From Solanum dulcamara (taxonomy: Eukaryota > Streptophyta > Magnoliopsida > Solanales > Solanaceae), in contig NC_077243.1 of the NCBI RefSeq assembly GCF_947179165.1, positions 5,636,001-5,700,000 on the forward strand: DNA of 64,000 nucleotides. Reading direction: 5' to 3'. The notes under the pieces were generated by a model. That model did not search any database. It saw nothing but the letters and a program-made list of their open reading frames with translations, and was not told where the DNA came from. Position numbers and translations under genes: made by a program. Positions 1 to 64,000 of the stretch are shown in pieces (the stretch's first letter is position 1; the number at the start of each line of letters is the position of its first letter).

Positions 1-156
1 TCTTTCTACTGTACTTTTACATTTACATTTTTCAAAGTTGTATGCACATAGTTTTTGCGTCTTTAATATAGATATATTACTATGTTTTAACACATTATAT
101 ACATTGTTATGCATTAATTATACCTGTATGCATAAAATAAATATTGCTTATATATT

Positions 157-398
157 GAGGGATCGTTTGATTGAGAACAAATTATCTTAAAATTAATTAT
201 TTTGAGATTAGCTATTTTGGGATAAGATGGGATAATTTATCCCACCATGTATATGGGATAACTTATTCCATCACAATGATATGAATGGTGAAATAAGTTA
301 TCCCAAACTTGTCAACCAAACAAGCCAAAATTTTATCTCTGAACTATTTTTTTATCTTAAGACTATTTATGTTTACCCGTTACACTAAACAACCCCTG
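157..398. mobile_element. Putative non-autonomous hAT-like TIR element (MITE)
   Basis: The left end reads GAGGGATCGTTTGATTG and the right end reads CACTAAACAACCCCTG, which is an imperfect inverted match. The interior is rich in GGGATAA / TTATCCC self-complementary stretches. Terminal 'GGG(A/G)TCGTTT' repeats are typical of hAT-derived MITEs in plants. No clean 8-bp target duplication could be read, so the exact ends and the superfamily are tentative. Confidence 0.45.
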
Positions 399-769
399 AA
401 AGTACAAACCTTGGAAGTGAAAAATCAAAATATAATTATACTTAAAGGCAGTCTATAAGCATCAGTGCTGCAAAATCTCTTAAATTAAATTATTCTCTAG
501 ATTTTAAAACTTCTTCATACCTAGATTAATTGGTTAATTCAACATGGAACAAAGGAATATGATTTAATTTCCTTAATATGCAAATTGAAAAAAAAATCAA
601 TAACAAACAATTAGATTTTCACCTTATAATTTCTTCGACACCTAAATTAATCGGACGTGTTTAAATCGATAAATTTATCAAACTTCTCTATTTATTCAAT
701 TTATTTTATTGTAAACTTTCCCACGCCTAATTTTTTCTCCTATCCCAATCTGTTTACAAGAAAAGCAAC
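399..769. other. AT-rich upstream intergenic stretch
   Basis: I see no gene, RNA or recognisable repeat here. The start of a short open frame near 657 has no codon bias or family resemblance. Confidence 0.5.
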
Positions 770-1275
770 TCATGTGTACCTGCACGTGAGTATTAAATTT
801 GCAATCTCTATCAGAAAAAGTTTATTATATGTGCGTGTGTACATTAAAAATAATTTTGTAGATTTATACATGCTCCAAACTCTAAGCAGTGGGTTCTGTT
901 TTGGTTAAATCCGCCTAACTAATTTTGTCTCTTAACAAAGAGCAAGGCTTTGTTCCTTTTAGCATTTTTTTTGACCTTTTAATACGTTGATTCGTTGGAT
1001 TAATTTATTTTAAATTAAAATAACAAAAATAAGCGAAGAACCGAAATCTTAACATACTCAATTTTTCCTTTTTTTGGAAAAAAATATATTTTGACAGATG
1101 TCCTCTGCCTCTGCTGCATGCGTTCCCATCTTTTTTCTATCTCTCTTGCTTGTCCTTTGTTCACTAATACTGGCGTCACTTTTTGGGTCTTTTTGCACTT
1201 TGTGTGTCCGTTTCCTTCTTTAATTTTTGTTTTGGGTTTGCAGTGCTCTTCTTTGTTCTTCGTTTGCTGTGAAAA
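770..1275 (+). promoter_or_regulatory. Upstream region of PDS5-like copy 1
   Basis: This stretch is alignable by eye to the DNA just upstream of exon 1 in copies 2 (about 31.13-32.13 kb) and 3 (about 58.49-59.63 kb). It shares blocks such as TTATTATATG, ATTTATACAT, CTCCAAACTC and a CTGCTGCATGCG block near 1110. Copies 2 and 3 carry roughly 450 bp of extra sequence that is missing here. The region probably contains the promoter and 5' UTR, but I cannot place a TATA box or start site with confidence. Confidence 0.5.
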
Positions 1276-1404
1276 ATGGGTGCCCTGGCTCGTGCTTCTG
1301 TTTCGGAGGAGGACGACGAACGCAACAAAAGACTTCTTGAAGCTGGGAATGAGCTGCTACAACAGCCTCCTCCTTCTAAAGAGGAGCTTCTGGAGAAACT
1401 TGAT
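1276..1404 (+). CDS. Copy 1 exon 1 (PDS5 N-terminal leader)
   Basis: It encodes 43 residues, [14 protein letters not shown]..., including [20 protein letters not shown] and ELLEKLD, which is the usual PDS5 opening helix. The ATG was chosen because copies 2 and 3 start at the aligned position. It ends in phase 0 before GTGAGA. Confidence 0.85.
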
Positions 1405-4400
1405 GTGAGAGCCTTTTCTTTTCTCTTTCCATCTGTTTATTAGCTTTAACCTACGAAGCTAAAAGTACATAACGACTAATGGGCCTCAATTTTTGTACTT
1501 TTTTCGCCCACTGAGATTAAAGCTTCAATGCAAATGTGCGTTGCTTCGACGCTGTTGTTTGTAACTTGTCTAATGAATTCCTAAACTGGTTTGAAATTTG
1601 TTTCAGGTCAGCAATTCTTTAATTAATCCCAGGATGATATGATCCCTAACTGGTTACCCTTCTTTGGAAAATTTAGTAGTTTAGTTTGTTTACTACCTGA
1701 ATTTTCACCTTATATTAGTAGTGAGGGTTTGATTCCCACATTGTGTATGTAATGTAGATTGATCATGGTTTGCATCAGGTGAGATTCTGATAAGCATCCC
1801 TAGTGAAAGATCATCTCCTATAAGAGGTCTATTTCTTTTTAAAGACATTCCAGTAATTAAAAGCTCTGTCTATGTCCTCTTAGCATAGAGGGGTCAAAGT
1901 CCAGATAAGGGATGTGGTAGGTTGATCCATTGAATCTCTGAATTGGGCCGAAATAGCGGAATGGATACATAGGTTTCATACACTTGATGCCTTCTAGTTT
2001 GGGATTGAGTTGCAGTTGATTGATTTTCTAGGAATTATGTGATTGCTTTGAGAAGACCATGTCCAAGAAGTCCTTATGAGAGAAAAAAGGTGCAAACACC
2101 TAAGTTTTGTGATTGCCTCTCAGCTCTAGAACCATTTTTGTGCAACATACCTCTGATTCTTATTTTCCTCCAGCCATAGGTCATCCATTTCTTGACATGT
2201 GTGGGTATATATTCTCTTCTTTGAGTTAAAGGGTAAGTGGAGTTTTGCCATGTTTAACAGAATCTCTGAACTATCTTATGGTTTCCCTAAAGTATTTATG
2301 AAATCAGTAATATTAAGAAGGCTGAAATCTCTACCACCTAATAATATATGCTTGAATTGTTTGGCGAACCAAGATAGCCAAAACAGCTGTCACCTTGGCT
2401 TCTCAAAATAATACAGGAACATCCTTTTACTTCTAATTTTAATCCCACGTTTGTGTAGATTTGGGGCAAGGATGCGTATACGCTACCCTCCCCAAACCCC
2501 ACTTGTGGGATTACACCGAGTATGTTGTTGTTATTTGTCTGTGTAGATTTGGGGTTGTGGGGGTTAGATGTTCACACTTAGGATGTTACGAGGCTTGCAC
2601 AGGAGATGGATGTGATACGTTATCCTTCAATGAATATTATGCCATGTTCAATGATTCTTAAGTCTTGAGCTTTGTTGTTTGTTCATTGGGTATTACTTTC
2701 TGATGTAGTAAAGGAAAAAAGTTATTATCTAGCCTAGCAGCTGGACCTAGATTGTGATATCTACTGTTATCAACATGTTCCTTGCACATAACTAGGGAAG
2801 AAGGATCGCTCAACATGATCCATCTTGAATCATGTTTGTTCTGAAGGAACTTGGCCTAACTTTCCCTTCTTGTTCTTGAACTTAAGTTTTCTCTATCATA
2901 GATTATGATTTCCATTTGGCATTGCTTATTCACTTGACATGGTAGTGGAATTATCTATATATGTTCTTTTACTTCTTGATGTGTAAAGGACATAATCAGA
3001 GTTCCTGATGGATGAGAGGACATAAAACTGTGGAGAGAGAGAGAGAGAGATGTTTGACCTTGTGACGTAGTTTAGAACTTTATTTATTCTTTATTTTCTA
3101 TAAGATCTCATGATCTAGACTTCATGTATTATCCAGAGAAGCGTTTCCAATGTATTTGACATGGTTCAATCATTTCTTTTTGGTATGCAATTTTCAGAAT
3201 TTAGAGCATCTTTTGTCTATGGTAAAGCAAGTTCCCCCTGCATCGGCGCGAGATGCTTTTCGGCCTGCAATGGAAGCACTAGTTGCAGATGGACTTCTAC
3301 GGCATCCTGACATAGATGTGAAGGTGTCAGTTGCATCTTGCATTAGTGAGATCATGAGAATTACAGCTCCAGATCAACCATATGATGATAGCAAACTTAA
3401 GGCAAATACAATTCATATAACCTTCTTTGTGCAAATTGGAAGTCAGATTGGTTTCCAGTCTCGCTTCTAACTAAGCTGTTTTGCTTTGTAATTGATGGTT
3501 CATATTCTGTAGTAGTTATGCATCTATGATTTTCTTGGATGCATGAATAGTAATTATACATACTCACAGTTTGTTTTGTTGCTCAATTGGCGGACAGGAA
3601 TTTTTTGAGCTTGCAGTGTTGGCGTTTGAGAAATTGTCTTGCTTGGATGGTCGCTGTTATTCAAAAGCTGTCTCTATTATTGAAGTTCTCGCAAAGTACC
3701 GAACTTGCGTGCTGATGTGGGATCTCGAGTTAGATGCATTGGTTGTTCAGATGTTTCAACATTTTCTGAATAGTATAAGGTACATCTCCAATTATATTTG
3801 TTATTCATTCATAACTTTTCTAAAGGAAGAGGGATTGAACCGGGTGTAACTTTGCTGGTATTTTATCTTTTGTTGTTCGTTTGTTTCTGGTAATATAATG
3901 TGTATGCCCTCTCCTTGCCACAAGTTAAAGTATTGCTTTTCCCCTTTTCTCATTTTCGTTTATTTATTTGTGCACTGGGACAAGAAAAGAACTAAACTGC
4001 AAACTTTCACCCTTAAAGAGCATAAAGTTCATGAATAAGATGAGTGATTGCTTGTGACTATTGCTATCTTGTGGTTCAGTATATTTTAGTTGGCTACTTG
4101 GCTTAGTTTTGTCTTGGTCAATTTCTGTCGTAGGATAACTTTTATAGGGGTGCTTAGTGCTTCAGCAGTTGCATGTCCTTGAAAGATTGCCTCAGCTGAG
4201 AACAAGCAATTCAGTGAGTCCTTTTTTTTGGAATACAAATTAATTCTATTTGAATTGATTTGGGCTTTGAAGGTGATTAATTGATTATGCCCATTTCAGA
4301 AAATAGAGCTAGTAAAATTAGAGTGAAAACGTGGAAAAGTACAGCGGTGATTTACAGTGTTGCTTTTCCTCTTGTCTATTTTTGCAACATGAAGAAAGTT

Positions 4401-7400
4401 GAGATGTTGGTAGTTGTGGATCAGATTGGTAGACTTAAGCCCCCAGGGATTAGCTCAATAGGTACCGGTTGAGGGACTTTTGTCTTAGGTCACAAGTTAT
4501 AGCCCTGCCCCAAGCGAACTAAATCCAGTATTTAAGTGGAGAAGGGTAGAGGAGCGGGTCCATCATCCCCGAGTTTCAAAGGTTACGTTAGGCCCAAAGG
4601 GTTGGCTCCAGATGGATTTTTCGATCCTATAAGAAAGATTGGTAGACTTGAAAAGTAAAAAGGAAAGGAAGTAAAGGCTGAAAGATCAGGAGGATTGGGA
4701 GAAACTATGTCTCGTTGCTGGCACTAATCAATTATTAGGTGCAGTTTCAGAAGCTTCACGCAGTCTTACGATGAAGAGAAGTCTCTTCCAACTGAATTTA
4801 CCCCGCTCAGCAGAAAACTAAATCACCATACTATTCCATATTTAGTCGATATAACCTCTCTTCATGAAGCATGAGCATTTCTGCCCGGAGAAAATCTCCA
4901 GAACTTACCATAAAAGCGTTGTATTATAGGTGGATAGCCTACTAATTCCTGCCCCCTCCATGTAGGAACTATAATCTTTGTTCACTCTACTAGGTGAAGG
5001 TCCTGTTACCATTCTTACCCTTCCAATAAAAAATCTCTAATGATCTTCTCCAAATTGTTGAAACACTTACAAGCATGCAAAGTATAGACAATAGATATAA
5101 ACATGTGGGTGTATTAAGTAGAGTTGATATTAATACGGTTATCTTCCCTCCCTTAATATATAGTCTTTTCGTCCACTCAATTTTTTCTGGGATCTCAACA
5201 ATCGGCTGCCGAATAAAATACTATTCTAAGCAACTTTTACAACTTCTAAAACTTCAATGTCTGTGGCTATACAAATTTGAAATCTGATAAGTATGATATT
5301 TTCTTATCAACTAACTCTTTGACTATTAATTAGATATTTTTCCAATATAACTAATTAATCGTAATTCAATTATACATGTTAAAATTTGTACCAATCAAAC
5401 ACTTTTATAGCAAATGGGTGGAAGGAGTATATGACTGTTTTAGCAGAATACTCACCGTTGTACCTTCATATATTGAATGCCGCATAAATGAAGTTATATG
5501 CTAATGTACATAGCATGTCAAAGTCTACCGGGTTCTTTTTTCATTCATAAAGTTCAAAGACTACCAGTTTCTCAGTCTGCCATTTTTTTCTTCTGGGAAA
5601 TGGCTGACATCTCTTGTCTCTTGCCCATTTTAAGGCCTGAGCACCCTGATCAAGTATTCATGGACATCGAAGAAACAATGAGCATTATAATAAAAGAGAG
5701 TGAAGAAATTCCAATGCAGCTTCTGAACATCCTCATAAGTAGTGTTAAGAAGGAAAACCAGGTATTGCTTTTCCTCATCAAATTTATTCATTTATCTTTC
5801 TCATTATTTTAATGACGTCTTCTTTTGGTTTAGAATGTTTCACCTCGTTCTTATGTACTGGGAGAAAGAGTTCTTAAAGAAAGTGCTGTCAAACTTCATC
5901 CATATCTTCCAAAAGCAGTGAGGTCCCTCGGCATTTCCATTAACAACTATTCGGAAGTTGTTGAATTAATATGGAGTGAGGCAATTAAAAGTAAAAATAC
6001 GGTGAGTCTATCAGATATTCAAAGTAATTGCTGCAATTATTTGTAAAAAACATGATTGTTTAGTTGTAGAATTCTCAACTTCTCCTTCTCCTTTCTAACT
6101 TACAAATAATCCAGTTCCTACCCCTACCAAAGAAATGGAAGCATACAAACATGCAATGTTCATTTTGTGGTAGACCATCTTTGCTATGACTTTCAGGTTC
6201 TGTATTCTGTCAATCTTATCTTCTTTTCTTGGTTATGTTTGATTTCTCAACTTAGGTGTTCTGGAGGAGACGAGGAGTAATAGAAAACTGACATATGTTG
6301 TGACCCTTTGAAAAGGAATGTTGATAAATGTAGGAAATATGTCTAGGATCAGTGCTTAATCAGCCGATCTTGAGAAACGAAAATCAAATAATCTTAGGAA
6401 AAAGTGTGTTGCAAATTTGTTTAGTTGGTCCAACTTGTATCCTGCTGTTAATGCAGAACAACTTCAGGACTTTATTAACTCACTAGTTCTGGCTTAGATA
6501 TTTTGTATAGCTAGCCAGACATTTTTTGTAATCTCAAATGACATATCTTGTAATTCTTAACCCTCTTGATGCTGTTATTAATACCACTTTATCAAAAAAA
6601 AAATTAAAAAATCTTAGGAAAAAGTGGTGGGTAAAGAAAGAAATACGAAATTAAATATAAAAAAAAGAGGAAAGCAAAATGTAGTCATTGGTGTCAACAG
6701 TGACAGTTCTGAAGAAAGAAATAATGAGATGTTTGACCATTCAAATAAGATGACTTGGATTCTCCTTGTTTATGCCTTGAAGGCAGTCTATAGCATCAGC
6801 TGCGAGTATTTATCACGGATCATGCTACTATACAATGTGTTACAGAGTTTTTATAACTTTGATTGCATGTTTCTTGTTACATTTAAAGCACTGACACTGT
6901 GATTAGGTGTTGGAATTCTCCTACATCATCGAACCGTGATAAATACTCGCAGCTGATGCTATAGACTGCCTTCAAGGCATACACAAGGAGAATCCAAGTC
7001 ATCTTATTTAAATGGTCAAACATCTCATTATTTCTTTCATCGGAACTGTCATGGTTGACACCAATGACTACATTTTTCTTTGCTCTTTTTTTTTTAATAG
7101 TTAATTTCGTATTTAGGTGTTGAAATTCTCCTACATCATCTATCCGGTTGCTGCTGAACTCACCCTACTTATCTTCACAGTTGACTTTGTTAGATAGGTC
7201 ATGTGTATAGTATTAGATTAGTTTCTCACATTGAACAATGTGTAATAATCACTGTGTAGAGTATAGGTATAAATAGGGCTCGGTTTAATACAATAGTAAT
7301 ATTTTCCCATGCATTTATTTCACAACTTTAAAGGAACTTGGACTGCTTGAAATCCATGTCCTTAATATGTAAGTAGACTAGAGAATAGTGTAACAAGAAA

Positions 7401-10400
7401 GAATATGGTTGTGACATCTAGATCATGAGCTTTGGCATATTACTACTATGTAAGAGTAGCTAAATCACCTTCACCGCCATTTAATATCACCTATAATTTG
7501 TGAAGTAACATTTACTGCATCAGAAGATGTTAACAAGAACTTGTCAGGTGATGTTCCTCTTAAGTTCTTCTACTATTATAAACTCAGGAATGTGTACACA
7601 TGTTGTCTTCCACCAAGATGTCCTCAATTTTGGACTGGCTTGAGAAAGAAAACTTAAGCTCCTTTATGAGATAGTCAGAAGCTCTTCTCGTTTTGCTGAT
7701 TAATTGTTGATCTAAAGGTGAAAGTAAAGGTAGCTTCATAGATTATAGATGATATTTGTTCTGGATCTATAGTAATGATGTGAATTCTTCCTTTGCTACA
7801 TACTTGTCAGAATGCTATAAAATTTCTTCTAAAATCTGGGCAGGGAAAAAGCGATCAATTTGCGAATGGATCATCAACATCACCGGTGGAAAATGCTCCC
7901 GAAGAGATTGCACCTCATGCTGCACCTGAGAGAGTTGCTCCGTTCTTAGATCAACCACCTAATTTGCTAGGGAAAGATGATCCCAAGCATGATGACGATG
8001 ATGTCGTTCTGGAGATGGATACAACATTGAAGGAATCAGAAAGTGGAGATGCAATGAAGCAGCAGAAAAGTACCGATTCAAGGACCACTTCGCAACCTGA
8101 AAACTTGGGTTTCATAAATGCAGCCAAAATAGAACTAGATCCAGAAGCTACTCAAGCTTCAAAGAAAAGAGGTTGGAAACCCAATTTTCTGAATAAACCA
8201 GAGGAAGGATATGATCATGCTTGGTTAACTGGAGAAAGGAGATCAAAAACCCGTATTCTCTTTAAGGGTTGTGGGAAAGATACTAAAAAGAGAAGTAGCT
8301 GTTCACCTAAATGTGCAATCTCCAAAGGATTGGATTTTTCATCTCGTGAGGAGAAGACTCCAATAATGACTTCTATAAAGAGATGCCAAAAGGAGAAAAA
8401 TGACAAAATAGGTCCTAGTGATGGTGCACAAGTTTCATCAATTTCAGCAAGAGATGCACCAGGAGCAATAACCAAGAAGAAAGTCTCACAACCTACATTG
8501 GTTGCTTCAGAAGAAATTGCTGTTGTAGAGGCATTAGAGGGAAAACATGAAAAAGACGACAAGAAAAATGTACCTGCCAAATATCGTGATAAAAGACAGA
8601 GGTTGTCAGTTGATGAATCAGGAGCTGAGGTAAATTTAACAGTTAAGGTCAATTGGCTGAATTCATTTAGGAAGTTGTGTATTTAAGTAAAGTATATATT
8701 CTGCCCCTTAGTTCTGGACTATTTTTTTAATCAAGTAAAAGTATTTTCATTCATAAATATGGCCAAACTGTCCATATACAAGAGATATACCAAACAGTAA
8801 AGAATCTACATACTGTGATTCTCTACAGGCTCCATCCAATCCTCTATACAACAAGGAATTTTCTGATTATGACAAAAGAAAATAAGGGAATGGAGACTAT
8901 TTCTCAACTGAGAGAAACTTGACTACTCTACACCTTCAAAAGCTCTCCTATTTCTCTGTATCTCCACCACCCACAATAGTTCTGGACTTATTGTATACAT
9001 AAATTGAATTGTGCAGGCATTGGACTTTGTCTTCACAATCACCAAAGAAAGCAATGCGAAAACCTCTAAGGATCAACGTAAAAGGAAGAATTCGCCATCA
9101 CAAGAAAAGGTAAACATTTATTACAGTATCGTTAATTAGATCTGGCATATTTTATGATATTAGACAACCTTCAAGAAGTGATAACACTAAAATGAATGTT
9201 CTTGTTTTGAAATTTATGTTGATTCAAGTGAAGTATTTAATATACCCCTTAGTTTGGACTTATTATGTACATAAATTGATCTATGCAGGCATTAGGTTCT
9301 GTCTCAAACACCAAAGAAAGGAACTCCTCCAAAACCTCTAAAGAACAACGTAAAAGGAAGAACTCGCCATCACAAGAAGAGGTAAACATCTGTTATCATT
9401 AATTAGAGCTGGCTTATAGTTAATGATATTAGACAACCTTCAGTAAGTGATTACTAAAGTGAACGTACTCATTTTGGAATATTATATGGATTCAAGTAAG
9501 GTGTTTGTTCTACACCTTAGTTTTGGACTTATCATGTACATAAATTGAGTTTTGCAGGTATTGGGTTCTATTTCAATCACCAAGAAAAGCAACTTCCCCA
9601 AAACCTCTAAGAAACAACGCAAAGGGAAGAACTCCCTATTACAAGAAGAGGTAACCATTTATTATTACTAATAATTAGAGTTGGCTTACAGTTAAGAACA
9701 TCGGACGTTCTTCAATAAGTGATAGTAAAGTGAATGTTTTTGTTCGTAAGTTTTGTGGATTGAGGTATAGTATTTGTTCTACCCTTAGTTTTGGGCTTAT
9801 TATGTACAAAAATTGAGTGGTACAGGCATTGGGTTCTGTCTCAATCACCCAGCAAAGCAACTTCTCCAAAACCTCTGAAGAACAACGTAAAAGGAAGAAC
9901 TCACCAGCACAAGAGGTGGTAAATGTTTATTATCATTGATAGAGTTAACTTAGACTTAATGAGATTAGACAACCTTCATTAAGTGATTACTAAAGCGAAT
10001 TCCCATAAAATTTGCCAATTAGGTTATGCATGTGATGAAACTAGTTTTGCTTTTGTCTATTTAGCTTAAGAGTAGAGGATATTTTCTTTATATTTTCTTT
10101 TTTCTATCCTCGACATCTGTTCTCTACATGTGCTACAGTCCTGATGTCATAAAACTTTATAAAGAAGTTACCAGTTGTAATTGAAGAGCAAAGGCTTTTG
10201 ACCAATAAAGAATCTGACATGCATACTTTTTTATGCTTCGACCTCGTCTCTGCATGTGTTAGTGTTTGCTATCTAGATTTACATCTCGATCATCTTTTCC
10301 TTAGGATTCTGCAGATAAGCTCATCAGAGAGCATGGCAAGGAGCTGGTTGGATGCAGAGTAAGGGTTTGGTGGCCACTTGATGAAGCGTATGTGATTTCA

Positions 10401-10401
10401 C

Positions 10402-10446
<45 letters not shown>

Positions 10447-13400
10447 CTTTTTTTTGCCGAGGGTCTTTCGGAAACAGCCTCTCTATCTCCATGAGGTAGT
10501 GGTAAGGTCTGCGTACATCCTACCCTCCCCGACCCCACTTGTGCGAGTTCACTTTTTTTTTTTTTTTTTGAGAACGAATTGTGGACCCGATGTTGATGGG
10601 GTATATTATGCAGCCATGTTTCAGCTATTCCTGTTAAAGTTTAAATGTTGACTTGCTCTTTCACTGAGTGAATCAATTTTTTTTCATCTGAATAACTCTG
10701 AATGAATTGCTTTGTCATAATTTTTTGAATATGAATAATGCACATGCATCAGCCTCAGTTATGATGTCTATACAGAAGTAGGTAAGCATTTTGTCAATGG
10801 TAGGAAGTAGTTACTAGAATATTGTATAAAGAAATACTGAGCTCTGTTTGAATCATGAAGACAATACTGGCTTATATTGGACCCCAGTTAACTGGACGGT
10901 GCAAAGAAGAGGGAATAGTCTGGTCAACTATAATCTTGAAGTTTCTTGCTTTAAAAAATAAATACAAGTACTACAATTATAACCTTCAAGTTTCTTGCTC
11001 TAAAAGTAAAATACAAGCACTTGTTGTAGTCCAGCCATAATAAGGACTCAAGGGCATTCAAACTCTGGGTTGACGACTTGTCGTAGAGAAGGGGGAGCTG
11101 GTACACCTGCATGTTAACAATGTTTGACTAAAAGCTGAGAAAGGTAGATCTGATGAATCGAACTATGCAAGTAGTGGTTTCTGGTTTCCACTTTCAAGCT
11201 TTACTCCACTCATTGAATGCTCACATTCTCAAAAAAACAGAGATTTTTGAGGGCCTAATAATATTTGTTATATTTGAGAAAGATAATGTTGCAGCTGATT
11301 CTCTATGCCTTAATGGAAAATGGGGGTTCTTTTCTCTTCTCTCCTGAAAAGAAAAGGTTTTTCATATGGGAATATATATCTTGATCAAAGAAAAAAATAT
11401 GGGAATATATGTTTCAAATCTGATGTTCAACCAATAGAGGGGCCTTTCTTAAGGTAAAATAAGTTAAAGGACATCATTAAGCAGATGTATATTTTTTTTT
11501 GACACTGGTAAGGTTGTATTCTTCAGCAGTAAGGGTATGCTGGCTACCTCCAAAAAGGGATAATTACAGGTTTCCTATCAAATCTATAATCTGATCTATA
11601 TCATCTATACAAAGTTGTTTACACCAAAAAAATAAAGATACTATACAATTCCATTTAACTTTGTGGATGGAATTGGATCTATCTTCAAAACATCTTCCAT
11701 TTCTTTCTTTCCAGACTGACCACCATACACATGATGGTATTAGATTCCACCATCTCTTTTGCCTCTTACTGCCTCCCCTCCTAATCCAGCAGCTCAACAG
11801 ATCTGATGTATGTTCTGGCATTGTCCAGTTCATGCTTGTGATGTTGAGAAACAGGTTCCAAATTTGAGCAGTAAACTTACAGTGCAGGAAGAGATGGTTA
11901 TTTGTTTACCCTCGTCAAGTTGCACAAAAAACACCTAGGGACCAGCTGCCTGCCTTTCTTCTGTAGAACTTCTTGTGTTAAACATGCTCTCTTTATCACT
12001 AACCAGGTGAAACACTTTATTTTTGTAGGAATGTCACTCTTCCAAAAGTAATTCCAATTATATTTTGGGCACTCAGCCATCCCCTGTAGTCCTCTTTTGT
12101 AGGCATTGTTGACTGAAAGGACTCCATCCTTACTATGTTTCCACAGGATCTTGTCTGTGACTGTTGTGGTTATAATCATTCCAGCTAGTTTTCCTAGTAG
12201 CACTGCCACCCTCTCTACCTCCCAGTCATTTAAGTAGTCTTCTAAAAGATATGTCCCATCCCTGTTCTGTCCAACATTCACTCACTTTAGCATCAGGTTC
12301 TCACAGATTAGAAACAAATCTGATTAAAGTTCCCTAAGAGAGGTTTGATCTATCCAGCCATCTTCCCAAAATTTAGTTTTGTTTCCATTACCCACCTTGA
12401 TACACATATTTCCTTCCATTTGTGACCATAGGTTCCTGATTGTCCTCCATAACCCCACCTTGATATACATATTTCCTTCCATTTGTGACCATAGGTTTCT
12501 GATTGTCCTCCATACCCCCACCCCATATGGTTCAGAGGTGATTTTTGTACAACAGGGGTTTAGTTCTCCATATTTTGCTACTATAACCTCCTTCCAAAGT
12601 GCTGCATTTTCCTCAGTGTATCTCCACAACCATTTCATCAAAAGGCTTTCATTTTGCAGTCTAAAATTTCTGATCCCTAAACCCCCTTTGTCTTTGCTAA
12701 GAAGTACATTCTTCCAGTTGACTAAGTTATAACCCTTTCCCTCCTTATTAACTTTCCATAGGAAGTTCCTTCTAAGCTTGTCGAGTTTTTTCACCACCTT
12801 TGCTGGGATTGGGAACAAGGACATCACATAGGTTGGCAAAGAGTCTAGAACAGAGTTAAAAATGAGGATAAATCTACCCCCTAGGGATAGGTATTGTGCC
12901 TTCCGTCTAGCAAGTTTCTTTTCAGTTTTCTCCAGAATACCATTCCATATCTCCATTGTTTTGTGTTTGCTACCCAGGGGCATGCCCAGATATATGGTAG
13001 GCCAATGCTCGACTCTGCATACCAATATACTTGCTAGTTGCTGTATCTGGGGACGACCTCATTTACAGGAAAGAGACTACTTTTTCCCCAGTTTACTTTC
13101 AACCCTGAAACTGCTTCAAACAAAACCAATATCACTCTGATGCAGCTAATCTGTTCTGCTGTAGGATCACAAAAGAAGATAGTGTCATCTGCATAGAGCA
13201 TATGACACACTTCTTTTTGCATATGACACACTTCTTTTTCTTCCCCCACTCTATCTCCAACCTGAAAGCCTCTAATCCATCTGTTTTGTGCTGCTCCTCA
13301 TCGTACTATCAAAGCCTTCCATTGCCAAAATGAATAAGAAAGGGGAGAGAGGGTCACCCTATCTCATCCCTCTTTCTGATTCAAAAATGCCCACAAGTTC

Positions 13401-16400
13401 CCCATTCAAAAGGACAGAAAACTTGACTGCTTTTATACACACCTCAATCCACTTCATCCATTTGCTACCAAATCCCATTTGTCTGAGAGTATTCAGAAGG
13501 AAAGACCAATTCACATGGTCATAGGCTTTCTGAATATCCAATTTGCACATTAGACCAGGGGCTTCTCCTTTCATTCTTGAGTCAATTCATTCACTAGCAA
13601 TGAGTGTTGCGTCCATGATTTGCCTGACCTTTACAAAAGCCATTTGATGTTTGTTGATCAATTTAGACACCACCTTTTTTAGCCTTTCAACCAACAATCT
13701 AGCAATGATCTTGTAGACTCCCCCCACCTGGCTGATTGGCCTAAAATCCTTCAACTCAGATGCTGCAGGTTTCTTTGGAATTAAAGCAATAAAAGTTGCA
13801 TTAAAGCTCTTCTCAAAAATCTGATTAGAATGAAAAAAATTGAATAGTATTGATGATGTCTTCCTTCAACAGAGCCCAGAAAGTCTGGAAGAACACCATT
13901 GGATGGCCATCACGGCCAGGGGCTTTCTCCATTGCACACAACTTTAAACATTCCCTTATCTGTTCTTCCTAAAAAGGTCTCTGCAGTCATACTTTTTCTT
14001 CTTCAGTGATCGTTGTAGCCTCTTGCAGTCTCAACTCAGGTCTCCATTGTTCTGCTTCCTTGTATAGGTTTTTATAGAAATTATCTACTGCCTCTTTGAT
14101 CACAACTCGATCCTTAGTTACAACTCCATTCACTTCCAATTGGTCCATATAGTTGAATCTTTTATGAGAAGTTGCAATTATGTGAATTTTTTTTGTGTTC
14201 TTGTCACATTAAGCAGATGTATATTGATGGTGCTTGGTTTAGTCATTGCATCATTTTAGAGATTTGGTATTATCTTCGCAAAAAGATTTGGTGGTTACAT
14301 TTCTCAAAAAAAAAATTTAGGTCCATACAAGCAGACTTTTGTGTATTTAGCTGCTTATTATCCTTTTTGTTTTAGAATTTTGGCACATTATTTTTTTTGA
14401 ATGAAGTCTATTTTTTAGTTCAAATGTTATATCACGTAGCATTCACATTTGTAGGTTCTATGAAGGACATATCGCTTATTATGACCGTTCACGGAAGAAG
14501 CACATGGTAAAGATTTAGTATGGCTATATAAACATTATTTTTCTTGTATATTAATTGAGTTCAACTGCTATATGGAATCATACATTCATACTCCCTTAAT
14601 TGCTGGTTGATGCTCCTCATATGCTAATAGTATGGTATCAGTCTACAGTTTCACAGGTTGTCAGAGTCTAAATTGGAGTTAATTTGTCAAGCAGTTTTCT
14701 AAGTCCTGGTAATGTTTTATCACTTACGTTTTTCATGATATTCTAAGGTATATTATAGAGATGGCGAGCAAGAAATGCTAAATCTTGCAAAGGAACGCTG
14801 GGAACTAGTTGACAATGACAATGCATCAGATCCTGTGAGTTCCTGCCAGTCTTTTCTTTTCCCTTCTCTTCTCTTCTCTTCTCTTCTCTTCTCGTCTGTT
14901 CTATACTTTTCTTTATTTGCATGATTTATTGGATTGATGTATTTCAGATACAAGAGGTTGTTCCTGGTTCAAGTGATTTGTCTGACATGTAAGCTTCATT
15001 CACCTAACTTCTCATTCATGGCAAGTAATTTGATGGTTTAGAATGCTTCTTGAGAGTTAAATATTAGCATCAGAATTAGAACTTAGATCATTGTGACATG
15101 CTGGAGATACTACAGATGGAATGAACCCACAACCTCAGGGTTGGAGATGGAGGGTGCTTACCCATCCGAGTAGCCCCCTCTTGTCAACCACCTTCATTAA
15201 ATTTTTCCTAGGTGGTGTTTCTTTTGCGTCCTTTAATTTTTCTTTTGGTGCATCAAATCTAATTCAAAACTATCCAATTTCAATTTTGCTCTCACATAGA
15301 CATGCATATACCTGCAAGTCTCTCCTTGACCCCCCCCCCCCCAACCCCATTTATTTTTTTTAGCCTTCAGTAAAACTTCTCGATAGATTAGGTGTCCAAA
15401 CTTTAATACTTTTGCATTCCCTATTTCACTAGTTTGCTTTTCTGTCTGTGTTATTTGGTGTTCGCATCTTCAGATAAGCTACCCTTACACATCTGTCTTC
15501 ACCTATAGTTGGAAGTTTATATTATATGTATGCATCAGAGAAGTGATACGTGTATCCAATCAGATATTATTCAAAATCTTCTTGCAAAGATGGGAGTTAA
15601 AATCTTCCTTTTCGTCTCCTGCCGTAGTTAATCTGCTTACATAATTACTGATAAACAACCTCCCTCATTTTTTTTTTGAAGAAAATAGCAGGCATGTAGC
15701 TATACTTCATTTTCCAGATATTTACAGTTACTTTCTAGCATTTATGTTGATAGGCGATTTCTTTATAGTATATTTGGGATGTAAACAAAATATAAAACAC
15801 TATTTTAGAGTATATGCTAAAATGAAAAGACAACTAAAAGTCAAGCACTGATGTATGTGAACAATAAATCAACAAATAGTGTTATGTTTGTACTGAAGTT
15901 TTTTTTTTCGTTTTGAAATATTGATGAACTTCTGAAATAAATCCTAGTAAAAGAATGTCAATGAAATTTTGGTGGGTGTTCAATATGTTTACTGATTGCA
16001 TTCCATATTAATTGTACAGTGGTGCAGATGATTTAAGTAAATCTTTTTAATGCATCGGCAGGACTACTGGGACACTTTAGTAATGCAAAAACATAGTAAT
16101 CAGAAGTACTATGTTCTCTGATGACCTTTAGGATAAGACACTGTGTCACATTTCAATGTTTATAAATTTTATGTTATACTTCGAAGCTATTGCTTGATTT
16201 CTCAAATATTTTTGTGAAACAATTTTAGTAGTTGATAAGTATTACACGAGTTGTTAATGTGCAGGCGCCTTGGTTGCATTATTGATTCATATCGCCATAC
16301 AAGGAAAAAGAAGAAGGTGAGAGTACTGTGGAAGCTTTCTGCCTATAAACTACACATCTTAGTGCAGATCGTTTTTTAAGATCACATGGAAAGAATTAGA

Positions 16401-19400
16401 TTGAAACAGGAAACACTATATGTTTATACTGCAAAGTTACTACGTTTCCTCTCAGGAAATTCACATGATAAAGTTTGAAGATATTCCATTGACATTCCCT
16501 TGTTTGGTGCTGTTGGTATAATCCCATAGCTGAATTTTTGATGAGTCATTGATGGTGTGGAATGCTCTCTGTGTTAGGAGTTTTTCTGTTTTCTTTTTTG
16601 GAGGTCAGCAAGCGCCTGCTAGGCTTTACCCAATTACCACGTGAAACTTTTTTTTGGAGCTTGAGCTATTCCATAGAAAGTCCCTCTAAAAATTTTCCAA
16701 CTCCCCTGTAAGTTGTAACACTTATTGGGGCGTGAAGCAAAGACATGAAGTATGTGGGAATGCTCGACAATGTAATTGACACTTTCTTCCCTCCTTAAGT
16801 TAAATATCTCTTTTGCCAACCTGTGAGTCTCTTTTCTACCCTTTCTATCACCGTATTCCAGGCTGTAGGTCCTTATTAGCGTCTCCTTGAGGTAAACCAA
16901 GACAATTAGTAGGAAGAGCCCCAACCTTGCAATGCAGCACCTGTGCTAAGACCTCAATGTTCTCCACCTCACCAACTTGGATGATCTCACATTTTCTAAG
17001 GTTGATTTCTAAACTTGACATCACCTGGAACTATATCAACATTTGGCTCAAAAGTACTCCATTTTAACCCTATCAGCATCACAAAACACTAAAGTGTCAG
17101 TCAACAAACAGAAGGTGCGACACCCTCACAATACCTAGGCCACCAAACACAGAAAAAAAGCTCTCAAGTAACCTCCTATCACAATTTTATCCATCATCCT
17201 GCTCAATGCTTCCATCACTAAATATGAACAACATAGGGGATAACTGGTCTCCCTCTCTCACTCCTCTTGAACTAACGAAGAAACTACACTGATTTCCGTT
17301 CCAAGGACGGAAACCTCACAGTTGAAATGCAATATTTGATCCACTTCCTCCATCTTGCACCAAAACCCATCTTCAACATAATGAAATCAAGATATTACCA
17401 ATTAACATGATCATGTGCTTTATCTAGATCTAATTTGCAAAAAATCCCCGGCTCTCGTTGTTTTCTTCTAGAGTCAACCACATTATTTTCCACTGGCGCT
17501 ACATCTAAAATTTGCACGTCTTCCACAAAAGCATTATGTGAGGTACATATTGTCTTATCTAAGACTTTCTTTAGTCTATTGGAATTACTAAGTTGCGCGG
17601 ATTCTTCACTTTCCATGCCGTATCTGTGTCGGATTCTCCAAAAATACACTACTTTTGGAGAATCCGACACGCACACGCCAACATTTTTGAAGAGTCCGAG
17701 CAACATAGATTGGATACACCTTAGAAATAATCTTATATATGTTTTCCACTAGACTAATAGGCTTATAGTCCTCGATACTCGCCGCACCCTTTTTTGGGAT
17801 AATGACAATGAAAGAAGCAATATGGTTTTTTTCAAATTCATTCAACAAGAACAACAACATCAACAAAACAAGTGGGATCTCTGGAGGGTAGAGTGTATGC
17901 AAACTTTACCCTACCATTTTGAGAAGGTAGAGAGATTGTTTGTGAGAGATCCTTGGCTGAACAAACAACGGGAAAGAGGCAATAGCAACCTATAACAAGA
18001 AGAAGATAGTAAGATATCGAGGTGAAACGTGATCTCTCTAAAAATAAGGGAAAGAAATGAATAATAACTAAACTTTGGGAAAGGGAATGAAATAAACATG
18101 ACTACTACTAACCTTCTACCCTAATCCTTGACCTTCACACCCAAGGGTCATTTCTTCGGTGAGCTAAAGTTACGTCATATCCTGCCTAATCACCTCATCC
18201 AATAATTCTTAGGCTTACCTCTATCCCTCTTCATGCCTACTACGACCAACATATTACACCTCCTAATTGTGGAATCTGCACCTTTTCTCTTTATATATTC
18301 TAACCATCTCAGTCTCATTTTTCGCATCTTATCTTCCACGCGAGTCATTCCTATCTTTTCCTAAATATCTTCATTCCTAATCTTATCTCTCATGGTATTT
18401 CCACACATCCACCTCAGCATCTTCGTCTCCACCACTCGAATACTTTGGACATGAGAGCTCTTGACTGACCAACACTCTGCCCCATATAACATAGTCGGTT
18501 TAACAGCCACTCGGTAGAACTTACCTTTAAGTTTAAGTGACACATTCTTATCACACAAAACACTGGATGCTAGCCTCCAATTCATCCGCCCCGCTCTTAT
18601 ATGATGAGCGACATCCTCATCAATCTCCCCATTACCTTGGATCATTGTCCCCAGGTACTTGAAACAACTTCTCTTAGGGATAACCTATGTGTCAAGCCTC
18701 ACACCCACTTCCGCAAGCTGGACATTGAAAGGCCTAATTTCATGTTTAATTGGCCTTATTTGCTGAAAATCCTCAGAGACATGGGCTTTGGTGAGAAATG
18801 GATCAACTGGATTCATTTTTGTATCTCTAACTGACAAATTCTCAGTTTTAGTCAATGGCAGTCTTGTGGGATATGCACTTAAAGAGGGGTCTCAGGTAGG
18901 GGATCCTCTCTCCCCTTTCCTTTTTGTTCTTGCTATGGAAGGTCTGAACAATATGCTTAGAACAATCAATTTTAATAACTAGATAAGAGGTTTTGTGTCA
19001 TGATCCAAGCTAGACCCAAGACGTGACACGTCGAATAGGATCCCGGGAGATCCTAAACAAGCCTCTTAACATAACATAACATGACTTACGATAACATAAA
19101 AATCAACATAAGAGAAATACGGAAGATAAGTCTTAAAATAATCTTATCATAGCAACTCAAATAAGAGAATCTAGGAATAAGATCTGAAATGCGGAAGAAA
19201 CCATACTAGTCTAACATAGTCTCTAACTACCATAGATTGGTGCATAGGACAAACCCTAGCTTACCCAAACAATCTGAAACAAGTCATGAAAGGAAAGACA
19301 TCACAAGCAGTTGTGCCCTCGAAGCATGAGGACTCACCAACAATAATGCCGACTGGAGTAAATACTAACCGCAAGCCGGATTGGGAGCGTCATTACCTAT

Positions 19401-22400
19401 ATTATAAAACAATATAGGCAAAAGAAGTATGCGATCAGTACTATAGAATGTACTCAGTATGGAGAATATGCAATGCATGACATAAACATGATAATGCAAT
19501 GAACGTGCTAAATCATAAGAAAGCCTTTAAAACATCATAAAAAGCATAAGACAGGGTCAATGCAAAAATTCGTAAAGAAAGCATAGTAAAACATAACATA
19601 GTGAAAGATACCATTAACCGACAATAAACCATGTGAGCTATAACATGGAGTCCAGTGTCATTCCTCTCACACCGAAAAGAGATTGTCTTACTTGCCGAGG
19701 TAAGGACCATAAACAAGAGCTATTGTGGATCCACTACTTAAGGCCAATTAAGGCACTCCTACGGGGCATGTAGTTCTAGGACCTGAGTAATCGCCACTAG
19801 TCCAACTCGGTGCTAGGTGATACTCTCAACGGAATAGTCATAACCACATCACAATATCATCATAGCATACTTGAAAATCATAAGAATAGCTCCTTTAGCA
19901 AATCATGATATCATAACATTTTCATAGAGATACTTATCTAAGCATCAAAATCACGATAAGCTAGAAAAATCATGGAAAACCTTCATGATTAGACTACTTC
20001 CCTTTCGAAGTTAATCTTAGTTTCTTAAAATTCATGATAGAATACTTTACATTGAAGCAACCTTTGTCTTCATCAAAATAGTAATTGATTTTTTCCATAA
20101 AAACGTCCTTGAAATCATAGTCATAAATTCATGACGTATGTATAATTCTTAACCATAGGTCAAATTTATGAAAAAAGGCATAATACATGGGTTCATGTAA
20201 CTCATCAAAAACATGTAATTAAGATCCATTCATACATAATAAGATTATCGAAATGGAATAAAATCATAATTAATTGAATCCAATGCAAGATTATCAAATT
20301 ACCTAGGGTTTATGAAGAAATCATAAGAGGAATTAAAAATACTTTGGGACTCTATGGATGAAAGAGGATCCATGGATGAAATTCCCACGTACCTTGATGA
20401 ATCAAAACCTTAGAAAGTCTTGCAATAGAGACTTTAGCTTGAAACCTTAGCTTGACTTGAAGAAGAAAACTTGAGAGATTTTTGAGTGGGAGAGTTTGAG
20501 AGAGAATGGGGAAATTTGGAGGGTTGGGTACTTACAGGTCGTGGGAAAGTAGTTCAAAATGACATAGCTTTAATATTAAAAAATGGAAAATGTCCAAAAT
20601 AGCCAGGTCTATGGGTGCCTCTACGGACCATAGAAGCCTATACGGCCCGTAGAAATTACCTTGAGTTTCTGAATCCAAGGTCTACGGGTCCCTTATATGG
20701 CCCGTAGAAACTTATATGACCAGTTTCAATCGTCCGTAGACCCAAAGCACTAAATGTCAAATTTCTGAAGTCTTCTTCTACGATCCACTTGTAAGGTTCG
20801 TAGAACGTTACACGCCCTCTTGTCTGCGAACTTCCAAAACTCCAAGTCTCTGAATCTTCATCTACGGCCTCTTCTACGGACCATAAGACCTTATACGGTC
20901 CGTAGATGGTCCCGTCCAAAGAATCAATGACCAAAATTTTCTTCCAAGTTTTGGCCTCGTTTCCACGACTGCCTCCTACGGTCCGTAAGTCCTTGTATGG
21001 ACTGTACGAGGGCTCGTACAAACTGACACCAATAGATTTCTGCAACTTTTCTTCAAGTCTTAACTTTCCAACTTCCGTGGGGTTACTTTTTGGTGCTACA
21101 GACAACTATGGGGAAATCATGGCGCGATTACAGACCTCCTATATGTTGATAACTCTCTTATTATTTGTGTTTTTAGTTACTTGTTCTTGCATTACATGTA
21201 TAGTTTTCATTGTTCCCATAGCACTTTTCTTACTAAGGCTTGCCGCTTGTGCTTTAAGCCCCAATAGAGTTGGTGCTTTTCTGTGCTCCTTGTTTTTGAC
21301 TACTCTGTTAGATACTTTTAATGGATATCATCTTTTTCCTTGCTTCTGCTGAGCATTTTCATTTGATGAAAGTATATCTAACCTTTTTCATGGTATCCTG
21401 ATTTAAGATTTGCTGAAGAACTTCCTCTGCTGTTATATCCTATTTTTACCTATTTTACGGAGTTGATAATGTTTTGGGTAGAACTTGCATGAGTTAATTC
21501 CATTCTCCATGGACTGAAATGTGTTTCACTTTATGAGACCTATTTTCTCTGCATTCTTAATGTCAATTTCTTGAGCAGGGTTTGAATGTTGATAATGATG
21601 TGCCGGTGCTAACTCCTGGTACTGAAAGCAAGAAGAATGTTTGCAGCAAAGCAAAGTTATATAATGTAAGTTGGTCATACTTTAATTACAGCCCGGTACA
21701 CTAACCCTTGACTCTTTCTCTTCTGTAGTCATCTTATTTCATAGGGTTAGTCACTTTGCTATCAAAGTGCTGCTACATTGTACGTTGTCATCTCCTTCTA
21801 ACTAAACATTAGACTTTGCATCTCTAAGCACTAAGATCCAATCACATTATCTGAAAGAAAATAATGACTTCTGAAAGAATGAAATAGTCCTTCCTTGTAA
21901 TTTAAACCTTCAAAAGAGAAGTTATAAGCGGAGACGCATATTCACGTGAATTTATTTTTCCTTAACCTTCTTTGACGCTCAAACTGATTCTAATTGTAAG
22001 TTCTCCTAGGCATTAATTTATGATGGTCCTTGTTATATCCTCTACTTTTGCCTTTGCTAAATTAGTCCTTTTCACCTTGCACGACAACTATTTTGGTCTC
22101 TAAAAGTGTTCAGAGTGTCATTGTGAATGGCAAACTGCAGCAGAAGTTTAGAACAAAGTAACCCAGAAGGCATGCATGGCGAAGTGATAGAAATCTGAAA
22201 AACTTAATCTTAGTATTTATTTCACAACACCTGACTATGCTCAAAATTTTGGCAGGGGAAAGCAACTGATGATCCGACGACTCCAACAATGTAAGTTATT
22301 TTTATCGCAGTTAGACCCCCTTTGCATAATAATAAATGGAATTCGAGCTGAACGAAGTATTTTTTTTATGAAGGACCGTGCAGCATAATTTAACTCCAAA

Positions 22401-23088
22401 AGGAGTGCACCAAAATAAAGGGATCAAGGTTGAAGGTTCAGAATCTGGAGTAGAGGGAAATCCAATGAGTTTGACAACACCTATAAAGGTGTCGCCCGAA
22501 GATGCTGATATATGCAGTGAGCTGGTGAATGTGCATGGCTATAAAGTAAAAGTGAGTAGTGCTCCTATACTTACTGCCATTTTTGCCAAGTATGGTGACA
22601 TTACAGTCAACTGTCACTATAAATCACCAGCTGCCAGAGCTTCCCTTCTTGATGTGGTTAGTGATGTTGTCAGGCGGCTGAAAACCAGTGATGTTAGTGT
22701 TTCTTCCATTAAAGCTATGAAATCTCTAGTCTCTGATGCCGCAGATGCCAAGCTTGATGTAACTTGGTTGCAGCAGTATCTGGATGAGATTTCCGAAGAG
22801 GAAGATATGGAGAAAAAGTCTTCCTTTTTAATGGCGTTAAGAGAGACTACCATGCTCGTCTCTAAAGCAGCTAAAAAGGACTTGGTAGAAAGGAACAGGG
22901 AGGTCTTATCAGCAGAGAAACGGCTCAAAAAGGCTGAAAGGCGGTTGCAAGAGGCCCAAAGCCGAGCAGTAGAGGTGCAAAGGTCTGTCAAAGCATTTGA
23001 AATACTGGGTGAAAAAGTTCAGCAGGACATCAAGGAGGTTAAGAATCAAGCACAATATTGGCTGAGTAGGTTGGCTGAGCTTTTATAG
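1276..23088 (+). CDS. PDS5-like cohesin cofactor with Tudor and PEARLI-4-like C-terminus (copy 1, 18 exons)
   Basis: Exons: 1276-1404, 3198-3401, 3598-3779, 5635-5761, 5834-6001, 7811-8629, 9017-9109, 9289-9381, 9558-9650, 9826-9918, 10305-10387, 14455-14506, 14748-14834, 14948-14988, 16265-16316, 21579-21665, 22256-22290, 22374-23088. Phases join without a stop to give 1050 residues. Residues 1-270 match the plant PDS5C-type N-terminus (for example [18 protein letters not shown] and [13 protein letters not shown]). Residues 271-543 are a charged linker. Residues 544-667 are four 31-residue repeats, about 680-740 a Tudor domain, and about 864-1050 a PEARLI-4-like domain with coiled coil. PDS5 proteins regulate cohesin on chromatin, and the Tudor domain of Arabidopsis PDS5C has been reported to read methylated H3K4. 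All introns are GT-AG except intron 2 (GC-AG). The C-terminal domain is unusual for PDS5. Exon boundaries are by eye and need RNA support. Confidence 0.82.
1405..3197 (+). other. Intron 1 of copy 1
   Basis: GTGAGA...TTTTCAG intron. It contains a 73-bp retroelement tail insertion (2467-2539) and a short (GA)n tract (3032-3050). The rest is unique sequence, and its first about 460 bp is shared with copy 2. Confidence 0.75.
2467..2539 (+). mobile_element. Severely 5'-truncated RTE LINE / SINE tail with target duplication
   Basis: The insert carries the Solanaceae retroelement tail (CTACCCTCCCC, CCCACTTGTGGGATT, then TATGTTGTTGTT). It is flanked by a 15-bp direct repeat, TGTGTAGATTTGGGG, at 2452-2466 and 2540-2554. 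The tail type is the same as the end of the RTE LINE near 29.9 kb. The direct repeat shows it arrived by target-primed reverse transcription. Confidence 0.75.
3198..3401 (+). CDS. Copy 1 exon 2 (PDS5 HEAT region)
   Basis: It encodes 68 residues, including [18 protein letters not shown] and [16 protein letters not shown], the most conserved block of plant PDS5 proteins. It ends AAG before GCAAAT, a GC donor. It is the source of the inner part of the hairpin arms in the 33-46 kb array. Confidence 0.85.
3402..3597 (+). other. Intron 2 of copy 1, GC-AG type
   Basis: The donor is AAG|GCAAAT and the acceptor is GGACAG. The paralogous sequences in the array read GAG|GCAAGT and AAG|GCAAGT, matching the consensus of GC donors, so the GC site predates the duplications. 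Confidence 0.7.
3598..3779 (+). CDS. Copy 1 exon 3 (PDS5 HEAT region)
   Basis: It encodes [20 protein letters not shown], then [20 protein letters not shown] and [13 protein letters not shown]. This matches the PDS5C pattern of 'F-EKL', 'I-E--AK-R-CV-M-DLE-DAL' and 'MFQHFL--IR'. It ends in phase 2 (the Arg codon is split). It is the source of the outer part of the hairpin arms in the array. Confidence 0.85.
3780..5634 (+). other. Intron 3 of copy 1
   Basis: GTACAT...TTTTAAG intron holding a SINE (4437-4635). Its first roughly 1 kb, up to about 4770, is the forward part of every unit in the 33-46 kb array. The rest shows no gene or clear repeat. Confidence 0.75.
4437..4635 (+). mobile_element. 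tRNA-derived SINE with 14-bp target duplication
   Basis: The head resembles a tRNA promoter: a box A-like GATTAGCTCAATAGG at about 4448-4462 and a box B-like GGTCACAAGTTATAGCC at about 4488-4504. The copy at 46.8 kb has the better B box (AAGTTTGAGTCC). Flanking direct repeats AGATTGGTAGACTT lie at 4423-4436 and 4636-4649. Further copies sit in each array unit because the intron was duplicated with it. This looks like a Solanaceae SolS-type SINE; the family is not assigned. Confidence 0.65.
5635..5761 (+). CDS. Copy 1 exon 4 (PDS5)
   Basis: It encodes [20 protein letters not shown], then [22 protein letters not shown], matching the PDS5C 'HPENVFSSMENIM-LVLEESEDIP' block. It enters in phase 2 and leaves in phase 0 before GTATTG. 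Confidence 0.85.
5834..6001 (+). CDS. Copy 1 exon 5 (PDS5)
   Basis: 56 codons beginning [20 protein letters not shown] and ending EAIKSKNT. It corresponds to the end of the conserved PDS5 N-terminal domain ('LAE-VL-NCA-KL-PYL--AV'). It is phase 0 at both ends. Confidence 0.83.
6002..7810 (+). other. Intron 5 of copy 1
   Basis: GTGAGT...TTGTCAG intron. It contains a large fold-back at 6641-7114. The rest is partly shared with copy 2 at 49.18-50.1 kb, which lacks the part from about 6905 to 7530. Confidence 0.7.
6641..7114. repeat. Intronic inverted repeat, arms of about 180 bp
   Basis: The left arm 6641-6818 and right arm 6934-7114 are near-perfect reverse complements with a spacer of about 115 bp. 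The right arm is bracketed by a direct repeat (GGTGTTGRAATTCTCCTACA at about 6906 and 7117). In copy 2 only the left-arm sequence is present (about 49.56-49.74 kb), so the right arm was either added in copy 1 or deleted in copy 2. Confidence 0.85.
7811..8629 (+). CDS. Copy 1 exon 6 (charged linker)
   Basis: 273 codons, phase 0 at both ends. It is rich in K, E, D and S and of low complexity. It carries [20 protein letters not shown], which corresponds to the AT-hook-like KRGRKPN-L-NPEEGYDH motif of PDS5C-type proteins with the central Arg changed to Trp. It ends [11 protein letters not shown] before GTAAAT. Confidence 0.8.
8721..8976 (-). mobile_element. Truncated LINE 3' end in intron 6, 12-bp target duplication
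   Basis: The left end starts with a T-run (the poly(A) tail read on the other strand) followed by TTTTCATTCATAAATATGGC, as in L1 3' UTRs. A direct repeat TAGTTCTGGACT flanks it at 8709-8720 and 8977-8988. The following three introns carry the same local sequence without the insert. Confidence 0.7.
9017..9109 (+). CDS. Copy 1 exon 7, repeat exon 1 of 4
   Basis: 31 codons, phase 0-0, [20 protein letters not shown] then [11 protein letters not shown]. The basic RKRKNSP segment resembles a nuclear localisation signal. Confidence 0.8.
9289..9381 (+). CDS. Copy 1 exon 8, repeat exon 2 of 4
   Basis: 31 codons, phase 0-0, [20 protein letters not shown] then [11 protein letters not shown]. It begins 272 bp after the first repeat exon begins. 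Confidence 0.8.
9558..9650 (+). CDS. Copy 1 exon 9, repeat exon 3 of 4
   Basis: 31 codons, phase 0-0, [20 protein letters not shown] then [11 protein letters not shown]. It is the most diverged of the four; the basic motif has become RKGKNSL. Confidence 0.78.
9826..9918 (+). CDS. Copy 1 exon 10, repeat exon 4 of 4
   Basis: 31 codons, phase 0-0, [20 protein letters not shown] then [11 protein letters not shown]. Confidence 0.8.
10305..10387 (+). CDS. Copy 1 exon 11 (start of Tudor domain)
   Basis: It encodes [20 protein letters not shown] then VWWPLDEA. '[19 protein letters not shown]' matches the PDS5C Tudor opening 'LVGSRIKVWWPMDQAYYKG'. The Ala codon is split (phase 2). Confidence 0.85.
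10405..10444. repeat. (TA)n microsatellite
   Basis: About 20 uninterrupted AT dinucleotides. Confidence 0.95.
10455..10552 (+). mobile_element. RTE LINE / TS-SINE-type 3' tail fragment
   Basis: It contains GCCGAGGGTCTTTCGGAAAC, AGTGGTAAGGTCTGCGTACA and CCCCACTTGTG. This is the same tail as at 29805-29917, where it directly ends an RTE LINE. Confidence 0.65.
11494..14206 (-). mobile_element. L1-type LINE, 5'-truncated, with 19-bp target duplication
   Basis: On the minus strand this reads a decayed non-LTR polymerase. Order from 14.2 kb down: fingers with [20 protein letters not shown], then [10 protein letters not shown] with the catalytic YADD, then thumb and maturase-like [14 protein letters not shown] and [10 protein letters not shown], then the zinc-binding reverse transcriptase domain ([14 protein letters not shown]), ending at 11564. 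The endonuclease is missing. A T-run at the left end is the poly(A) tail. A 19-bp direct repeat starting CATTAAGCAGATG flanks it at 11475-11493 and 14207-14225. Several stops and frame changes mean it is inactive. Confidence 0.88.
14455..14506 (+). CDS. Copy 1 exon 12 (Tudor domain)
   Basis: It encodes [17 protein letters not shown] after completing the split Ala codon. The aromatic residues FY and YYD belong to the presumed Tudor cage. Confidence 0.83.
14748..14834 (+). CDS. Copy 1 exon 13 (end of Tudor domain)
   Basis: It encodes [20 protein letters not shown] then VDNDNASDP, matching the PDS5C 'V-YDDGD-E-L-L--ERWE' strand and closing helix. It is phase 0 at both ends. Confidence 0.84.
14863..14893. 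repeat. (TTCTC)n microsatellite in intron 13
   Basis: About six tandem CTTCT units directly downstream of exon 13. They could lengthen the pyrimidine tract before exon 14. Confidence 0.9.
14948..14988 (+). CDS. Copy 1 exon 14
   Basis: It encodes [13 protein letters not shown] plus two bases of the next Met codon. Donor GTAAGC. Confidence 0.75.
14989..16264 (+). other. Intron 14 of copy 1
   Basis: I see no gene. It holds a 10-11 base C-tract near 15331-15341 and a stretch at about 15110-15360 (ACCCACAACCTCAGGGTTGG) that could be a reversed SINE fragment; I cannot assign it. Confidence 0.5.
16265..16316 (+). CDS. Copy 1 exon 15
   Basis: It encodes [17 protein letters not shown] after completing the Met codon. 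The end is basic. Donor GTGAGA. Confidence 0.72.
16625..17840 (-). mobile_element. L1-type LINE reverse transcriptase fragment, interrupted by a MITE
   Basis: On the minus strand it reads [20 protein letters not shown] and [14 protein letters not shown]. After the MITE it continues [28 protein letters not shown] and [15 protein letters not shown], and then [15 protein letters not shown] further down. These are L1 reverse transcriptase blocks in order. Frames are broken and the 5' and 3' ends are missing. Confidence 0.8.
17588..17708. mobile_element. Small TIR element (Mutator-like MITE), copy A
   Basis: Ends CTAAGTTGCGCGGATTCTTC and GAAGAGTCCGAGCAACATAG are inverted repeats with three mismatches. 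The interior is itself a hairpin around GTCGGATTCTCCAAAA / TTTTGGAGAATCCGAC. It sits inside the L1 fragment, which resumes on both sides. The flanks ATTGGAATTA and ATTGGATACA suggest a worn target duplication of about 9-10 bp. A second copy is at 43779-43898. Confidence 0.8.
17825..18660 (-). mobile_element. RTE-type LINE 3' fragment
   Basis: On the minus strand it reads [40 protein letters not shown] and [19 protein letters not shown]. These are the C-terminal RTE blocks also seen at 29182-29442. It then runs into the shared tail (GGGATCTCTGGAGGGTAGAG on +) with AAC-rich (GTT)n. Only the 3' part remains. Confidence 0.8.
18690..18995 (+). mobile_element. L1-type reverse transcriptase fragment, plus strand
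   Basis: It reads [20 protein letters not shown] then [28 protein letters not shown] and [20 protein letters not shown]. This is the L1 palm block, in the opposite direction to the neighbouring fragment. One stop interrupts the frame. Confidence 0.78.
18996..21100. mobile_element. LTR-like repeat (possible solo LTR), 2.1 kb
   Basis: It begins TGTCATGATCC and ends GGTGCTACA, so it has TG...CA ends and resembles the common Solanaceae LTR start TGTCACGACCC. It has no coding domain. The last 500 bp repeats the palindromic core TACGGNCCGTA with variants. It interrupts the preceding L1 fragment. I could not read a 5-bp target duplication, so 'solo LTR' is provisional. Confidence 0.5.
21579..21665 (+). 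CDS. Copy 1 exon 16
   Basis: 29 codons, [20 protein letters not shown] then VCSKAKLYN, phase 0-0. I recognise no domain. Confidence 0.68.
21666..22255 (+). other. Intron 16 of copy 1
   Basis: GTAAGT...TGGCAG. Its last about 180 bp matches the single long intron of copy 3 (59.85-60.04 kb), which fixes the 3' breakpoint of the copy 3 deletion. Confidence 0.7.
22256..22290 (+). CDS. Copy 1 exon 17
   Basis: It encodes [11 protein letters not shown] plus two bases of Met. Copy 3 has an aligned exon with the same phases at 60038-60072. Confidence 0.75.
22374..23088 (+). CDS. Copy 1 exon 18 (PEARLI-4-like domain and coiled coil)
   Basis: 237 codons plus stop. After a variable start it reads [33 protein letters not shown], then [19 protein letters not shown] and a long heptad-like helix ([20 protein letters not shown] ... 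[10 protein letters not shown]). The pattern 'V-V-G--V--S-----IF-K--DI' followed by 'WL---LDE' and coiled coil resembles plant PEARLI-4 / phospholipase-like proteins, whose function is not known. The domain name is moderately sure; the open frame is clear. Confidence 0.8.
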
Positions 23089-24404
23089 CTCACAACTGTT
23101 TTACCCCTACTAATTTTTCTGAACACTGACGGTTATCTTGACATGGCTTATTTATATCTCGACATTTTGAAAATTGTGAAGGATCATCATGAAGCTGGCA
23201 AGGTTGCACATGGTTGAAATTTGTTTTGTACATGATGGTAAATTTAACTCTTTTTGTAAACACTCACATTTTGTGTAGTATCGAGTTTATCATACAGCAA
23301 AAACTAAACTGGGGTGTTTGTATTTAATGCTACAACACCTTGAACAGTTGCTGTGTCTAGTGTATTCTGCCTTCTGCTGCTTAAGGTAATTTTGAATTAA
23401 TCCCTTGTAAGTTCGATAACCTTTTGTTCCAGAACCCGACCCCCTTCTTCAACAATACCCCCCCACCCCCCAAACTAGGGGTGTAGATGCAGCTATTGCA
23501 TAGTGAATTCATCGGAATCTGGTATTTTTATGCGGTATAAATTTATGTGTAAGAATATATTAAAATTGCAATAAATAGCATCCATGAAGCCATAGCTTTA
23601 GAAATACAACACTTACATTTCATGTCTGGGTAGAATATCAGTCATATAGGTAAAAGAAAATATGTCCTTCACGTTTTTCAAAATTCATCATTAGAATTGT
23701 TTCAGTTTGTTTAAATATTATTCTTGACTAGTAATTGCTTACATTTACTAATTAATACTGTGTATTTTTCAACTAAATTTCAAAAAGCTTGCGCATTTTT
23801 TTACGATCATAAGCATGTGTAAGTGAATCTTAATTCTGGTGATATAATGTGTGTTGGATCAATTTTTCAACTTTAATTTCTGTACTGTTATATATGTTTT
23901 TTTAAAATCTTATAACATTTGATACACAAGTAATTTAAAAACACAACAAAGAATTTATACAAATCAATACCGTGTTCATTCTTAATCTTAATCTTAAATT
24001 ATTTTGCTTTCTACGGCCAAACATCTTAAAAATCAAAACATTAACTTCACTCGAAACCTTACTTTGTGCCCCAATTTCTATGGCTTAACGCCTACCATGT
24101 AAAAGATATTACCAAATGAGCCAAAAACCTCAATCCAAAATTAATGGTAGTTATTATGGGTGACCGTTTAGTATTTACTGTGGTATTTTTAAAGTTTGAT
24201 AATCATTAATTGAAAGTAGATATTAAATATCGATTTTTCAAAGTTTGATCCATAGGACTAATCAAACTTCAATATAATAAATTCTGGTATGGTAATTCTG
24301 TCTTTTTTCTCATCATATTGAAGAAATAAAATTTATTAACAAAATATGTTCATAATTTGTCAAACATTTGACATGTTAACTTTTAAAGAAATCACATATA
24401 GATG
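23089..24404. other. Intergenic region after copy 1
   Basis: 3' flank, AT-rich, with a C-rich tract near 23450-23472. No gene or clear repeat seen. Confidence 0.55.
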
Positions 24405-25135
24405 TTAGAGCATCTCCAACGCTTCTCTATTTTACTCTCTATTCTCGGTATTTGAAGAGTAAAACAGAGAATGCGCTCTCCAACCACTCTCTATTTTACC
24501 TAATTTTGGAGAACTACTATTCACACTTTTTATTTTACTTTTAATTACTTTTTATTATTATATTATATTATATTATATTATATTTCTATACAACATTTGC
24601 AATTAACATATTATAAATCATATAAGGTCATTAATTAAATCTCTAATATTCTTAATTTCTTTTTAATACAATATAACATTTTAAAAATAATATCATTTAA
24701 TATATACTACTTTCCTGAATGAATAATATTTCTAATATTTTTTGTAATTTTCATTACTTTAGTTTTTGTCAAATATTTCTAATAAAGCACTTATGGAAGC
24801 AACGTAATAATCTGAAAGTTGAGTATTTATGTAATATTTATGTAATTGTATTTCATTAATGATTTCACTTTTATTTGAATTGTCTATTAATATGTATATT
24901 ATATAATATTTCCTTACAATTTATTTTATTTAGAAATTTAAAAAGAATAAAATGTTATATTACATGAAAATTATATATGGTGATTATTTTGAAAAAATAA
25001 AAAAAAGATGTATATTTTATAAAAAATAAAAAAATAATATTAAGAAGAGAAAAAAAAATTCATTAACAATTTTTAGAAAGTAAAACAGAGAGTTGTATTG
25101 CCGCCTAAAAAAAAATTAGAGAACTCTATAAAGAC
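24405..25135. mobile_element. Possible AT-rich TIR element
   Basis: The left part reads GAGCATCTCCAACGCTTCTC then TATTTTACTC, a start seen in many plant MITE-like repeats. It forms a short hairpin with GAGTAAAACAGAGA. The right part has AAGTAAAACAGAGAG followed by AGAGAACTCT. The interior is nearly pure A/T. Ends are uncertain. Confidence 0.35.
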
Positions 25136-25139
25136 CCGA

Positions 25140-26831
25140 TATTATGATTTTGACATCATTGATCAATTGACATTTAAATTCTTTGGGAAAGTTTTCCATA
25201 TATAAAGAGCCACTCACCAAAGTTGTTATTACTTTCACTCTAAAAATTTGTCTCTCCTCACTCATCTCATGGATAAGTATATTTGCAACTGCGTCAATTC
25301 ATTGCTAGGGCACTCTACGCAGAATCGATTTGTAAGTATCATGTTGGGATCATATTTCTTGAAATTTCAAGAAGGGGAAGGTAACTGAAGATCTCCAGTT
25401 GATATTGCAGATACAATACAACTTCTAGTGGGCGTTATTGGTTCTGCTATGAATATGTACCTAGGGTTCAAGATACCAAGACGAGCTTCAATAATTACAT
25501 GTTGCCATCATATTTCTTGAAATTTAAACAACGGGGAAGGTAACTGAGAGGATTTCCAGTTGATACATACAACTTTTAGTGGGCTCATTTGGTTACTTTG
25601 ATGGGATTATTTCTTTTAGTAACTGTTTCTAAGTTGTGCAGTGATAAAGATCATCATGGTCACAGAAATTATTATTCTGCAAGCACAGAGTAAGTTTGTA
25701 CATTAATAGGTTATATGGTCTTATCTTCCATATGGTAGTTATTAAGCCGGAGAAGAATTATTTTGGGTAAAGTATGTTATCCAGTTATCCTACTTTAGGA
25801 AAACATATTGACACCTCCTGAACTTTTGTAGGGGACAACTTAAATTGGACGACGACTCTAGCCCAGCTCTTTGGGCATATGGTGCAGGGGTGCGATTATG
25901 GTGGATGATTCTCCCTTATTATCACATTTGTCATAGGTCAAGCTTCCTCTTAGGTTTGTATATGTGCTTTAGCGGTCTTTAAGTACTATCCTTCAATCGT
26001 TGAACTCATATATATTCTGAACGTTAAATCATCCAAGGTTTCTGCACTATTACATCTGAGCCTTTGAAGTTTGAAGCTTTACAGTAAAGGTTCAATGTTT
26101 GAGTGCTTTGAGTATCTGCCCTGTTACTTGTTATTACAGTGTGCATTAAGAGCTTTAATATCATATGCATGCCAGTGAATATCTCTGGCCTAGACATTTA
26201 ACCCTATATAGGGATGCTAATGAAGATAGAGGAATCGGCCTTGATTTAAATGTAAATTGAAATGATAAATCAACCAATCAATAAATTTTGTACAAATATT
26301 GCATGATACCATGACCACACACAAATGTTGAACTTATATTATTTATGTAAATGTGACTTACTCGTGCTCTATATCTTCCATTGATTTCCTATGTCTAACT
26401 TCAGGAAAGGAATCCCTACTTTTCTGCTCTGAATTTAAAGAAGAAGTGATCTAGAGTGCAGAACGCGATTTTCTGCAGTGGGCTTCTCCAAGCTTTTTGA
26501 TTCTTCTCATCCATACAAGTGTGTCTTTTGTACAGAAGGTTAAAGCTTTTTCCAGCTTAAGGTCTCCTTTATTGTCTTTGTAGGAAAAGGATTTATTGTG
26601 CTGAAAAGTATAGGAATTGCGATCAATATTAGCAGAAGAGTTGATTTAGTTACACCAGTGACATGACTGGAACAAATATTAATATTCTGTTAAATAGAAA
26701 AGCTATCAAGCAATGATATGTATCCATTTAGAATGGAACTGCTCCAAGGAGGCTCAGCTAGTTTAAGAACCAAATCTGTGGAGATAATGCTTATCGACCT
26801 TGTATAGCTCAAGGATGTAAAATTAAAAGTT
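25140..26831 (+). pseudogene. Decayed duplicated block B1, left part
   Basis: Patches align with block B2 (54.64-55.65 kb), for example the stretches around 25610, 26620-26680 and 26735-26830. A TATA-like CATATATAAAGAG at about 25196 precedes an ATG at 25269 whose short frame ends at a GTAAGT-like site. This could be the remains of a gene start, but no protein family can be named. Confidence 0.4.
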
Positions 26832-29800
26832 CCATAGAGCTAGTGAAGAGTCTTAAGAGGAGAAAGATTAGTATAGCCTGTGTTCAGGAGACTAGATGGA
26901 TAGGTTCCAAAGCTCGGGATGTGGACGGATTTAAATTATGGTACTCAGGAGACTCAAGATATAGGAATGGAGTAGGTATTCTAGTCGACGTGGATCTTAG
27001 GGTAGGTATTCTAGTCGACGTGAATCTTAGGGAGTGTGTGGTGGAGGTAAAGAGGATCAGTGATAGGATGATGTTATAGGCAGGCTTATTGTGAACGTTG
27101 TTAGTGTGTATGCACCCCATGTGGGCCTGGATGAAAAAGTCAAAAGGCTCTTTTGGGAGGATTTGAATGAGGTAGTGAGAGGTATACCAAGTACTGAAAA
27201 GATTTTTATTGGTGGAGATTTCAATGGTCATATTGGTACAACTTCTGATGGTTTTGATGATGTCCATGGAGGCTTTGGTTTTGGGGAAAGAAATGGTGGT
27301 GGGGTATCTCTTTTGGAATTTGCTAAAGATTTTGAGTTGGTTATTACGAACTCATGTTTTCTGAAGAGGGATAATCAATTCGTCACCTTTAGTAGCACGG
27401 TAGCTAGGACTCAGATTGACTATTTATTCCTCTGGAAAGGTGATAGAGGCCTTTGTAAGGATTACAAGGTTATTCCGAGTGAAAATATTACTACCCAACA
27501 TAAGCTTTTGTTGATGGACTTGGAGGTTAAGAGGGATAGGAGAAAGAAGACCCTTTATGACCGATCGAGGATTAGGTGGGGGGCCTAACTCCCGCCCTTT
27601 CTCGAGAGATGAGGGAGAAGTTGACTTGTTTAGGGGCCTGGCGTAGTAGCGTGGATGTGAACAACATGTGGGACATGACAGCTGGTTGCATTAGAAAAGC
27701 AGCTATCGAGGTTCTAGGAGTATCGAGAGGAATATTTGGTGGTCGTCAAGAAGATTGGTGGTGGAATGAAGAAGTACAAGGCAAAGTGAAACCCAAGAAG
27801 TTGCCTATACGGAGTGGTTGGAGTGCGTGGATGAGGAGGAGACGAGTAGGCTTAAAGATATCTATAAGAAAGCGAAGACGGAAGCGAAGTCCGAGGTCAC
27901 TAGTGCTAAGACGATAGCTTTTGAACGCATGTATGTCGAGTTAGGGGAAAAAGTGGGGATAAGCGATTGTATAGGTTCGCCAAAGAGAGAGAGAGAAAAG
28001 CCCGCAACCTGGATCTAGTAAATTGCATTAAGAACGAGGAAGGTGAAGTGTTAGTGGATTAGACCTCTGTCAAGCAAAGGTGGCAAGCTTACTTCTACAG
28101 ACTCTTAAATGAAAAAGGAGACAGAGATATTGTACTAGGTGATTTGGCATACTCTCATAGTCTTCGAGACTTTGGATACTGCAGGTGTTTTAGGGTTGAG
28201 GAGGTTAGACGTGCTATTAGCAGGATGAGGAGGGGGAGAGCGATCGGGTCCGATGAGATTCCGATGGACTTTTGGAAGTGCACTGACAAGGCAGGTTTGG
28301 AGTGGTTGACTAATCTATTTAATGTTTTTTTGAAGACTGCTAAGATGCCCGATGAATGGAGGTGAATACTATGGTTCCATTGTACAAGAACAAGGGTGAT
28401 ATCCAAAACTGCAATAATTACAGGGGTATCAAACTGTTAAGCCACACTATGAAGATTTGGGAGAAAGTAGTGGAGATGAGAGTGAGGAGATGAGGGTGAG
28501 GAGAGGAGTGTTAATCTCAGAGAACCAGTTCGAATTCATGCCGGGGCGGTCGACTGCTGAAGCAATTCATCTTATGCGGAGACTAGTGGAGAAATTTAGA
28601 GAGAGAAAAAGGGATTTTCATATGGTGTTCATTGACCTTGGAAAGACTTATGACAAAGTTCCGAGGGATATTCTCTAGAGGTGTCTGGAGGCTAAAGTTG
28701 TTCCGATGGTGTATATTAGGGCGATAAAGGACATGTATGCTGGAGTCAAGACTCGGGTTAGGACGGTGGGAGGTGACTCAGAGTATTTTCCTGTTGAGAT
28801 GGGACTACATCAGGGATCTGTGTTGAGTTCTTTTTTTTTGCCTTGGTGATGGATGAGCTGACACGGTCTATTTAGGAGGAGGTTCCATGGTGTATGCTAT
28901 TTGCGGAAGACATAGTTTTGATTGATGAGACTCGGGACAAAGTTAACAATAGGTTGGAGGTTTGGAGACAAACACTGGAGTCCAAAGGGTTTAGATTGAG
29001 CAGGACCAAAACAGAATACTTGGAGTGCAAATTTAGTGCTACGATGGAGGAAGAGGGCATGGAAGTGAGGCTTGCCACTCAACCTATCCCCAAGACAGAA
29101 AGCTTTAAATATCTTGAATCTATCATCTAGAGTAGTGGGGACATCGATGATGATGTCACGTACTGCCTTGGGCTAGCATGGATGAAATGGAGGCTTGCCT
29201 CTGCAGTCCTATGTGATAAGAAAGTACCACCTAAACTTAAAGGTAAGTTTTACAGAACGTTGGTTAGACCAGTGTTGATATTTGGAGTGGATTGCTGGCC
29301 AGTAAAGAACTCTCATGTTCAGAAGATGCATGTGGTGGAGATGAGGATGCTGAGATGGATGTGTGGACACACTAGGAGTGATAAGATCAGGAATAAGGTT
29401 ATTCGGGAGAAGGTGAGAGTGACATCTGAGGCAGATAGATGAGAGAAGCGAGATTGAGATGGTTTGGGCATGTGCAGAGGAGGGGTGTCGATGCTCCCGT
29501 TAGGAGGTGCGAACGGTTGGATTTGGGGTTTATGCGGAGGACATGACCTTAGATAGAAAGGAGTGGAGGTCGCAGATTAGGGTAGAAGGCTAGTAGGGAT
29601 AGAATGGTGTCTGGCCGTGGGCCGATTTAGGGTGGTCGTAGGTCTAGGCATGCCTTTATAATTGTGTTATTATTGTCTTTGATTATCGCATTACTTTGCT
29701 ATCGTATTGTTCTTGTTCTGTAAAATTTGCATCGCTTTTCGTTTTTTGTGCCATTATGCTATATATGTTGTTTTTCTCTTTTACGGGGGACTGTGATTTT

Positions 29801-29917
29801 TGAGCCGAGGGTCTTTCGGAAACAATCTCACTATCTCGTGATAGTGGTAAAGTCTGCGTACATCCCACCCTCCCCAGACCCTACTTGTGGGATTTCACTG
29901 GGTATGTTGTTGTTGTT
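26832..29917 (+). mobile_element. RTE-type LINE, inactive
   Basis: A plus-strand element with endonuclease blocks (ISIACVQETRWIGSKARDVD, FIGGDFNGHIG, RTQIDYLFLW) followed by reverse transcriptase blocks (RAIGSDEIPMDFWK, NNYRGIKLLSHTMKIWEKVV, FMPGRSTAEAIHLMRRLVEK, FMVF-like and GLHQGSVLS). The catalytic motif reads FAED instead of FADD. The C-terminus ([11 protein letters not shown]) and shared tail end in GGGTATGTTGTTGTTGTT. Several stops and frame breaks are present. The related block at about 55.62 kb is an empty site, which fixes both ends. Confidence 0.87.
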
Positions 29918-30730
29918 AACTACCTTTCTCAAAGTACAGTATATTCTAGATTTGATATAAAGAGGTCCTTGCCATCAACACTCATTCTCTGCCTATTAGG
30001 TCTAACCTATTTACTTATCTCACTACATTCATAGTTCAGTATAGGACATTTCTAGTAATTTGCTGATCTGCAGATGGATAATATGTCAGGGATTCTCTGA
30101 ACCGGATACCGTTCGGATGCTACGTCTACACTAGGTAGCTACAAGATTAAGGCCCGTACTGTATGGCACTGCACCTGTGTTTGAAGCCATGTTTGCAAAA
30201 TATAGTGATCTTACAGCCAACTGTCTATTCAAGTCCAAATCCACGAGGGCTCAAGGTCATATGTAATACTGTTAAGTGACTACAACAGTATGACCTTCTG
30301 AGCTTTAAACTAATAGAGGAGTAGATCTCGGGCGCAGAATCCTGGATATATGCTGATAAAGCGAAATATTCAAAATCATCTGGTTAGTTTCATTGGCTTC
30401 ATAAGAGGATGCACCTCATACTTTTGTTTGAAAGTTGTATGCTTTTAACTACTAGGAATGCTAAAACTCTACAAGGATCTGAAGGAACTAAACTTGGTGT
30501 GATTTCTTTGAGTTATGGTAAAATGCAGCCATCATGTTGCATCTACAATGCTTCAGAAAGAATTAAATGCAGATAAGAAAGCTCAAGCTATGTTCATTAA
30601 GATTTTCAGCAATGTCATGTATGATGACCTCGTTGAAGTTTATGGGGCTTTACTTGTGCAGTTTCTAGTGTGAACAAGCGTTTATGTTGTTGAACAAAAA
30701 CCTTGAAGGCTTCAGGATGGGAAGAGAACT
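29918..30730 (+). pseudogene. Decayed PEARLI-like exon remnant, block B1 right part
   Basis: The stretch 30150-30270 aligns with 55860-55980 and with copy 1 exon 18: GTACTGCACCTGTG...GCCATGTTTGCAAAATATAG...GATCTTACAGCCAACTG corresponds to the '[20 protein letters not shown]' segment. Frames are broken. The sequence to 30730 may be further remnant but I cannot place it. Confidence 0.5.
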
Positions 30731-31129
30731 TTGGCGTGAGACATCACCTGTGAAAATCACTCTATTCTAGCTGTGCTTGTACTAGGATTAGTTTTTGGCT
30801 GGACTATTGGGCCTTCGACTGGTACAGTCAACCGAGAGGGGCAATATCCGTTTCTCTTTGTCTGAACCTCCTTTTAAGTACCTAATTAGGTTCAGACAGA
30901 AGCAAAGACGGGCACCCTATGTTACTGATGGTTATTGTGCATCCGGATAATTTTTTTTTTTTTTAATTGGTAACTTTGTGTTTTTCTATAAATGATTAAG
31001 ATCAAACAGTACATTCGTTGAACTTGCACCATATTTACATCTGGATATTTGACATTGCTTTAATTACTGATTCATTACTTACTTGTCCCTGTACTTTGAG
31101 AAATGACATTAGTTTGATTACCTTTGACA
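30731..31129. other. Intergenic stretch before copy 2
   Basis: A poly(T) run lies near 30951-30964. I see nothing else I can name. Confidence 0.5.
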
Positions 31130-32129
31130 TCTTTATCAGTAAGTTTATTATATGTGCGTGTCTACTTTAACTTAATTTTGCAGATTTATACATATTCCAA
31201 ACTCAAATCAGTGTTTTTGGTTAAACTGGCCTAATTAAATTTGTCTTTAAACAGCAGCCGAGGCTTTGTTCCTTAACCCTTTTAGACCTTTTAATGCGTG
31301 GGACCCCCTAGGTTCTAGGTGGCAACAGAATTGATTTACTCAGTTTTTCCTTTCTTCTTTTTTTAGAAATAAATATTTTATTCACATACTAGGATTTTAT
31401 TTCCAGTCTATAATAGTTCTGATGACATGGACTAACAGTGCATTCCACTACATAATCTATTGCAAGACCTGCTGCAAACGCATGTCTATTTCTGATACCC
31501 AGAGATAGATTATAGTGCAAAATCTAATTTTCTTCTTTGATTACTATTCCTATTATAAGTCCTAATGTTGATATTGTTGCTAGCATAAAGCCATAAACAT
31601 TACTTATCCTAATTTCAAAATAAAAACGAATAAAGTCTAAGACTGAGAGCATCTTATTGGTTGTATTCGTTCATAGTGGAAGTGCAAAAAAAGGGCAGAG
31701 AAGAATTAAATAGGTACAGATTACAGTAATGCAAGCAGAGTATTTATTAGCATGCCCTCGGGAGCAAATTCCTTTAATTGAAACCCAATTTTAAGAGGGC
31801 AAACCTGAAATTTACGCAGTTAAGACAACCTCGGTCCTACTCACACACAATTCAGAAGTGAATTTTGTTTTGAAACGTTGGTGATGTAGTCAATGGGTTT
31901 TGAAAGACTCATTGACAGATGTGTTCTGCCTCTGCTGCATGCGTTACATTCGTCATACAACCCCTCTTTTCTTTCTCTCTCTCTCTCTCTTACTTGTCCT
32001 TTGTACTGGCGTCACCTTTTAGGTCTTTCTGTACTTCCATTTTCGTCTTTGATTTCTTCTAGGTTTTAGAGACTTAAAAGCTTGGTTTGCAGTGCTCTTC
32101 TTGTTCTCTGTGTGCTATGAGAAAAGGAA
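31130..32129 (+). promoter_or_regulatory. Upstream region of copy 2
   Basis: It aligns with the upstream regions of copy 1 (770-1275) and especially copy 3 (58490-59629). The two share an extra block of about 450 bp (for example CATTCCACTACATAATCTAT and GCAAATTCCTTTAATTGAAA). Conservation next to exon 1 suggests that transcription into the array is possible. Confidence 0.5.
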
Positions 32130-32255
32130 ATGGATGCCCCGGCTCGTGCTTCTGTGTCTGAGGAGGAGGAACACAACAGAGGACTTTTTGAAGCTGGGAA
32201 TGAGCTGCATCAGACGCCCCCTTCTTCTAAAGAGGAGCTTCTGGAGAAACTTGAT
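32130..32255 (+). CDS. Copy 2 exon 1, intact
   Basis: 42 codons, phase 0 at the donor, closely similar to copy 1 exon 1 but with EEEEHNRG and HQTPPSS. It has an intact start and donor, so it can still head a transcript. Confidence 0.6.
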
Positions 32256-32693
32256 GTGAGAGCCTTTTCTTTTCTCTTTCCATCTGTTTATCCGCTTAAA
32301 CCTATGAAATAAAAAGTACATAGCGACCAAGGGGCCTCAATTTTTCTATGAGATTCTGAAACATTTTTGTGCTTTTCCCCCTTTACTGCGATTAAAGCTT
32401 CTATGTGAATGTGTGTTGCTTCCTAAACAGGTTTGAAATTTGTTTCCTTTTTTTGGTTACCGTTTTTAGGAAAATTTTAGTTGTTTAATTGGTTTACTAC
32501 CTGGATATTCAACTTATCAGTGGGGGTTTGATTCCTACCTTGTAAAAAATGATCCTTTTCTGTCAATGTAAGGTAGATTGATCATGATTTGTATCAGGTG
32601 AGATTCTGATAAGCACCCCTTGTGAAAGATCATCTCCTATAAGAGGTCTATTTGATTTTAAAGAAATTTTAGTAATTAAAACTTCTGTGTCAA

Positions 32694-33444
32694 CCTTAAA
32701 GAGCAAAACGCTCATGAATGAGATGAGTAATTGCTTGTGACTAGTGCTATCTTGTTGGTCAGTATAGTTTCATTGGCTTCTGGTCTTAGAGTTTTGTCTT
32801 GGTCAATTTCTGTCTTAGGAGAACTTATATGTGGGTGCCTCAGCAGTTGCATGTCCTTGAAAGATTGCCCCAGCTGAGATTCAGTGTGCCTTTTTTGGGA
32901 ATATAAATTGTTCTATTTTGAATTGTTTTGGGCTTTGAAGGTGATCAATTGATTATGTCCAATTCGGAACATGTAGAGCCAGTAAAATGGGGATGGAAAC
33001 ATGGAAAAGGACGGCAGTGATTTGTAGTGTCGCTTTTCCTCTTCTCTGTTTTGGCAACATGAAGAAGGCTGAGATGTTGGTAGTTGTAGATCAGATTGTT
33101 ATGGTTAAGCCTTCAGGGATTAGCTCAATAGGCACAAGTTGATGGACTTATGTATTAGGTCACAATTTCGAGCCTTTCACCAGGCAAACTCAATCAGGTA
33201 TTTAAGTGGAGAAGGGTAGAGGAGCGGGCCCATCATCCCCAAGTTCCAAAGGTTGCGGTTGGCCCAAAGGGTTGGCTCCAGATGGATTTCTCGAACTTAA
33301 AAGAAAGATTGGTAGACTTGAAAAGTAAAAAGGAAAGGAAGTAAAGGCCGAAAGACCAGGAGGTATGGGAGAAAATATGTCTGATTGCCGGCACCAATCA
33401 ACTATTAGGTACAGTTTCAGCAGCTTCAATCGGTCTCATGAATG
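32694..33444 (+). repeat. Partial first unit of the array (intron 3 sequence)
   Basis: It begins at the intron 1 / intron 3 junction (TGTCAACC|TTAAAGAGC) and contains the SINE copy. Its variant TTGGTCAG...CATTGGCTTCTGG (about 32753-32780) matches the segment between units 6 and 7 (about 44513), not units 1-5. Confidence 0.8.
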
Positions 33445-35383
33445 GAGGTATACCTTATACTATTCAAAAAATGTTGAAACATCTGAACAATCACAACATC
33501 TGACTTGAGATCCAACATCAGCACGCACGTTCGGTACTTTGCAAGAACTTCAATAGTTGAGACAACCTTTGAATAACAGCGACCATCCAAGCAAGACAAC
33601 TTCCCAAACTCCAACACTGCAAGCTCAAAAAAGTCCTGTCCTCAAATTGAACAAGAAACCAAACAATGAGTATGTATAAATGTTATTCATGTATCCAAGA
33701 AAATCATAGATGCATAACTACTACAGAATCTGAACCATCAATTACAAAGCAAAAAAGCTTCGCTACAAGAAAGACTGGCAACCAGTCTGGCTTCCAATTT
33801 GGGTAAAGAAAGCTGCATGAGTTGTACTTGCCTTAATTCTGCTATCATCATATGGTTGATCTGGAGCTGTAATTCTCATGACCTCACTGATGCAAGATGC
33901 AACTGACACCTTTACATCTATGTCAGGATGTCGTGAAGGTGTCAGATGCATCTTCCGTCAGTGAGATCATGAGAAATGCAGCTCCAGTTCAACCATATGA
34001 TGATAGCAGACTTGAGGCAAGTACAACTCGTACAGCCTTCTTTGCTCAAATTGGAATAAATATCGATTGCCAGTCTCTCTTCTACCTAAGTTGTTTAGCT
34101 TTTTAATTGATGGTTTAGATTTTGTAGTAGTTATGCATATATGATTTTCTTGGATGCAAGAATAATATTTATATATACTCATAGTTTGGTTTCTTGCTCA
34201 ATTGGCGGACAAGACTTTTTTGAGCTTGCAGTGTTGGAGTTTGGGAAGTTGTCCTGCTTAGATGGTCGCTGTTATTCCAAGGCTGTCTAACCTATTGAAG
34301 TTCTTGATAGTATCGAACGTGCGTGCTGATGTTGGATCTCAAGTTAGATTCTGTGATTGTTCAGATGTTTCAACATTTTTTGAACAGTTTAAGGTATACC
34401 TCCCTCCAATTGTGTTATACATTCATAATTTTTATAAAGGAAAGAGGGATGGAAACCAACCACATGGGTGTAACTTTGCTGGTATTTTATCTCTTATTGG
34501 TCATTTATTTCTGGTAATATAATGTATGCTCTGTCCTTGCCACAAGTTAAAGTATTACTTTTCCCTTTTCTACATTTTCATTTAGTTATTTGTGTACTAG
34601 GACAAGAAAAGAACTGAACTGCAAACTGTCAACCTTAAAGAGCAAAACGCTCATGAATGAGATGAGTAATTGCTTGTGACTAGTGCTATCTTGCTGTTCA
34701 GTATAGTTTCGTTGGTTGTTGCGCCTAGAGTTTTGTCTTGGTCAATTTCTGTCTTAGGAGAACTTATATGTGGGTGCCTCAGCAGTTGCATGTCCTTGAA
34801 AGATTGCCCCAGCTGAGATTCAGTGTGCCTTTTTTGGGAATATAAATTGTTCTATTTTGAATTGTTTTGGGCTTTGAAGGTGATCAATTGATTATGTCCA
34901 ATTCGGAACATGTAGAGCCAGTAAAATGGGGATGGAAACATGGAAAAGGACGGCAGTGATTTGTAGTGTCGCTTTTCCTCTTCTCTGTTTTGGCAACATG
35001 AAGAAGGTTGAGATGTTGGTAGTTGTAGATCAGATTGTTATGGTTAAGCCTTCAGGGATTAGCTCAATAGGCACAGGTTGATGGACTTATGTATTAGGTC
35101 ACAATTTCGAGCCTTTCACCAGGCAAACTCAATCAGGTATTTAAGTGGAGAAGGGTAGAGGAGCGGGCCCATCATCCCCAAGTTCCAAAGGTTGCGGTTG
35201 GCCCAAAGGGTTGGCTCCAGATGGATTTCTCGAACTTAAAAGAAAGATTGGTAGACTTGAAAAGTAAAAAGGAAAGGAAGTAAAGGCCGAAAGACCAGGA
35301 GGTATGGGAGAAAATATGTCTGATTGCCGGCACCAATCAACTATTAGGTACAGTTTCAGCAGCTTCAATCGGTCTCATGAATG
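33445..35383. repeat. Array unit 1 (1939 bp) with inverted repeat
   Basis: The left arm 33445-33911 is the reverse complement of part of exon 2, intron 2, exon 3 and the start of intron 3. The right arm 33936-34402 is the same in forward direction. The loop is about 24 bp. Forward intron 3 sequence with the SINE follows. Minus-strand fragments such as [17 protein letters not shown] and [10 protein letters not shown] show the origin. Confidence 0.93.
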
Positions 35384-37322
35384 GAGGTATACCTTATACT
35401 ATTCAAAAAATGTTGAAACATCTGAACAATCACAACATCTGACTTGAGATCCAACATCAGCACGCACGTTCGGTACTTTGCAAGAACTTCAATAGTTGAG
35501 ACAACCTTTGAATAACAGCGACCATCCAAGCAAGACAACTTCCCAAACTCCAACACTGCAAGCTCAAAAAAGTCCTGTCCTCAAATTGAACAAGAAACCA
35601 AACAATGAGTATGTATAAATGTTATTCATGTATCCAAGAAAATCATAGATGCATAACTACTACAGAATCTGAACCATCAATTACAAAGCAAAAAAGCTTC
35701 GCTACAAGAAAGACTGGCAACCAGTCTGGCTTCCAATTTGGGTAAAGAAAGCTGCATGAGTTGTACTTGCCTTAATTCTGCTATCATCATATGGTTGATC
35801 TGGAGCTGTAATTCTCATGACCTCACTGATGCAAGATGCAACTGACACCTTTACATCTATGTCAGGATGTCGTGAAGGTGTCAGATGCATCTTCCGTCAG
35901 TGAGATCATGAGAAATGCAGCTCCAGTTCAACCATATGATGATAGCAGACTTGAGGCAAGTACAACTCGTACAGCCTTCTTTGCTCAAATTGGAATAAAT
36001 ATCGATTGCCAGTCTCTCTTCTACCTAAGTTGTTTAGCTTTTTAATTGATGGTTTAGATTTTGTAGTAGTTATGCATATATGATTTTCTTGGATGCAAGA
36101 ATAATATTTATATATACTCATAGTTTGGTTTCTTGCTCAATTGGCGGACAAGACTTTTTTGAGCTTGCAGTGTTGGAGTTTGGGAAGTTGTCCTGCTTAG
36201 ATGGTCGCTGTTATTCCAAGGCTGTCTAACCTATTGAAGTTCTTGATAGTATCGAACGTGCGTGCTGATGTTGGATCTCAAGTTAGATTCTGTGATTGTT
36301 CAGATGTTTCAACATTTTTTGAACAGTTTAAGGTATACCTCCCTCCAATTGTGTTATACATTCATAATTTTTATAAAGGAAAGAGGGATGGAAACCAACC
36401 ACATGGGTGTAACTTTGCTGGTATTTTATCTCTTATTGGTCATTTATTTCTGGTAATATAATGTATGCTCTGTCCTTGCCACAAGTTAAGGTATTACTTT
36501 TCCCTTTTCTACATTTTCATTTAGTTATTTGTGTACTAGGACAAGAAAAGAACTGAACTGCAAACTGTCAACCTTAAAGAGCAAAACGCTCATGAATGAG
36601 ATGAGTAATTGCTTGTGACTAGTGCTATCTTGCTGTTCAGTGTAGTTTCGTTGGTTGTTGCGCCTAGAGTTTTGTCTTGGTCAATTTCTGTCTTAGGAGA
36701 ACTTATATGTGGGTGCCTCAGCAGTTGCATGTCCTTGAAAGATTGCCCCAGCTGAGATTCAGTGTGCCTTTTTTGGGAATATAAATTGTTCTATTTTGAA
36801 TTGTTTTGGGCTTTGAAGGTGATCAATTGATTATGTCCAATTCGGAACATGTAGAGCCAGTAAAATGGGGATGGAAACATGGAAAAGGACGGCAGTGATT
36901 TGTAGTGTCGCTTTTCCTCTTCTCTGTTTTGGCAACATGAAGAAGGCTGAGATGTTGGTAGTTGTAGATCAGATTGTTATGGTTAAGCCTTCAGGGATTA
37001 GCTCAATAGGCACAAGTTGATGGACTTATGTATTAGGTCACAATTTCGAGCCTTTCACCAGGCAAACTCAATCAGGTATTTAAGTGGAGAAGGGTAGAGG
37101 AGCGGGCCCATCATCCCCAAGTTCCAAAGGTTGCGGTTGGCCCAAAGGGTTGGCTCCAGATGGATTTCTCGAACTTAAAAGAAAGATTGGTAGACTTGAA
37201 AAGTAAAAAGGAAAGGAAGTAAAGGCCGAAAGACCAGGAGGTATGGGAGAAAATATGTCTGATTGCCGGCACCAATCAACTATTAGGTACAGTTTCAGCA
37301 GCTTCAATCGGTCTCATGAATG
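35384..37322. repeat. Array unit 2 (1939 bp) with inverted repeat
   Basis: Arms about 35384-35850 and 35875-36341. Nearly identical to unit 1. It differs at sites that alternate along the array (for example GTTAAGG near 36486 and CAGTGTAG near 36638). Confidence 0.93.
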
Positions 37323-39261
37323 GAGGTATACCTTATACTATTCAAAAAATGTTGAAACATCTGAACAATCACAACATCTGACTTGAGATCCAACATCAGC
37401 ACGCACGTTCGGTACTTTGCAAGAACTTCAATAGTTGAGACAACCTTTGAATAACAGCGACCATCCAAGCAAGACAACTTCCCAAACTCCAACACTGCAA
37501 GCTCAAAAAAGTCCTGTCCTCAAATTGAACAAGAAACCAAACAATGAGTATGTATAAATGTTATTCATGTATCCAAGAAAATCATAGATGCATAACTACT
37601 ACAGAATCTGAACCATCAATTACAAAGCAAAAAAGCTTCGCTACAAGAAAGACTGGCAACCAGTCTGGCTTCCAATTTGGGTAAAGAAAGCTGCATGAGT
37701 TGTACTTGCCTTAATTCTGCTATCATCATATGGTTGATCTGGAGCTGTAATTCTCATGACCTCACTGATGCAAGATGCAACTGACACCTTTACATCTATG
37801 TCAGGATGTCGTGAAGGTGTCAGATGCATCTTCCGTCAGTGAGATCATGAGAAATGCAGCTCCAGTTCAACCATATGATGATAGCAGACTTGAGGCAAGT
37901 ACAACTCGTACAGCCTTCTTTGCTCAAATTGGAATAAATATCGATTGCCAGTCTCTCTTCTACCTAAGTTGTTTAGCTTTTTAATTGATGGTTTAGATTT
38001 TGTAGTAGTTATGCATATATGATTTTCTTGGATGCAAGAATAATATTTATATATACTCATAGTTTGGTTTCTTGCTCAATTGGCGGACAAGACTTTTTTG
38101 AGCTTGCAGTGTTGGAGTTTGGGAAGTTGTCCTGCTTAGATGGTCGCTGTTATTCCAAGGCTGTCTAACCTATTGAAGTTCTTGATAGTATCGAACGTGC
38201 GTGCTGATGTTGGATCTCAAGTTAGATTCTGTGATTGTTCAGATGTTTCAACATTTTTTGAACAGTTTAAGGTATACCTCCCTCCAATTGTGTTATACAT
38301 TCATAATTTTTATAAAGGAAAGAGGGATGGAAACCAACCACATGGGTGTAACTTTGCTGGTATTTTATCTCTTATTGGTCATTTATTTCTGGTAATATAA
38401 TGTATGCTCTGTCCTTGCCACAAGTTAAAGTATTACTTTTCCCTTTTCTACATTTTCATTTAGTTATTTGTGTACTAGGACAAGAAAAGAACTGAACTGC
38501 AAACTGTCAACCTTAAAGAGCAAAACGCTCATGAATGAGATGAGTAATTGCTTGTGACTAGTGCTATCTTGCTGTTCAGTATAGTTTCGTTGGTTGTTGC
38601 GCCTAGAGTTTTGTCTTGGTCAATTTCTGTCTTAGGAGAACTTATATGTGGGTGCCTCAGCAGTTGCATGTCCTTGAAAGATTGCCCCAGCTGAGATTCA
38701 GTGTGCCTTTTTTGGGAATATAAATTGTTCTATTTTGAATTGTTTTGGGCTTTGAAGGTGATCAATTGATTATGTCCAATTCGGAACATGTAGAGCCAGT
38801 AAAATGGGGATGGAAACATGGAAAAGGACGGCAGTGATTTGTAGTGTCGCTTTTCCTCTTCTCTGTTTTGGCAACATGAAGAAGGTTGAGATGTTGGTAG
38901 TTGTAGATCAGATTGTTATGGTTAAGCCTTCAGGGATTAGCTCAATAGGCACAGGTTGATGGACTTATGTATTAGGTCACAATTTCGAGCCTTTCACCAG
39001 GCAAACTCAATCAGGTATTTAAGTGGAGAAGGGTAGAGGAGCGGGCCCATCATCCCCAAGTTCCAAAGGTTGCGGTTGGCCCAAAGGGTTGGCTCCAGAT
39101 GGATTTCTCGAACTTAAAAGAAAGATTGGTAGACTTGAAAAGTAAAAAGGAAAGGAAGTAAAGGCCGAAAGACCAGGAGGTATGGGAGAAAATATGTCTG
39201 ATTGCCGGCACCAATCAACTATTAGGTACAGTTTCAGCAGCTTCAATCGGTCTCATGAATG
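37323..39261. repeat. Array unit 3 (1939 bp) with inverted repeat
   Basis: Arms about 37323-37789 and 37814-38280. It carries the unit 1 variants (GTTAAAG near 38425). Confidence 0.93.
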
Positions 39262-41200
39262 GAGGTATACCTTATACTATTCAAAAAATGTTGAAACATC
39301 TGAACAATCACAACATCTGACTTGAGATCCAACATCAGCACGCACGTTCGGTACTTTGCAAGAACTTCAATAGTTGAGACAACCTTTGAATAACAGCGAC
39401 CATCCAAGCAAGACAACTTCCCAAACTCCAACACTGCAAGCTCAAAAAAGTCCTGTCCTCAAATTGAACAAGAAACCAAACAATGAGTATGTATAAATGT
39501 TATTCATGTATCCAAGAAAATCATAGATGCATAACTACTACAGAATCTGAACCATCAATTACAAAGCAAAAAAGCTTCGCTACAAGAAAGACTGGCAACC
39601 AGTCTGGCTTCCAATTTGGGTAAAGAAAGCTGCATGAGTTGTACTTGCCTTAATTCTGCTATCATCATATGGTTGATCTGGAGCTGTAATTCTCATGACC
39701 TCACTGATGCAAGATGCAACTGACACCTTTACATCTATGTCAGGATGTCGTGAAGGTGTCAGATGCATCTTCCGTCAGTGAGATCATGAGAAATGCAGCT
39801 CCAGTTCAACCATATGATGATAGCAGACTTGAGGCAAGTACAACTCGTACAGCCTTCTTTGCTCAAATTGGAATAAATATCGATTGCCAGTCTCTCTTCT
39901 ACCTAAGTTGTTTAGCTTTTTAATTGATGGTTTAGATTTTGTAGTAGTTATGCATATATGATTTTCTTGGATGCAAGAATAATATTTATATATACTCATA
40001 GTTTGGTTTCTTGCTCAATTGGCGGACAAGACTTTTTTGAGCTTGCAGTGTTGGAGTTTGGGAAGTTGTCCTGCTTAGATGGTCGCTGTTATTCCAAGGC
40101 TGTCTAACCTATTGAAGTTCTTGATAGTATCGAACGTGCGTGCTGATGTTGGATCTCAAGTTAGATTCTGTGATTGTTCAGATGTTTCAACATTTTTTGA
40201 ACAGTTTAAGGTATACCTCCCTCCAATTGTGTTATACATTCATAATTTTTATAAAGGAAAGAGGGATGGAAACCAACCACATGGGTGTAACTTTGCTGGT
40301 ATTTTATCTCTTATTGGTCATTTATTTCTGGTAATATAATGTATGCTCTGTCCTTGCCACAAGTTAAGGTATTACTTTTCCCTTTTCTACATTTTCATTT
40401 AGTTATTTGTGTACTAGGACAAGAAAAGAACTGAACTGCAAACTGTCAACCTTAAAGAGCAAAACGCTCATGAATGAGATGAGTAATTGCTTGTGACTAG
40501 TGCTATCTTGCTGTTCAGTATAGTTTCGTTGGTTGTTGCGCCTAGAGTTTTGTCTTGGTCAATTTCTGTCTTAGGAGAACTTATATGTGGGTGCCTCAGC
40601 AGTTGCATGTCCTTGAAAGATTGCCCCAGCTGAGATTCAGTGTGCCTTTTTTGGGAATATAAATTGTTCTATTTTGAATTGTTTTGGGCTTTGAAGGTGA
40701 TCAATTGATTATGTCCAATTCGGAACATGTAGAGCCAGTAAAATGGGGATGGAAACATGGAAAAGGACGGCAGTGATTTGTAGTGTCGCTTTTCCTCTTC
40801 TCTGTTTTGGCAACATGAAGAAGGCTGAGATGTTGGTAGTTGTAGATCAGATTGTTATGGTTAAGCCTTCAGGGATTAGCTCAATAGGCACAGGTTGATG
40901 GACTTATGTATTAGGTCACAATTTCGAGCCTTTCACCAGGCAAACTCAATCAGGTATTTAAGTGGAGAAGGGTAGAGGAGCGGGCCCATCATCCCCAAGT
41001 TCCAAAGGTTGCGGTTGGCCCAAAGGGTTGGCTCCAGATGGATTTCTCGAACTTAAAAGAAAGATTGGTAGACTTGAAAAGTAAAAAGGAAAGGAAGTAA
41101 AGGCCGAAAGACCAGGAGGTATGGGAGAAAATATGTCTGATTGCCGGCACCAATCAACTATTAGGTACAGTTTCAGCAGCTTCAATCGGTCTCATGAATG
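39262..41200. repeat. Array unit 4 (1939 bp) with inverted repeat
   Basis: Arms about 39262-39728 and 39753-40219. It carries the unit 2 variant GTTAAGG near 40365. Confidence 0.93.
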
Positions 41201-43138
41201 GAGGTATACCTTATACTATTCAAAAAATGTTGAAATATCTGAACAATCACAGCATCTGACTTGAGATCCAACATCAGCACGCACGTTCGGTACTTTGCAA
41301 GAACTTCAATAGTTGAGACAACCTTTGAATAACAGCGACCATCCAAGCAAGACAACTTCCCAAACTCCAACACTGCAAGCTCAAAAAAGTCCTGTCCTCA
41401 AATTGAACAAGAAACCAAACAATGAGTATGTATAAATGTTATTCATGTATCCAAGAAAATCATAGATGCATAACTACTACAGAATCTGAACCATCAATTA
41501 CAAAGCAAAAAAGCTTCGCTACAAGAAAGACTGGCAACCAGTCTGGCTTCCAATTTGGGTAAAGAAAGCTGCATGAGTTGTACTTGCCTTAATTCTGCTA
41601 TCATCATATGGTTGATCTGGAGCTGTAATTCTCATGACCTCACTGATGCAAGATGCAACTGACACCTTTACATCTATGTCAGGATGTCGTGAAGGTGTCA
41701 GATGCATCTTCCGTCAGTGAGATCATGAGAAATGCAGCTCCAGTTCAACCATATGATGATAGCAGACTTGAGGCAAGTACAACTCGTACAGCCTTCTTTG
41801 CTCAAATTGGAATAAATATCGATTGCCAGTCTCTCTTCTACCTAAGTTGTTTAGCTTTTTAATTGATGGTTTAGATTCTGTAGTAGTTATGCATATATGA
41901 TTTTCTTGGATGCAAGAATAATATTTATATATACTCATAGTTTGGTTTCTTGCTCAATTGGCGGACAAGACTTTTTTGAGCTTGCAGTGTTGGAGTTTGG
42001 GAAGTTGTCCTTCTTAGATGGTCTCTGTTATTCAAAGGCTGCTAACCTATTGAAGTTCTTGCAAGTATCGAACGTGCGTGCTGATGTTGGATCTCAAGTT
42101 AGATTCTGTGATTGTTCAGATGTTTCAACATTTTATGAACAGTTTAAGGTATACCTCCCTCCAATTGTGTTATACATTCATAATTTTTATAAAGGAAAGA
42201 GGGATGGAAACCAACCACATGGGTGTAACTTTGCTGGTATTTTATCTCTTATTGGTCATTTATTTCTGGTAATATAATGTATGCTCTGTCCTTGCCACAA
42301 GTTAAAGTATTACTTTTCCCTTTTCTACATTTTCATTTAGTTATTTGTGTACTAGGACAAGAAAAGAACTGAACTGCAAACTGTCAACCTTAAAGAGCAA
42401 AACGCTCATGAATGAGATGAGTAATTGCTTGTGACTAGTGCTATCTTGCTGTTCAGTATAGTTTCGTTGGTTGTTGCGCCTAGAGTTTTGTCTTGGTCAA
42501 TTTCTGTCTTAGGAGAACTTATATGTGGGTGCCTCAGCAGTTGCATGTCCTTGAAAGATTGCCCCAGCTGAGATTCAGTGTGCCTTTTTTGGGAATATAA
42601 ATTGTTCTATTTTGAATTGTTTTGGGCTTTGAAGGTGATCAATTGATTATGTCCAATTCAGAACATGTAGAGCCAGTAAAATGGGGATGGAAACATGGAA
42701 AAGGACGGCAGTGATTTGTAGTGTCGCTTTTCCTCTTCTCTGTTTTGGCAACATGAAGAAGGCTGAGATGTTGGTAGTTGTAGATCAGATTGTTATGGTT
42801 AAGCCTTCAGGGATTAGCTCAATAGGCACAGGTTGATGGACTTATGTATTAGGTCACAATTTCGAGCCTTTCACCAGGCAAACTCAATCAGGTATTTAAG
42901 TGGAGAAGGGTAGAGGAGCGGGCCCATCATCCCCAAGTTCCAAAGGTTGCGGTTGGCCCAAAGGGTTGGCTCCAGATGGATTTCTCGAACTTAAAAGAAA
43001 GATTGGTAGACTTGGAAAGTATAAAGGAAAGGAAGTAAAGGCCGAAAGACCAGGAGGTATGGGAGAAACTATGTCTGAATGCCGGCACCAATCAACTACT
43101 AGGTACAGTTTCAACAGCTTCAATCAGTCTCATGAATG
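41201..43138. repeat. Array unit 5 (1938 bp) with inverted repeat
   Basis: Arms about 41201-41667 and 41692-42157. It has changes not in units 1-4, such as AAATATCTGA and CAGCATCTGA in the left arm, and TTCTTAGATGGTCTC and TTTTATGAAC in the right arm. Confidence 0.92.
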
Positions 43139-45206
43139 GAGGTATACCTTATACTATTTAAAAAAAGTTGAAACATCTGAAGAATCACAGCATCTAAGTT
43201 GAGATCCAACATCAGCACGCATGTTCGGTACTTTGCAAGAACTTCAATAATTGAGACAACCTTTGAATAACAGCGACCATCCAAGCAAGGCGATTTCTCA
43301 ATCTCCAACACTGCAAGCTCAAAAAAGTCTATGTCCTCAAATTGAGCAAGAAACCAATCAATGAGTATGTATAAATGTTATTCATGTATCCAAGAAAATC
43401 ATAGATGCATAACTACTCCCGAATCTGAACCATCAATTCCAAAGCAAAACAGCTTTGCTAGAAGGAAGACTGGCAACCAATCTGACTTTCAATTTGGGTA
43501 AAGCTAGCAGCATGAGTTGTACTTGCCTTAATTCTGCTATCATATGGTTGATCTGGCGCTGTAATTCTCATGATCTCACTGATGCAAGATACGACTGACA
43601 CCTTCACATCTGTGTCAGGATGTTGTGAAGGTGTCAGTTGCATCTTCCGTCAATAAGATCATGATAATTACAGCTCCAGATCAACCATATGATGGTAGCA
43701 GACTTGAGGCAAGTACAACTCATACAGCCTTCTTTGCTCAAATTGGAATAAAGATCGATTGCCAGTCTTTCTTCTACCCTATGTTGCTCGGACTCTTCTA
43801 AAGTGTCAGCAGATGCGTGTCGGATTCTCCAAAAGTTGTGTATTTTAGGAGAATCCGACATTGGTGCGGCATCAAAAGTAAAGAGTCCGCGCAACTTATC
43901 TTCTACCTAAGTTGTTGTGCTTTTTAATTGATGGTTCAGATTCTGTAGTAGTTATGCATATATGATTTTTTTGGATGCAAGAATAATATTTATATATACT
44001 CATAGTTTGGTTTCTTGCTCAATTGGCGGACAAGACTTTTTTGAGCTTGCAGTGTTGGAGTTTGGGAAGTTGTCCTGCTTAGATGGTCGCTGTTATTCCA
44101 AGGCTGTCTAACCTATTGAAGTTCTTGATAGTATCGAACGTGCGTGCTGATGTTGGATCTCAAGTTAGATTCTGTGATTGTTCAGATGTTTCAACATTTT
44201 TTGAACAGTTTAAGGTATACCTCCCTCCAATTGTGTTATACATTCATAATTTTTATAAAGGAAAGAGGGATGGAAACCAACCACATGGGTGTAACTTTGC
44301 TGGTATTTTATCTCTTATTGGTCATTTATTTCTGGTAATATAATGTATGCTCTGTCCTTGCCACAAGTTAAAGTATTACTTTTCCCTTTTCTACATTTTC
44401 ATTTAGTTATTTGTGTACTAGGACAAGAAAAGAACTGAACTGCAAACTGTCAACCTTAAAGAGCAAAACGCTCATGAATGAGATGAGTAATTGCTTGTGA
44501 CTAGTGCTATCTTGTTGGTCAGTATAGTTTCATTGGCTTCTGGGCTTAGAGTTTTGTCTTGGTCAATTTCTGTCTTAGGAGAACTTATATGTGGGTGCCT
44601 CAGCAGTTGCATGTCCTTGAAAGATTGCCCCAGCTGAGATTCAGTGTGCCTTTTTTGGGAATATAAATTGTTCTATTTTGAATTGATTTGGGCTTTGAAG
44701 GTGATCAATTGATTATATGCCCAATTCAGAAAATGTAGAGCTAGTAAAATGGGGGTGGAAATATGGAATAGGACAGCAGTGATTTGTAGTGTCGCTTTTC
44801 CTCTTCTCTGTGTTGGCAACATGAAGAAGGTTGAGATGTTGGTAGTTGTAGATCAGATTGTTATGGTTAAGCCTTCAGGGATTAGCTCAATAGGCACAGG
44901 TTGATGGACTTATGTATTAGGTCACAATTTCGAGCCTTTCCCCAGGCAAACTCAATCAGGTATTTAAGTGGAGAAGGGTAGAGGAGCGGGCCCATCATCC
45001 CCAAGTTCCAAAGGTTGCGGTTGGCCCAAAGGGTTGGCTCCAGATGGATTTCTCGAACTTAAAAGAAAGATTGGTAGACTTGAAAAGTAAAAAGGAAAGG
45101 AAGTAAAGGCCGAAAGACCAGGAGGTATGGGAGAAAATATTTCTGATTGCCGGCACCAATCAACTATTAGGTACAGTTTCAGCAGCTTCAATCGGTCTCA
45201 TGAATG
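43139..45206. repeat. Array unit 6 (2068 bp), diverged, with MITE insertion
   Basis: Left arm from 43139; right arm to 44223. It is clearly more diverged than units 1-5. It carries a 120-bp element plus 9-bp target duplication in the right arm, and that total of 129 bp equals its excess over the 1939-bp period. Confidence 0.9.
43779..43898. mobile_element. Small TIR element (Mutator-like MITE), copy B
   Basis: Starts CTATGTTGCTCGGACTCTTC and ends AAGAGTCCGCGCAACTTA, with an inner hairpin as in copy A (17588-17708). A perfect 9-bp direct repeat TCTTCTACC flanks it at 43770-43778 and 43899-43907. The six other array units have the uninterrupted site, so this is a clear insertion. A 9-bp duplication fits Mutator-like elements. 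Confidence 0.88.
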
Positions 45207-46164
45207 GAGGTATACCTTATACTATTCAAAAAATGTTGAAACATCTGAACAATCACAGCATCTGACTTGAGATCCAACATCAGCACGCACGTTCGGTACT
45301 TTGCAAGAACTTCAATAGTTGAGACAACCTTTGAATAACAGCGACCATCCAAGCAAGATAATTTCCCAAACTCCAACACTGCAAGCTCAAAAAAGTCCTG
45401 TCCTCAAATTGAACAAGAAACTAAACAATGAGTATGTATAAATGTTATTCATGTATCCAAGAAAATCATAGATGCATAACTACTACAGAATCTGAACCAT
45501 CAATTACAAAGCAAAACAGCTTCACTACAAGAAAGACTGGCAACCAGTCTGGCTTCCAATTTGGGTAAAGAAAGCTGCATGAGTTGTACTTGCCTTAATT
45601 CTGCTATCATCATATGGTTGATCTGGAGCTGTAATTCTCATGACCTCACTGATGCAAGATGCAACTGACACCTTTACATCTATGGCAGGATGTCTTGAAG
45701 GTGTCAGATGCATCTTCCGTCAGTGAGATCAAGAGAATTACAGCTCCAGATCAACCATATGATGATAGCAGACTTGAGGCAAGTACAACTCGTACAGCCT
45801 TCTTTGCTCAAATTGGAATAAATATCGATTGCCAATCTCTCTTCTACCTAAGTTGTTTAGCCTTTTAATTGATGGTTTAGATTCTGTAGTAGTTATGCAT
45901 ATATGATTTTCTTGGATGCAAGAATAATATTTATATATACTCATAGTTTGGTTTCTTGTTCAATTGGCGGACAAGACTTTTTTGAGCTTGCAGTGTTGGA
46001 GTTTGGGAAGTTGTCCTGCTTAGATGGTCGCTGTTATTCAAAGGCTGTCTAACCTATTGAAGTTCTTGAAAGTATCGAACGTGTGTGCTGATGTTGGATC
46101 TCAAGTTAGATGCTGTGATTGTTCAGATGTTTCAACATTTTTTGAACAGTATAAGGTATACCTC
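45207..46164. repeat. Array unit 7, last inverted repeat
   Basis: Left arm from 45207; right arm to 46164. The right arm (GAATTACAGCTCCAGATCAA) is closer to copy 1 exon 2 than in units 1-5, so it looks older. After it the sequence continues in the native order of intron 3. Confidence 0.92.
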
Positions 46165-47894
46165 CCTCCAATTGTGTTATACATTCATAATTTTTATAAA
46201 GGAAAGAGGGATGGAAACCAACCACATGGGTGTAACTTTGCTGGTATTTTATCTCTTATTGGTCATTTATATCTGGTAATATACGGTATGCTTTGTCCTT
46301 GCCACAAGTTAAAGTATTACTTTTCCCTTTTCTACATTTTCATTTAGTTATTTGTGTACTAGGACAAGAAAAGAACTGAACTGCAAACTTGCTGTTCAGT
46401 ATAGTTTCGTTGGCTACTGGGCTTAGAGTTTTGTCTTGGCCAATTTCTTTCTTAGGAGAACTTTTATTTGGGTTCTAGAGCAGTTGCATGTCCTCGAACG
46501 ATTGCTCCAGCTGAGAACAAGCAATTCCGTGAGCCTTTTTTTGAATTTAAATTGTTCTATTTGAATTTACTTGGGCTTTGAAGGTGATCAATTGCTTATG
46601 TCCAATTCAGAACACAGAGATAGTAAAATGGGAGTGGAAACGTGGATAAGAATAGCTGTAATTTACAGTGTTGCTTTTCCTCTTTTCACTTTTGGCGACA
46701 TGATGTAAGTTGGGATGTTGGTATTCTTAAACGATTGGCTGACTTATGCCCACAGTCACCGGTTGAGGGACTTGGGTATTAGGTCACAAGTTTGAGTCCT
46801 TCCCCAAGTGAACTAAATCCAGTATTTAAGTGGAGATGGGTAGAGGAGAGGGACCATCAGCCCCGAGTTCCGATGCTTGCAGTTGGCCCAAAGGGTTGGC
46901 TGCAGACGGATTTCTCGATCTTAAAAAAGATTGGTTGACTTTAAAAGTAAAAAAGAAAGGACGCAGAGGCTGAAAGACCAGAGGGAGTGGTAGAAACTTA
47001 GTCTCATTGCTGGCACCAATCAACTACTAGGTACAGTTTCAGCAGCTTCAATCAGTCTCATGATGAAGAGAAGTCACTTCCAAATGAATATACCCGCTCA
47101 CCAATAAACTATTCACAATTCTAATTTATATTTAGTTGATATAACCTTGTCCATGAAGCATGCACAGTTTTTGTCCGCAGAAAATCTCCACAACTTATGC
47201 TAAGAGCGTTGTATTATAGGTGGATAGTGTCCTAATTCTTGCTCACTCCATTTGGGAACCATAATCTTCTTCCTCTCTCTAGTCCCTACTAGGTGAAGTT
47301 CGTATGGCCCCTTCTTTCCCTTCCAATAACAAATCACCAAGTTGTTGAAACACTTACAAGCATGCAAAGACAATAGATTTTAAGCATGTGGGTATATTAA
47401 AGAGAGTTGATGTAAATACTGTTAGCTTCCCTCCCTTGGTATATAGTCTTTTCATCCACTAATTTTTTCCTGAAATTTCTCTACAACTGGCTGCTAAATA
47501 AAATATTTCTCCATGCAACTTTACAACTTCTAAAAATTCAATGTTTTTGACTATTCAAATTTGAAATCTGATAAATATGATATTTTCTTTATCAAACTAA
47601 TTCTTTGACTATTAATTAGATAGTTTTCCGCTATCACTGGTTAATCACAAGTCAATTATACATCCTTAATTTGGACCCCAATCAAACACTGTTATAGCAA
47701 ATGGGATGGAGGGAGTATATGACAGTTTTAGCAGTATATTCATCGTGGTACCTTCATATCTTGAATGCAGCATAAATGAACTTACTAAGGTACATTGCGT
47801 GTCAAAGTCTACCAGATTATTTTTTCCTTCATAAAATTCAAAGACTACCAGTTTCTCAGTATGCCATTTTTTTCTTCTGGGGAATGGCTGACAA
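46165..47894 (+). other. Native intron 3 flank of copy 2
   Basis: It aligns with copy 1 from about 3785 to 5600 without inversion. It includes a SINE copy at about 46745-46930, whose flanks GATTGGCTGACTT and GATTGGTTGACTT are the worn target duplication. A block of about 100 bp, present in the array units, is missing near 46390. Confidence 0.75.
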
Positions 47895-48776
47895 TTTATT
47901 TTTTTAAGGTGAGAGGGAGATCTTTTTTTTTCTCCAAATGAGTTATTATTTATTTATTAAAAAATAAAATCAATCCATAATACAAATCAGGCCTAAAAGA
48001 TCAGCTCAAAATGAAAAAAAAAACAAAAAGGAAACTAAGGAAAACAACTAAACAGAAGCCAGATAAAATCTGGACCAACAAACGCCTCTTCATCTTTGTC
48101 GGACTTTCACTCGCCTGAAAGGCTGCCATGGCGATCTCGGAGAAGGGAAGAGACACTAAAATCCAATCAAGAACAACCAGAGAAACTGAACAAGCTTGGA
48201 TAGAATCCACATTAGACATTTCGAACTCTCACAAATGTCATGAATTCTGACTCCAATGAAATAGAAAATTTCAGCTCAAACTGTGTCTAGTAAGTTTCTT
48301 TTAGTATCCCCAATCACATTGCTGAAGAGAATGAACCTTGAGTCGATTTCTATATCAGTGATAATCCATCCTTAACATTTCTTCCCCACAGATTGAGCTT
48401 TTGCTGATACCACTGCATAGGAGTAAATATCAAGGACGGCCATTCACTGACAAGAAATCTGTTCTGAAACAGAGGTAAGCTGCTAGCGTAGTTTCTGATT
48501 ACTAGCTATATGAATTAATTTGTTTCCCTAAAATCTCTATTTTGAAATCTTCTAATTCGTAGATTAGGGATTTGGGCCTTCTACATTTCCAGTATAGCTT
48601 TAGCTTCCGTTGTAGATCTTGTCTTGAATTATATATGATATGATTAGTACCTGCAAAACAGAAAAATTGATTAGTTATAAATTCAGCAAGTCGATTGCCT
48701 TCCCTGAATGTGTGTTTTACTCTTACTGCATTAGCTAAAGGCAACATTATATGTTTTATCCTTTGTAACAACTGTT
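47895..48776 (-). mobile_element. LINE 3' fragment in intron 3 of copy 2
   Basis: It is absent at the aligned site of copy 1 (about 5608). On the minus strand 48771-48502 reads VRVKHTFREGNRLAEFITNQ and CRRPKSLIYEL-type sequence, which resembles the RNase H-like C-terminus of plant L1 polymerases. T-rich sequence near 47900-47935 fits a poly(A) tail. The part 48300-48500 is not assigned. Confidence 0.6.
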
Positions 48777-48798
48777 TTGTCTCTTGCCCTATTTTAAG

Positions 48799-48937
48799 GC
48801 CGGACCACCCTGATCAAATATTCATGAACATCAAAGAAATAATGACCATGATAATAAAAGAGAGTGAAGAAAGTCGAATGCAGCTTCTGAACATCCTTGT
48901 GAACTTCTTCATAAGTAGTTTTAGGAAGGAAAATCAG
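48799..48937 (+). pseudogene. Copy 2 exon 4-like, donor lost
   Basis: It reads PDHPDQIFMNIKEIMTMIIK ... MQLLNILVNFFISSFRKENQ, with four extra residues (NFFI region) relative to copy 1. The following bases are ATGTTG where copy 1 has GTATTG. Confidence 0.8.
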
Positions 48938-49010
48938 ATGTTGCTTTTCCTCTATAAGTATATTCATTTGTCTTTCTCATTGTTTTCAATGACATCTTAT
49001 TTTGGTTTAG

Positions 49011-49178
49011 AATGTTTCACCTCATTCCTACGTTCTGGGAGAGAATTTTCTTCAAGAAAATGCTGTCAAACTTTATCCATATCTTCCAAAAGTAGTGACA
49101 GACCTCGGCATTTCCTTTAACAACTATTCAGAAGTTGTTAAATTGATATGGAGAGACTCAATTTTAAGTAAAGCAACA
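49011..49178 (+). pseudogene. Copy 2 exon 5-like
   Basis: 56 codons, NVSPHSYVLGENFLQENAVK ... LIWRDSILSKAT, the same length and phases as copy 1 exon 5, with an intact acceptor and GTGGGT donor. It is non-functional because its neighbours are broken. Confidence 0.78.
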
Positions 49179-50097
49179 GTGGGTTTATCTGATATTCTAT
49201 GTAATTGCTGCATTTATTTGTAAAATACATTATTATTCTCCGCTTCTCCTTTTCCTATCTAATTTACAAAGAAATGGAAGCAGATAAACATGCAATGTTC
49301 TTTTTGTGGTAGACCATCTTTGCTATGACTTTCAAGTTGTGTATTCTGTCAAACTAATCCTCTTTTCTTGATTATGTTCTGATTTCTCAGCTTTGGTGTC
49401 CCGGAGGAGTAATAGAAAACTGACATATTTTGTGACCCTTGGAATACGAATGCTAAAATGTAGGAAATATGTCTAGGGATCAGTGCTTAATCAGCCGATC
49501 GTGAAAAATGGATTATACGGATTATCTAATAATCTTAGGAAAAAGAGGTGGGAAAAGAAAGGAATATGAAATTAACTATCAAAAAAGAAAAGAGGAAAGA
49601 AAAATGTAATCCTTGATGTCAAGTGACAGTTCCGATGAAGGAAATAATGTCATGTTTGACCATTCAAATAAGATGACTAGGATCCTCCTTGTTTATGCCT
49701 TGAAGGCAATCTATAGCATCAGCTGCTAGTATTTGTTATGGATCATGCTACTACACAATGTGCTACAGAGTTTTTATAACTTTGATCCCATGTTCCTTGT
49801 TAAATTTAAAGCGCTGTGATCATAACTTGTCTGGTGATGTTTCTCTTTAGTTCTTTTTACTTTTATAAACTCAGGAACGTGTACACATGTTGTTTTCCAC
49901 CAAGCCGTCCTCATTTTTAGACTAGCTTGAGAAAGATAAAACTTAAGCTCCTTTACGAGATAGTCAGAAGCTCTTGTTTTGCTGATTAATTGTTGATCTA
50001 ACGGTGATAAGTAAAGGTAACTTCACAGATTATAGGTGATATTTGTTCTGGATTTATAGTAATGATGTGAATTCTTCCTTTGCAACACAATTGTCAG

Positions 50098-50837
50098 GTG
50101 GAAAATGCTCCCACAGAGCTTGCACCAAATGCTGCACCTGAGAGAGTTGCTCCGTTCTTAGATCAACCACCTATGTTGCGAAAGAAAGCTGATCCCAAGC
50201 ATAAGGACGGTGATGTCGTTATAAAGATGGATACAACTTTAAAGGAATCAGAACATGGAGATGCAATGAAGCAGCAGAAAAGCACCGATTCAAGGACCAC
50301 TTTGCGATCTGAAAACTTGGGTTTCATAAATGCAGCCAAAAAAGCACTAGATCCAGAAGCTACTCAAATTTCAAAGTAAAGAGGTTGGAAACCTACTTTT
50401 TTGAATAAACCAGAGGAAGGATATGATGATGCTTGGATAAGTGGAGAACGGAGATCAAAATCCCATATTCTCTTGAAGGGTTGTGGGAAAGATACTTAAA
50501 AGAGGAGTAGCAGTTCACCTAAATGTGCAGTCTCCAATGATTTGTATTTTTCATCTGGTGAAGATAATACTCCAAATAATGACTTCTACAAAGAGACTCC
50601 AAAAGGAGAAAAATGACAAAATATCTGTGAATGATGGTGCACAATTTTCATCAATTTCAGCGAGATTCACCGGAAGCTATAACCAAGAAGAAAGTCTCAC
50701 AGCCTACATCATTTGCTTCAGAAGAATTTGCTGTTGTGCAATCATTAGAGAAACATGAAAACAACAAGAAGAAAACTCTACCTTCCAGATATCGTGAAAA
50801 ATGACGGCGGTCATCAGTTGGTGAATCAGGAGCTGTG
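50098..50837 (+). pseudogene. Copy 2 exon 6-like with nonsense codons
   Basis: The acceptor TTGTCAG is followed directly by [20 protein letters not shown]. The first 25 codons of copy 1 exon 6 are missing, an exact in-frame loss. TAA at 50377-50379 replaces AAA, and a second stop and frame changes follow near 50490-50680. Confidence 0.82.
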
Positions 50838-50937
50838 GTAAATCAAACAGTTTTCCGTCTTTTGTTAGCCAAACAGGTACGCATTGTTGTTTCTCCTTTA
50901 CCACACTTGTAACCTTTTTAGGATAGTTATTTTTTCG

Positions 50938-51367
50938 GAGAAGGGTCAAATATACTCATGTACTATTGAAAATAGTTTAAATATACCATTTATTATACTT
51001 TCGGGCTAAATATACCCTTCCTATTATTCTTTGGCACTGATTTGCCCTTATAACTGACAGATGAACATGTGGACGGTCAGGATTAAAAGAATCCATCCAA
51101 ATTAAACTATACCCAACAGTAGGCTAATCCATACAATGGGGTATAGCTTAAAAGACTAGAAAACTGCGTTCTTCTATAGATGGGTTAGCCTACAATGGGG
51201 TATAGCTTAAATTGGATGGGTTCTTTTAATTCTGACGGTCCATCTGTTAGTGATAAGGGCAAATTAGTGTCAAAGTATAACGGGAGGGGTACATTTAGCC
51301 CGAAAATATAACGAGGGGTATATTTAAACTATTTCCAATAGTACAAGGGTATATTTGGCCCTTTTCT
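50938..51367. mobile_element. Palindromic MITE, about 430 bp
   Basis: The two halves are reverse complements over most of their length, with ends AGAAGGGTCAAATATAC and GTATATTTGGCCCTTTTCT. Inner pairs include TTCGGGCTAAATATACCC and GGGGTACATTTAGCCCGAA. There is no coding capacity. It lies just past exon 6 of copy 2. Confidence 0.8.
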
Positions 51368-53040
51368 GTATTTTTTTCCTCAAACAATTTATCAATTATA
51401 ATTTACTAATTTATGATCTGATTTCTGTCATTATATATAATCCTTCCATCTAATCTCATTGTTAAATGTCAGACAGAAAATCGTCGCCTAAATCGTCCAC
51501 TTCCAAATAGGAGAGTTAATTATCTAAGAATAAGTTAGTAATAGGAGTGTTTTGGTAAAAAAAATTTCCTTTCTAAAAACTTAAACACTTTATTTATACC
51601 AAAAAAAAAACTTTATTTAAAGGGATGCGATCTTCTGAACTTTTAAAAGTGGCGACTTATTCGCAATTTTGAAATTCAAATACAAACATTTTGGATAGAT
51701 ATATCAATTAAAATCACAAAATAAGAAAACAAATATAAAGCTTAAATCTAGAAAAGGCCACAAACTAAAAAATAAATTCAATGATTTTTATTCACATTTC
51801 CTTGTGATACTACAAACCTTCTTCTAAGATACGTATCCATGAGCTTTTCCTTCTTTTTGTTGCACTTGAAGATAATAATAGAAGTATTAAAAATTGAACT
51901 TATCCGAATATTAGATTTACTTGATGATTACGTTTATTTTCAATTCATGAATTTAACTGGAATCATCAATTGTAAAGGATAATCAATCAAGCATGTTAAG
52001 TAGAACGATAATCTTAAAGGCCATTAGTGAGATAATAGTTTGCCGTTCATGGAATAGGTAAGAGTACATATGCTTAGTATTTTACTACCATTCCGTATTT
52101 ATGTAAAAAATAAATTAGGTGAATACCCTTCTAAATAATCTAAATTCAATTATTAAAATTAACGCCTACAAAATTGAATTAATGGTTTAGACTCCTTGGT
52201 GAACAACAATCACAACTGTTGCTACCCCATATATAATTGGACTTTAAACAATTATTTCGTTCAAAAAACGTTCATTTTATATTGAGTTTTAGAGTCATTC
52301 GAAAACAATTTCGAATAACAACAAAACAAACATAAGTTCAATATTGCGATTTCATATGGAAGTTTAATCATTCCAATTGTAAGCATAATAGTCAATATCT
52401 TTTTTAACATGATAATATACATATAATAGCATATTATTGTTGGTAGCGACAATTTTTTCATTTCTTAACTTTGAAATTTGTTGGTTGTTACCTTGCTAAC
52501 AATTTTTTTTTGGGTGAAAGTTAAAGTATGAACTTTAATCCAATGGGGTTGATGAGAAAATGAGAAAATCAATATTCTTTTGTAAAAAATAAAAATCTAG
52601 TGCTTTGTATTTGAGATTTCGAAAATGATGGCGGCAATATTTGGTGGTGGGTGACGCAGAAGAAGAAGAAGAATTGAAGGTGATATAATGATGATGAAGA
52701 ACAAAGAATCGATAGTAAAGGCAGCCGGACATGATTTTCCTGGTGAGATCAGAGATGAAGTGGGTGAGATTTAGTGATGAAGAAGATAAAATTATTAGAG
52801 AATTTTAATAATTAATTAAAAATTAATTAGTATAAAATATAGTTAATTAATAAAGAAAAGAAAACAAAAAGAATATAAAAATTTATAATTTCTGATATGG
52901 CGCTGACGTAGCGTTGATGTGACAGCGAGTGTAATATATCATATACTGTGAGAGTGGTGTTACACGTCTAAGGGTGATATTAAATTAACTTTTAAATAGT
53001 AAAGGTATGTAATAAATCGTCGTGATAGTTTAAACATTCT
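51368..53040. other. AT-rich intergenic region
   Basis: No gene seen. Short poly(A) runs and low-complexity GAAGAAGAAG near 52660 are present. Confidence 0.5.
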
Positions 53041-53165
53041 AAAGCAGTTTATAAGCTGAAAACAACTTATAAGTCAAAAAAAAAAAGTTGAGGTCCAACT
53101 TATTTTTTCCCCAACTTATTTTTTTTGACTCATAAGTTATTTTCAGCTTATAAGCTGTTTAAAAT
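53041..53165. mobile_element. Small palindromic element
   Basis: AAAGCAGTTTATAAGCTGAA...CTTATAAGTCAAAAA pairs with TTTTTGACTCATAAG...TTCAGCTTATAAGCTGTTT over about 120 bp. Part of the right half is duplicated at about 54680-54740. Confidence 0.6.
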
Positions 53166-53260
53166 AAGTTAAGCCAAATAGACTATAAGAAAGAAGAATG
53201 TAATTCATGAGGATTTCCAGTTACTTCTGTTACTCATGTGATTATTTATCTCTACTAGTT

Positions 53261-53743
53261 AAGTGTACGTGTTTTGCACCTATGTTTTGCGCTAATTGAT
53301 AATAAATATATAAACTAATAATGAATTGTTGTATGAACACTATATTATTAAGTACAATAGATAGATAGATAAAACATGAAAATAGTTCAAATATAATAAC
53401 AAAATTTATAATATAAAAAATAATAAATGTATGATGTTGATAAACATATAGCATCTAAGTTATAAAGATTCTTTTTAAATTTTTTGGAAATTTAAAAAAT
53501 TAAGTCAAATTTTAATTTGTCAATATCCAAAACAAGCTCTCAAAGTGTATAGAAAAGTGAATGTATGTGAGGTCAAACAATGAAAATTATATATAGAAGT
53601 GTAAATTATGTAAAATATATATATACGTTAAAATAGAAGCATAATATTTGAGAATTTTTTTTTAGGGAAGAAATATTTTTTTCTCAATTTCAAACTGACT
53701 AAAGTTAGGCAATGTCAATATTGTATACTCATTCCATGATTAG

Positions 53744-53788
<45 letters not shown>

Positions 53789-54637
53789 TTATTATTATAT
53801 CAATTTACTATCAAAATATTTCATTATGAATCTCAGAATATTAAAAGTTACAAATTGAGTTTGCGAGTTACCTTGAATATTAGTAATTGTGGTTTGCTGC
53901 ATTTATTGGTGCGTTTGTTGCCACAGTGCACTGAAAGCAACTATAGTTATTGTGTTCTTTTTTAGCAAACATGACAGAAAAAGAAACATGAAAAATTATC
54001 AATTCAATATTAATTGTTGATTATGTATGATTAATGTGCAAAGCAAACTATAAGTACTATAACATAAAATAGAGTAGGTAGCTTTCCATATATCATCAAT
54101 TTACAATCACACTACGAAAACACGTTCCAAGCTAAAAGAAGAAACAAAATTGAAAGAGAAAAAAAAACTTACATAGTCCAATTTAGGGTTGGGACTAATT
54201 ACTAAGTGTGTTTATATAGAACTCTAATAAATTATTATACTATAAAAAAAAAAGAAACCCAAAAATAAAGAAAATATTATTAGTATATTTAAAGTCCTAT
54301 GTAATATAGAGTTACTGCAATTAAAAAAAAAGAAAATTGAACTCCACCTAAAAGGACACTGACAACTCCTAAAATACTTCTATATGATAAAAAGAAAAAA
54401 AAAACTCCTACATGAGTTTTTCTTTTTTCCCACAAATTTGTTAGGACATATATGATACATAAACTAAAAAGGACTCCAAAAATATTTTAGGAATTAATAT
54501 TATAATCAATGTTATAAAAATAATTAAATAGTAATTTGAGAAAAAGGGTGAACAAACGATATTGTCTGTTTTTTAATGAAGGGCAAAAAGTTCAATCAAC
54601 ATTTTAAGGGTCTTTATGCTTTTAGTATAGTATAGAT
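53261..54637. mobile_element. Unclassified insertion element, about 1.38 kb
   Basis: It begins near TAAGTGTACGTGTTTTGCAC and ends near GCTTTTAGTATAGTATAGAT. The flanks CTAGT / TTAGT adjoin it. The uninterrupted site is seen about 150 bp downstream (about 54790, TCTCTATTAGTAACTATTTC) and in block B1 (about 25605). It has no coding domain and includes an (ATA)n tract. It could be Helitron-like or a DNA element; the class is unknown. Confidence 0.5.
53744..53786. repeat. (ATA)n microsatellite
   Basis: About 14 trinucleotide repeats. Confidence 0.95.
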
Positions 54638-56035
54638 TAGTAACTGTTTCTATATTGTGCAGGGACAAACTTGACCCCAACTTATTTCTTCTTAAGTTTA
54701 TAAATTGTTTTCAGCTTATAAACTGCTTAAAATAAGTTAAGTCAGTATAAGAAGGAGAATGTAATCTGTTACTCATGTGATTATTTATCTCTATTAGTAA
54801 CTATTTCTATACTGTGCAGGGACAAACTTGACTATGGGAACTTGTACTAATACTCTCAGTTGAAGGGGTCACAAATATTGTCTCCATATCACTTTCGCTT
54901 TCATCCTTCAAATATGCACTGTCTCAATTCATTGCTAAGATTCCACGACACCATACCCAGACCTTAAGTATCATTATGGCAGCGACTAACAGAGTTCCTA
55001 AAGCATTTTGGGTAAAGTATGTCATGCAGTTTTCCTGAAATTGGACGACTGCGTTTTGGGCATATGGTAAAGGTCAAGAAGATTGCTAAGTATACAAAAG
55101 AGATACTGTCAGCTTCATTACAATTGTCTATGCTATAGCAAGGAGGCAAAAAACTAGTCTATGGGCAACTTCCTCTTAGGTTTGTACATGTGCTTTAATA
55201 TCCTTCAATAACTGAACCCATTGTCTTGATTTGATCAGTAGATATCTCAAAAACTTTTGCCTGGGGCCTCTAATATTGAAGATGTTGGTAAACATTTGCT
55301 CCGTGTAGTTCTTGTTTGATATATATATATATATATATATATATTTAATCAGATAAAACTCTTCGTAGCTTAAGGTTTCCTTGATTGTCTTTGTAGGGTA
55401 GGGATTTATTATGCTGACAACTGTAGGAATTGTGATTAATTTAGCAGAAGAGTTGATTTAGTTTCACCTATGACGAGAAAATCTTATTGTTGTGTTAAAT
55501 GGAAGAAGTATAAAGAAATGTTATCTATCTATTTAGAACGGAATTGCGCCAAGGAGGCAACCCGTACCAAATCTGTGGAGATAATGCCTATAAACGTATA
55601 GCTGAGGGATGTAAATTAAAAGTTAACTTTCTTTCTCTCTTACCTTACTGAGTTCAGTATATTCTGAATTTGATATAAACACTTATTTGCCGCTTATTAG
55701 GTATAACCTATTTGCTTAGCTTGCTGCCTTCATATTTCAGTTAGGATCTTATATGTTTGGAATTATCATTTCTAATAATTTGCTGATCTTCAGGGCCGTT
55801 GATATGGCCTAGGGACTCTCTGAACCAGATATGGAGATGCTATGTCTATGCTATATTCAGTAGCTACAAGATTAGGGCCGGCACTGCACCTGTGTCTGAT
55901 GCCATCTTTACAAAGCATAGTGATTGTACAGCCAACTGTATGTCTATTCAAGTGCAAATCGACGAGAGCTTAATTCCTCCCTTAAGGTAATATGCAATAC
56001 TGTTGAGTTTCTACAACAGTATTCCCTTAAAGCCA
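54638..56035 (+). pseudogene. Decayed block B2 with PEARLI-like exon remnant
   Basis: It aligns in patches with block B1 (25.2-26.8 and 29.9-30.3 kb). At 55860-55980 it reads SYKIRAGTAPVSDAIFTKHS and DCTANC, which corresponds to the [26 protein letters not shown] segment of exon 18. No complete frame remains. It holds an (AT)n tract at 55319-55344. Confidence 0.5.
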
Positions 56036-56379
56036 ATGTATAACCAGTGTTATCAAAGGCGCGCTTGGGCCCTGAAGTGAGGCTCAAAATGTGTTGAGCG
56101 CTTCACCTCGCTTAGTGTGTGCTTCAGTGTCGTCATCAAGGTTCTAAGACATACTTTTCCTCGCCGATGAACATCTTCTGAAGAGACGACACTAAACAAT
56201 TGTTATTTCACTTTATCATAATTATTTTTCAATTTCTTGGTTCATATATTTGTCATTCATGCTTATAAATTATTAATCTTGGACTAAACATATATATTTG
56301 TATTTTTTTCTCCCTTTGCTCCTCTTTTCATTAAATCCCACACTTTTATTTGTGTTTTGCGCTTAAAGCCCCAAGGGAC
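56036..56379. other. Unassigned repeat-like stretch
   Basis: It starts GTGTTATCAAAGGCGCGCTT and ends GCGCTTAAAGCCCCAAGGGA. Such 'GGCGCGCTT / GCGCTTAAAGCCCC' sequence looks like a dispersed repeat, but I cannot classify it. Confidence 0.35.
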
Positions 56380-58330
56380 TGATAAGCCATGTATATTCCA
56401 TATTTATTCAAGGAGGAAGAGGCAAAGAAATGTAGAAGATCTGGAGGATTGAGCAGTTTCTAATAAGTTACTGGAAGTTATCTGCTAGGCAGTTTCTTAC
56501 AGTTACCAGAAGTCATTTGTTCTTATCATAAATGTTGTTAAGTATTTATGGATCATCCTATTATATATATAAGTCATCTTAGTAATATGGATCATCCTAT
56601 TATATATATAAGGCATCTTAGTAATATAGAGAGTAGTAGTAATCATCTATTATATGTAGACAGATTGTTCTAAGAGATATGAGATGCTTATGTCCTTCTA
56701 TTATTAGTATAACTTCTATCTATTGATCCATTTTCTGAACCACTGTTTCTATTATTGGTATCAGAGCAGTAAGATCTGCCATGGTTAACACACGGACCAA
56801 CGCTTCCCACAGTGAACCCATCATGTCGAATCATGATCAGATCGGCCAACAATTGACCACTATAGCAGCAAAATTGGAAGTCATAGACGCTTTGGCTGCT
56901 GATGTGGCAGCATTAAAAGCACTAAATAGTAGGAATCATCAAGGAAAATCTAAAGTTTTATTAGAGGAGGGCGAGGTTGATAGCACTTGGAGGCATCAAG
57001 AAACTTCTCGGCATTCGCACACAAAGACGGAGTTTCCTAAGTATGAGGGAGGAAATCCTCGAGGGTGGATCGAGGGTGGATTCTGAAAGCAGAGAAGTAT
57101 TTTCAATTTTATCAAACACCTGATGATTGTAAGGTTGTCTTTGGATACATTGGATCTTTTTTCTTGGATCAACAATGAAAGAACCATTTATTACTGGGAT
57201 GAGTTGGTGAATGTGCTGCAAGAAAATTACAGATCTGCTGAGTTTCAAAATCCAGATGAACATTTGTGTAGCATCCAATAGACTGGATCAGTGTTCGAAT
57301 ATAGGCAGGAATTTGCAAATCGAGCATCGCCTGTGCAAAATTGGCCAGAGCACTGTTTGCTTGGAGTTTTCCTTAGTGCTTTTTGGTAGGAGCTCTTTCG
57401 CCTCAATAATACTCATCTTCGCAAGGGCACGTCCTATCATCCTCAATCTGATGGCCAAACAGAGGCTGTTAAGTGTTGTTTAGAGGCATACTTGCGCTGA
57501 TTTGCTCACACCAAAGGGATATTAAATGAATGGAATTGGAATATGGCTCGGGAGTTCCTCTATTCAATCCTTTTCCTTCTTCTTGTTGCTGGATATCTTG
57601 GCTCTATTTCATTATATTCCATCCATATCCCAATTCCATTCATTTAATATCCCTTTGGTGTCATTGACATAACAGATGTCGTGATAAAGTGGAAAACAAC
57701 CGAGATGTATGATGAATCCATCCTATCTTCCATGTTTCTCTCTTAAGGCCTGCGCTTGGTTCTGACATTCCTTCCCAGACGCCGGAACTACCATTAAATA
57801 ATGAGGGCGAGTTCATTCTTTCACCTTCACATGTTTTAGATCATCGTTGGATACCACCAACGGCCAAACCTCAACTTGAGTTGTTGATTCAATGGGTTGG
57901 TCGACCTCTCGAAGAAGCTAGCTGGAAAAAGTATGAATTGTTAGCTACTCAATTTTCAGATTTTCTCCTTGAGGACAAGTCGTCTTTCCAGGAAGGGTGC
58001 ACTCATAAGCCACGTATATTCTATCTATTGATCCATTAATAATAGAAACAGCGGTTCAGAAAATGGATCAATAGATAGAAGTTATACTAATAATAGAGAG
58101 ACATAAGCATCTCATATCTCTTAGAACAATCTGTCTACATATAATAGGATGATCCATAACTACTTAACAACATTTATGATAAGAACAAATAACTTCTGGT
58201 AACTGTAAGAAACTGCCTAGCAGATAACTTCTAGTAACTTGTTAGAAACTGCTCAATCCTCCAGATCTTCTGCATTTCTTTGCCTCCTCCTTCTTGAATA
58301 AGTATGGAATATACGTGGCTTATCAAGGAC
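56380..58330 (+). mobile_element. Rearranged Ty3/Gypsy retrotransposon relic
   Basis: A 5' LTR (about 56380-56755, starting TGATAAGCC) is followed by the primer site TGGTATCAGAGC at 56756-56767 (initiator tRNA-Met type). The gag frame from 56781 (MVNTRTNASHSEPIMSNHDQ ... TEFPKYEGGNPRGWI) breaks near 57080. A short integrase remnant (SYHPQSDGQTEAV in a shifted frame, about 57430-57475) and a chromodomain-like tail (WVGRPLEEASWKKYELL, about 57890) follow. The right LTR at about 58015-58325 is inverted relative to the left one. Protease and reverse transcriptase are missing. Confidence 0.78.
57508..57663. repeat. 38-bp inverted repeat inside the Gypsy relic
   Basis: CACCAAAGGGATATTAAATG... at about 57508-57546 pairs with ...CATTTAATATCCCTTTGGTG at about 57626-57663 across a spacer of about 80 bp, with one mismatch in the part read. 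Confidence 0.8.
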
Positions 58331-58489
58331 CTTAGAGTTTTTTTGCTTTTGATAACACTGTGTATAACACGATCTAGGATGCAGAGTCTGCCATTCTTGA
58401 GATATCAAGGAAGCATAGGATGATAACAACACGATCATTGAGTGTGAAGCTGCTAAGGAGATGAAAACACTGTTTACAAGAATGGCAAC

Positions 58490-59629
58490 TTGTGTGTACT
58501 GCACGTGAGTAATATATTTGCAATTTTTGTCAGTAAGATTATTATATGCATGTCTTAAATTTGTATATTTATACATGCTCCAAACTCAAAGCAGTGAATT
58601 TTGGTTAAACCAGCCTAACTAGATTTGTCTCTGAACAGGACCCGAGACTTTGTTCCTTAACCTCTTTAGACCTTTTAATACGTGGGACCCCATAGGTTCT
58701 TGGTGGCAACAGATTTTATTTATTCAGTTTTTCCTTTCCTGTTATGTTTTTAGAAAAACAAATCTGTATTTCTTTTTTGAGAAGGAAAAAAGAAGAAGAA
58801 ATAAAGATTTGTATACTCGGATATTATTTCAGTAGGCTGAAACAGTTTTGAGTGTCATGGACCAACATTGCATTCCACTACATAATCTATTGCAAGACCA
58901 GCTGCAATTTATTTCTATTTCTGATACCCGAGATAGATTACAATACCAAGTATAATTTTCTTCTTTGATTACTTCCCTATTATATCCTAAAGTTGATATA
59001 GTTACTAGCATAAACATTACTCATCCGAGTTTCAACATAAAAATGAATAAAGTCCGATACTGAGAGCTTCTTATTGTTATTATCATCTTTATATTTCTTT
59101 TGATCTTTAGATGTTGGCGATATTGTTCATAGCAGAAACACACAAAAAGGGCAGAGAAGAAGTGAATCTGTATAGATTACTGTAATCTAAGCAGGGCATT
59201 TATTAGTATACCCTTTTTGGCAAATTCCTTTAATTGAAACACATTTTTAAGAGGGCAAACCTGAAAATTCACGCAGTTATGGCAACCTCAGTCCTACTCA
59301 CACACATTGAAAATTGTTCCTTAACAGCACAAAAAGTTAATTTGGTTTTGAAACGCTGGCGATATAGTTTGTGGGTTTTGAAAGACTCATTGACAGAGTG
59401 CGCTGCCTGTGCTGCATGCGCTCCATTTTTCATATAACCCCTCTTTTTTTATCTCTGTCTCTCTCTTACTTGTCCTTTGTAAACTAGTACTGGTGTTACC
59501 TTTTAGGTCTTTCTGCACTTCCGTTTTTCCCTTTGCTCTCTGGTGATTTCTTTTGGGTTTTTGAGATTTAAAACCTGGTTTCAAAATTGTGGTTCTCTTC
59601 TTGTTCTTTGTGTGCTGTGAAAAAAGGAA
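58490..59629 (+). promoter_or_regulatory. Upstream region of copy 3
   Basis: Aligns along its length with the upstream region of copy 2, including the extra block of about 450 bp that copy 1 lacks, so copies 2 and 3 are closer to each other here. It probably includes promoter and 5' UTR. Confidence 0.5.
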
Positions 59630-60772
59630 ATGGTTTCCCTGGCTCGTGCTTCTGTTTCTGAGGAGGAATGCAACAAAAGACTTCTTGACGTTGGGAATGA
59701 GCTGCTTCAGCAGCCCCCATCTTCTAAAGAGGAGCTTCTGGAGAAACTTGATGTGAGAGCCTTTTCTTTTCTTTCCTCAATGTCATAAGCGAAAAGTACA
59801 TAACGATCAGGGGGCCTCAATTTAACTATGGGATTCTGAAACTAGTCTTTTTCACTCTGCACAACAATCATTTTGGTCTCTAAAAGTGTTCAGTGTGTCA
59901 TTGTGAATAGCAAACTGCAGCAGAAGTTTAGATGAGAAAGTAAACCTAGAAAGCATGCATGGTGTAGTGATAGAATTCTAAAAACTTAATCTCAGTATTT
60001 ATTTCATAACACCTTTCTATGCTCGAAAATTTGGCAGGGGGAAGCAACTGATGATCCGACTCCTCCAACAATGTAAGTTATTTATATCGCATTTAGACCC
60101 CCTTTGCATAATAATGAATGTAATTCGAGCTGAACGAAGTTTTTTTTTTGTAGGATCATGCAACATAATACAACTCCAAAAGGAGTGCACGAAAATGAAA
60201 GGGTCATGGTTGATGTGCATGGCTATAGAGTAAAAGTGAGCAGTGGTCCCATACTCGCTGCCTTTTTTGCCACGTATGGTGACATTGTAGTCAACTGTCA
60301 CTATAAATCACTGGCATCCAGAGCTTCCCGTCTTGATCTAGTTTGTGATATTGTAAGGAAGCTGCAAACCGGTGATGTTAGCTCTTCTTCCATCAAATAT
60401 ATGAAATCTCTTGTCTCTGCTGCTGCGGATGTCAAGCTTGAAGTAACTTGGCTGCAGCAGTATCTGGATGAGATTTCAGAAGTGGAAGATATGGAGAAAA
60501 AGTTTTCCGATCTGATGGAGTTGAGCAAGACTACCATGCTTGTGTCTATAGCAGCTAAAAAGGACTTGGTAGAAAGGAATAGGAAGGTCTTAGCAGCAGA
60601 GGAACGGCTCAAAAAGGCTGAAAAGCGCTTGCAAGAGGTCCGAAGCCGAGCAGGAGAGGTGGAAAGGTCTGTCAAAGTATTTGAAACAGTGCGTGAAAAA
60701 GTTCAGCAGGACATCAAGGAGGTTGAGGATCAAGCACAGTATCAGCTGAGTAGGTTGAATGAGCTTCTGTAG
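59630..60772 (+). CDS. PDS5-like copy 3: short protein joining exon 1 to PEARLI-like C-terminus
   Basis: Exons 59630-59752, 60038-60072 and 60154-60772 give 258 residues plus stop with consistent phases (GTGAGA and GTAAGT donors, GGCAG and GTAG acceptors). Residues 1-41 match the PDS5 leader ([20 protein letters not shown]...). Residues 42-53 match exon 17. Residues 54-258 are the PEARLI-4-like domain ([20 protein letters not shown]) and coiled coil ([20 protein letters not shown]). The intron is a fusion of intron 1 and intron 16 sequence, so everything between was deleted. HEAT, linker and Tudor parts are missing. With no stop or frameshift, the gene may be active. Function unknown. Confidence 0.75.
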
Positions 60773-61180
60773 CCCGAAGCTGTTTTAGCCTTAACACTTT
60801 TCCTGAACACTATTGCCGAGTAAATCTAAAATATGTGTTAAATCAACTTTTTAAATTTGGTTTCTGGAATGGTGTATATACAAAGTAAGTCTGTACCGTG
60901 TGGATATCAATATTGTGGAGCAACACATTGATTTCTCAGTAAAATGAGTTCATCAACATTCTTTTTACCAGCACATTATGTTTTTGTTGACGATCCTCTT
61001 CTCCAACGATATTTAGGATTCCTCGAACAATGTGTCTTGAGTGAATTGAAATACACGTAAATTGCATAGCGTTACACATAAAATCGTTTGAACACATTCA
61101 TCACTAGAAATTTTTCTACATCAATGCGAGTTAACCTGGTAGAATTTTTTTTATATCTATATAAAAAGGCAAAAAATAGA
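60773..61180. other. 3' flank of copy 3
   Basis: No gene or repeat recognised. Confidence 0.5.
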
Positions 61181-61184
61181 TAAA

Positions 61185-61760
61185 TAAAAGGGATAATTAT
61201 TGTTATATCCCAAAAAAGAAAACTATTTACCATTGGATACCCATTACTTTCATACACTTTATTTTTAATTATTTCGCGCATTTGATACCATGAGAGTATA
61301 TTATATATTCTGATGGTATCAAGCAGTTTTGTTGAAGCACTGTCTTTTTCTTCTTGATACCATTAGAGTATATATACTCTGATGGTATCAAGAAGAAACT
61401 ACTTGATAAATTGTTTGATATCATCAGAGTATAATATACTCTGATGATATCAAAGAGGAACAAAGAAAGTGACACTGGCATAAATACACGTTTGATACCA
61501 TGAGAGTATATATATATATTCTGATGGTATCAAGAAGAAAGAGACAGTACTTCAGTCAAACTGCTTGATATTATACTCTGATGGTATATGGTGATGTCAG
61601 CATAACGTGATGCGCGAAATTAAAAGGGAAAAAGTGGGTAAGAGGGTAAATAGTTTGGTTCATTAGTCTATTAAGGATAAATAATTTGGGTTGGGTCCAA
61701 TTCGGATAAATAATTTCACAATTAGTCTATTAGGTGTAATTTTTCCTAAATAAAATGTAT
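61185..61760. repeat. Repeat with a cluster of five palindromes
   Basis: Near-perfect palindromes of the form TTGATACCAT-AGAGTATA / TATACTCTGATGGTATCAA lie at 61281-61322, 61350-61395, 61414-61454 and 61491-61533, with a partial one at about 61564-61588. The surrounding sequence (GGGATAATTATTGTTATATC ... AATTTTTCCTAAATAA) may be a MITE that carries them. Confidence 0.8.
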
Positions 61761-61859
61761 ACGGGTAATTATTGGATGACTTAAAAATTTGAAAAAATAT
61801 ATCTTTGTTAAGAATTAATGGACATCATTTTCTCCCCTTTACTTTTCCCCTACCCCCTT

Positions 61860-64000
61860 TTTTTTTGTCAATTGTGGCAACTAATCTTTGCCTATAAATT
61901 GTCAGATTTGACAATGAAAATGTTCACAATTCTCTCAAACTCTCTCCGCTTTGTTTTTTTCCCTTAGTCTTTTGTTTACTTTTCTTATAATTTTATTATT
62001 TTATAACACGTCATCAGCGCGAAGCTCTAATTTTCTTCAGAAAAATTAACTTCTATATCAGGTATATCTACTGAAGAAATTTTATTTTAGTTGTCCTTGT
62101 TATTTCTAAATTAATTTCTATATCAGTTGTCATCATGTCAAATTTATCAAAACTTGAGTTTGTGGCACTTGACATTTTCGAAAAAAATTATTTATCATGG
62201 ATCTTTGATGCTGAAATTTACCTTGACACTAAAGGTCTTGGTGATACTATTAAACAAGAAAATAAAGCATCAAGCCAAGATAAAGCAAAGGTCATGATTT
62301 TTCTCCGTCATCATATTCATGAAAGATTAAAAACTGAATATTTAACTGTGAAAGACCCCCTTGAATTATGGACTAATTTGAAGGATCGATATCACCACCT
62401 TAAACTTACGGTGTTACCAAAAGCCCGATATGACTGGATACACCTTCGATTTCAAAATTTTAAAACTGTGACAGAGTATAATTTTGTTATCCACAAGGTA
62501 AGTTTCATATTAAAATTATGTGTAGATACTATCACTGATGATGACTTACTTGAGAAAATTATTTCCACTTTTCACGCTTCAAATGTGTTGCTACAACAAC
62601 AATATCGTGAAAAGGGGTTTAAGAAGTATTCTGAATTAATTACATGCCTACTTGTGGCTGAGCAAAATAATACTTTGCTGATAAAAAATTATGAAGCCCG
62701 TCCTACTGGGTCTGCTCCATTCTCTGAAGCGAATGTTGTAACAGCAAATAATCAGTCTGAATCAAGACGAAATAATTATCCCGGCTGCGACTGTGGTCGT
62801 GGGTCATGGACGTGGGCGAGGCCATAGAAGAGGATGAAACAATTATCGTCATCATGATGGAAATAAACATGAGAACAATAAAGTTCCTCAAAATAATTCT
62901 TCTAGAGGTAAATCCAATATTTACCACTGGTGTGGTATGAAGGGTCATTGGGCACGTGAATGTCGTACGCCCGATCATTTTGTGAAAATTTATCAATCTT
63001 CTCTCAAAAGAAGAGATAATAATGTAGAGGCACACTTGAATTTTTGGAATGATGATAATGAAGCAACTCCATCAAATAAATATGAAGATATTGAGGCGAA
63101 CCTTCCTTATAAAGATGATGCTTTCGAAGATCTACCAAATATTACTTATTGGGAAGCTGAAGATTTTATGAATGTTGATTGAAGATTTTAATCATCTAGC
63201 TAGAGATAAAAATAGTTATTATTTTTTTATTATGTTTGATATTATGTTGTCCTTCGTAAAATATTTCTTAAGGCAGTACAGTTTCTTAAAGTTTCTTATG
63301 ATATTAGTTTTTCATGTTCTTAGAATGTATCTTTTATTTATGAAGAATATGGAAATTCCAGTCATCAATTGGATACAAAAATAATTATGATGATATATGT
63401 CTTATTGATAGTGTCACGACACACACTATTTTAAGAGATAAAAAATGTTTCTCTTATTTGATTATGAAAGAAGCTAATGTTAAAACAATATCTGATAGTA
63501 CAAGATAAATTGAAAGATCCAGAAAAGCTAAAGTTGTACTTGTCGGAGGAATAAATTTAAGAATTAATGAAGCATTATATTGTAGTAAATCTCAAAGAAA
63601 CTTATTAAGTTTCAAAGACATTCGTCAAAATGGTTATCATATTAAGACTACAAATGATGAAAAAATGAATATTTTTACATTACTACAATGACGTCGGGCA
63701 AAAAGTTTATACTTGAAAAGTTATCCGCTCTTTCATCTGGCTTATATTTCACAAATATTAGCATGGTTGAAACACATGTCATAGTTTGGTTTACTAACTC
63801 AAATAATTTTATTTGGCATGATCGATTGGGCCATACCGATTCTAATATGATGTGCAAAATAATTGAGAGATCATATGGGCACTCTTTGAAGAACCAAAAG
63901 ATTCTTCAATTTAAAGAATTCTCTTGTGCTGCATGTCCTCAAGGCAAATTGATTACTAGACCATCAGTAATCAAAGTGGAAAATGAATCTCCAGCATTTC
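61860..64000 (+). mobile_element. Ty1/copia retrotransposon relic, cut by the window end
   Basis: Gag begins at 62135 (MSNLSKLEFVALDIFEKNYL, then NLKDRYHHLKLTVLPKARYD), with a frame shift near 62785 and a TGA near 62835. The zinc knuckle reads YHWCGMKGHWAREC, so the first Cys of CCHC is Tyr. A protease-like DSVTT begins at 63407, followed by a stop at 63506-63508. The Gag-pre-integrase block (NNFIWHDRLGHTDSNMMCKI, then CAACPQGKL) runs to the window edge. Several breaks show that it is inactive. The 5' LTR is probably within 61.7-62.0 kb but its ends are unclear. Confidence 0.85.
61893..61899 (+). promoter_or_regulatory. Possible TATA box of the copia LTR
   Basis: TATAAAT about 240 bp before the gag start, in a position that fits an LTR promoter. 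The LTR ends were not defined. Confidence 0.35.

What the first reader, a model, noticed from the sequence alone, without database searches (positions are those of the whole stretch)
33445..46164. Tandem array of seven large hairpins made from exons 2-3 of the neighbouring PDS5-like gene
Each unit holds two arms of about 467 bp in opposite orientation around a loop of about 24 bp, and seven units follow each other at 1939-bp spacing. The arms match copy 1 exons 2 and 3, including several identical runs longer than 24 nt (for example in the stretches around 3350-3391 and 3632-3663 of copy 1). A conserved upstream region and intact exon 1 lie just before the array. A transcript would fold into long double-stranded RNA. 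Inverted duplication of a founder gene is a known origin of hairpin-siRNA loci and young MIRNA genes in plants, so this is a candidate self-targeting silencing locus acting on its own family. Transcription and silencing are inferred.
Basis: partly seen in the sequence, partly recalled or inferred. Interest (0 to 1): 0.88.

Follow-up and report, generated by a model that had tools for sequence, protein, structure and literature searches.

The report
Tandem hairpin array in PDS5 pseudogene
In bittersweet nightshade, a dead copy of a chromosome-cohesion gene carries seven near-identical tandem units that could each fold into a very long RNA hairpin; the structure is real and could silence its sister genes, but the sequence shows no sign that selection maintains it.

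Summary
The window is Solanum dulcamara chromosome 7, 5,636,001-5,700,000. A dead PDS5-like gene (copy 2) has lost exons 2-3 and carries exactly seven tandem units (32689-46389) in their place. Each unit is spacer + inverted arm (about 491 bp) + direct arm (about 469 bp). One hairpin folds at -676 kcal/mol, against -230 for shuffles. Among the matches scored in the same genome, no second array was found.

The reading that it was made from the neighbouring gene is not supported. The inner inverted arm (exon 2 + intron 2) is sister to copy 5 (P0097), about 35 kb outside the window; the direct arm is not, and the arms share ancestry only in exon 3. Both array ends sit at the same base of the unit, a point unbroken inside the units: the mark of a circle or concatemer opened once and inserted.

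Silencing is possible but untested. Pooled, the arms hold 95 and 92 of 244 perfect 21-mers of copies 4 and 5 but 45 of copy 1; single paralogs share 32-59. Four tests found no selection on pairing or targeting. Nearest known: Drosophila tandem hpRNA clusters and the soybean CHS inverted repeat. I call it a new variant of a known kind, function open.

The parts
32689..46389 (+). Array of exactly seven units, total 13701 bp; each unit = spacer (copy 1 intron 3, 4007-4758 equivalent) + inverted arm + direct arm with start of intron 3
   Evidence: sum of unit lengths and junctions
33444..33934 (-). Inverted arm, unit 1 (exon 3, intron 2, end of exon 2; open in frame on the minus strand)
33935..34403 (+). 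Direct arm, unit 1 (end of exon 2, intron 2, exon 3 with stop and frameshift)
35383..36342 (.). Hairpin of unit 2 (arms 35383-35873 / 35874-36342)
37322..38281 (.). Hairpin of unit 3 (arms 37322-37812 / 37813-38281)
39261..40220 (.). Hairpin of unit 4 (arms 39261-39751 / 39752-40220); unit 4 is identical to unit 2
41200..42158 (.). Hairpin of unit 5 (arms 41200-41690 / 41691-42158)
43138..44224 (.). Hairpin of unit 6 (arms 43138-43626 / 43627-44224); inverted arm 7.4% from that of unit 1, direct arm broken by the MITE-like insert
43779..43899 (.). MITE-like insert in unit 6 only, with an 8-bp repeat (43771-43778 and 43900-43907) on both sides; 86% like 17589-17708
45206..46165 (.). Hairpin of unit 7 (arms 45206-45696 / 45697-46165)
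32688..32689 (.). Left array junction: copy 2 intron 1 (copy 1 position about 1869) joined to unit point X (copy 1 4006/4007)
46389..46390 (.). Right array junction: the same point X joined to copy 2 intron 3 (copy 1 about 4062), 2-nt microhomology; 64 bp of the unit sequence absent
32130..32255 (+). Copy 2 exon 1, open, GT donor kept
46390..50852 (+). Copy 2 rest: native intron 3, exon 4 (48799-48937, donor lost), exon 5 (49011-49178), exon 6 (50098-50837, stop codons)
1276..23085 (+). Copy 1: PDS5 homolog D-like gene, annotated as P0001 of S. dulcamara
59630..60769 (+). Copy 3: exon 1 and last exons only; the window's best match to annotated P0107 (LOC129894249)

Best explanation
A rearranged PDS5 pseudogene carrying a tandem hairpin-RNA locus. 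(1) Shown: copy 2 lost exons 2-3 and holds seven head-to-tail units whose arms would pair over about 470 bp. (2) Inferred from trees: the unit is a mosaic of at least two PDS5 lineages, with an inverted exon 2 + intron 2 piece from a copy-5-like gene and a direct segment plus spacer from a lineage with no closer source among the scored genome matches; the arms exchanged or share exon 3. (3) Inferred from the junctions: the unit existed as a circle or tandem concatemer, was opened once at point X in intron 3, and was joined by 1-2 nt of microhomology into a broken copy 2. Unequal exchange then homogenised the units. (4) Inferred, untested: if the copy 2 promoter is active, unspliced transcripts fold and are diced (DCL2/3/4, recalled pathway) into 21-24-nt siRNAs that could act on copies 4 and 5 and, less well, copy 1, and could methylate the array itself. 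The sequence shows no selection for this, so it is at best a young or incidental silencing locus.
For: Structure and fold. Host gene dead. Mosaic ancestry (arms of units 1, 5, 6 and 7, 8 of 14 arms, given to the DNA trees): inverted arm + copy 5 UFBoot 98 for exon 2 + intron 2 (1 of 82 differences in exon 2), both arms together UFBoot 86 for exon 3. Residues at positions 43 and 82 are shared by both arms and absent from 30 Solanaceae proteins and from P0097; a third, at 78, is shared with P0097. Spacer: host intron 3 groups with copy 5 (UFBoot 96) away from the array spacers (5 of 7 units given). Circle-like junctions: both ends at X within the 1-2 bp of ambiguity; X is unbroken inside the array and in copies 1, 4 and 5; two independent breaks within 2 bp would be about 5/1939. 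No other array among the matches scored in the 942-Mb assembly. Precedents for the steps: eccDNA reintegration with permuted ends (PMC7188851, abstract and passages); tandem hpRNA clusters derived from targets (PMC10317233, passages and section 11); siRNAs from an inverted repeat acting on genes 81% alike (PMC6710647, passages).
Against: No transcript or small-RNA data could be examined. Exon 1 to exon 4 splicing would remove the whole array as an intron. Selection tests are negative: within-unit arm mismatch 0.1199 against 0.1200 between units; G-U 16 against A-C 13 in units 1-4; arms and spacer diverge alike between units 1 and 7 (0.016 and 0.028 against 0.022); exon and intron 2 of the arms diverge alike within the array (5/285 against 3/196; 20/282 against 16/196). 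The claim that the donor was not the host is open: host exons 4-5 and 6 lean weakly to copy 4 (UFBoot 60 and 65), as do the direct arms (82) and the start of intron 3 in the units (84), so the host may itself be a mosaic whose intron 3 was replaced from a copy-5-like gene. Tree supports rest on about 180-760 bp; whole-arm placements have only 63-69. The circle is inferred from ends alone.
Confidence: 0.5

Rival explanations
1. Inert debris: a tandemly amplified pseudogene fragment that is never transcribed through, or is silenced, and makes no biologically relevant siRNA.
For: Host gene has stops and a lost donor; direct arms carry a stop and frameshift; arms drift as fast as the spacer and show no compensatory, G-U or exon-specific signal; a single arm matches family members about as well as paralogs match each other.
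Against: Open exon 1 and a recognisable 5' region remain. Plant inverted repeats of this kind are often diced (recalled; [quoted passage not shown] Absence of selection does not exclude siRNA production.
Confidence: 0.4
2. One reading: simple inverted duplication of exons 2-3 of one founder (copy 1) in place, followed by tandem amplification, giving a self-targeting silencing locus.
For: Fold-back junction with a loop of about 24 bp; arms together for exon 3 (UFBoot 86) and in protein trees of exons 2-3 with 4 of 14 arms (91 and 78).
Against: Exon 2 + intron 2 place the inverted arm with copy 5 (98) and the direct arm elsewhere; both arms differ from copy 1 by 11-14%; array ends require more than duplication in place.
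Confidence: 0.15
3. Array formed in place in copy 2 and both edges were later trimmed by independent deletions that happen to end at the same base of the unit.
For: Needs no circle; left loss (copy 1 1870-4006) and right loss (64 bp) are ordinary deletion sizes. Direct arms and host exons 4-6 both lean to copy 4, as this would predict, though weakly.
Against: Coincidence within 2 bp has a probability of about 5/1939; the host intron 3 groups with copy 5, not with the array spacer.
Confidence: 0.18
4. Assembly artefact: copy number or orientation invented by the assembler.
For: Units 2 and 4 are identical and units 1-4 nearly so, so the exact number could be off.
Against: Units 5, 6 and 7 carry private differences and unit 6 a private insert; 27-fold HiFi, contig N50 44.2 Mb, QV 57.2 (PMC10585204, passages).
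Confidence: 0.04
5. Transposon-borne gene fragment (Helitron or Pack-MULE capture).
For: Dispersed repeats exist in the spacer (query 427-619).
Against: By eye, no terminal repeats and no target duplication at either edge; among 24 matches listed for the hairpin and 40 scored of 258 candidates for the spacer, none is a second array copy.
Confidence: 0.03

Closest known systems
Drosophila hp-CG4068 cluster and hp-tHMG-cluster (hpRNA loci)
   Same: Many near-identical long hairpins in tandem, copy number labile, derived from a gene family; the tHMG cluster has 13 hpRNAs in about 27 kb beside paralogs of the target (PMC10317233, section 11 read and passages)
   Different: Those have Dcr-2-dependent siRNAs shown; here nothing is shown. 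Plant dicing pathway; arms here are 11-14% mismatched and of mixed paralog ancestry.
Soybean I locus, CHS inverted repeat (i-i allele)
   Same: Plant inverted repeat of a clustered gene family; siRNAs target paralogs 81% similar to CHS4 (PMC6710647, passages; PMC3804491, search listing)
   Different: Two identical 10.91-kb repeats around 5.71 kb, not a tandem array of short hairpins; function shown genetically.
Maize/teosinte Tpd1 hairpin
   Same: Long non-coding hairpin locus in a plant that silences a host gene in trans (PMC11390486, passages)
   Different: Single hairpin, 22-nt siRNAs and pollen drive shown.
[quoted passage not shown]
   Same: Fold-back made of target-family sequence (Allen 2004, seen only as a reference in PMC10317233)
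   Different: Arms of about 470 bp would give many siRNAs, not one miRNA; mosaic arms rather than one inverted duplication.
eccDNA-mediated duplication with reintegration (cattle, yeast, human)
   Same: Circle opened at a new point and inserted, so order is permuted (PMC7188851, abstract and passages)
   Different: Here the inserted piece is a seven-unit hairpin array and the donor is not found.

Membership tests
Endogenous hairpin-RNA (inverted-repeat) siRNA locus | Long, near-contiguous foldback in one transcription direction | tested here: met
Endogenous hairpin-RNA (inverted-repeat) siRNA locus | Transcript covering both arms | not testable with these tools
   no RNA-seq; 5' similarity only
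Endogenous hairpin-RNA (inverted-repeat) siRNA locus | Dicer-dependent 21-24-nt reads from the arms | not testable with these tools
   no small-RNA data
Endogenous hairpin-RNA (inverted-repeat) siRNA locus | Complementarity to a target above what kinship of paralogs gives | tested here: inconclusive
   Perfect 21-mers on the covered exon parts: 14 arms pooled 45, 95, 92 of 244 for copies 1, 4, 5; one inverted arm alone 42, 64, 59; one paralog against another 32-59. Pooling many variants raises the count by itself.
Endogenous hairpin-RNA (inverted-repeat) siRNA locus | Selection to keep pairing or targeting | tested here: not met
   little power
Tandem hpRNA cluster (Drosophila hp-CG4068 type) | Several near-identical hairpins head to tail | tested here: met
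   seven units
Tandem hpRNA cluster (Drosophila hp-CG4068 type) | siRNAs that depend on a Dicer | not testable with these tools
   no small-RNA data
Young MIRNA by inverted duplication | Both arms from one inverted duplication of the target gene | tested here: not met
   different ancestry for exon 2 + intron 2, shared for exon 3
Young MIRNA by inverted duplication | Known MIRNA model match | tested here: not met
   no Rfam family reaches its gathering score in the window
eccDNA-mediated duplication | Ends of the insert adjoin in the source sequence (circular permutation) | tested here: met
eccDNA-mediated duplication | Donor different from the acceptor locus | tested here: inconclusive
   host intron 3 with copy 5 at 96, apart from the spacers; but host exons 4-6 and the direct arms both lean weakly to copy 4
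eccDNA-mediated duplication | Donor locus identified | tested here: not met
   no closer source among scored matches in the genome

The most novel reading that the evidence does not exclude
A plant tandem hpRNA cluster built from an extrachromosomal circle: a circle carrying a mosaic PDS5 hairpin was amplified, inserted into a dead sister gene under that gene's promoter, and now feeds siRNAs onto a local cluster of still-open PDS5 cohesin-regulator genes. It would be the plant counterpart of the Drosophila tandem hpRNA clusters. PDS5 proteins are themselves reported to affect siRNA production in Arabidopsis (PMC11519323, passage), so a feedback is conceivable.
Probability: 0.25. Interest if true: 0.75.

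Novelty: new variant of a known kind. Interest (0 to 1): 0.5.

Why it matters
If it is transcribed and diced, it is a ready case of how long hairpin loci are born: not by one inverted duplication but by mosaic assembly, circle-like insertion and array homogenisation, with the junctions still readable. It would also tie small RNAs to dosage control of PDS5 cohesin regulators in a nightshade. If it is silent, it is still a clean record of how a hairpin array forms and decays without visible selection, a useful null case for calling silencing loci from sequence alone.

Tried and rejected
Copy 1 as founder: rejected on trees and distances. Plain inverted duplication: rejected for exon 2 + intron 2. 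Coding constraint on the inverted arms: all seven are open in exons 2-3 on the minus strand, but inverted arm 2 against inverted arm 6 has 14 replacement and 6 silent changes, so no clear constraint; other pairs gave dN/dS of 0.31-0.94 on few changes. The low count of exon changes private to the inverted arm (6/263 against 14/196 in intron 2, p 0.019), and the lower arm-arm divergence in exons than in intron 2 (p 0.019 for unit 2, 0.0016 for unit 7), could be read as constraint; I think exon 3 ancestry shared by the arms explains them better. Pairing selection (G-U excess, within-unit co-change): not found. Helitron or MULE: no ends seen by eye. Rfam: nothing at gathering scores. Viral contigs: nothing, as expected. 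A search for an annotated protein of copy 2 gave 13 proteins, two of them S. dulcamara, P0097 and P0107, neither from copy 2. Host gene placement: 5' part unresolved, exons 4-6 weakly with copy 4, intron 3 with copy 5.

Literature listings seen: 20 of 238; 20 of 30; 6 of 6; 12 of 305; 1 of 1. None of the titles or abstract openings listed reports this array or a plant tandem hpRNA cluster; that is not proof of absence in print.

Errors made and mended: the residue table used a wrong offset and was redone; one search stopped on a three-sequence tree and was finished; its intron 1 comparison used badly chosen ranges and is not used. The 21-mer control compared whole exons although the arms cover only the end of exon 2, and was redone like for like. 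My spliced copy 1 model has one residue more than P0001 at one exon edge (682 of 683 identical). After this check I lowered the main confidence from 0.55 to 0.5, because the donor-is-not-the-host argument is weaker than first written, and raised the trimming rival from 0.15 to 0.18.
Full report
WHERE. The spliced copy 1 protein matches an S. dulcamara PDS5 homolog D-like protein, P0001, at 682 of 683 positions (the odd one is an exon-edge choice of my model), on a 79,918,355-bp sequence. Chromosome 7 of the published assembly is 79.92 Mb (PMC10585204, passages), and the own-genome search places the window at C7:5,636,001-5,700,000. Pfam PDS5 (PF20168) matches the frames holding exons 2 and 3 of copy 1 above the cut-off; exon 4 matches weakly, below it. 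The assembly used 27-fold HiFi, contig N50 44.2 Mb, QV 57.2.

THE GENE CLUSTER. Copy 1 is open over the 11 exons joined here (683 aa, no stop), and the annotated protein runs on to 23085. Copy 2 (about 31117-50852) has an open exon 1, no exons 2-3 of its own, a lost exon 4 donor and stops in exon 6. Copy 3 (59630-60769) is exon 1 plus the last exons and is the window's best match to annotated P0107. Outside the window lie copy 4 = P0015 (from 75162 on the window scale) and copy 5 = P0097 (first matched residue at 99190; family similarity from 97361), and a further PDS5 match at C7:5,746,992-5,747,528. Other PDS5 matches lie on C1 and C8.

THE ARRAY. Self-comparison, repeat search and alignment agree on seven units. 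In copy 1 terms a unit is 4007-4758, then 3790-3294 inverted, then 3318-4006. Lengths are 1939 x4, 1938, 2066 and 1941; the sum is 13701, exactly 32689-46389. The loop comes from the 24-bp offset between 3294 and 3318. Unit 1 folds at -676.5 kcal/mol (z -60) and unit 7 at -695.2 (z -63). Units 2 and 4 are identical; unit 6 differs from the others by 62-90 substitutions, mostly between the end of the spacer and the MITE-like insert.

EDGES. On the left, copy 2 intron 1 stops at copy 1 position 1869 and the unit begins at X, in the context AAACT|GTCAACC. On the right, the last unit ends at X and joins native intron 3 at a point 64 bp further on in the unit, with a shared CT. Inside the array, and in copies 1, 4 and 5, X is unbroken. 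An insert whose two ends adjoin in the source is what a circle, or a concatemer, opened once would leave. Two unrelated breaks within 2 bp in a 1939-bp unit have a chance of about 5/1939.

ANCESTRY. Spacer tree (units 1, 2, 5, 6 and 7): host intron 3 with copy 5 (UFBoot 96), the array spacers apart (100). Start of intron 3 (units 1, 6 and 7): units with copy 4 at 84, but at 14-16% distance. Arms of units 1, 5, 6 and 7, exon 2 + intron 2: inverted arms with copy 5 at 98, direct arms with copy 4 at 82. Same arms, exon 3: inverted and direct together at 86. Whole-arm placements are weaker (63-69). In protein, both arms share residues at positions 43 and 82 that none of the 30 Solanaceae proteins compared has, nor P0097; position 82 does vary the same way somewhere in the wider set of 89. 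A third shared residue, at 78, is also in P0097, and inverted arm 6 has changed it. Reading: a mosaic unit with later arm-to-arm conversion in exon 3; a chimeric inverted arm is equally possible. Against a donor other than the host: host exons 4-5 and 6 lean weakly to copy 4 (60 and 65), as the direct arms do, so the host may be a mosaic too.

COULD IT SILENCE? On the exon parts that the arms cover, perfect 21-mers found in the 14 arms together: copy 1, 45 of 244; copy 4, 95 of 244; copy 5, 92 of 244. One inverted arm (unit 1) alone: 42, 64 and 59 of 244. One paralog against another: 32, 56 and 59 of 244. So copy 1 is matched as kinship would give, copies 4 and 5 somewhat better once all arm variants are pooled. 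Soybean CHS siRNAs act on genes 81% alike (PMC6710647), so this would suffice if siRNAs exist. One caution is that exon 1 to exon 4 splicing would remove the array as intron.

IS IT KEPT BY SELECTION? (a) Arm mismatch within units is 0.1199, between units 0.1200. (b) G-U against A-C mismatches: 16:13 in each of units 1-4, 16:12 in unit 5, 20:12 in unit 6, 18:14 in unit 7, none significant, although all lean towards G-U. (c) Arms and spacer diverge alike between units 1 and 7. (d) Exon and intron parts of the arms diverge alike within the array. None supports selection; the array's homogenisation leaves these tests little power. Between the two arms, exons differ less than intron 2 (p 0.019 and 0.0016 for units 2 and 7), which the shared exon 3 ancestry can explain.

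PLACE AMONG KNOWN THINGS. Architecture is closest to Drosophila hp-CG4068 (20 tandem copies in D. melanogaster, 9 in D. simulans) and the 13-hairpin hp-tHMG-cluster (PMC10317233). In plants the soybean CHS inverted repeat and the Tpd1 hairpin are single foldbacks with shown siRNAs. In the listings I saw no plant tandem hpRNA cluster appeared. Family membership as a silencing locus stays unproven: structure met, expression untestable here, selection not seen.

VERDICT. Real, unusual, well resolved in anatomy, partly in origin, undecided in function. I put about 0.4 on it making siRNAs in some tissue, and about 0.25 on it being a silencing locus with effect on the PDS5 cluster.

Noticed in passing
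window 9017-9918: Four tandem in-frame 93-nt exons in copy 1 (269-bp tandem repeat, 3.8 copies), each encoding a similar basic segment.
   Followed up: partly
window 6641-7114: A separate foldback in copy 1 intron 5 (about 188-bp arms, 92.6% alike), with a one-arm relative in copy 2 at 49528-49816.
   Followed up: no
window 3402; 33831 and the other six inverted arms: Intron 2 has a GC donor instead of GT in copies 1, 4 and 5 and in 7 of 7 inverted arms.
   Followed up: partly
window 59630-60769: Copy 3: exon 1 lies about 0.3 kb before the last exons; a PDS5-like gene without its middle, best match to annotated LOC129894249.
   Followed up: partly
window 11564-12281: Minus-strand reading frames that look by eye like a LINE reverse-transcriptase end inside a copy 1 intron (recalled resemblance, no search).
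   Followed up: no
G000:C7:5746992-5747528 and 86224-86821 on the window scale: A further PDS5 match over exons 2 and 3 and a fragment like copy 1's 5' part in the same cluster.
   Followed up: no
window 33114-33306 (query 427-619 of 32688-33440): Part of the spacer matches many places in the genome at 74-81%: a dispersed repeat inside intron 3.
   Followed up: no
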